From positions 1-26,085 of the IMG/VR virus record IMGVR_UViG_3300031758_000497: DNA of 26,085 bases, one strand, 5' to 3'. A program made the translations under genes and the position numbers. Shown in pieces: positions 1 to 26,085 of this stretch. How positions within the stretch are numbered: position 1 is the first letter of the stretch; every line of letters starts with the position of its first letter. A model generated the notes under the pieces. That model worked only from the letters and a program-made list of their open reading frames with translations. It made no database searches and had not been told where the DNA came from. Source of the stretch: a virus.

Positions 1-453
1 ATAATAGCTGATGGTGAGATTGATATTAAAGCACTAATTGAATCCAATGATACACTCTCAAAAGATAGAGAGCGATGGAGAAAAATAGCAATCTACAACG
101 GTCTGCAAAGTGACAGGCTGGCGGAGGAGCTAACCGCAGCACGGGAGGCATCTACTCAATGGGAAGCAGAAGCGTGGAGATCGGACGAATTACTTGAGCA
201 AAGAGACAATGAGCTAACCGCAGCACGGGAGGAACTAACCGCCGTCACCGAGCAGCTGGCCGAAATGACTCTGCGATGGGAGCTAACAAACGATTCCCTT
301 TTCGACAAACGCGCTCTGGCGGACAGGCTGGCGGAGGCTTTGCGTAAAATACAAAGAGTAGGATTAGTCGCGGTAGATGCCTTTGATGAACTAGACAGAA
401 TTGATGAGATAGTAGACGAAGCACTCGCAGCCGTGAAAGGAGGGGGTAGATGA
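1..453 (+). CDS. Coiled-coil phage protein, 5' end outside the window
   Basis: The reading frame is open from the first base, so the true start lies upstream. The visible 150 residues are almost all charged and helix-forming, rich in Glu, Arg, Leu and Ala with a heptad-like pattern, ending in Gly-Gly-Gly-Arg. Two DNA repeats inside the gene are spaced by whole numbers of heptads (28 and 70 residues), which fits growth of a coiled coil by duplication. The stop overlaps the next start (ATGA), so it is in one operon with the three genes that follow. No catalytic motif is seen and the function is unknown; phages often carry such coiled-coil accessory proteins. Confidence 0.75.
   Translation: MIADGEIDIKALIESNDTLSKDRERWRKIAIYNGLQSDRLAEELTAAREASTQWEAEAWRSDELLEQRDNELTAAREELTAVTEQLAEMTLRWELTNDSLFDKRALADRLAEALRKIQRVGLVAVDAFDELDRIDEIVDEALAAVKGGGR
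112..337 (+). repeat. Direct repeats inside the coiled-coil gene
   Basis: A 22-bp segment at 127-148 recurs identically at 211-232 (84 bp apart), and a partial third copy begins at 233. A 16-bp segment at 112-127 recurs at 322-337 (210 bp apart). Both distances are multiples of 21 bp, that is whole heptads, so the coiled-coil register is kept. This suggests recent internal duplication. Confidence 0.8.
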
Positions 454-716
454 AATACCACGTTAAAACAATATACGATGACTATGACTGCGAGGATTGT
501 GGATCTAGCTATGCGGAGGGGTTTGAGATATACCGAGACGGTGAGCTTATCCACACGATGAAACCTATCGCACATTGCTTTGATGGCGAGTTTTATACGC
601 CCGAAGATTGGGCTGCATGGATCATTCGAGACTTAGGTAGCGAAGTATGGATAGACGGCTTGGAGGCTGCAATAGATAAAACGACTGTTGCGAAAGGAGG
701 GGCGGATGAGTCCTAA
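450..716 (+). CDS. Small acidic phage protein of unknown function
   Basis: This 88-residue protein starts at an ATG that overlaps the stop of the preceding gene, behind a very strong Shine-Dalgarno sequence (AAAGGAGGGGG). It has an early Cys-Glu-Asp-Cys pair (about residues 15-18) and many acidic and aromatic residues, but no second cysteine pair, so a zinc site is uncertain. It ends inside the start of the next gene. The compact, overlapping arrangement is typical of phage accessory operons. I do not recognise the family. Confidence 0.75.
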   Translation: MKYHVKTIYDDYDCEDCGSSYAEGFEIYRDGELIHTMKPIAHCFDGEFYTPEDWAAWIIRDLGSEVWIDGLEAAIDKTTVAKGGADES

Positions 717-1002
717 AGCACAACGAATCGCCATTGCTGAGAGTGTTGGCATCTATCTACATGATGGCGACCATGCCCCATCAAATTACGTGTTTGTCAC
801 CGATTTGCCAGATTACTGTAACTGCCTTAACGCGATTCATAATGTTGAGAAAAAATTAAAAGGTATGCAGTGGCTAAACTATGTAGATTCTTTGCTTGAT
901 GTTTGCGGATGTGAGACACCTACGATTACAGCAACCGCAGCCCAACGCTCTGAAGCATACCTCCGCAGCATCGGCAAGTGGGAAGGAGGGAGCGATGAGT
1001 GA
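706..1002 (+). CDS. Phage accessory protein of the small N-D-L-P-x-Y-C-N type, function unknown
   Basis: The start is ATG 706 rather than the in-frame TTG 688, because AAAGGAGGGG lies just upstream of 706. The 98 residues contain a Pro-Asp-Tyr-Cys-Asn-Cys-Leu-Asn-Ala segment (about 38-46), a following helix, and a C-terminal Ala-Ala-Gln-Arg-Ser-Glu-Ala-Tyr-Leu-Arg segment (about 81-90). This combination recalls a widespread small phage protein family of the BC1872/DUF2591 kind; that resemblance is from memory. The gene overlaps both neighbours and ends just after the next start. Function is unknown. Confidence 0.7.
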   Translation: MSPKAQRIAIAESVGIYLHDGDHAPSNYVFVTDLPDYCNCLNAIHNVEKKLKGMQWLNYVDSLLDVCGCETPTITATAAQRSEAYLRSIGKWEGGSDE

Positions 1003-1276
1003 GAAACAAAGGAACGACATAGATCAACCCAGGGTTGATCTCTGGTGGATAAACCAAACAAAACAAGAGCCAACCTACCCACAATGGATCTGTCACCCGT
1101 GCGGAATCCGTCACGGAAACCGAATCGCAGGTATCGCATGCTGGCATTTCGGCTTGTGCGGAATCTGCCAAAATGAAACGAGCGTTACAGAGCCGCGAGA
1201 CTTCGGACACTTGAAACATGGCTGGGAGAATTTCTGTGTCGAGAGATGCCTTGCTGATGTTCTAGAACCAGAATGA
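995..1276 (+). CDS. Small Cys-rich (putative zinc-binding) phage protein
   Basis: ATG 995 is preceded by AAGGAGGGA; longer in-frame upstream starts have no such signal and would overlap the previous gene heavily. The 93-residue product has a Cys-His-Pro-Cys (about residues 34-37) followed by His-Phe-Gly-Leu-Cys-Gly-Ile-Cys (about 52-59), a likely zinc ribbon, then a second half with two more cysteines. It is the last gene before the integrase and its stop lies in the left arm of an inverted repeat. A nucleic-acid-binding or structural role is possible, but nothing shows which. Confidence 0.7.
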   Translation: MSEKQRNDIDQPRVDLWWINQTKQEPTYPQWICHPCGIRHGNRIAGIACWHFGLCGICQNETSVTEPRDFGHLKHGWENFCVERCLADVLEPE

Positions 1277-1323
1277 GACATTGACTCACACTTGACACAA
1301 AAACGCCACCGATCGTCTCATTC
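1271..1323. promoter_or_regulatory. 9-bp inverted repeat with TTGAC repeats upstream of the integrase
   Basis: GAATGAGAC at 1271-1279 is the exact reverse complement of GTCTCATTC at 1315-1323. Between them lie two TTGAC motifs 11 bp apart (1281 and 1292). No T-run follows, so this is not an obvious terminator. An operator or Int/Xis binding site controlling the integrase is a reasonable reading, but no well-spaced -10 box is visible and the call is weak. Confidence 0.35.
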
Positions 1324-1348
1324 ATAAGACATTAAAACAACCGCTTAA

Positions 1349-2407
1349 ATGCCAAAACGCCCCAAATTCGAACCGACCAAAACCCCAGATGGCTGGGCAG
1401 TCAACATCCCATCCTCGATCTCAGCAACGAATAGTCGGGAAAGGAAGTTCTTTGCCGACAAAAAGGAAGCTGAGAAGTTCGCGGCCACGATCCGCGCCAG
1501 GTATCATGCTGGGGAAAGATCAGGTGTGATCTCCAAGGTCGCTGCGATGGACGCATCAGAGGCAATGCGGATTCTAAAACCTCATGGATTGACGCTGACT
1601 GAAGCGGCAAAGGATGTGGCTCGCAGAATGGAAGCATCGGGAAGCAAGGAAACATTCAAGAACCGATACGATTGGGTTTTACCTATGGGCGAGGCTTATT
1701 GGTCCGACCGTTACATTCGAGACATGGAATCACTTCCAAGGTGGGTTCCTGAATCGTTCATGGATCTGAGATGCGCCGCAATAACGCCAGACGTTATCAG
1801 AAAGGCATTGATGGAAGGTGGCGCCATCGCTCTTTCCACCATCGAGAACCGATCCCGCTACATCGCCGCAGTTCTTAATTACAAACCACGGCACAGGAAG
1901 CAGACCGAGATTGCGATCATGAGCCAAAAGCAGGTCAATGCCATGTTTGATGCTTGTCTGGATGACACCGAGCGCTGGGCCGTGGCATTGATGATCTATG
2001 CTGGGATTCGACCTAGCGTCAGCGATGGGGAAATGTCGCGCTTGGATTGGCAAGATATCAGCGATGAGCAGATTTACATTTCCAAGGATGTTTCCAAAAC
2101 CAACTCCGAACGCTTCATCCCGATTTTGCCGGCACTCGCAGCTCGCATTGAACACCACCCAGAATCAGGCACAGTCATTCCCTCAAACTGGAAGCGGAGA
2201 TATGCGATCTTGAGAAAGGCAGCAAAGTTGACAGGGCAAGACGAACCGCGCCACACGTTCGCCAGCAATTTCCTAGCTGCCACATCCGAGGATCAAACAA
2301 AATCCGCAATGGGACATTCAGCAGGATCAAGAACGCTCTTCAAGCACTACCGCCGCGCCATCACCGAAGAGCAAGGCAAGGCATTTTTTGGAATCAGCGG
2401 GATTTGA
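1349..2407 (+). CDS. int: Tyrosine recombinase / phage integrase
   Basis: The 352-residue product fits the tyrosine recombinase family, which cuts and joins attP and attB through a 3'-phosphotyrosine. The catalytic C-terminal half shows Ala-Gly-Ile-Arg221, a Ser-Lys250-Thr beta hairpin, Pro-Arg301-His-Thr-Phe, Gly-His323-Ser and the nucleophile Tyr334 in His-Tyr-Arg-Arg. The residue three before Arg301 is Asp298 where most members have His. The N-terminal 180 residues are basic and should hold arm-type and core-binding regions. The start is ATG in an A-rich context without Shine-Dalgarno. The last codons lie inside the tRNA-like sequence on the opposite strand, the usual geometry for a phage that integrates into a tRNA 3' end. 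Confidence 0.93.
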   Translation: MPKRPKFEPTKTPDGWAVNIPSSISATNSRERKFFADKKEAEKFAATIRARYHAGERSGVISKVAAMDASEAMRILKPHGLTLTEAAKDVARRMEASGSKETFKNRYDWVLPMGEAYWSDRYIRDMESLPRWVPESFMDLRCAAITPDVIRKALMEGGAIALSTIENRSRYIAAVLNYKPRHRKQTEIAIMSQKQVNAMFDACLDDTERWAVALMIYAGIRPSVSDGEMSRLDWQDISDEQIYISKDVSKTNSERFIPILPALAARIEHHPESGTVIPSNWKRRYAILRKAAKLTGQDEPRHTFASNFLAATSEDQTKSAMGHSAGSRTLFKHYRRAITEEQGKAFFGISGI

Positions 2408-2479
2408 ACCCGCACCTCTCCGGTACTGTCCGAAGGCGCTACCCTAGCTGATATTCATTTTCAGTTACGCCATGATTCC
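2389..2479 (-). tRNA. tRNA-like sequence (degenerate), likely attachment site at the integrase 3' end
   Basis: Read on the minus strand this 91-nt stretch has a perfect 7-bp acceptor stem (GGAATCA with TGATTCC, then A), a perfect 5-bp T stem with loop TTCAAAT, and an anticodon-type stem TTCGG/CCGGA. The D arm GCG/CGC encloses a loop about 18 nt too long, and the anticodon-type loop has 6 nt instead of 7. No CCA is encoded. It is therefore tRNA-derived but probably not a working tRNA, and no amino acid can be assigned. Its position across the end of the integrase gene makes the 3' half (about 2389-2440) the best candidate for the attachment core. Confidence 0.55.
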
Positions 2480-2481
2480 GT

Positions 2482-2511
2482 GTTGGATTGTAGCTAATTC
2501 GCCGATCCAAC
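2482..2511. repeat. 7-bp inverted repeat flanking the tRNA-like site
   Basis: GTTGGAT at 2482-2488 is complementary to ATCCAAC at 2505-2511, with a 16-nt spacer. It lies just outside the tRNA-like sequence, where arm-type integrase or accessory-factor sites might be expected. The rest of 2480-2577 holds only a four-codon open frame and nothing else I can name. Confidence 0.3.
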
Positions 2512-2577
2512 TCAAGCCGAAAAACCATGAAGCAGTTCTAAATGAATGACTGCAATGTTTGCACGGATGAAGCGGGA

Positions 2578-2850
2578 TTACCCTGCCTTGCTGACCCTGT
2601 CTCGCTTTAAGGATCGCAGCAGCTTTTTTTCAACCTCCTTTGCAGGTATACTCCCAGCTATTGGTGACAAGATACCAACTCGCTCCGCTTCGGTGCGGAT
2701 CAAGCCAGTGACCGCTGCGGAGGCTGAAATGTGCAAATGGTCAGCAAGTTTCTTTAATACCTCAGAAGTGCCGCGAGTCATTGAAATATTGACTTTTACG
2801 TTCTCTAACGGGTTTTCTTCCTTATTTTGTTTGGGTTTTTTCGTGTTCAT
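2578..2850 (-). CDS. Ribbon-helix-helix (Arc/CopG-like) transcriptional regulator, leftward
   Basis: The core is a beta-strand Val-Lys-Val-Asn-Ile-Ser-Met followed by two helices, the pattern of RHH DNA-binding proteins, which act as dimers whose strands enter the major groove. A Lys/Asn-rich tail precedes it and a basic tail follows. An upstream in-frame ATG at 2862 is possible, but it lies inside a good -10 box (TATGAT), so I prefer ATG 2850; that would give a nearly leaderless mRNA. The gene diverges from the rightward early genes and shares the operator region with them, the position of a lysogeny repressor. Its RHH core resembles those of the two rightward neighbours. Confidence 0.72.
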   Translation of the reverse strand: MNTKKPKQNKEENPLENVKVNISMTRGTSEVLKKLADHLHISASAAVTGLIRTEAERVGILSPIAGSIPAKEVEKKLLRSLKRDRVSKAG

Positions 2851-2857
2851 AACTTTG

Positions 2858-2885
2858 ATCATAGCACAAGCAAAAATTTATTCAA
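2858..2885 (-). promoter_or_regulatory. Predicted promoter for the leftward RHH gene
   Basis: On the minus strand TTGAAT (2880-2885) is followed after 16 nt by TATGAT (2858-2863), a good sigma-70-like pair. Transcription would begin near 2851, right at ATG 2850, giving a leaderless transcript similar in principle to that of lambda cI from PRM. Confidence 0.45.
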
Positions 2886-2894
2886 GGCATATTC

Positions 2895-2972
2895 TTGCGC
2901 AAAAATAAAGATATTTGATAAATTGCGCCTTTTTTGGTTGCATCTTACGCCATTCTTACGCAAGTATTGCGC
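2895..2972. promoter_or_regulatory. Array of five TTRCGC repeats, candidate RHH operator
   Basis: The hexamer TTGCGC or TTACGC occurs at 2895, 2923, 2945, 2956 and 2967, all in the same orientation. The last four starts are spaced by 22, 11 and 11 bp, one or two helical turns, so they face the same side of the DNA. RHH dimers typically bind such phased half-sites cooperatively. The first two copies could overlap a rightward promoter (TTGCGC at 2895 and GATAAA at 2917), which is only a weak match. Confidence 0.55.
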
Positions 2973-2978
2973 CAACGA

Positions 2979-3179
2979 ATGACAAAGCAAGACACTAAAG
3001 CAAAACGGGGCGCACCGAAAAAGAAGACTCTTAGGGTTCGTCGAAACATCTCAATCCACCCAACCATGTTAAAAGTTGGCGAAAAAATTGCATTCCAATC
3101 AGGACTGTCGTTCTCGTCATGGCTAGAGCAGTTTATCCGCTCAGAACATGACAAGCTAACTAAGGAGGTATCACTATGA
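2979..3179 (+). CDS. Ribbon-helix-helix regulator, rightward
   Basis: Sixty-six residues: a Lys/Arg-rich N-terminus, then Arg-Arg-Asn-Ile-Ser-Ile followed by two helices containing Gly-Leu-Ser-Phe-Ser-Ser. This is the RHH pattern and it aligns closely, by eye, with the C-terminal domain of the next gene. ATG 2979 is preferred to the upstream in-frame TTG 2934, which would put most of the operator-like repeats inside the coding sequence. There is no Shine-Dalgarno. It overlaps the next gene by four bases (ATGA). First rightward gene of the switch; a Cro-like or autoregulatory role is inferred. Confidence 0.72.
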   Translation: MTKQDTKAKRGAPKKKTLRVRRNISIHPTMLKVGEKIAFQSGLSFSSWLEQFIRSEHDKLTKEVSL

Positions 3180-3598
3180 TTACCTACTTTGTCCAGATGG
3201 GAGACTCGGTTAAAATCGGGACAACCAACAACCCAAAGCATCGCTTAATGCAGCTTAAGGTTTCATTTCCTTATGATCTTACTCTTTTAGGATTGGCTGA
3301 CCTACCTGAAAAGGAAGCGCAAAGATTAGCTGCTACTTTTACCAAAAGAAGAAACGGAGAATGGTTTGAATACAATAGCGAACTAATCACTTGGATTAAA
3401 TCACTACCTGCGACAACCAGCAAATGGGCGGGATTTGAATTTAGACCTATTCCTAAAATGAAGGGCGAAAGTGTTCGTGTTAATATTTCAATCGACCAAG
3501 TAATTTTAAGAGCGGGTCAAAAGCTGGCGTTAGATCAAGGTATATCATTTTCCGCGTTGATTAGTCAGTTGGTCCGCGAAAACCAAGCGAAGGGATAA
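3176..3598 (+). CDS. GIY-YIG (T5orf172/MUG113-like) domain fused to a ribbon-helix-helix domain
   Basis: Residues 1-75 look like the T5orf172/MUG113 branch of the GIY-YIG superfamily: Tyr4-Phe-Val-Gln, then Val12-Lys-Ile-Gly-Thr, an Arg in Asn-Pro-Lys-His-Arg-Leu, a conserved Glu region, and Gly-Glu-Trp-Phe (61-64). Residues 97-140 are an RHH domain (Val-Arg-Val-Asn-Ile-Ser-Ile plus two helices) closely related to the preceding gene. A strong Shine-Dalgarno (AAGGAGGT) lies before ATG 3176. GIY-YIG domains usually cut DNA; whether this one keeps activity or serves only as a sensor or binding domain cannot be told. The fusion suggests DNA targeting by the RHH half. Confidence 0.7.
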   Translation: MITYFVQMGDSVKIGTTNNPKHRLMQLKVSFPYDLTLLGLADLPEKEAQRLAATFTKRRNGEWFEYNSELITWIKSLPATTSKWAGFEFRPIPKMKGESVRVNISIDQVILRAGQKLALDQGISFSALISQLVRENQAKG

Positions 3599-3601
3599 TC
3601 A

Positions 3602-3787
3602 ATGAAAACCCTCAACCAAACCTCACTTGGAATCGAACTGGGAGTCTCAACTGCGACGATCAGCGAATGGGTCAAAAAGGGGATTATCACTCCATCAATT
3701 CGGGAAGGCTACATTTACCGGTTTGATCTCGACCAAGTGAAGGAGCAACTCGCGGAACGGGCAAAATCTAACACCGAAAAGCAATGA
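3602..3787 (+). CDS. Small MerR/excisionase-like HTH protein
   Basis: Sixty-one residues with a helix-turn-helix at about 5-28 (Ser-Leu-Gly-Ile-Glu-Leu-Gly-Val-Ser-Thr-Ala-Thr-Ile-Ser-Glu-Trp) followed by a short strand-like segment containing Tyr-Arg-Phe. This is the winged-helix fold shared by MerR-type, AlpA and Xis proteins. Placed just after the RHH genes, it may be an excisionase or early regulator. The ATG lies three bases after the previous stop, with a weak AAGGG upstream, and the stop overlaps the next start. Confidence 0.65.
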   Translation: MKTLNQTSLGIELGVSTATISEWVKKGIITPSIREGYIYRFDLDQVKEQLAERAKSNTEKQ

Positions 3788-4062
3788 GCAATTATTACCA
3801 CATGAAATTAGAGGTTCGCGTTCGTTGTGAATCCTGCCGTGAACGAATCATGATCTCAATCGAGGACGTGTTAGATTGCGAAGAAGAATGCCTTTACGAC
3901 CTCGATTATCAAATCAAGGACGCATTGGAAGAGCAACAAGCCAATGACGGATGGCATGGTGATCACTGCCCTCGATGCTCAAAAAACAACGCTCGCCAAT
4001 GGGCAGCGGAACAAGACGCAGACGACTTCTGCTCACGCGACAAATCTCAAGACATCTACTGA
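3784..4062 (+). CDS. Small acidic protein with two Cys-x-x-Cys pairs (putative zinc ribbon)
   Basis: Ninety-two residues. Cys15-x-x-Cys18 and Cys60-x-x-Cys63 are placed as in a zinc ribbon, separated by an acidic helical stretch rich in Glu and Asp. The C-terminus is also acidic. It overlaps the preceding stop by four bases. No family is recognised; small zinc proteins of this kind are frequent in phage early operons. The function is unknown. Confidence 0.65.
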   Translation: MSNYYHMKLEVRVRCESCRERIMISIEDVLDCEEECLYDLDYQIKDALEEQQANDGWHGDHCPRCSKNNARQWAAEQDADDFCSRDKSQDIY

Positions 4063-4063
4063 T

Positions 4064-4315
4064 ATGAAACTCAAACAACGACTCCTCAACGAATCACAGC
4101 GGCACTCGATGTTCATGCTGGCTTGCGTCTTTGCAACAATCATCAGCGTTTCCTGCCTCCTGCTCAACATCCTATCCGAAAACGGATTCTTCTCCGCCGT
4201 GTTTGCGATGTTCTCCCTGCTCCTAGCCTCCGCAGCTCTTCACCACGGACGCGAATCATGGCGGCATCTGGGGCTTTACTTCAACGAGATCAAATTTCAA
4301 CGCGACGAAATCTAA
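4064..4315 (+). CDS. Small membrane protein with two transmembrane segments
   Basis: The 83-residue protein begins with a basic stretch, then hydrophobic segments at about residues 15-37 and 41-59 separated by a short turn (Ser-Glu-Asn-Gly), then a basic and acidic cytoplasmic-type tail. ATG 4064 follows directly on the previous stop; a longer upstream frame overlaps the zinc-ribbon gene and is unlikely. Two-helix hairpin membrane proteins in early phage operons can act in superinfection exclusion or host interference, but nothing here proves it. A holin is less likely given its early position. Confidence 0.62.
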   Translation: MKLKQRLLNESQRHSMFMLACVFATIISVSCLLLNILSENGFFSAVFAMFSLLLASAALHHGRESWRHLGLYFNEIKFQRDEI

Positions 4316-4326
4316 TCAAAAAAACC

Positions 4327-4563
4327 ATGAAAGCACTACTCATCAAAACAATCCAGCACCGGGTCAATATCGAACTCAGTGGCTACGACCTCGCTGAACT
4401 ATTCTGGAACAGCGACGAGCAGCAACAAGCCGCGTTCTTTAACTATCTAGGACTAGCGGACCATCTCTGCTTCCAACTCCAAGCTGTCACAGCATCAAGC
4501 GAACTCACGACTAGCGGCAGACACGCGATGCACAAGATCGGTGATTATGCCGATAAAATCTAA
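4327..4563 (+). CDS. Small hypothetical phage protein
   Basis: Seventy-eight residues starting at ATG 4327 in the AAAAACC-ATG context common to many genes here. The body is helical, with Leu-Ala-Glu-Leu-Phe-Trp-Asn at about 20-26, and a C-terminal His-Ala-Met-His-Lys-Ile-Gly-Asp. I recognise no domain. It sits between a membrane protein and another tiny gene in a tight rightward run. A longer frame starting at 4123 overlaps the membrane protein and lacks any start signal. Confidence 0.6.
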   Translation: MKALLIKTIQHRVNIELSGYDLAELFWNSDEQQQAAFFNYLGLADHLCFQLQAVTASSELTTSGRHAMHKIGDYADKI

Positions 4564-4575
4564 CCAAAACCGAAC

Positions 4576-4734
4576 ATGAACACGATCAGAAACCTATTCA
4601 AACGCAAACGCTCGATCTATTCGACGCGCATTTTCGAAACCCGCTCATGGCTGAATCAAGCCGTAGTTGAGGCCCTAAGAATCCAAGAACTCGACATCAA
4701 TCTAACCACTAACCCGAACATCAAAGAACAATGA
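4576..4734 (+). CDS. Very small basic hypothetical protein
   Basis: A 52-residue frame fills the gap between two clear genes: ATG 4576 in the CCGAAC-ATG context, stop TGA overlapping the next ATG (ATGA). The N-terminus is strongly basic (Phe-Lys-Arg-Lys-Arg), followed by an amphipathic helix around Trp-Leu-Asn-Gln-Ala-Val-Val-Glu-Ala-Leu. The coupled stop-start and exact fit in the operon are the main evidence that it is real. No function can be given. Confidence 0.55.
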   Translation: MNTIRNLFKRKRSIYSTRIFETRSWLNQAVVEALRIQELDINLTTNPNIKEQ

Positions 4735-5150
4735 ACAAACCAATTCCCAAAGGAATATCCATCGAAGGCGACATGACAGTCATGCTCGATAGCAGATTCT
4801 TAAACGCAATCGTTCTCCAAGGCGCACTCGAAAAACGTGGCGCCGACCATCTCACAGTCGAGATCGATCGCGTCGAACATCACGACAAGCTCAAATACGA
4901 GAACGGGCAATCGAACGATGACGTTTATCTGCTCTATTTCAAGGGCAGCGACAAGCCTCTCAAACTCTCCAAAACCAACACCAAGCGCATCATTGCGCTT
5001 CATGGGGTTCAGTGGAAAAACTGGCATCAGAAGAAAATCAATCTCTGCCTGGAGATGGACAAGCGACCAGACCTCGGCGGCAAAAAAGGTCTTTGCGTTC
5101 GGATTCAAATGATAGACCCAGAAACGGGGAAAGGAGCGGTATCATGGTAA
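4731..5150 (+). CDS. Hypothetical protein in the recombination cluster
   Basis: This 139-residue protein alternates strands and helices and contains Met-Thr-Val-Met-Leu-Asp-Ser, a charged centre, and a C-terminal segment with Gly-Gly-Lys-Lys-Gly. It overlaps the RecE-like exonuclease by seven bases and carries that gene's Shine-Dalgarno in its last codons. In many phages the gene beside a RecE/lambda Exo nuclease is the single-strand annealing protein, but I see no RecT, Red-beta or ERF pattern and the protein is short, so I leave it unnamed. Confidence 0.65.
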   Translation: MNKPIPKGISIEGDMTVMLDSRFLNAIVLQGALEKRGADHLTVEIDRVEHHDKLKYENGQSNDDVYLLYFKGSDKPLKLSKTNTKRIIALHGVQWKNWHQKKINLCLEMDKRPDLGGKKGLCVRIQMIDPETGKGAVSW

Positions 5151-6010
5151 TCCCAGAAGGCATCCACCACGGACTCGGCATGGGGGCTTATCATGGATGG
5201 AAGGTCGATAAAGCCGACCTTAAATCCAGCCCGATCTCATGCTCATTCTTGAAATCGTTCGCGCCGAATCCTTACGAGTGGGCAATGTCACCACCGTTCA
5301 AGCAGACGGAAGGAATGAGAACGGGATCGCTTTTCGATCTTGCCCTAACCGACCCGAACGAGATCCAGAATCAGGTTGTCACCTCGCCATTCGATAGTTT
5401 CCGCACCAAGGAAGCTCAAGCATGGAAAGAGGAACAAATCGGAGCCGGCAAGATCATCATCTCAGGCGATGAACTCAGCCGCGCACAAAAAGCCGCGCAG
5501 GAAGTTTATCTTCACCCGGTCGCTGGCGAGATTCTGGATGGTTGCAGTTTCCAAGTTGGAATCATCGGCAAGATCGACGGCTTCCATGTGAAATGCTTAC
5601 TCGATATCTTGCCGAAAGAAAACGGCGATTGGGCGGACTGCCTTGTGGATTACAAGACAACCGCAAACGGACTCGATGACGATTCCCTAGCTCAAACCAT
5701 CGGCAAGTTTAAATACGGATGGCAGGGTGCATGGTATCTTGGGTTGGCGAATAAATTTCACCCGACCCGCAAGTTCACGAGGTTTGCTTTTATCTGGCAA
5801 TCAACCAAGACGCTGGAGGTTCGCGTGACGACTCTCAGCCTTGGATCAACTGCTCTGCTAGATGGCGACCGCTGCATTGCAAGGGCCTTGGAAGAGTTCA
5901 AGAAATGCGCCGAGTTTGGCATCGTTTCCAGATACGCAACCAAGGTCGATCAGGTCGATATCAAGCCTTACCACGCGATGAGTGAAGAAGAGATGGAGGT
6001 GGAGTCATGA
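5144..6010 (+). CDS. RecE/exonuclease VIII-like PD-(D/E)XK exonuclease
   Basis: The 288-residue product shows the RecB/RecE-type nuclease core: Gly-Ser-Leu-Phe-Asp-Leu-Ala-Leu (61-68), Gly-Lys-Ile-Asp145-Gly-Phe, Cys-Leu-Val-Asp169-Tyr-Lys171-Thr-Thr, and the Gln194-x3-Tyr198 motif in Gln-Gly-Ala-Trp-Tyr. Asp145, Asp169 and Lys171 should be metal-binding and catalytic. Such enzymes (DUF3799/RecE C-terminal) chew one strand of dsDNA 5' to 3' to make tails for recombination. The start is ATG 5144 behind AAAGGAG; longer frames upstream overlap the previous gene. It stands with a second nuclease and an SSB-like gene, making a phage recombination and repair set. Confidence 0.85.
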   Translation: MVIPEGIHHGLGMGAYHGWKVDKADLKSSPISCSFLKSFAPNPYEWAMSPPFKQTEGMRTGSLFDLALTDPNEIQNQVVTSPFDSFRTKEAQAWKEEQIGAGKIIISGDELSRAQKAAQEVYLHPVAGEILDGCSFQVGIIGKIDGFHVKCLLDILPKENGDWADCLVDYKTTANGLDDDSLAQTIGKFKYGWQGAWYLGLANKFHPTRKFTRFAFIWQSTKTLEVRVTTLSLGSTALLDGDRCIARALEEFKKCAEFGIVSRYATKVDQVDIKPYHAMSEEEMEVES

Positions 6011-6270
6011 CCGCTAAAACATCCAATACGGATGTTTTAAAGGGCATCTATGAACTAACCCGCGCCAATTTCCACGCTTGCTGGGATGATGTCGTCGCGG
6101 ATTTGAAACCTTTATTTGTGGCACGAATGGCACACAAGCGGACCAATCACCCGCTCAAAGCCGTTATCAATCTCGTTCGGCACATGGAACGCGAAAAGCA
6201 AGATCCATCGCTCATCATCGCGGTTGGGTATCATCTTTGCAGCGAAGTTCAAAGGAGAAAGGGATTATGA
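6007..6270 (+). CDS. Small helical hypothetical protein
   Basis: Eighty-seven residues, mostly predicted helices, with Trp-Asp-Asp-Val-Val-Ala-Asp-Leu near 26-33 and basic patches (Arg-His-Met-Glu-Arg-Glu-Lys). The start overlaps the exonuclease stop and follows GGAGGTGGAG; the stop overlaps the next ATG. Tight coupling between two nuclease genes suggests a helper in the same recombination process, but that is inference only. No family is recognised. Confidence 0.65.
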   Translation: MTAKTSNTDVLKGIYELTRANFHACWDDVVADLKPLFVARMAHKRTNHPLKAVINLVRHMEREKQDPSLIIAVGYHLCSEVQRRKGL

Positions 6271-6584
6271 CTCGTTACGCAAAACGGACTGACGAAAATC
6301 ATTCTGATGTCGTCGATGAACTCCGCGCAGCATTGCCAGAAGCAACCGTCTTTGACGCGAGCGGAACTGGCGCAGGGTTTCCAGACATCGTTCTTGGTTG
6401 GAGAGGTCACAACTTCCTTTTTGAAATCAAAGACCCCCAAAAACCAGCATCTGCCAGATCACTAACAGATGCCCAAGGCAAGTTCCATCTCACATGGCAA
6501 GGGCAAGTGACCATTGTCCATTCAGCGGCAGAAATACTCGCATCAATTGCCAAGATTTACACCCCTAACAAATCAAAACCATGA
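6267..6584 (+). CDS. VRR-NUC / Holliday-junction-resolvase-like PD-(D/E)XK nuclease
   Basis: This compact 105-residue protein has the nuclease signature Gly-x-Gly-Phe-Pro-Asp40-Ile-Val-Leu-Gly followed by Phe-Glu53-Ile-Lys55-Asp, then Leu-Thr-x-x-Gln (66-70) and a late His-Ser-Ala-Ala-Glu helix. This is the small single-domain VRR-NUC/HJR-like fold found in phages, expected to cut branched DNA. ATG 6267 follows AAAGGAG and overlaps the preceding stop; the longer frame starting at 6237 is rejected. It could resolve recombination intermediates made with the RecE-like exonuclease. Confidence 0.8.
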   Translation: MTRYAKRTDENHSDVVDELRAALPEATVFDASGTGAGFPDIVLGWRGHNFLFEIKDPQKPASARSLTDAQGKFHLTWQGQVTIVHSAAEILASIAKIYTPNKSKP

Positions 6585-6886
6585 CCCTATTCGACTACGC
6601 AGAATCAACAAAAAACCGCGATTCAGGAATGAAATCAGCAACTCAAGGACGCGCTGAAATTCTATCCAGAGTCAAAACCTTAGCTCAACACATCGCCAGA
6701 ATTAACGGCAAAGTTACCGCTGATGATGTCCGCCGCGAGTTTGAATACCGGGGCGGGAATTGGAGTGAACTCGGCAACGCGGCTGGGAGCATTTTTAAGG
6801 GCAAGAATTGGAATTGTGTCGGCTTTGAAAATAGCTCGGTTGCCACATCTCACGCCCGTGCGCTTCGGGTTTGGGTTTTGAAATAA
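6581..6886 (+). CDS. Conserved-type small phage protein, putative winged-helix
   Basis: A 101-residue protein: a basic helical N-terminus, then Lys-Val-Thr-Ala-Asp-Asp-Val-Arg (45-52), a Gly-Asn-Trp-Ser-Glu-Leu-Gly-Asn-Ala-Ala-Gly-Ser-Ile-Phe segment, and a C-terminal His-Ala-Arg-Ala-Leu-Arg-Val-Trp. This looks like a small winged-helix often found next to VRR-NUC nucleases in phages; this is recollection, not a search. Start ATG 6581 overlaps the nuclease stop in the AAAACC-ATG context without Shine-Dalgarno. Its exact role is unknown. Confidence 0.65.
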   Translation: MTLFDYAESTKNRDSGMKSATQGRAEILSRVKTLAQHIARINGKVTADDVRREFEYRGGNWSELGNAAGSIFKGKNWNCVGFENSSVATSHARALRVWVLK

Positions 6887-6925
6887 TCTCACTAACAGAA
6901 ACAGAAAAAACAGAAAAACAAAAAC

Positions 6926-7243
6926 ATGGGAAAACTAATATCAGCAAGAATCGACGTAACCAAAATCCCGAAAGAGGCAATCTTCGTCGGGGAAAAGGGC
7001 AAATATCTATCAGTCGATATCTGGATCAATGACGAGGATGACAAATACGGCAATGACTGCTCTATCAACATCCAGCAATCCAAAGAAGATCGGGAAGCAA
7101 AAACGCCCAAGGTCTATATCGGCAACGGCAAGACCAAGTTCGGATTCGGTGACAAACCAGAACCAGTTTCCAATCAGAAACCCGGTGTGGTTGTGGTTAA
7201 GGCTGGGGCATGGGATGACGCGGACGACGACATTCCTTTTTGA
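6926..7243 (+). CDS. ssb: Phage single-stranded DNA-binding protein (SSB-like)
   Basis: The 105-residue protein ends in Trp-Asp-Asp-Ala-Asp-Asp-Asp-Ile-Pro-Phe, the acidic tail by which bacterial and phage SSBs recruit partner enzymes. The body has a beta-rich N-terminus (Ile-Ser-Ala-Arg-Ile-Asp-Val-Thr-Lys-Ile) with Gly-Lys-Tyr-Leu-Ser-Val-Asp-Ile and Tyr-Ile-Gly-Asn-Gly-Lys, as in small phage SSB-like proteins. It would coat single strands made by the exonuclease or at the replication fork. The start lies in an A-only leader (AACAAAAAC-ATG) with no Shine-Dalgarno. Confidence 0.78.
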   Translation: MGKLISARIDVTKIPKEAIFVGEKGKYLSVDIWINDEDDKYGNDCSINIQQSKEDREAKTPKVYIGNGKTKFGFGDKPEPVSNQKPGVVVVKAGAWDDADDDIPF

Positions 7244-7260
7244 TCTGACCAAAACAGGGG

Positions 7261-7287
7261 CCGCGCATCTTACACGCGGAAATTTTT
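7261..7287 (+). terminator. Weak stem-loop followed by T-run after the SSB gene
   Basis: CCGCG (7261-7265) pairs with CGCGG (7275-7279) around a 9-nt loop, followed by AAATTTTT. The stem is short and three A residues separate it from the T-run, so it would be a leaky terminator at most. The next gene starts four bases later. Confidence 0.35.
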
Positions 7288-7291
7288 AATC

Positions 7292-7495
7292 ATGAAACGA
7301 TGCTCAAAATGCAAACAAGATAAGGAGTTGATTTGTTTTGGTAAGGATAAATCAAATAGTGATGGGTTTTTGTATTATTGCAAGGAATGCAATAGAGAGA
7401 AAGCCGCAAAACAAAAACAAGAAAAAGCCGCATTACTATTCTTCCAAATGGCAAATTTCGCATCAGAACTAACAAAAAATAAAGAAACAATATGA
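7292..7495 (+). CDS. Small zinc-knuckle protein, like the N-terminal part of phage HNH/endonuclease VII proteins
   Basis: Sixty-seven residues beginning Met-Lys-Arg-Cys-Ser-Lys-Cys, then Phe-Gly-Lys-Asp, Gly-Phe-Leu-Tyr-Tyr-Cys-Lys-Glu-Cys, so two Cys-x-x-Cys pairs about 25 residues apart. This is the zinc module that often precedes an HNH or endonuclease VII domain, but here only a lysine-rich helical tail follows, so the nuclease part is absent. It may bind DNA or RNA by itself. The local DNA is more AT-rich than its neighbours. The stop overlaps the next ATG. Confidence 0.65.
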   Translation: MKRCSKCKQDKELICFGKDKSNSDGFLYYCKECNREKAAKQKQEKAALLFFQMANFASELTKNKETI

Positions 7496-8088
7496 ACACA
7501 ACACTAGAGAAACCAACAATGACAATCGCACAAATCAATAAGCATTTAGACCGCTTCATTGATTTATACATCAAAGGGTCTGAATCATTCGTGCAAGCTG
7601 GCGAAATACTCGTCGAGCTTGTCGATCAAGACCCGCACACATACGACTACATCTTGAGAAAGTTTCCGAACTTGAACCCAACGGTGCTTTCCAAATTGGA
7701 GCAGATGGGACGCAAGACGCTTCACCCGCAACTCTTGTTCAATAACTCAGCTGGGTTTGCAAAATTGCAGAGGCTGCCTTATTCACTGCAAGAGCGATAT
7801 ATCGACGAACCGATCCCGCTTGTTGTCCACACCGAAGCTGGAACCGATGTCCTGTTAGTAAAGGCGCGGGAGATGACTAAAGAGCAAGCCAATCAAGCAT
7901 TTGGAACTGGTCGGATCAGAACCGAGGGCGAGCAAAAAGCCTATCTGATCCAGCAAGAATCAAACGCAGCTCGGAACGTGACACCGGCAATGCAAACACC
8001 GTGGAAAATCAAAGGATCAAAAGTTGAAATCAACGGGGTCTTATTCACGCGCAAGGAGCTGACGGGAATCTTAGCTCAGATGGATTAA
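7492..8088 (+). CDS. Conserved-type phage protein, function unknown
   Basis: This 198-residue protein has a helical N-terminal half containing Leu-Glu-Gln-Met-Gly-Arg-Lys-x-Leu-His-Pro, then Leu-Gln-Arg-Leu-Pro-Tyr-Ser and a basic linker, and a small C-terminal segment (Val-Glu-Ile-Asn-Gly-Val-Leu-Phe-Thr-Arg-Lys-Glu-Leu). A position between the SSB and the replication initiator suggests early DNA metabolism. I recognise no enzyme motif. The start overlaps the previous stop (ATGA) behind AAAGAAACAAT, without Shine-Dalgarno. Confidence 0.7.
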   Translation: MNTTLEKPTMTIAQINKHLDRFIDLYIKGSESFVQAGEILVELVDQDPHTYDYILRKFPNLNPTVLSKLEQMGRKTLHPQLLFNNSAGFAKLQRLPYSLQERYIDEPIPLVVHTEAGTDVLLVKAREMTKEQANQAFGTGRIRTEGEQKAYLIQQESNAARNVTPAMQTPWKIKGSKVEINGVLFTRKELTGILAQMD

Positions 8089-8106
8089 ATTTTAAAAAAG
8101 AACACT

Positions 8107-8442
8107 GTGAAACCATACTTTTATATCATGAACGCAGACCAGAACATCGTCTGCAAACGAGACAATCTCGAATCGGCAAAAGTCGCGGCTGAATCCTGCG
8201 CTTTGAATTGGCCCGGCGCATCTTACGAGATCCTCAAATGCGTCGGGGTCAGCACAACAAGCCGCCCCAACACTTTTTGGATGGACGGCGAAACTGGGAC
8301 AACAGCGAAAGAATATCGGATTCTGGATGAGGACGAGATCCTTAAAGATGGCGATGAATATCACTCTTGCTTCAACGGATGGATTCCCACTGTGAGGATC
8401 GGGAGAGGCGCTTGGAAATATCAACACCGCCGCCCGATCTAA
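8107..8442 (+). CDS. Hypothetical early protein (GTG start)
   Basis: One hundred and eleven residues, read from GTG 8107, since no ATG lies closer to the N-terminus except the internal Met8. It starts Lys-Pro-Tyr-Phe-Tyr-Ile-Met, then alternating strand and helix, several cysteines, and a basic end. Codon use matches its neighbours and it fills the gap in the operon; a long opposite-strand frame over the same bases (8092-9075) has an odd composition and is rejected. No function is evident. Confidence 0.6.
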   Translation: MKPYFYIMNADQNIVCKRDNLESAKVAAESCALNWPGASYEILKCVGVSTTSRPNTFWMDGETGTTAKEYRILDEDEILKDGDEYHSCFNGWIPTVRIGRGAWKYQHRRPI

Positions 8443-8446
8443 CACC

Positions 8447-8626
8447 ATGACCATCACTACAATCATCACCCACCAGACGGAAGCACCGCCAACCGACTTT
8501 GTGGAGATCGCAAACGCAATCGCGGGCAGGCTGGAGACACCGATCGGGATCTCCAACGACTTCCTAACCCCGCTCGAAATTTCAACCTTCATCAGAGAAG
8601 AAAACGCCGCAGACGCGGACCAATAA
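8447..8626 (+). CDS. Very small acidic hypothetical protein
   Basis: A 59-residue frame from ATG 8447 (AACACC-ATG context) to TAA 8626 fills the space before the replication initiator. The N-terminus is Thr/Ile-rich, the middle resembles an amphipathic helix (Val-Glu-Ile-Ala-Asn-Ala-Ile-Ala-Gly-Arg-Leu-Glu), and the end is acidic. Good spacing on both sides and the shared start context support it. No family is recognised. Confidence 0.55.
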   Translation: MTITTIITHQTEAPPTDFVEIANAIAGRLETPIGISNDFLTPLEISTFIREENAADADQ

Positions 8627-8631
8627 ACAAT

Positions 8632-9384
8632 ATGAGAATTAGAACAATAAAGCCAGAATTTTGGATGCACGAAAAACTCGCGGAGAAGTCGGAATTCACC
8701 CGGCTCCTCGCCATCGCGATTTTGAATTGGGCAGATGACGAGGGATATTTCATGGCAAATCCAACCCTTATCAAAGGGCAACTTTTCCCATTCTTGGATG
8801 ATTCCAAGATCATTCCAAGATCCATCCAAGACTTGTCGAGCGTGGGGTGGATTGAGGTTTCTGAGGACGGGGAAGGCAGATTGATCGGTCGAGTCACTAA
8901 TTTTGCAAAACATCAAAGAGTCGACAAGCCGAAGCCTAGTATTATCAAGCCTTTGTGGGGATTCCAAGACGCATCCAAGACGCATCCAAGACGCGTCCAA
9001 GACGCATCCAAGGAGGAAGGGAAGGGAAAGGAAGGGAATAGGAATGGAAGTGGAAAGGATCATTCTTGTCCGCAAGCGGACGCTGACGACCTTATGGAAA
9101 CAATCTGGAAACTTTCCCCGCCGACAGCAAAGAGCAGATCCAGCAAGAAGCAGCTCATTGACGCGCTCAAAGCTATTCCAGCCACCTCCCGACCTTCTGT
9201 GGATGCTTTCACCGAATCACTCAGGAAATGGATTCAGACGCCTGATTGGACCAAGGACGATGGCGCGTTCATTCCTGGCATTCATCTCTGGGTGAAGAAC
9301 AGGAAATGGGAGTTTGAGCCAGCGATCAGCAAATCGACGAAAAACCGCTTTGCAGGAACCCAAGAGGAAATCGAAATACCATGA
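8632..9384 (+). CDS. Phage replication initiator, lambda O / DnaD-like
   Basis: Residues 1-95 match the N-terminal winged-helix of phage replication initiators: Met-Arg-Ile-Arg-Thr-Ile-Lys-Pro-Glu-Phe-Trp, Leu-Asn-Trp-Ala-Asp-Asp-Glu-Gly-Tyr-Phe (31-40), Gly-Gln-Leu-Phe-Pro. A low-complexity basic linker (about 110-145) follows, then a C-terminal helical domain with several Trp residues that would contact the helicase loader. The gene is immediately followed (ATGA) by the DnaC-like loader, as O is followed by P in lambda. Two sets of 11-bp repeats lie inside the gene (8804-8836 and 8964-9012), so it probably also carries the origin it binds. The start follows CCAATAAACAAT, without Shine-Dalgarno. 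Confidence 0.82.
   Translation: MRIRTIKPEFWMHEKLAEKSEFTRLLAIAILNWADDEGYFMANPTLIKGQLFPFLDDSKIIPRSIQDLSSVGWIEVSEDGEGRLIGRVTNFAKHQRVDKPKPSIIKPLWGFQDASKTHPRRVQDASKEEGKGKEGNRNGSGKDHSCPQADADDLMETIWKLSPPTAKSRSSKKQLIDALKAIPATSRPSVDAFTESLRKWIQTPDWTKDDGAFIPGIHLWVKNRKWEFEPAISKSTKNRFAGTQEEIEIP
8804..8836 (+). repeat. Three degenerate 11-bp iterons, set A, in the initiator gene
   Basis: CCAAGATCATT (8804-8814), CCAAGATCCAT (8815-8825) and CCAAGACTTGT (8826-8836) follow each other with no gap, sharing CCAAGA at exact 11-bp spacing. A CTTGGA in the opposite sense lies just upstream at about 8793. They are less regular than set B, and may be weaker binding sites for the initiator. Confidence 0.55.
8964..9012 (+). 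repeat. Four and a half 11-bp iterons, set B: candidate replication origin
   Basis: CCAAGACGCAT is repeated at 8964, 8975 and 8997, with one single-base variant (CCAAGACGCGT) at 8986, and a partial CCAAG at 9008. Eleven is not a multiple of three, so the frame rotates through the repeats and the encoded protein repeats only every 33 bp. Selection must therefore act on the DNA. Lambda carries its origin iterons inside gene O in the same way. A pure purine tract follows at once. Confidence 0.75.
9010..9038 (+). other. Pure purine tract next to the iterons
   Basis: Twenty-nine consecutive bases on the + strand are A or G, continuing to about 9059 with only a few T interruptions. It encodes the Glu/Gly/Lys linker of the initiator. 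Runs of GG and GGG could form an unusual structure (triplex or two-layer G-quadruplex) or help duplex opening at the origin. The tract itself is seen; the role is inferred. Confidence 0.5.
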
Positions 9385-10046
9385 ACATCACACTCCCAAG
9401 TTTTCTAACCGACATCGACCAGATGATTGCCAACGCTCCAGAGGGCGACGCAGAAACCCAAGAAACCAAAAAACCAAATCTTGTTCGCGAAGCAAATGGT
9501 TGGGGTTCGCGCTACGTTGCTCCGTTTTCGCCCGTTGGGGATAATTGGCTCACAATCTACCACGAGGCATCCAAAACTGTCTCACAGGGCGGTTTGGTGG
9601 CGTTTCTCGGTGGGCGCGGAACTGGCAAGACTCAGATGGCCGCAGAAATCGCCAAAACGGGCGAGTGGACGAGAGATAAAGGTGAATGGAACGGAAACTC
9701 GATGGTCGCAAACAAAACCGCAGTTTATCGCCGAGCAATGGACATTTTCTTAGACCTTCGCGACAGAAGCGCAGGACATAGCGAAAAGGCAATTTTGGAG
9801 AAGCTCACTTTTTGCGGCTTGCTCGTGATCGATGAGTTTCAAGAACGAGGAGAAACGCCTTTCGAGGACCGCATCGTCACAAACCTGCTTGATAAGCGAT
9901 ACAACGACGAGCGACCAACAATCCTGATCGCCAATCTGGATCGGGAAGGACTCAGCGGGATGCTCTCTCCTTCTGTAAAGGACAGGATGAGGGAGAACGG
10001 CAGGAGCTTTTTATTCGATTGGAAATCATACCGCACAAAACCATGA
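9381..10046 (+). CDS. DnaC-like helicase loader (AAA+ ATPase)
   Basis: The 221-residue protein has Walker A Gly-Gly-Arg-Gly-Thr-Gly-Lys-Thr (77-84), Walker B Leu-Leu-Val-Ile-Asp-Glu (147-152), a sensor-1 Asn185 in Ile-Ala-Asn, and Ser-Val-Lys-Asp-Arg-Met-Arg (198-204) with the likely arginine finger, the order seen in DnaC/IstB-type ATPases. It would load the host replicative helicase at the phage origin together with the initiator just upstream. The N-terminal 40 residues form an acidic low-complexity stretch. The gene overlaps both neighbours by four bases, starting in the ATACC-ATG context without Shine-Dalgarno. Confidence 0.88.
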   Translation: MNITLPSFLTDIDQMIANAPEGDAETQETKKPNLVREANGWGSRYVAPFSPVGDNWLTIYHEASKTVSQGGLVAFLGGRGTGKTQMAAEIAKTGEWTRDKGEWNGNSMVANKTAVYRRAMDIFLDLRDRSAGHSEKAILEKLTFCGLLVIDEFQERGETPFEDRIVTNLLDKRYNDERPTILIANLDREGLSGMLSPSVKDRMRENGRSFLFDWKSYRTKP

Positions 10047-10387
10047 ACAAAAACACAGAAGATATCAAAAAAGCAGCAGGACTCAAGAAAACCCAACTGG
10101 TCCTCATGCCACCAGCAGCAGAAGAAATGATCTGCCAGGTGCTACAATCGGGCGCCGACAAATATGGAGCTTGGAACTGGAGACTCTCAGGAGTCGAAGC
10201 GGCAACCTACATCAGCGCCATCAAGAGACACTTAGCGGCGATCCACTCAGGAGAATGGAACGACCCAGAAAGCGGCAAACCTCACATCGCCCACATCGCG
10301 GCCAGCGCATCCATCATGCTCGATGCTGAACATCACGGCAGATTGGCACTCAACGTCGTCAAACCAGAAATCAAATCCAAACCATGA
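10043..10387 (+). CDS. MazZ/DUF5664-like (d)ATP/(d)GTP pyrophosphohydrolase
   Basis: The 114-residue protein contains Lys-Tyr-Gly-Ala-Trp-Asn-Trp-Arg (40-47), Tyr-Ile-Ser-Ala-Ile-Lys-Arg-His-Leu (56-64), Gly-Glu-Trp-Asn-Asp-Pro-Glu-Ser-Gly (70-78) and His-Ile-Ala-His-Ile-Ala (81-86). The Glu, Asp and His in these match the all-alpha MazG-like family called DUF5664, related to the MazZ enzymes that cleave dATP or dGTP in phages. It lies right after the helicase loader. No PurZ gene is in the window, so there is no case for base Z here. It could instead tune nucleotide pools. Confidence 0.65.
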   Translation: MNKNTEDIKKAAGLKKTQLVLMPPAAEEMICQVLQSGADKYGAWNWRLSGVEAATYISAIKRHLAAIHSGEWNDPESGKPHIAHIAASASIMLDAEHHGRLALNVVKPEIKSKP

Positions 10388-10578
10388 ACGCGCAAGAAGC
10401 AATTCAAGAACAAGAACTAGCTGCCTATCACTTGGCAGAATCAGAACGATTCAGCAGAGCAGCAGACAAGCAGCGTCTGATTGCAGCGAAGCATCTAGCA
10501 GCAGCGAATCTCTACTTTGTGGAGGCATTAAAAGTGGCGAAGATTAATCAACAAAAAACCGAACAAAAAACAGCATGA
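10384..10578 (+). CDS. Small Ala/Glu-rich helical protein
   Basis: Sixty-four residues, nearly all helix, rich in Ala, Glu, Gln and Lys; probably a single amphipathic helix or short coiled coil. The start overlaps the previous stop in the CAAACC-ATG context and the stop overlaps the next start. No motif is recognised. Confidence 0.6.
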   Translation: MNAQEAIQEQELAAYHLAESERFSRAADKQRLIAAKHLAAANLYFVEALKVAKINQQKTEQKTA

Positions 10579-10778
10579 GCGCAAACAAACACAAAATTTC
10601 AGGAGGAAGAAAAAAACCGATGACAGAAGCAGAACGCTTCGAATCCTATATTTGGCGGCTTTCTATGGACGTCGGCAAGGCTTGCGATGATTACCAAATG
10701 AGAGTCAACAATTATAAATCTAACGGATTTCGAGGGATTATCAACGCGAGCATCTTGGAGCGGCAGGCAGAAAAATAA
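10575..10778 (+). CDS. Small hypothetical protein
   Basis: Sixty-seven residues with a basic N-terminus (Lys-His-Lys-Ile-Ser-Gly-Gly-Arg-Lys-Lys) then a helical part with Trp-Arg-Leu-Ser-Met-Asp-Val-Gly-Lys and Tyr-Gln-Met-Arg-Val-Asn-Asn-Tyr. It could bind nucleic acid, but this is not established. The start overlaps the preceding stop (ATGA). Confidence 0.58.
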   Translation: MSANKHKISGGRKKPMTEAERFESYIWRLSMDVGKACDDYQMRVNNYKSNGFRGIINASILERQAEK

Positions 10779-10815
10779 TCGACAAAATCATAATACCAAA
10801 GGAAGGACAAACCAC

Positions 10816-11073
10816 ATGGCAATCACGAAGAAACCAAGCATGGATTACCTCGCTGATATTACAAAGATATTGAACGAGGATGCTCATACACCATTAGCAA
10901 GTGATGAGTTCACTGCAGAGATGTTCCACAAGGAATATGTTGCTAAATTCGGCAATGTTTCACTCAGCACAATTTCAAGACGGCTCACGAAGATGGAGAG
11001 CCAAAAGAAACTCAAATCCAGAAAAACAATCCACAACGGATGCCAGTGCTTCGCTTACAAACTAATCAAATAA
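10816..11073 (+). CDS. Small winged-helix-type DNA-binding protein
   Basis: Eighty-five residues with a helix-turn-helix at about 38-62 (Phe-Gly-Asn-Val-Ser-Leu-Ser-Thr-Ile-Ser-Arg-Arg-Leu-Thr-Lys-Met) followed by a basic wing region (Lys-Lys-Leu-Lys-Ser-Arg-Lys-Thr) and a hydrophobic strand. A modest AAGGAAGG lies 11-18 bases before the ATG. It follows a 37-base gap and starts the next sub-block before the metallophosphoesterase. Regulatory role is inferred. Confidence 0.65.
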   Translation: MAITKKPSMDYLADITKILNEDAHTPLASDEFTAEMFHKEYVAKFGNVSLSTISRRLTKMESQKKLKSRKTIHNGCQCFAYKLIK

Positions 11074-11074
11074 T

Positions 11075-11812
11075 ATGGCTTGGGAAAAATCAATCTTCAT
11101 CGGATGCACCCACGGCGACTTAGTTTGCCCAGAGGCAGTCAGCGTGGTCAAACAGTTCATTGGCGAATGGAAGCCTAAGCACCGGGTTCACCTTGGTGAT
11201 TTGTGGGATTTCCGAGGACTTAGGGGCGGAGCAAGCCCAGAAGAAAGGGCAGAAGATATCCGATATGATTACAACTGCGGACTTGAATTGCTTGATTGGT
11301 ATAAGCCCCAAATCCTCACCCTCGGTAATCACGATCACCGCATTTGGAGGGTCGCGAAAGAAACATCAAATGGAGTTCTTGCTGATCTCATGTCGAAGTT
11401 TTGCGATGATGCAGAAACAGATTTGAGGAAGAGACGGATTCAATGGAGTCCTTGGGGTGTTGAAGAAGGCATCAAGTTTCCAGTTGGGAATCTTTGGTGC
11501 AATCATGGATATAGCTCGACGATGTATCCAGCCAAGAAGGCATTCGAGGAATACGGCGATTCAGCCAGCGCACACGTTCACAAGCCGTCTCATTACGAGG
11601 CAAGAAACAAGCATGGCGGGAAGGCATTTACGGTTGGCACGTTAGCGGCAATGAAGCGGATGACATATGCCAACGGATACACAGCAAAGCTCGGCTGGCG
11701 TAATTCGTTCGAATACGGCCTGCACAACACAAGAACCGGCAAGTGGCAGTCTTGGTCCGTGGTTAAGGAAGGTGATGAGTGGGTGTCACCAATCGGAGTC
11801 TTAACAGCATAA
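11075..11812 (+). CDS. Calcineurin-like metallophosphoesterase
   Basis: The 245-residue protein shows the five blocks of the metallophosphoesterase fold: Gly-Cys11-Thr-His13-Gly-Asp, His-Leu-Gly-Asp42, Leu-Gly-Asn85-His86-Asp-His-Arg, Cys-Asn-His144-Gly, and Ala-His167-Val-His169. These ligate two metal ions. In block one the first residue is usually Asp (Asp-x-His); here it is Cys11, which is unusual. Phage members may hydrolyse nucleotide or nucleic-acid phosphodiesters; the substrate cannot be told. The start follows the preceding stop by one base and lacks Shine-Dalgarno. Confidence 0.85.
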   Translation: MAWEKSIFIGCTHGDLVCPEAVSVVKQFIGEWKPKHRVHLGDLWDFRGLRGGASPEERAEDIRYDYNCGLELLDWYKPQILTLGNHDHRIWRVAKETSNGVLADLMSKFCDDAETDLRKRRIQWSPWGVEEGIKFPVGNLWCNHGYSSTMYPAKKAFEEYGDSASAHVHKPSHYEARNKHGGKAFTVGTLAAMKRMTYANGYTAKLGWRNSFEYGLHNTRTGKWQSWSVVKEGDEWVSPIGVLTA

Positions 11813-11817
11813 GAATC

Positions 11818-11976
11818 ATGAGTCACAAAGGAAGCTGGAACCGAGTTCAAGATCACAAGTCATGGGATGAATGCCCACTCTGGGGAAATATCGAGAAGAA
11901 GAAAGCGGCAAAGCAACCAAAGGTTAAGGAAAAGGCTAAAATTAAGATTAAAAACAACGAAAAAAATGCACAATAA
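11818..11976 (+). CDS. Very small basic protein
   Basis: Fifty-two residues: Ser-His-Lys-Gly-Ser-Trp-Asn-Arg-Val at the N-terminus, then Cys-Pro-Leu-Trp and a lysine-rich tail. The longer in-frame start at 11779 lies inside the metallophosphoesterase gene, so ATG 11818 is chosen. Its stop overlaps the next start out of frame. Small proteins with this N-terminus recall other phage early genes; no role is known. Confidence 0.55.
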   Translation: MSHKGSWNRVQDHKSWDECPLWGNIEKKKAAKQPKVKEKAKIKIKNNEKNAQ

Positions 11977-12370
11977 CACGACAACTGCATACTGGGACGA
12001 TCCATCTGATGATATCGAAAAGGAAGAATATCGAACTGATGATTTCTTCACAGACGAGAGCTTAATCGCAGCTTATCGAGAGGCATCGTATCATTTCTTG
12101 AAGCTGCTATATCCAGCAATAGCACACGTGACAGCAACAGCAACGGCAGAGATCGGGCTGGCACAAATACGTTTTGCTCTTGGCATTGCAGAGATCAGCA
12201 TGAGCGACCAAGCAGCAAAGCTCAATGTCACACCTCAGTGCATCAGCAAGGGCGCGAGAGAGTTCATCAAACAGAACAATCTCCCTGTCCCACCTTGCAT
12301 GGAGTCAGAAGAGTCATCGGAATCACACAGAAGAGGCAGGATCAACAGCATCAAATCCAAACAACTATGA
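11966..12370 (+). CDS. Phage HTH protein (resolvase/sigma-like helix-turn-helix)
   Basis: The 134-residue protein has an acidic N-terminus, a helical centre and a clear HTH at about 77-100: Ile-Ser-Met-Ser-Asp-Gln-Ala-Ala-Lys-Leu-Asn-Val-Thr-Pro-Gln-Cys-Ile-Ser-Lys. The C-terminal tail is Ser/Arg-rich. ATG 11966 is chosen because the longer frame from 11867 would overlap the previous gene almost entirely. It lies close before the packaging genes and could be a late-gene regulator; that is inference. Confidence 0.65.
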   Translation: MHNNTTTAYWDDPSDDIEKEEYRTDDFFTDESLIAAYREASYHFLKLLYPAIAHVTATATAEIGLAQIRFALGIAEISMSDQAAKLNVTPQCISKGAREFIKQNNLPVPPCMESEESSESHRRGRINSIKSKQL

Positions 12371-12867
12371 GCAACACGAACACAACCATTGAGATATCGG
12401 ACAACTTAGCAGAACAGATCATCAACCTCCACACCCAAGCGGAAGCATCGCAAGGGGTGGCAATGGATCGCATCGAGGATCTGATCGGCTCACGGCTTAA
12501 CGTCGCGGCATTAGTCGAGGCAGCAAAGGCAAAGCATGGGCAACACTTCCGCCAATGGTGGGAGGACAATGGTCTGCCTGACAACTGGGCATCGAGGTAT
12601 CTAACGATTGCCAAGACTGCAAAGCGCGTTCATCTCGGTGATAAGAATCAGTTGAGACTGATCGGGATCTTACCCGAAGGTGCAGAAGAACCACATCAAC
12701 CGCAGCAACGAAGAGAAGAGAACGCACTGGAGTGGATAAAGTTAGCAGGTCGGCTCACAACCACACTGACTGCGGACCGTATCAAGAGCATGGACAACTT
12801 CCAAAGGCGTCTTGCGATCGATAAGCTCAAGCCTTTTGTGGATATTTACAACCAACTTAATGGTTAG
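12367..12867 (+). CDS. DUF3102-like phage protein
   Basis: Of the 166 residues, about 10-87 follow the DUF3102-type pattern: Ala-Glu-Gln-Ile-Ile-Asn-Leu-His, Leu-Val-Glu-Ala-Ala-Lys-Ala-Lys-His-Gly-Gln-His-Phe, Trp-Trp-Glu-Asp-Asn-Gly, Ala-Ser-Arg-Tyr-Leu-Thr-Ile-Ala-Lys. A Gln/Arg-rich linker and a helical C-terminus follow. The domain is found in phage and plasmid proteins, possibly DNA-binding; its function is not established. ATG 12367 overlaps the preceding stop. It is the last early-type gene before the packaging region. Confidence 0.68.
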   Translation: MSNTNTTIEISDNLAEQIINLHTQAEASQGVAMDRIEDLIGSRLNVAALVEAAKAKHGQHFRQWWEDNGLPDNWASRYLTIAKTAKRVHLGDKNQLRLIGILPEGAEEPHQPQQRREENALEWIKLAGRLTTTLTADRIKSMDNFQRRLAIDKLKPFVDIYNQLNG

Positions 12868-13027
12868 AATGCACACTAACGAGGTCATTGTTAGTATGCA
12901 CACCCGCCACGCCCCGGTTAGGGGACCCCTACGCCGCCAGCCCATCTTGGGTTGCTTGCCCTCTTGGTGAAAAACCATGACTTTTGCAAAAATCATTACA
13001 CCGACGGGGGGCTGAGTATCAACTAGA
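12868..13027. promoter_or_regulatory. Intergenic region upstream of terminase: inverted repeats, candidate cos/pac or late promoter region
   Basis: This 160-base gap is the only long one before the late genes. It holds a direct repeat ATGCACAC (12869 and 12896), an inverted repeat ACTAAC/GTTAGT (12875-12880 and 12890-12895), a 13-bp palindrome TAGGGGACCCCTA (12919-12931) and a G6 run near 13006. In lambda-like phages the packaging start lies next to the small terminase gene, so cos or pac is plausible. Sequence alone does not show a cleavage site. Confidence 0.45.
12977..13015 (+). CDS. Possible 12-residue leader peptide (MTFAKIITPTGG)
   Basis: A 13-codon frame begins in the AAAAACC-ATGA context seen before many real genes here and stops 12 bases before the small terminase gene. 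It may be a translated leader or chance. It has no homology basis. Confidence 0.25.
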   Translation: MTFAKIITPTGG

Positions 13028-13627
13028 ATGAAAACTGAATCCAACAAAGAAACCATCGCACAAGCAGCGGCGAGATTGACGCTTGCTCTCGGTCGAAATG
13101 TGACCTCGGACTGCGTTCGTCAATGGCGGAAAAAAGGATTGGACTTGAACGACACTAACGCGCTGATGGCAAAACTTCGGAATCAGAAACGGATGCCCAA
13201 AAAGCTCAAGCCACCAATCGATGACCAAGATCGAGACGACGACGATTCAAACCAAGACCCGCAAGATTTCCCCGACATCCTCGCCGACCAAATCCCCAAC
13301 GAGATCAAGAAGCTGGAAAACAAGCTGATTGCGGCAAGGGATTATGAAGAAGCGCGGACCATCTCCACGCAGCTCACCGGGTTAAAGAACGCATTCCGTC
13401 TGCATGTTGAGATGGGTCAATACGTCACCCGCGAATCACAGGAGCGCGAGGGACTTCATGCTGGGCAAGTCATCAAACAAATGATCATGCGGATTCCATC
13501 CGAAATTCCACAAGCCTTGGTTGGGTTAGAATACCCAGACGCGGTGAAGAAGTGTGATGAGTTCGCCCATTCGATGCTTTTGGAAATGTCCGAACTCGGC
13601 AAACTTCTCGATGACAGATCAGCGTAA
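13028..13627 (+). CDS. Terminase small subunit, Nu1-like
   Basis: The 199-residue protein has an N-terminal HTH (about 8-40: Ile-Ala-Gln-Ala-Ala-Ala-Arg-Leu ... Val-Arg-Gln-Trp-Arg-Lys-Lys-Gly-Leu), a highly acidic linker (68-88), a coiled coil (about 92-125), and a helical C-terminus that should bind the large subunit. This matches the lay-out of lambda Nu1 and other small terminases, which recognise the packaging site. It overlaps the large subunit gene by 17 bases. The start lies after CAACTAGA without Shine-Dalgarno. Confidence 0.75.
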   Translation: MKTESNKETIAQAAARLTLALGRNVTSDCVRQWRKKGLDLNDTNALMAKLRNQKRMPKKLKPPIDDQDRDDDDSNQDPQDFPDILADQIPNEIKKLENKLIAARDYEEARTISTQLTGLKNAFRLHVEMGQYVTRESQEREGLHAGQVIKQMIMRIPSEIPQALVGLEYPDAVKKCDEFAHSMLLEMSELGKLLDDRSA

Positions 13628-15386
13628 CAAATCGCCTTATGTTTGGGGCTTGTCATCGGGACTTAAACCGCCCGACCGCTTACCATTGGCAGAGATGGCG
13701 AGTCAGAACGTGTTCTTGTCTGGGTCTCAATACGGTTCAAAATACGATCTCTCGGTCGTGCCAGCGCATGAGTTCATTTTCAATTCGTTCAAAGATCCAG
13801 CCGTGAAAGAGATCGCGAACGTGGCGCCGACAGGTTTTGGCAAGACGACCATCTTCGAAGTCTGCGGTTCGTATGCGGTCGCGCAAGATCCTGGCGACAT
13901 GCTCATCCTCGGACAGAACGACAAGCTGATCCAAGATTGGATGGAGTCACGATTCTTGAAAGTGCTTCGGAAATCACCTTGGACTAGAGACTTCATCCCA
14001 ACTGGGGCGCAGCGCAACGACACGAAAAAGACGCAGATCATTTTCAAGCACATGAGCCTTTTTACGGGTGGCGCCAACGAAGCGAACACGCAGGAGAAGT
14101 CGATGAGGTATTGCTTCGGTGATGAGCCTTGGAAATGGAAACACGGAATGATCGGCGAGTTCTTACGTCGTCACCATAACCGACTCAACCGCAAGATGCT
14201 TTTACAATCCCAAGGTGGAGACGAAGGAACGGAATGGGAAGAGTTCGCGAGAAATGGCAAGTGGCATGACGGCCATCATCTCTGCCCTGAGTGCAAACAA
14301 TTTCAGCCAGTGTCGATGAAGATGCTGAAATATGAAAAAACCAAGGACGGGAATGGGGAATATGATTGGGTCAAAATCAATCAATCAGTCAGACTTGTTT
14401 GCCCGACTTGTGAAACCGAGTTTGAAGATTCCGACGGCAACCGCAGGAAGTGGGCGAAGTGCATCCCGGTATGGAAGGGCAACGCTCACTTTCCAGATCG
14501 CTTCACCTACTCATGGACGTTCCTCACTGTGTGGACAAAGACATGGTCCGAGATCGTCAAACTCTGGATCACGGCGAATGACTCGGTGAAGAACGGAAAC
14601 TACGAACCGCTCAAGCAATTCATCAACAAAGAGATGGGTCAATTCTGGGAGCAACCCAAAGACACGCCCAACCTCGACACCCGCCATGATCCTTATTTAA
14701 AATCGGCTTACAACAACGGAGAGAAGTGGGAGAACGAACATGCCAGGTTCATGTCCATTGACGTTCAGAAGCAAGGATTCTGGGTGACGATCCGTTGCTG
14801 GAGAATTGGCGAGACGAAATCCAGATTGCTTTGGGAGGGGAAAGTTGACACTTACCAAACCCTGTTTGAATTACAATCTCGCTTTGGTTTGGAAAACCGC
14901 GATGTGTTTGTCGATGGTCGGTATGGGATCGACGAGGTTGTGCGGCAGATTTACATTCATTGTGGCAATGCAGTTGAAAACCATTGGAATATCTTGATTG
15001 GTCAGGATAATTCAAAGGGCTATGCTTTTGACGTCGGGACATCAAAGCGTCCACGAAAGGTTTGGAAGATCTATTCAAAGTTTCAACGCGGGGTGACGAG
15101 CCGAGGTCAGCAATATCGCACGATCAGCTTTTCAAACTTACGAGCCAAAGACGCATTGGCTGGATTGATTGAAATTGGCGATGGTGCGTTTGGCGTGCCG
15201 GTCGATGCCTCGCCCAACTATATTTCCCAAATGCAATCTGAATCCAAGCGCGAGATGAAACCGGGTGTTTGGAAGTGGGACAAGATCAAATCTCATTACC
15301 ACAACCACATGTGGGACACCGAGGTCATGGGCATTGTTGCCTGTGCGATTCGGGGAGTTCTCAAGATTGAGTTAGTCGATGAATGA
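13611..15386 (+). CDS. terL: Terminase large subunit, lambda gpA-like
   Basis: From ATG 13611 the product is 591 residues, close to lambda gpA (641). It shows a Walker A-like Ala-Pro-Thr-Gly-Phe-Gly-Lys-Thr (72-79), Arg-Tyr-Cys-Phe-Gly-Asp-Glu (166-172) as Walker B, a zinc site made of Cys225-x-x-Cys228 and Cys264-x-x-Cys267, and a C-terminal nuclease part with Ser-Ile-Asp384-Val and Phe-Val-Asp-Gly-Arg-Tyr-Gly. It pumps DNA into the prohead and cuts concatemers. The ORF extends further upstream (13554) only inside the small subunit gene. Downstream order is lambda-like (portal, protease, capsid). Confidence 0.93.
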   Translation: MTDQRNKSPYVWGLSSGLKPPDRLPLAEMASQNVFLSGSQYGSKYDLSVVPAHEFIFNSFKDPAVKEIANVAPTGFGKTTIFEVCGSYAVAQDPGDMLILGQNDKLIQDWMESRFLKVLRKSPWTRDFIPTGAQRNDTKKTQIIFKHMSLFTGGANEANTQEKSMRYCFGDEPWKWKHGMIGEFLRRHHNRLNRKMLLQSQGGDEGTEWEEFARNGKWHDGHHLCPECKQFQPVSMKMLKYEKTKDGNGEYDWVKINQSVRLVCPTCETEFEDSDGNRRKWAKCIPVWKGNAHFPDRFTYSWTFLTVWTKTWSEIVKLWITANDSVKNGNYEPLKQFINKEMGQFWEQPKDTPNLDTRHDPYLKSAYNNGEKWENEHARFMSIDVQKQGFWVTIRCWRIGETKSRLLWEGKVDTYQTLFELQSRFGLENRDVFVDGRYGIDEVVRQIYIHCGNAVENHWNILIGQDNSKGYAFDVGTSKRPRKVWKIYSKFQRGVTSRGQQYRTISFSNLRAKDALAGLIEIGDGAFGVPVDASPNYISQMQSESKREMKPGVWKWDKIKSHYHNHMWDTEVMGIVACAIRGVLKIELVDE

Positions 15387-15391
15387 CATGG

Positions 15392-15412
15392 ATTGAAACG
15401 CTCGCTTTTTAA
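15392..15412 (+). promoter_or_regulatory. TTGAAA leader, copy 1
   Basis: ATTGAAACGCTCGCTTTTTAA runs to just before ATG 15413. The TTGAAA lies about 20 bases upstream of the start, as in three other late genes (19513, 21082, 25330). The 12 bases TTGAAACGCTCG recur exactly at 25331. No Shine-Dalgarno is present. Confidence 0.4.
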
Positions 15413-15691
15413 ATGGCGCGACCTTCCAACTCTTTTTTGAAAGCATTGATCCGATACGGGAATGCGTCTGCTGGGAACCTGACCAACCTTCAAACATGGC
15501 AAACAGAAGCCATTGTTGAAATCGCAGCGCAAAAGGGTGGCGATTTAGTCAGCGGATCAACCAACGGAAGCGCGTTCACCAAGATGGCATCGATGACCAA
15601 CCATGAGTGGGTTGAAGTGCTAGGTGAAGTTTTAGAACATATTGACAGAGGCACAATGCCACAATCACGAACCATCGCTCGCCTCTTTTAA
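15413..15691 (+). CDS. Small protein at the gpW position (head-tail joining candidate)
   Basis: Ninety-two residues, helical, with Ser-Phe-Leu-Lys-Ala-Leu-Ile-Arg near the N-terminus and Trp-Val-Glu-Val-Leu-Gly-Glu-Val-Leu in the C-terminal half. It sits between the terminase large subunit and the portal, exactly where lambda has gpW (68 residues). No sequence similarity to gpW is obvious by eye, so the call rests on position. It is preceded by the repeated TTGAAA leader. Confidence 0.55.
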   Translation: MARPSNSFLKALIRYGNASAGNLTNLQTWQTEAIVEIAAQKGGDLVSGSTNGSAFTKMASMTNHEWVEVLGEVLEHIDRGTMPQSRTIARLF

Positions 15692-15694
15692 TCT

Positions 15695-17209
15695 ATGCCA
15701 ATCCTCGACTCATACGGAAACCCAGTGACAAGCGGCAGCGGCGGAAGATTTGCCAACGCAGCGACTCGCTATGACAGATCGCAACCAGTTGAGCCTCTTT
15801 TCACGCAGGACTTCGACGCGCTTGTTCCTGATTGGGATCGCAAGACATTGGTTTCTGGATCTCGGAAAATGTTTCAAAACTTTCCGCCAGCAGAAGGAGC
15901 GATCACGCAGAAAGCTGACAACGTAGTCGGCAGAGCATGGGACGCGAAGTTCAACGGCGAAGATAAGGAATGGGGCAAGCTCGCAGCTGATTGGCTGAAT
16001 CTTCAATGGTATGGAATGTGCGACATCAAAGGAAACGACTTTAAATCCTTGCTCTGGCTGGATTGCGTTGCTCTGGATCGCGATGGGGATTTCTTAACTG
16101 TATTCGAACCGACCGAAAGCGGATGGCCCATGACTCGCCGGATCCCAGCAAACCGCATCGGTCAAAGATCGTCATTCGACGACAAGATTTTGGTGGGTGC
16201 ATACAAAGGAGCGAAGATGAGGCACGGGGTCATTATTGATCGTCGCGGCGTTCCTTTAGCCTATAACATCCTCGGCGACACACCCGAAGAGGATATTCAA
16301 ATCAACGCGGTCGATTGTGTATTTTCAAGTGATCCAAACTGGCACGACCAAACTCGCGGACTGCCAAGCCTTTCGGGAGCATTGAAATTCGTGAGATCAT
16401 CTTTGCTCTCCCACGAATGGGAGCAGATGGCGCAGCTCATGGTCTCATCCATCGGCTTGGTTGAATACAACGAAACTGGCGGACCGGACATCGACGACCC
16501 CGGCTATACAAGCCCAACCGATTCCACAACGACTCCGACCACCGAGCTTTTACAGAACGGCACGATTCGCTATTTCCGCAGCAATTCAGGCGGCAAGATC
16601 GAGCAGGTCAAACATGATCGCCCTGGCGACATGTGGGATCGCTTCCAAGATCGCGTAATTCGGATGATGTGCAAATCGTTGAAGTGGCCGTATGAGCTGG
16701 CATGGAAAGCGAACGAGATCAACGCTGCACTTGTCCGCTCGATCCAAGATCAAGCACGGATGAGCGTAGAGGATCGCCAAGACACCTTGAAAGTTGGCGC
16801 CATGCGTCAGGTTCGCTGGGCAGTTGCAAAAGCGATCAAAGAAGGAATCCTTCCACAACCCAAGAATCAAAGCGATTGGTGGAAATGGGATTTCATCATG
16901 CCACGCAAGTTCAGCATCGATGCTGGCAGAGACGCGGCACAACGCCGAGAAGATTTCAAGATCGGGTTCAAGAATCGAGGTCAGATCATCACCGAAGAAG
17001 GTGGCAACGAAGAGGTCATGGAAGATGACCGCATCGAAGCCGTTTTCAGGTATGAGAAGAAGATCCGCGAACGTGAGCAACTGGAGGGATTTGTCATCGA
17101 TCGTCGCAAATTTGAAATGCTGACACCGAATGAAATCCCGATTGCGGCGCCATCGAGTGAAGATGAGACCATCGATCAGGAAAACACACCCCAAAAAGAA
17201 GAAGAATGA
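15695..17209 (+). CDS. Portal protein, lambda gpB-like
   Basis: The 504-residue product matches the lambda-type portal family in length (lambda gpB is 533) and in position between terminase and protease. Recognisable features are the N-terminal Gly/Ser-rich tail, a conserved-type Met-Thr-Arg-Arg-Ile-Pro-Ala-Asn-Arg-Ile (about 147-156), and a charged C-terminal helical part. Portals form dodecameric rings at one head vertex through which DNA passes. It overlaps the protease gene by four bases (ATGA). Confidence 0.87.
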   Translation: MPILDSYGNPVTSGSGGRFANAATRYDRSQPVEPLFTQDFDALVPDWDRKTLVSGSRKMFQNFPPAEGAITQKADNVVGRAWDAKFNGEDKEWGKLAADWLNLQWYGMCDIKGNDFKSLLWLDCVALDRDGDFLTVFEPTESGWPMTRRIPANRIGQRSSFDDKILVGAYKGAKMRHGVIIDRRGVPLAYNILGDTPEEDIQINAVDCVFSSDPNWHDQTRGLPSLSGALKFVRSSLLSHEWEQMAQLMVSSIGLVEYNETGGPDIDDPGYTSPTDSTTTPTTELLQNGTIRYFRSNSGGKIEQVKHDRPGDMWDRFQDRVIRMMCKSLKWPYELAWKANEINAALVRSIQDQARMSVEDRQDTLKVGAMRQVRWAVAKAIKEGILPQPKNQSDWWKWDFIMPRKFSIDAGRDAAQRREDFKIGFKNRGQIITEEGGNEEVMEDDRIEAVFRYEKKIREREQLEGFVIDRRKFEMLTPNEIPIAAPSSEDETIDQENTPQKEEE

Positions 17210-18336
17210 AAACCATTTTAATCGAAAACAAGAGCGGAAAAGTGAAGCTCAATGAAGTTGTCACCCGCGAATCAATCGGTCGTATGATCGATGAGATCGG
17301 CAAGCTATTCGGCGCAACTGCATCAGCATCTGGCGCGGACTTTGGCGAGATCATGAACGCAGCGGAAAACGCTGTGGATGTTCTTGAGATCGAAATCAAT
17401 TCACCGGGTGGCAGCGTGTTCGATGGCTACACAGTATATCATGAGATTCAAAGCCTCAAGGATCGCGGCGTTGTGGTCAACGCAACCATCACCGGCATGG
17501 CGGCATCGATGGCGTCGGTCATCTGCATGGCATGCGACAAAGTCTCAATCGTCCCGCATGGCCGCATGATGATCCATGACGCATCCAGCGGATTCTCTGG
17601 AAATGCCGACGAGATGAGAAAACAAGCCGACCTTCTCGACTCGATCAGCGCAGACATCGCCAACATCTATTCAACCCGCACCGGGAAGGAAGTCGATGAG
17701 ATCCGCGCCATGATGAAAAAGGAAACTTGGATGGACGCCAAAACCACAGTTGAGAACGGATTCGCCGATGAAGTTGTCAGCAAAGCAAACGCCTTGGTTG
17801 AAATCACTCTCAATACAGACACGCAAAATTCAAACTCAGAAACTGACATGATCTTCCTCACCAACAAAGCCGCAGTCGAGAAAATCTCTGGACTGGAAGC
17901 ACGGACCGCAGAATTGGAAGCCGAAATCTCCGCACACGCTGCCGAGGTCGAAGCTCTCAAGGCTGAACAAGTAACCGCATCCGAAGCAATCGCAGAGCGT
18001 GACGAGAAGATCGTCGCTCTTTCCGCCGAGCTTTCCGAAAAGGTTTCAGCCATCTCCGCTGAACTTGCCGAAAAAGCCGAAGCAATCGCTGCTGCTGAAT
18101 TGGTAATTAAAGACCAAGAAGCAATCATCGAAACTGCCAACGAAAAACTTGCTTCATTCGATGAAGAAGTCGCGAGCAAAGCCCAACTCCAGATCGCATC
18201 ACTTGGATTTACTGGATCAATTCCAGAAACATCCGGCGAAGTTGGAGCTACTCTCTCGACCCGCGAACAGATCAACGCAATTCCAGATGCGAAAAAGCGC
18301 CAGGAGGCGCGATTGAAAAACTGGAAAAACCTCTAA
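17206..18336 (+). CDS. ClpP/SppA-like head maturation protease fused to a scaffold-like coiled coil
   Basis: Residues 1-205 are a ClpP-type serine protease: Asn65-Ser-Pro-Gly-Gly-Ser (oxyanion region), Gly-Met-Ala-Ala-Ser101 (nucleophile) and Met-Ile-His124-Asp (catalytic histidine). Residues 220-340 form a long Ala/Glu-rich coiled coil, then a Gly-rich hinge and a basic C-terminus. This is the lambda C/Nu3 plan: protease and internal scaffold in one reading frame. An internal ATG at 17848 could make scaffold alone. It lies between portal and capsid genes, as expected, and would process the prohead and itself. Confidence 0.88.
   Translation: MKTILIENKSGKVKLNEVVTRESIGRMIDEIGKLFGATASASGADFGEIMNAAENAVDVLEIEINSPGGSVFDGYTVYHEIQSLKDRGVVVNATITGMAASMASVICMACDKVSIVPHGRMMIHDASSGFSGNADEMRKQADLLDSISADIANIYSTRTGKEVDEIRAMMKKETWMDAKTTVENGFADEVVSKANALVEITLNTDTQNSNSETDMIFLTNKAAVEKISGLEARTAELEAEISAHAAEVEALKAEQVTASEAIAERDEKIVALSAELSEKVSAISAELAEKAEAIAAAELVIKDQEAIIETANEKLASFDEEVASKAQLQIASLGFTGSIPETSGEVGATLSTREQINAIPDAKKRQEARLKNWKNL
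17848..18336 (+). CDS. Possible internally started scaffold protein (Nu3-like)
   Basis: In the same frame as the protease, ATG 17848 begins a 162-residue product containing only the coiled coil and C-terminal tail, as Nu3 does inside lambda C. The upstream bases lack a good Shine-Dalgarno, but so do most starts here. This is an inference from the lambda pattern. Confidence 0.35.
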   Translation: MIFLTNKAAVEKISGLEARTAELEAEISAHAAEVEALKAEQVTASEAIAERDEKIVALSAELSEKVSAISAELAEKAEAIAAAELVIKDQEAIIETANEKLASFDEEVASKAQLQIASLGFTGSIPETSGEVGATLSTREQINAIPDAKKRQEARLKNWKNL

Positions 18337-18363
18337 TCTCCTAACCTCTAATAAAAAAATATC

Positions 18364-19227
18364 ATGGCTAACACCTTTGACTCAGCATTAGTGACGGACA
18401 GCCTTCGCGACGTAGCGATCACTGTCCTTCAATCCCGCCTTGCTCCGCTTAACGCGTTCTCGCAAGACTTCTCCGCCGATCCGCTCAAGCCTCGCGCCAC
18501 TGTTCAAGTGCCGATCGCGACAGCCGGTGGAACCACTCAAACCAACGCAAGCAACTTTGAAAGCGGCGACAGCACGCTCGACAACGTAGCCGTTTCGGTT
18601 TCTCAGTATTCCAACAGCTTCCACTTGACCAACGATCAGATCAACGGTGGTCATCGCCTTGAGAAAATCGCCAAGATCAACCTTCATCAGCTTGCCAACA
18701 AAATCATCGATGTGGCTTTGGCACCTGTCACCGCAGCTAACTTCGGCGCAGCAACCATCGACGTTGACACCGCTGGCGACGTTACCGCAGCTAGCCTGAA
18801 AACCTTGTGGGCAGCCATTAAAGACGGCGACTCCCGCAACCTGATTGTTGATGGCAGCATCTACGCTCAATTCCTCCCAGCTAACTTGGACGCATTCCAA
18901 CTTGCAGCAGGCGGCAAGAACGTCGGCATGTATGGTTTCGACTTCTTCTCCTACAACAACCGTTGGGATGGCGCAGAAGCAACCGTCAAAGGCTTTGCTT
19001 GCTCTCCTCAAGCGATTGCAGTTGCATCGGGTCTCCCTGCTAACAACATCGCTGGAAGCGACATGATGGCAGTTGAGAACATCGAGATCCCTGATCTTGG
19101 TCTCACGGTCCAAATGAACATGTGGGTTTCACGCGCAACTCGCGCCGTCTGGGCATCTTACGATGTCATGTTCGGTGCTGCAAAAGGCGATCCAAACGCA
19201 CTCAAAATCATCAAACTCACTCCTTAA
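18364..19227 (+). CDS. Major capsid protein
   Basis: The 287-residue protein has an N-terminal helix, beta-rich segments with many Gly, Ala, Asn and Thr, and the high Ala, low Cys composition usual for capsid proteins, with optimised codons. Val-Ser-Gln-Tyr-Ser-Asn-Ser-Phe-His-Leu-Thr-Asn (about 79-90) and a hydrophobic, Ala-rich centre resemble HK97-fold coat proteins of the lambda/P22 group. It directly follows the protease-scaffold gene. No separate decoration protein (gpD-like) is obvious; the next small gene is too basic at its end. A start with A-rich leader (AAAAAAATATC-ATG) suggests high expression. Confidence 0.82.
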   Translation: MANTFDSALVTDSLRDVAITVLQSRLAPLNAFSQDFSADPLKPRATVQVPIATAGGTTQTNASNFESGDSTLDNVAVSVSQYSNSFHLTNDQINGGHRLEKIAKINLHQLANKIIDVALAPVTAANFGAATIDVDTAGDVTAASLKTLWAAIKDGDSRNLIVDGSIYAQFLPANLDAFQLAAGGKNVGMYGFDFFSYNNRWDGAEATVKGFACSPQAIAVASGLPANNIAGSDMMAVENIEIPDLGLTVQMNMWVSRATRAVWASYDVMFGAAKGDPNALKIIKLTP

Positions 19228-19232
19228 TCTGA

Positions 19233-19448
19233 ATGAGCTTTATGGTTAAAAGCGGCGGCGAAATGAAAGCTGCGGAGACAACCTCCGCAGCTCGCCAAAT
19301 CGCTGCCGAACTTGCCAACAAGTCTGGGGAAAAATCTTACATCTACCGGTTACCAATCGTGATCGAAGAGGTGATCTATCCTAAGAAAAAGGAACCCGTC
19401 AAAGACTCTGAGCAAGAACCGATAAAGCCCAAAAGAAAGAAGAAATAA
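19233..19448 (+). CDS. Small basic protein after the capsid gene
   Basis: Seventy-one residues: an Ala/Glu helix (about 12-30), a central hydrophobic strand (Ile-Tyr-Arg-Leu-Pro-Ile-Val-Ile-Glu-Glu-Val-Ile-Tyr), and a Lys-Pro-rich tail ending Lys-Lys-Lys. The position is that of lambda FI or of a decoration protein, but size and composition do not decide. It is followed at once by a strong terminator-like hairpin. The start is five bases after the capsid stop. Confidence 0.55.
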   Translation: MSFMVKSGGEMKAAETTSAARQIAAELANKSGEKSYIYRLPIVIEEVIYPKKKEPVKDSEQEPIKPKRKKK

Positions 19449-19475
19449 TTTTCTCTGGTTCGTAGTTCATAGTGG

Positions 19476-19508
19476 AGCCAGCTACTCGAAAGGGTGGCTG
19501 GCTTTTTC
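19476..19508 (+). terminator. Strong rho-independent terminator with GAAA tetraloop
   Basis: AGCCAGC (19476-19482) pairs with GCTGGCT (19497-19503), and the pairing continues inwards through TACTC/GGGTG to a GAAA loop (19488-19491), about 12 bp in all with a few G-T pairs. Four T then C-T follow. This looks like a good terminator after the capsid genes, which would give capsid mRNA in excess over downstream tail genes. Confidence 0.75.
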
Positions 19509-19512
19509 TATG

Positions 19513-19533
19513 TGTTGAAACCAGCCAAATTGT
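19513..19533 (+). promoter_or_regulatory. TTGAAA leader, copy 2
   Basis: GTTGAAA at 19513-19519 lies 21 bases before ATG 19534, followed by a spacer ending TTGT directly before the ATG. This resembles the leaders at 15392, 21082 and 25330. Here it lies directly behind the terminator. Confidence 0.4.
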
Positions 19534-19848
19534 ATGAGCATCGCCGCATTCGTCAAAACCGCTTTCAACTCGTCCCTCACCACGCTTTCCGCCGAGGACG
19601 TGACCATCGGCGCGCAGACGAAAAAGGGAGTTATTGAGGACATCGGAACCGAGCTAATGCTGGGTGATGGTGGCGATGAGGTCCGCCGAGGTCTCCGCAT
19701 CACTTTCCCCGGTGAAGCGTTCACCACCACCCCAGCTCGCCGTGCAACCGTGACCTGCCGATCTCTGACATGGCAGATCACCCGCGTCGATAACGGCCCC
19801 GGATCACTCACCATCGAAGTCGAAGAACCAGAAGCAAGAGGACGATGA
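19534..19848 (+). CDS. Small beta-rich protein, head-tail connector (FII-like) candidate
   Basis: The 104-residue protein has a short helix and then mostly strands: Gly-Val-Ile-Glu-Asp-Ile-Gly-Thr-Glu-Leu-Met-Leu-Gly, Gly-Leu-Arg-Ile-Thr-Phe-Pro-Gly, Ala-Thr-Val-Thr-Cys-Arg-Ser-Leu-Thr-Trp-Gln-Ile-Thr-Arg-Val. Length, fold prediction and position after capsid and before the Z-like gene fit a head completion or stopper protein of lambda FII type. The identity is by position, not by motif. Preceded by the TTGAAA leader and coupled to the next gene by overlap. Confidence 0.6.
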   Translation: MSIAAFVKTAFNSSLTTLSAEDVTIGAQTKKGVIEDIGTELMLGDGGDEVRRGLRITFPGEAFTTTPARRATVTCRSLTWQITRVDNGPGSLTIEVEEPEARGR

Positions 19849-20612
19849 ACCTGAAAATTGAGATCAATTCGTTTGCAATGAATGAACTTAATGTGACACT
19901 CAATCGATTGGCTGAGTCTACAGGAAAGACGCTGCAAGAAGTCTTGCCGTCACAGATGCGATTACTTGCGACCGATCTTGCATACGTCACATATCCAAAA
20001 GGCAAAGGATCAGCGGATAACGTAAATCACCAAGCAAAAATCCAAGGAAGAATCAGAGATGTTTATCCAAGACCTGGGACAATAGTCAACGAACTCAAAA
20101 ACAAGGACACAAGGCTTGGGGTTGCATTTTCTTTAATGCTTCAAAAAAGGCAGTATTCAAAAGCCAAGCAGCTTACTGACCGTCATCTGCCAAATATGGG
20201 GTTGAGCATTGGGTCATTCGACGGCGGAGAATTGCACAAAGCGCAATCTGAACAAAAGAGAGTCACAAAGCGATTGCTCGTCCCACTCTACACTCGCGTC
20301 GAGGCATACACGAAGAAAACTATGAAGATGTCGGGTTATGCTAAAGGCGGATTTGCTACTGCATCACGGCAACTCGGAGGAGTTCGCGGCATTCCTGGTT
20401 GGGCAACTCGTCACAGATCGCCGGGTACTGGAACGATCACGGGCGATGGCAAAACTTTAACTGTTACGATGATAAATCACGTCAAATATCTGAGCGAATT
20501 TGCGCTTCAATCCTATGACGAAAGAGCAGCAGTAAGCAACAGAAAGAGAAATATAACAAAATTACTGGATCGAATCCAGACCAACAAAATCAAAAAACTA
20601 ATGAGACGATGA
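19845..20612 (+). CDS. Neck / minor tail protein at the Z (HK97 gp10) position
   Basis: A 255-residue basic protein with an N-terminal strand-helix part and a central Lys/Gly-rich part, ending in Lys-Lys-Leu-Met-Arg-Arg. The place after a small connector and before the tail-terminator-like gene is that of lambda Z. The sequence does not show a well-known motif. It overlaps both neighbours by four bases. Local base composition is slightly more AT-rich than the flanking genes. Confidence 0.55.
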   Translation: MNLKIEINSFAMNELNVTLNRLAESTGKTLQEVLPSQMRLLATDLAYVTYPKGKGSADNVNHQAKIQGRIRDVYPRPGTIVNELKNKDTRLGVAFSLMLQKRQYSKAKQLTDRHLPNMGLSIGSFDGGELHKAQSEQKRVTKRLLVPLYTRVEAYTKKTMKMSGYAKGGFATASRQLGGVRGIPGWATRHRSPGTGTITGDGKTLTVTMINHVKYLSEFALQSYDERAAVSNRKRNITKLLDRIQTNKIKKLMRR

Positions 20613-21082
20613 GCAATTTATCCTTACACCGCAAAGTTGAAAAAGCCCTGACCGCTTATCTCCAGACGATCATCACATCTGGCATCACGATCTATCCCGG
20701 ACACGACAAGGCATCGGTCGTGAACATCCCGCACATTATTGTTTATTCTGAGGACTGTGTTCCACATCCAGACATGCCGACCTTCACCGGCATCCGCATT
20801 GTGACAACCCGCTTCCAGATCCGTGTTGATTCCGAAGTCGCTAATGCCAGAACGTCACTTGATGGCTGGAGAAAAACCATCGAGGACACGCTAGGATCTG
20901 TCCCAACGATATTGGCAGCACTGAATCCGCCAGCACAAGGACAAGACAACCGCACGATCACCGACCTTTATTTCTACGACATCATAGCCGGGACTGAGCC
21001 AACAGAGTTCGACCGAGCCGACTGGGTTGAGGATGTCGTTGTTGGCGTTGTTTGCCAGCCGCTGGATTCACGATCCGCCTAG
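20609..21082 (+). CDS. Tail terminator protein candidate (gpU-like position)
   Basis: The 157-residue protein alternates helix and strand: an N-terminal helix (Arg-Lys-Val-Glu-Lys-Ala-Leu-Thr-Ala-Tyr-Leu), then strands with Ile-Val-Thr-Thr-Arg-Phe-Gln-Ile-Arg-Val-Asp, a helix with Trp-Arg-Lys-Thr-Ile-Glu-Asp-Thr, and a final strand. This fits the tail terminator fold and position (after the Z-like gene, before the tail tube). It overlaps the gene before by four bases. The call rests mainly on gene order. Confidence 0.55.
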   Translation: MSNLSLHRKVEKALTAYLQTIITSGITIYPGHDKASVVNIPHIIVYSEDCVPHPDMPTFTGIRIVTTRFQIRVDSEVANARTSLDGWRKTIEDTLGSVPTILAALNPPAQGQDNRTITDLYFYDIIAGTEPTEFDRADWVEDVVVGVVCQPLDSRSA

Positions 21083-21101
21083 TTGAAATCCTGCGTCTTG
21101 T
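21082..21101 (+). promoter_or_regulatory. TTGAAA leader, copy 3
   Basis: GTTGAAATCCTGCGTCTTGT precedes ATG 21102. It shares GTTGAAA and a TTGT-ATGG end with the leader at 25330 and, less exactly, with the two others. It forms the left arm of the hairpin described next. Confidence 0.4.
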
Positions 21102-21111
21102 ATGGACGCAG
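21091..21111 (+). promoter_or_regulatory. Perfect 7-bp hairpin with the start codon in its loop
   Basis: CTGCGTC (21091-21097) pairs fully with GACGCAG (21105-21111) around the 7-nt loop TTGTATG, which contains the ATG of the gene at 21102. TCTATTTT follows, so it might also act as a weak terminator. It could control translation or reduce readthrough. Confidence 0.45.
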
Positions 21112-21299
21112 TCTATTTTCACCCAGCAGGTCACAAGCATCACTTTCGCAACGTGGAGCCTAAAGACGGCAAAGCAGATCTTCACGACGACGATGGAAAA
21201 CTCGTTTTCAAAGATGTGCCTGTATCAGCCGAACCGAAGGACGGTTGTGTCGTGATCGATGGTTATCAACCCACAAAAGTCTCCAAATCTAAACAATAA
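21102..21299 (+). CDS. Small acidic hypothetical protein in the tail region
   Basis: Sixty-five residues with His-rich start (His-Pro-Ala-Gly-His-Lys-His-His-Phe), several Asp/Lys pairs and Lys-Asp-Gly repeats, probably beta-rich. It lies between the tail terminator and tail tube candidates. Its start codon is in a hairpin loop. No match is recognised. Confidence 0.52.
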   Translation: MDAVYFHPAGHKHHFRNVEPKDGKADLHDDDGKLVFKDVPVSAEPKDGCVVIDGYQPTKVSKSKQ

Positions 21300-21305
21300 A
21301 AAATC

Positions 21306-21656
21306 ATGGCACTCACCACTAAAGGCACAGCTCACTTATACGGAATCGTCGGCGGCGTCGCTATCGTCACCAACGCAACCGTCATCTCTTGGTCGCTCAA
21401 TTCTTCGAATAAGAACGTCGCAGAAACTGCAAACGAAATCGGCAACGAGATCGAGCGCAGATATGATGACCTTCATCAAGAAGGCACATTGACCATCCGT
21501 CCCCGTTCTGGATTCACTGCTCTCGTTCCCGGTGCTAACTACACCTACAACAGCGTCGCATTCGAAATCATTTCAGAAGGTCGCGAAGAGCAGAACCAAG
21601 GTTTTGTCACTCTGACCTACGCAATCAAAAAATCCGAATACGTAAGCTACGCTTAA
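21306..21656 (+). CDS. Tail tube protein candidate
   Basis: The 116-residue protein is rich in Thr, Gly, Ser and Val with predicted strands; it starts Ala-Leu-Thr-Thr-Lys-Gly-Thr and ends in a Tyr-Ala-Ile-Lys-Lys-Ser strand. The place, immediately before the tail chaperone-like gene and tape measure, is that of the major tail protein; siphophage tubes are usually somewhat longer (about 150-250 residues). The A-rich leader (AATAAAAAATC-ATG) suggests high expression. The assignment rests on position and composition. Confidence 0.5.
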   Translation: MALTTKGTAHLYGIVGGVAIVTNATVISWSLNSSNKNVAETANEIGNEIERRYDDLHQEGTLTIRPRSGFTALVPGANYTYNSVAFEIISEGREEQNQGFVTLTYAIKKSEYVSYA

Positions 21657-21660
21657 CCAA

Positions 21661-22326
21661 GTGGATGATCGATTCTATCACTCGTATCTTGCACCAGAAG
21701 TAAAGGTTTGTGGCCGCAATCTGCAAACCTTCACTCTCTGGCATCATCTAGTCTTATCGTCGATCAATTCACCTGTCGCACTTGGTGGACCAAACATCAG
21801 CATTCCCGATCTGCTTTTAGCGGTTCGGGTTTGTGGCTTGAAATATGGTGAGCAACAAATCAAGCCGACGATCAAAGACGTATTCTGGCGCCTCAAACTA
21901 ACTCGCAACAAAAAAAGATTTAGGGAAGAGGCATCAAAGTTTTATGCTTGGATGTCGATGCAATGCAGTCCCCCCCGATTCTATCGAGGAGGAAACACTG
22001 GGGGCGTCACAAAAGGAATCGAAAGCGGTCCGCGCTGCCTTGGTCTCGCTTGCTCTCTCATGTATCGTGGCGGCGTCAATGAGCATGACGCGTGGAATAG
22101 TTCGCTCGGCAAAGCTCTTTGGATGGATGTTCAATTCGCCCAGCTTGAAGGCATCCAACTCCGATTCTTAGACGACGCGGATCTGGACGATTCCGAAATC
22201 GATCTCTCAGAACTCACCGACGAAGAGGCAATGGAAATTTTCAAAGCAGATCTTCCAGAAGAATTTGTCCAAGGCTCATTCGATCACTGGAAAACGAACA
22301 TAAAAGGAAAGGCAAACTCGATATGA
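21661..22326 (+). CDS. Tail assembly protein candidate at the G/T position (GTG start)
   Basis: The 221-residue protein starts at GTG 21661, four bases after the tail tube stop. The first 120 residues are helical with Trp-His-His-Leu-Val-Leu and Arg-Leu-Lys-Leu-Thr-Arg; the C-terminal 50 residues are strongly acidic and helical. A tail chaperone normally lies here, just before the tape measure gene; lambda makes it as G plus a frameshifted T. No clear slippery site was found. Its stop overlaps the tape measure start. Confidence 0.5.
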   Translation: MDDRFYHSYLAPEVKVCGRNLQTFTLWHHLVLSSINSPVALGGPNISIPDLLLAVRVCGLKYGEQQIKPTIKDVFWRLKLTRNKKRFREEASKFYAWMSMQCSPPRFYRGGNTGGVTKGIESGPRCLGLACSLMYRGGVNEHDAWNSSLGKALWMDVQFAQLEGIQLRFLDDADLDDSEIDLSELTDEEAMEIFKADLPEEFVQGSFDHWKTNIKGKANSI

Positions 22327-24014
22327 TGAAATGGGTATTTGGAGCAGACACGACGCCATTCCGCAAAGGGCTGGATGACATGCGCACACAGACCAAGGCT
22401 TTTGCTGGCAGCGTGAAAGGAATGCTTGCCGGCGCGATTGGCGTTGGAAGTATTGTCGCAGGACTCAAAACTGTTGTTGAGTATTTCAGCCGCATCTCAG
22501 ATCTCGCGACTCGCTTTGGTGAATCCGCTGAATCAATGCAGCGCGTAGGGGCAGCAGCACAGCAAGCAGGGTCTGATCTGGAAGGAGTCGCCAAGGCGAT
22601 GACAATCGTCACAAAGAACGCCAACACAGCAGCAACACAGGGCGGATCTATGGCTGAAGCATTTGCAGCCCTCGGCATCGATGTTTCTGGCTTCGTGAAC
22701 ATGCCGATTGAGGACAAACTTCTCACCCTCGCAAAAGCGATGGATAACGGCAAAGGCAGCGGACAGAACCTCGCGCAGATGATGCAGGTGCTTGGTAAAT
22801 CTGGCGCTGAAATGATTCCTCTTTTATCTCAGGGATTTGAAGAGCTTCAAGAGCAGATGAAAAACACCAGCGTTCTTTCAGAATCAACAGTTGCCACCAT
22901 CGAGCAATTCGGTGATGGCATGGATGATTTGAAGCAAAAATCAATGGTGCTTGGTGGATATGTTTTCCAGTTCTTTGATATGCTAGGAAAAGGAATTGGC
23001 GGATTGCTCAATTTCGTCATTCGCGGATGGATGGAGGCATTTTCCCTATTAGCCGATAGCTCAATGGAAAGCGCTTCAATTATGAAAAAGCTTTTTACTG
23101 GCGATTTTCAAGGAGCCGCACAAGGAGTCAACAATCTAAAAAAGAACTTCCAAACCTCATTCGATCAGATTGTTGAGAACGCTCATGGCTTTGTGTCAGA
23201 TTTGGACTACGCGCTGGCTGGCGGCAAGACTGGGAAAAAGGGATCATCTGCCGATGTTGAAATGCTTGCTGAGATGGCGCAGCAAGAGGAAGAGCGTTCG
23301 AAAATTGCAGAAAAAACAGAAGAAGACAGAAAGAAACTTGCAGAGGAAATCGCAAAACTCAAAGAGGACGCTGCTTTTAATGAACTCAAACTCGCCGAGC
23401 AAATCCTCGCTTTGGAAACAAAAAGCGAAGAGATGCGCAAAAAGGCTTACAAGACAGTAGGCAACCAATCCTTAGAGGCTCAAAAGGAAATGCTTGAAAC
23501 TGAGAAGGAGCTTAAAAAACTTCGCGAGGATCAAGGAAAAATTCAACAGACTGCAAATCAAAAAGCCAAAGAACTTGCAGACAAAGCCAAAGCGGAGGAA
23601 GCAAAGAAAGCGGAAGAACTTGCTGAACTACGCAAGGATGAGGAAAAGCAGATCCGTGACGTTAAGTTTGAAGGACTCAAGACAGATGAGGAAAAGGTCG
23701 CAATGCTCGCAAAAGAGCAGTCAGACCTTTTGAAAAAAGCCCAGAAAGCAAAAACCGAAGAGGACAAGATCAACCTTCGAATGGAGGCCCGTGACAAGGG
23801 ATCAGAGATTGCTGCCATTTTGGCGGACAAAAAAGAAAACGTCCTCCCAACACTTTCCACAAGCTCACTCGCATCCATCGGTGGTGGCGGCAGCGCAAAC
23901 ATCCTCGCAGCAGGAACGCAGAAAATCGACCGTCAAATCTCCCTCCTTGAAGTTATCGCTCGCAACACCGCCAAGTCTGAAGGTGGCGGCATAAAAATCC
24001 CTGACCCAATCTAA
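22323..24014 (+). CDS. Tape measure protein
   Basis: The 563-residue product has a hydrophobic Gly/Ala segment near the N-terminus (about 31-50), a globular helical part with Gly-Lys-Ser-Gly-Ala-Glu, a second hydrophobic membrane-like stretch (about 216-242), and a long Glu/Lys/Ala coiled coil (about 310-490). This is the usual make-up of a siphophage tape measure, whose length sets tail length; by the rule of about 1.5 angstroms per residue it would imply a fairly short tail, near 80-85 nm. It overlaps the preceding stop; ATG 22326 follows directly and could also serve as the start. Confidence 0.85.
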   Translation: MMKWVFGADTTPFRKGLDDMRTQTKAFAGSVKGMLAGAIGVGSIVAGLKTVVEYFSRISDLATRFGESAESMQRVGAAAQQAGSDLEGVAKAMTIVTKNANTAATQGGSMAEAFAALGIDVSGFVNMPIEDKLLTLAKAMDNGKGSGQNLAQMMQVLGKSGAEMIPLLSQGFEELQEQMKNTSVLSESTVATIEQFGDGMDDLKQKSMVLGGYVFQFFDMLGKGIGGLLNFVIRGWMEAFSLLADSSMESASIMKKLFTGDFQGAAQGVNNLKKNFQTSFDQIVENAHGFVSDLDYALAGGKTGKKGSSADVEMLAEMAQQEEERSKIAEKTEEDRKKLAEEIAKLKEDAAFNELKLAEQILALETKSEEMRKKAYKTVGNQSLEAQKEMLETEKELKKLREDQGKIQQTANQKAKELADKAKAEEAKKAEELAELRKDEEKQIRDVKFEGLKTDEEKVAMLAKEQSDLLKKAQKAKTEEDKINLRMEARDKGSEIAAILADKKENVLPTLSTSSLASIGGGGSANILAAGTQKIDRQISLLEVIARNTAKSEGGGIKIPDPI

Positions 24015-24017
24015 ATC

Positions 24018-24689
24018 ATGGCAATCAAAATCAAAGGCAGTCTCGGAAGTAATTACGCTATACAACCGGGTTTCTCACTCACTGAAAAAAACGATGGCAC
24101 GATCGAGGGTCAGGTTGTTTTCATTTGTGACAGCAGTGGACTTAGTAACCTCCCACAAATGGGCAGCGCACACCCGACTGATTATCGTTGCGAACTCTAC
24201 AACCGCGAGATCACCTATCTGACTCTGGATCGCATCCAGATGACGGGTTCTTATTTCGGACTTGTAGCAAACACAACCGAGGCAATCATCAGTTACACCC
24301 CGAACACAAACCAAGAACCGATCACATCTCATCCGCAATTTGAATCGTTTGCAGGGACATCTGAAAATCCATCCAACGGTGCGACCTTTGACGAGGACAC
24401 TGGGGAATTCCTTGGCTTCTTCGATCCAGCCATAAAAAACCTTTTTGGCGTGATGTATTACCTCACACCTGCCACTTTACTTTCTAGGACTTATTGGACG
24501 AAGACCGTGCCATTGCTCAACAAGAGGATGAAGCGCATCACCACAATTCCGGGGTTTAGGAAACCATCCGATTGCAAGGAGTTCTTGATTCTCGATTATC
24601 CATACCGGCAGATCGGGAACTTTTACCAAGTCACCGAGCAGATCATGGGCAGCGGCCCGAACGGATTCTCAACCATTCTCTATCCTTAA
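24018..24689 (+). CDS. Distal tail protein candidate
   Basis: A 223-residue protein, beta-rich with many Thr, Tyr, Pro and Gly, containing Tyr-Leu-Thr-Leu-Asp-Arg-Ile-Gln-Met-Thr-Gly and Tyr-Arg-Gln-Ile-Gly-Asn-Phe-Tyr-Gln-Val-Thr-Glu. It follows the tape measure, the place of distal tail or baseplate-hub-type proteins (lambda M and L region). No motif confirms a type. The ATG lies three bases after the tape measure stop, in the AAATC-ATG context. Confidence 0.55.
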   Translation: MAIKIKGSLGSNYAIQPGFSLTEKNDGTIEGQVVFICDSSGLSNLPQMGSAHPTDYRCELYNREITYLTLDRIQMTGSYFGLVANTTEAIISYTPNTNQEPITSHPQFESFAGTSENPSNGATFDEDTGEFLGFFDPAIKNLFGVMYYLTPATLLSRTYWTKTVPLLNKRMKRITTIPGFRKPSDCKEFLILDYPYRQIGNFYQVTEQIMGSGPNGFSTILYP

Positions 24690-24692
24690 TCC

Positions 24693-25322
24693 ATGAACCC
24701 GCACCGCAAAGGCAACGCATTCCCACAAGCTGGCGTCCCTGGAGATCCTCGCTTGCTCGACCAACTCCATCGCCAGATGGTTCGCGGTCCGAACATGCAG
24801 ATCACCCACACCCACAGCGGGACATTGCTCAATCCTCGAAAAAATAAAACTGTAACCATCCCACCTCACCCTTGGAAATGCACATCCAACGGTGATGATA
24901 CAGTCACCGTCTCTCCGGGATTCACACTAGGAACCACGTCTCAAGACTCGCCAGGACTGGGAATCTTGCCAAGTTTTGCTTTGTTAAAACCTCTGGATAG
25001 TTACATCGGAGGGGATGTAATTGTCACAGGGGCGGGTTATATTGTCGGCTATGTCGCTTTTTCCTATGGCACAATAGTTTATGAAACCGAGGCATTGACA
25101 AGCGTTGATGCCGAATATGTTCCTATTAACACGGTCAGGTTGTCTGTTGGAAATGGAGTCAATGTTGAATTTTCGGCAGATTTTCCAGATGGAACGACGC
25201 CGGGGAACTATTACTTCGTCATTGCAAAAGTATCTCTTTCCGATGACGACGTTGCAGTAGTGGAGGAACAGTATTTACACCACAACCCTGCACTTGATAT
25301 TTATCTCGTTGATGGACAATAA
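24693..25322 (+). CDS. Beta-rich tail-region protein, unknown function
   Basis: Two hundred and nine residues: a basic, Pro-rich first 55 residues and then a long run of predicted strands rich in Val, Thr, Gly, Asp and Tyr (for example Val-Ile-Val-Thr-Gly-Ala-Gly-Tyr-Ile-Val-Gly-Tyr-Val). No transmembrane segment is clear. By position it is a tail tip, spike or fibre-associated structural protein. Start ATG 24693 follows the preceding stop by three bases. Confidence 0.55.
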   Translation: MNPHRKGNAFPQAGVPGDPRLLDQLHRQMVRGPNMQITHTHSGTLLNPRKNKTVTIPPHPWKCTSNGDDTVTVSPGFTLGTTSQDSPGLGILPSFALLKPLDSYIGGDVIVTGAGYIVGYVAFSYGTIVYETEALTSVDAEYVPINTVRLSVGNGVNVEFSADFPDGTTPGNYYFVIAKVSLSDDDVAVVEEQYLHHNPALDIYLVDGQ

Positions 25323-25329
25323 GATCAAA

Positions 25330-25349
25330 GTTGAAACGCTCGTCTTTGT
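25330..25349 (+). promoter_or_regulatory. TTGAAA leader, copy 4
   Basis: GTTGAAACGCTCGTCTTTGT precedes ATG 25350. TTGAAACGCTCG is identical, over 12 bases, with the leader at 15393-15404. A short stem CGTC/GGCG encloses a loop ending at the start region, similar to but weaker than the hairpin at 21091. Confidence 0.4.
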
Positions 25350-26085
25350 ATGGCGGCGCGTTCCTTAGATCTAATCATTAACACCCAGACGGGACAGCTC
25401 CTATCGGGTTTCAACTCCACAACCCAGAACGGAAGCACACCGAGCTTCGTATTCGGCGACCTCACTCCGATCACTTGCCGACTTGTTCAGCCGAGCGGAT
25501 CTGCTGAAAGACCTTGGGCAGATATAGATCTGACCAACCAAGAAGTCCACGTTGCAATCGGCACTCCTGGCAGTTACCCGACCGCTGGCACATTCACGCT
25601 GACCTATGGCGCGAACACCACGACCGCTCTGGCTTTCGATGCTTCTGCTGCCACAGTCGCGGCCGCTCTCAACCTGCTTGCCAGTATCATCGCAGCAGGT
25701 GGCGTCTCCGTGACATCCGCAGCAGGTGGATCCTATCGAATCGTCTTCACATCAGTTGGAGTTCGGACTGCAATCACCACAAACACCACGGCACTTTACC
25801 CGACCTCGACCTCATTCATCGCCGTTGCTCAAACAGGATCAGCATCCGTGCAGGAAGTCGTCGTGATCCGCATGGAGACCCAACCAGCGGCTTATGTCGA
25901 ACTCACCGACGATCTTCCCGTCGCTGCCGCCACCGTCACCACCGTTCGGGCTGGATCGGCTGGCGTTTCTGAAATTCAGAAATTGACCTTCGATCCGATT
26001 CCTTACGATGGCATCTATACTCTAGCTTATGATGGAGAAGAAACCACCGACCTCGCTTGGGATTCAACAGCGGAGGAAATCCAAG
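25350..26085 (+). CDS. Tail/fibre protein with repeated beta domains, 3' end outside the window
   Basis: The frame is open from ATG 25350 to the window end (245 residues seen). After an N-terminal domain, Gly-Thr-Phe-Thr-Leu-Thr-Tyr-Gly-Ala-Asn-Thr-Thr-Thr-Ala-Leu-Ala-Phe-Asp (about 82-99) recurs as Gly-Ile-Tyr-Thr-Leu-Ala-Tyr-Asp-Gly-Glu-Glu-Thr-Thr-Asp-Leu-Ala-Trp-Asp (about 222-239). Such repeats, with a following Ala-rich helix, are common in phage tail or receptor-contact proteins. The full size and C-terminus are unknown. Confidence 0.65.
   Translation, partial: MAARSLDLIINTQTGQLLSGFNSTTQNGSTPSFVFGDLTPITCRLVQPSGSAERPWADIDLTNQEVHVAIGTPGSYPTAGTFTLTYGANTTTALAFDASAATVAAALNLLASIIAAGGVSVTSAAGGSYRIVFTSVGVRTAITTNTTALYPTSTSFIAVAQTGSASVQEVVVIRMETQPAAYVELTDDLPVAAATVTTVRAGSAGVSEIQKLTFDPIPYDGIYTLAYDGEETTDLAWDSTAEEIQ

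Follow-up and report, generated by a model that had tools for sequence, protein, structure and literature searches.

One of the closest described systems is the origin-directed nuclease Odn of Vibrio phage ICP1 (gp88), in which a T5orf172 GIY-YIG domain is combined with an N-terminal DNA-binding domain copied from the RepA protein of a satellite, which showed how the theft of another element's DNA-binding domain can give a phage nuclease its target (PMC8263062). The nuclease activity of Odn was tested, and the change of its E180 to alanine is the published catalytic mutation (PMC8263062). Our profile search confirmed the T5orf172 domain in the Odn sequence. The T5orf172 homing-type endonucleases of ICP1-like and T5-like phages represent the same nuclease family; their DNA-binding domains, namely CapR, DUF723 or DUF4397 zinc-finger or RepA_N domains, are shuffled as modules, and their genes are situated by essential genes (PMC10448857). 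The joining of T5orf172 to a shuffled DNA-binding domain is, in itself, already known (PMC10448857); ribbon-helix-helix (RHH) domains are not mentioned for these endonucleases in that work. I-TevI, an active enzyme with an N-terminal GIY-YIG part, a long zinc-finger linker and a C-terminal DNA-binding part, represses its own promoter through an operator that is bound but hardly cut (PMC2988022). Additionally, MrpR of the Bacillus prophage SPbeta has a tyrosine-recombinase fold but no recombinase activity, and serves as the master repressor in the control of lysogeny (PMC10516654).

Here, we compare these systems with a gene encoded in a 26,085-nucleotide stretch of viral DNA (IMG/VR record IMGVR_UViG_3300031758_000497), referred to below as the window. 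The gene encodes a GIY-YIG domain joined to an RHH domain, and belongs to a region of the following composition:

1349..2407, + strand: tyrosine integrase gene (profile matches)
2578..2850, - strand: divergent RHH-like gene, candidate lysogeny repressor; predicted DNA-facing residues K, N, S
2858..2885, - strand: promoter-like TTGAAT-16-TATGAT for the leftward gene, adjoining the array; it matches the consensus, but no better than expected by chance in this region
2895..2972, + strand: candidate operator array of five TTRCGC repeats, starting at 2895, 2923, 2945, 2956 and 2967; an 11-bp register is kept by the last four
2979..3179, + strand: stand-alone RHH-like regulator of 66 aa, upstream of the fusion and first of the rightward genes, in the 'cro' position; predicted DNA-facing residues R, N, S
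3176..3598, + strand: GIY-YIG::RHH fusion gene, 140 aa; its start codon overlaps the stop codon of the preceding gene (ATGA)
3176..3406, + strand: GIY-YIG domain (residues 1-77); Tyr4, Lys13-Ile14-Gly15, Arg23 and Glu62 of GEWF kept, Ala48 and Ala52 at the Glu and His columns
3467..3595, + strand: RHH domain (about residues 98-140); predicted DNA-facing R101, N103 and S105 at the positions of Arc Q9, N11 and R13
3602..3787, + strand: small HTH (MerR/excisionase-like) gene, next in the rightward operon (profile matches)

The original prediction, made from the sequence alone, had placed a lysogeny-type switch here, and the open reading frame of the fusion was found at 3176-3598, in an integrase-adjacent, divergent regulatory region of an element that, judging from its tyrosine integrase, is temperate. 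At the end of the integrase gene, positions 2397-2413 of the minus strand match the 3' end of a tmRNA (E=5.8e-4, below the gathering score), which makes an attachment site in a tmRNA or tRNA gene probable at this place; a tRNA search of the window gave none.

The assignment of the N-terminal half to the T5orf172/MUG113 branch of the GIY-YIG superfamily was confirmed. Residues 7-71 matched two Pfam profiles above their cut-offs, MUG113 (3.3e-6, 28.0 bits against 22.3) and T5orf172 (1.7e-4, 22.5 bits against 20), so that the GIY-YIG relation claimed for residues 1-75 stood up to the profile search. Moreover, the protein scored 72 bits against a profile of its relatives that had been built without it. 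A PDB sequence search gave no significant match. In the AlphaFold2 model, built from a 22-row alignment (mean pLDDT 84.5), the strands and helices of this half followed the GIY-YIG order (E2-8, E11-17, H20-30, E36-41, H45-54, H68-76), with the three-stranded sheet and flanking helices of this fold, and residues 1-89 matched two proteins of the GIY-YIG type, Slx1 (Z 5.2 and 5.1) and EF2693 (Z 4.4), with Z values that are modest.

The structure prediction likewise recovered the predicted RHH half. By sequence profile its signal was weak (RHH_1, E=0.25; Arc-like phrog_582, E=0.015). In the model, residues 98-140 resembled the repressors Arc and CopG over 42-43 residues (Z 3.0-3.3, 1.9-2.4 A; best scores, Arc Z 3.3 at 1.9 A over 42 aa and CopG Z 3.1), values that are again modest, and the right families topped the structure comparison for each half of the fusion despite this. 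Both helices, at 108-120 and 125-139, are visible in the monomer model, and the strand is not, as it forms only in dimers. The model supports an Arc/CopG-type fold for the C-terminal half. Arc and CopG share with the fusion this fold and the read-out strand, but have no fused domain of an enzymatic fold.

The RHH half appears to be a second copy of the switch's own DNA-binding domain. Its similarity to the upstream regulator scored 97 as compared with 21+-4 in shuffled sequences, none of 1000 of which scored as high. The two were expected to be almost the same, and this was overstated: they are clearly homologous (pairwise E=7e-12), but only 42% identical (21/50 residues). The divergent gene product is related to this half as well (score 53 versus 23+-4). 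In an Arc/CopG alignment, the positions of Arc Q9-N11-R13 are occupied by R-N-S in the fusion, by R-N-S in the first rightward gene product and by K-N-S in the divergent one, a pattern suggesting that all three proteins may read one array. As the predicted DNA-reading residues of the fusion match those of the upstream regulator, its RHH half is expected on the same array.

The candidate for this array lies between the divergent gene and the first rightward gene. All five TTRCGC copies have the same orientation, and the array matches itself at 0.40 when shifted by 11 bp, as compared with about 0.25 at most other lags. The half-sites of Arc are spaced by 11 bp as well. Since a post-hoc control yielded a comparable cluster, any five copies within 80 bp, in 4 of 40 shuffles, the array is suggestive of an operator, not proof of one, and the other two regulators might be its only users.

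The combination of T5orf172 with the DNA-binding domain of another protein is an Odn-type feature of the fusion (RHH copy of the upstream gene, E=7e-12). The differences concern the position, the source and the active site. In Odn the DNA-binding half is N-terminal and comes from a rival element, whereas in the fusion it is C-terminal and matches the phage's own adjacent switch gene; no rival element was identified as the source of the copy. I-TevI has the same order of halves as the fusion, but its DNA-binding half is no copy of a neighbouring regulator. Odn carries Glu180, whereas the fusion has alanine at this column.

The last difference bears directly on whether the fusion can cut DNA, one of the two roles, beside DNA sensing, that the original prediction had suggested; sensing, or competition for operators with no cutting involved, may still apply. 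In the alignment, E180 of Odn, the E of DTEQRIHEEL located four residues ahead of the His, falls in the column of Ala48, and the conserved His column of the family is occupied by Ala52. The E-x-x-x-H arrangement is common to the relatives of the fusion: among 89 non-redundant domains the first position is E in 83 and D in 6, and the His is present in 84. In a set of 135 non-redundant relatives that includes the window, the catalytic column is acidic in 133 (E in 128, D in 5), the two exceptions being the window itself and one gappy alignment. Tyr4 and Arg23, which are conserved active-site residues, are kept. Glu62, which had been suggested as a target for mutation, was considered as the catalytic residue and rejected: it is the glutamate of the GEWF signature, present in 133 of the 135 relatives, and not the residue whose importance was demonstrated in Odn, which maps to position 48.

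The register of the active-site helix is not fully settled. Between this helix and GEWF the fusion lacks one residue, and therefore Glu47 could slide into the catalytic column. The profile of the relatives places E47 there with about 50% confidence, and the score over the whole helix slightly favours this register, by 3.7 bits (-4.9 versus -8.6 for A48). With the two active-site columns left aside, the A48 register is far better (-0.4 versus -10.1 bits), and MAFFT picked it, Ala48 taking the catalytic column in all multiple alignments, with the one-residue register doubt attached. The helical wheel points the same way: A48, L51, A52 and F55 lie 26, 34, 66 and 6 degrees from the hydrophobic face, very much like E, I, H and L of Odn (24, 36, 64 and 4), as compared with 83, 143, 43 and 103 degrees in the E47 register, so that only the A48 register keeps this face. 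The His is lost even in the Glu47 register. As both the Glu and the His of the active site appear to be lost, the GIY-YIG half is probably non-cutting, and we regard its catalytic inactivity as quite likely from the alignments. As the active-site feature of active GIY-YIG nucleases, a catalytic Glu in the alpha helix, is missing, we did not class the fusion as a nuclease.

We propose that the fusion is an accessory regulator of the lysis-lysogeny switch of a temperate phage, with a GIY-YIG domain that is probably nuclease-dead, and give this reading a probability of about one half. The protein would have arisen by the joining of a T5orf172/MUG113 GIY-YIG domain to a second copy of the RHH domain of the switch. 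It would be made together with the upstream regulator from the overlapping genes. At the TTRCGC array, which the two would share, it would bind either by itself, as a homodimer, or paired with the upstream protein in a mixed dimer, competing or mixing with that protein. The dead nuclease domain could shift the occupancy of the array through its steric bulk, an additional DNA contact or altered cooperativity, and repression would be tuned or blocked as the outcome. I-TevI and MrpR may serve as precedents, the former for repression through an operator with little cutting, the latter for the control of lysogeny by an enzyme fold devoid of activity, even though MrpR has a different fold, that of a tyrosine recombinase, and is a master repressor. 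By analogy, the fusion would be most like Odn in design and most like I-TevI in its role as a repressor. It speaks against this reading that no close relative of the fusion gene was found, and that a single copy is known.

The main rival of the regulator reading is an active, Odn-like nuclease, whose RHH half would guide the GIY-YIG half to switch operators in competing phages or satellites for cutting, the phage's own array being somehow spared. Its design would be exactly that of Odn, a T5orf172 domain that borrows its DNA-binding domain from a second DNA-binding protein; Tyr4, Arg23 and Glu62 are in place; a one-residue shift of the helix would allow Glu47 to take over; and similar fusions in three other loci, described below, retain the catalytic Glu and His. 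However, the fusion has Ala48 and Ala52 where its relatives carry Glu/Asp and His, and its RHH copy matches the phage's own regulator, which would make the phage's own operators the first target. We consider such a nuclease unlikely, and a spare or competing regulator of the switch more likely than a cutter of DNA.

Alternatively, the gene could be a decaying relic that plays no part in the switch: a GIY-YIG gene of the homing type would have inserted there and acquired the RHH domain of its neighbour. The T5orf172 endonucleases are mobile, swap DNA-binding domains and often decay (PMC10448857), and the loss of an active site is how decay would show itself. The fusion gene had no match in 44 capsid-related records, most of which are fragments, and no empty, uninterrupted insertion site was found, because these records share with the window only its virion half. 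Against decay, the reading frame is intact and the fold is well predicted, and the Tyr, Lys-Ile-Gly, Arg and GEWF residues are kept together with the RHH read-out residues; random decay should not hit precisely the Glu and the His. This makes a relic quite improbable. A further reading, in which the RHH half serves above all to dimerize with the upstream protein and the GIY-YIG half binds RNA or a replication or host protein, linking the switch to another signal, is very improbable: the overlapping genes would favour co-assembly, and there are GIY-YIG genes behind small regulators with which they have no domain in common (in Rhizobium phage RHph_I1_23 and at locus L110), as if the nuclease-like half had an early-operon task of its own, but any ligand of the GIY-YIG half is hypothetical.

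The capture of a segment of the adjacent upstream gene appeared not to be limited to the window. In a systematic test in which distinct GIY-YIG domains were compared with overlapping or adjacent upstream genes, the window (z 18-21) and L131 (z 9-10) stood out, and then L228 and L229. In L131 (2789-3444), an RHH-like gene of 71 aa overlaps a GIY-YIG fusion by ATGA, and the C-terminal part of the fusion is homologous to the product of this gene (score 60 versus 21+-4, 0 of 5000 shuffles). This part has no homology to the RHH domain of the window, and therefore the arrangement looks independent of that in the window. The intergenic region upstream of the L131 genes contains the inverted repeats ACACTGTTG / CAACAGTGT. 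In L228 (1128-2800) and L229 (1090-2794), an integrase-like gene is directly followed by a GIY-YIG gene that opens with a copy of the integrase N-terminal domain (in L228, 61% of 56 residues are identical, E=3e-22), and the GIY-YIG proteins have the catalytic Glu and His intact. The integrase-like protein of L229 matched Phage_integrase of Pfam at 1.6e-4, which is below the cut-off, and its L228 counterpart had no match of its own. Judging from its position, the copied segment would bind DNA.

The capture pattern thus occurs in at least three unrelated settings: the RHH domain of the window, the RHH-like domain of L131, and the integrase N-terminal domain of L228 and L229. Its recurrence outside the window, with intact Glu and His, is, in our opinion, the most interesting result of this analysis. 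We tentatively suggest, as a doubtful but attractive generalization, a recurrent route in which a GIY-YIG domain joins a copy of the DNA-binding segment of the adjacent upstream gene and would become a nuclease aimed at the site of that gene, a switch operator or an integrase site, in rivals or in its own genome, with the window as a disarmed case kept as a regulator. If true, the repeated, apparently independent capture of segments from adjacent genes would be a general route of aiming, and many unannotated small GIY-YIG genes of phages would gain testable targets; the disarmed protein of the window would directly illustrate how a nuclease becomes the regulator of a genetic switch. Our literature search found no GIY-YIG::RHH fusions in phage switches, and no description of a recurring capture of an adjacent gene's DNA-binding segment or of a disarmed case in a lysogeny switch.

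In other phages, HTH_3 (L002), a Fis-type HTH_8 (L098) and an RHH_3-like domain (L100/L131) are the fusion partners of this GIY-YIG domain. In the AlphaFold2 model of the L100 protein, the GIY-YIG half was confirmed (I-TevI, Z 4.6), and no RHH was seen in the C-terminal part, which we call RHH-like on the basis of an RHH_3 match that is below the cut-off (E=0.002) and of its homology to the upstream gene. A search of viral contigs with P0001 gave three loci, all of them GIY-YIG::HTH and none with RHH; searches of viral contigs for relatives of P0002, P0003 and the integrase, and of named phages for P0002, gave none. In the Verrucomicrobiota sample, the matches of P0001 were limited to a GIY-YIG half in one genome and to weak C-terminal ones, and the L100 protein had no match in the Planctomycetota sample.

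Other arrangements differ in what is shared. In Rhizobium phage RHph_I1_23 (L198, 1867-3046), CI-type and cro-like genes are followed by a GIY-YIG gene that overlaps the stop of the cro-like gene; it occupies the position of the window gene but has a different extra domain, and the cro-like domain is not shared. In L245 (1777-2845), likewise picked up in the systematic test, a GIY-YIG gene shares with the N-terminus of the upstream gene a basic tail segment of 24 residues (RPR..RTxSGQISR). A family of phage proteins of about 160 aa that combine GIY-YIG with a Cro/C1-type HTH (HTH_3; L002 and L073-L094) is widespread in viral contigs. As to the window as a whole, its virion half (12848-26085) shares 94% identity with another phage (L015/L061), its left arm, with the switch, is unrelated, and a sharp mosaic boundary lies just upstream of the packaging genes.

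Follow-up and report, generated by a model that had tools for sequence, protein, structure and literature searches.

Two arrays of 7-bp dyads at 11-bp spacing inside a phage replication initiator gene, a strong candidate for a built-in replication origin

The window analyzed here is an IMG/VR virus record of 26,085 bases, and its replication initiator gene very probably carries its own origin of replication, bound by the initiator that the gene encodes. As judged from sequence comparison, this intragenic origin would work in the manner of lambda ori and of pSK41 rep, while being a member of neither family. Two sets of TCCAAGA repeats lie inside the gene, and a purine tract directly follows the second set. 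The two-set layout recurs with differing site sequences in related phages of many phyla, and it is a strong candidate for a widespread built-in origin.

Set A (8792–8831) contains four units, and set B (8963–9002) contains four units and a partial fifth (Table 1). The spacing in both sets is exactly 11 bp, and TCCAAGA is seen eight times across them without any mismatch. The preliminary description of this DNA had listed seven full CCAAGA units at 11-bp intervals, at 8804, 8815, 8826, 8964, 8975, 8986, and 8997, and a partial CCAAGG at 9008. All of these are present, but one unit of set A had been missed. The sequence CTTGGATGATT at 8793 is a TCCAAGA site on the opposite strand, and it keeps the 11-bp register of set A.

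TCCAAGA occurs 14 times in the window against 5.0 expected; none of 100 shuffles reaches 14, and 8 of the 14 copies fall within the two sets. Elsewhere in the 26 kb, there are no other runs of at least three identical 7-mers on either strand with a constant spacing of 8 to 20 bp. The 11-mer CCAAGACGCAT, considered as the whole repeat unit, shows no clear enrichment in the window. The conserved portion is the 7-mer TCCAAGA, and the recognized unit is probably a 7-bp dyad rather than CCAAGACGCAT.

Table 1. Positions of the repeat units, the adjacent tract, and the genes and codons discussed in the text.
Feature	Sequence or type	Position	Strand	Remark
Set A unit 1	TCTTGGA (inverted TCCAAGA)	8792..8798	-	Overlooked in the preliminary description
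Set A unit 2	TCCAAGA	8803..8809	+	
Set A unit 3	TCCAAGA	8814..8820	+	
Set A unit 4	TCCAAGA	8825..8831	+	
Set B unit 1	TCCAAGA	8963..8969	+	Linker codons
Set B unit 2	TCCAAGA	8974..8980	+	
Set B unit 3	TCCAAGA	8985..8991	+	
Set B unit 4	TCCAAGA	8996..9002	+	
Set B partial unit 5	TCCAAGG	9007..9013	+	
Purine tract	GGAAGGGAA type, candidate unwinding element	about 9012..9059	+	Directly after set B
Replication initiator gene	250 aa; N-terminal winged helix, disordered linker, C-terminal helical domain	8632..9384	+	PHROG matches, AlphaFold
Predicted recognition helix	Codons 60–70	8809..8841	+	Overlaps set A; AlphaFold pLDDT above 90
Residues D98 and K99	Inferred half-site specificity	8923..8928	+	Covariation with unit sequence over clusters; outside both arrays
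Helicase loader gene	DnaC-like	9381..10046	+	phrog_50 (2.7e-26), phrog_3277 (5.2e-19)

The gene was initially described as encoding an O/DnaD-like initiator, followed by a DnaC-like loader. The assignment of the two genes stands, and the kinship with lambda O does not. The initiator matches phrog_1408 (4.9e-28, residues 1–142), phrog_16167 (1.9e-26), and phrog_2149 (1e-21, residues 1–230), labelled "replication initiation protein". The start of the loader gene (phrog_50/3277) overlaps the end of the initiator gene by four bases. In Tyrion, P12026, Gsput1, and Pitbull, the initiator gene is adjoined by a gene for a P-like loader or a DnaB-like helicase.

In the AlphaFold model (pLDDT 94), the N-terminal domain is a winged helix with helices at residues 21–33, 44–51, and 60–70 and strands at 74–78 and 84–88. 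Set A corresponds to codons 54–67 and therefore covers the turn and most of the predicted recognition helix. Set B starts near codon 111, within a linker of very low AlphaFold confidence that is predicted to be disordered.

An open frame of 327 aa runs antisense through the initiator gene (8092–9075, minus strand). It was rejected as a gene and is probably accidental, since stops interrupt the frame in each of the eight relatives examined. Just past the loader, 10019–10387 (plus strand) encodes a protein with the dATP/dGTP diphosphohydrolase N-terminal domain (PF18909, 3.7e-26). Among the PHROGs, it matches 2252 best; the label of that family, "endolysin; inhibits RNA polymerase", looks misleading. 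An Exonuclease VIII-like PDDEXK protein (DUF3799, phrog_412) is encoded at 5012–6010 (plus strand), which suggests a phage recombination module upstream of the initiator gene. An integrase is found at 1349–2407.

Homologues were collected from viral and genome scans, and the resulting 260 genes fall into 102 clusters at 60% identity. The near relatives in the viral contigs L001–L008 retain both sets, and L009 is truncated ahead of set B. Inverted units (CTTGG) are seen in L002–L008 with the 11-bp register intact. Mycobacterium phage Butters has TCGCGAGA in both sets, and Propionibacterium phage PFR1 has TCTCGCGAG in both sets. Gordonia phage Gsput1 has TCACTGA units in the linker, Marinomonas phage P12026 also has TCACTGA, and Enterobacter phage Tyrion has GTAC-type units. 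Prophage hosts belong to Pseudomonadota, Actinomycetota, Verrucomicrobiota, Planctomycetota, Bacteroidota, Gemmatimonadota, and others, and arrays are present in eight phyla.

Across the family, the leading period relative to synonymous shuffles is 11 bp. When units are allowed to flip, 11-bp chains of at least four units are found in 36 of the 102 genes, compared with 3.6 after synonymous shuffling, and chains of at least three units in 60 genes, compared with 11.6. In the same clusters, chain counts at 9, 12, and 13 bp differ little from the null. After 11 bp, genuine periods are seen at 7 and 8 bp, due to the purine repeats, and a smaller excess is present at 10 bp. Over all clusters, the lag-11 match is 0.42 in the interval from −120 to −90 nt and 0.39–0.46 from +45 to +105 nt, counted from the codon of the conserved histidine 94, and only these two positions rise above the background of about 0.25. 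It had been proposed that relatives be inspected for arrays that are absent or out of register. Close relatives keep both sets, and the 11-bp signal lies at the same two gene positions over the 102 clusters. By a crude core-assignment criterion, 28 of the 102 clusters have no 11-bp array, and in some the spacing is 10 bp. One example is a homologue from a human-gut phage (MT835537.1, 1840–1916), which has CTGCGGC/TTGCCGC units at a 10-bp spacing.

Repeats inside a coding sequence could be a by-product of protein evolution without any DNA function, here of the repetitive linker QDASKTHPRRVQDASK and a conserved helix. The linker is in fact low-complexity and disordered. Against this, neither 11 bp nor the purine-repeat periods of 7 and 8 bp can be divided by three, and unit starts fall in all three codon phases across the family. 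Synonymous-codon shuffles of the initiator gene destroy the arrays: TCCAAGA appears 2.4 times on average and 7 times at maximum in 2000 shuffles, whereas 8 copies are observed, and two runs of at least three copies of one word appear in 0 of 500. Besides, the amino-acid-normalized synonymous codon conservation is 1.25–1.67 at codons 53–67 and about 0.9–1.0 on either side. With non-overlapping pairs, the ratio is 1.39 (1.29–1.51). The highest synonymous conservation of the N-domain coding region is located over set A, and this is independent evidence for a DNA-level constraint exactly on set A. The codon phases, the shuffles, and the synonymous conservation contradict protein repetition as the cause of the arrays, and a mere by-product is hardly conceivable. 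The earlier argument that a repeat of 11 bp must be selected as DNA is thus borne out.

The two sets of one gene resemble each other. On alignments, the number of 7-mers common to sets A and B averages 7.27 within a gene and 1.92 between genes. The highest value in 5000 permutations is 2.95, and values of 2.0–3.6 are obtained for control regions in these genes. Exact agreement of the A and B units by crude core assignment is seen in 20 of 39 cases (permutation mean 4.1, maximum 12), which is an undercount because some arrays are mis-registered. The unit class changed at least 14 times on a weakly resolved tree, so both sets changed together repeatedly.

It may be asked whether set B alone is the origin and set A is a functionless evolutionary echo, either a copied fragment or a convergence through similar peptides. 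Set A was detected in fewer genes than set B (37 and 55), and it is often imperfect, as in L002 with TCCACGA. An echo would not be expected to track the sequence class of set B across lineages, nor to have synonymous conservation that tops the N-domain coding region. That set A is such an echo is unlikely, and a function for both sets is preferred. A fixed helical phase between sets A and B was considered and rejected. The distance from A to B is 127–218 bp and is spread modulo 11; that it is no multiple of 11 argues against a rigid loop.

Mixed-orientation chains at lag 11 are mostly base-centered (41 vs. 10), with the symmetrized consensus TCnnnGA. Scored without prior assumption, the units are inverted trinucleotides flanking one base. 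The dyad takes the forms TCG-n-CGA, TCA-n-TGA, TAC-n-GTA, and TCY-n-RGA across lineages. These forms correspond to residues 98–99 of the initiator. The residues are DR in 18 of 19 clusters with the GAC core (TCG-n-CGA), NR in 7/7 with the ACT core (TCA-n-TGA), NK in 4/4 with the CGG core (TAC-n-GTA), and DK in 5/5 with the CAA core (TCY-n-RGA), which is the class of this window. Units with ACGCGT are accompanied by NN in 3/3, and GCG units by DK in most.

Among all N-domain columns, column 98 has the top excess information on the half-site class. Asparagine at 98 goes with TCA and aspartate with TCG in 49 of 51 clusters. In clusters outside the derivation of the rule, TCA is the best class in 11 of 13 NR clusters, and N98 and D98 differ with p = 2.5e-5 (Mann-Whitney). 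The independent contrasts for this covariation number one on strongly supported branches and nine on the best tree, which is poorly resolved. Binding of the arrays by the initiator itself is well, if not conclusively, supported by the covariation with residues 98–99.

Columns 59, 62, 63, and 66 rank next after column 98 and are not independent, because set A itself encodes them. These residues of the recognition helix (codons in 8806–8829) also track the array class. Since their codons are within set A, the site sequence and the helix possibly reading it constrain each other directly.

Arrays of direct repeats are not confined to origins. Phage parS sites are also built of them; in RedRock, parS consists of eight copies of an 8-bp motif (PMC7157519). 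A host factor might bind the arrays, or they might act in packaging or in the manner of a centromere, and the initiator would just be close by. However, the site sequence tracks two initiator residues across lineages and varies among related genes, and binding by a host factor would not account for this. This possibility is very improbable compared with binding by the initiator.

No other 48 nt of the window are as rich in purines as the tract beside set B, where 45 of 48 bases on the coding strand are purines. A purine tract was scored as at least 20 purines in 24 nt, in the segment after the conserved histidine. By this definition, it is present in 81 of 102 linker segments and in 32 of 657 segments elsewhere, and its median start is 9 nt past set B. 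The purine content is up to 0.70 at +105 to +150 from histidine codon 94. The repeats in the tract are GGAAGGGAA, GGGAACA (7 bp), or GGAACAGG (8 bp), and they occur in all three reading frames. The family mean of A+T is 0.43–0.46, so the tract is not A+T-rich. By position, it is the counterpart of the A+T-rich unwinding region of lambda, and it is a candidate unwinding element. The period is 5, 7, or 8 bp depending on the phage, and the composition (GGAA, GGGAACA, GGATCAGGG) is alike across lineages that differ in array class. It is as if a common partner read the tract.

The purine repeats bear on another interpretation, that the arrays are an operator or silencer. The initiator, or a phage repressor of the same specificity, would bind inside its own gene to block transcription or to regulate itself, and replication would start elsewhere. 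The set A codons are far from the purine tract, and a roadblock there is possible. The covariation of residues 98–99 supports binding by the initiator and by itself is no proof of origin function. On the other hand, purine repeats after set B in most clusters are expected of an origin and not of an operator. Neither the promoter side nor the remainder of the window has a further 11-bp array. Lambda ori and the pSK41 ori are located in the same part of their initiator genes (PMC5703833). An operator without origin function is therefore judged improbable, and the intragenic origin remains the preferred interpretation. Some findings speak against it. The GC-skew analysis suggested in the preliminary description shows no clear switch at the array within the window, 28 clusters have no 11-bp array by the criterion given above, and the tract differs from the unwinding region of lambda in not being A+T-rich.

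The origin could function as follows. The N-terminal winged helix of the initiator would bind the 7-bp dyad, in which a single base pair separates two trinucleotide half-sites in inverted orientation (TCC-A-AGA in this window). The repeat of 11 bp is close to one helical turn, and successive protomers or dimers would be placed on one face of the DNA. The core would comprise set B, whose units fall in codons of the disordered linker, together with the purine tract that immediately follows. The filled array of set B may strain or open the tract. The C-terminal part of the initiator, which is DnaT-like in some relatives, may then hold the single strand, and the loader encoded by the neighboring gene would deliver the helicase. 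Set A would be a second array read by the same winged-helix domain. It may serve to concentrate the initiator locally, to form a bridge with set B, or to hold initiation and gene expression in check. Bridging or handcuffing was reportedly proposed for tetrameric plasmid RepA by Schumacher et al. in 2014. RepA tetramers are mentioned in PMC5703833. For sets A and B, bridging or handcuffing is only a lead, drawn from this analogy.

Origins inside initiator genes are already known, from lambda and pSK41. Lambda ori has one set of four 18-bp iterons with a spacing of 20–24 bp, each an imperfect inverted repeat of about 19 bp, and an A+T-rich tract (PMC7466680). In both cases, the repeats are in codons of the initiator linker (iteron 1 of lambda at codon 117, set B near codon 111), an opening tract, here a candidate one, comes after them, and the helicase loader gene is next (PMC7466680). 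The differences are the 7-bp dyads every 11 bp, the two sets, and a tract that is purine-rich and not A+T-rich. That the unit length and sequence differ from those of lambda had been noted from the beginning and is correct. Lambda O matches phrog_277/2365/391, and the window initiator matches none of them; the sole family shared by the two proteins is phrog_5810 (E = 0.004 for the window). Profile comparison gives a probability of 0.8%, and homology to lambda O is rejected. The "lambda-O-like" self-contained origin of the preliminary description is thus apt for the presumed way of working, with iterons inside the linker codons of the initiator gene, and not for the kinship, the form of the iterons, or the composition of the tract.

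In pSK41 and pTZ2162, the winged-helix N-domain of Rep (RepA_N) binds Rep boxes in the middle of the gene, the origin encodes the linker, and the fold is related to DnaD (PMC5703833). The Rep boxes of pSK41 are semi-palindromes around poly-A (PMC7145576). The central position in the initiator gene is shared by set B. Comparison of the N-domain model with PDB gives weak matches (E about 0.006, TM about 0.5), and the plasmid initiator entries 4pql and 4pt7 are among the best, with Fur and MarR repressors scoring similarly. 4PT7 is named as staphylococcal RepA (PMC7145576). Unlike these proteins, the window initiator has no RepA_N match in Pfam at E up to 0.1. In the literature compared, no description was found of a second set in the DNA-binding-domain codons of pSK41-type rep.

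Phages of phrog_1408 and phrog_2149 (Tyrion, Butters, PFR1, and Marinomonas phage P12026) share the protein family, 11-bp arrays with their own unit, and the purine repeats. They differ in the half-site class and in the C-terminal domain. This domain of the Tyrion initiator is DnaT (PF17948), as in primosomal proteins of the DnaT/DnaD type, which suggests single-strand binding. The window initiator, in contrast, has no Pfam match at E up to 0.1, C-terminus included, and the profile of its group matches DnaT only weakly (E about 0.4).

With slightly more confidence than doubt, these arrays can be regarded as a class of phage origin that is widespread and has not been described before. Its dyad arrays, with a period of one turn (11 bp), would occupy two constant positions in the initiator gene, and one of these positions would coincide with the codons for the helix that reads the DNA. 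A code at residues 98–99 (DR for TCG, NR for TCA, NK for TAC, and DK for TCY) would have been switched repeatedly as arrays and protein changed together. In the literature searched, neither dyad arrays spaced at 11 bp, nor an additional array in codons of the recognition helix, nor the rule for residues 98–99 was found described; repeats in single members may have been noted earlier.

If this is true, origins and initiator sites are predicted for a large family of temperate phages from at least eight bacterial phyla, most members of which are now annotated just as "hypothetical" or "replication initiation protein". The initiator and its sites could then switch specificity jointly, even though the sites are located in its own coding sequence, recognition-helix codons included. 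The rule for residues 98–99 is directly testable with natural homologues. It should also tell which phages, or plasmids derived from phages, are able to share or interfere with one another's replication.

Homologues of the family are seen on 30 plasmid records, mostly of Klebsiella. Initiator genes of the Tyrion type with GTAC-type arrays are found in the prophage of E. coli EC2 (L264, 601–1368) and in Klebsiella (L018). In E. coli prophages, initiator genes of this type are present in 22 of 5426 genomes, and an E. coli copy would suit laboratory work.
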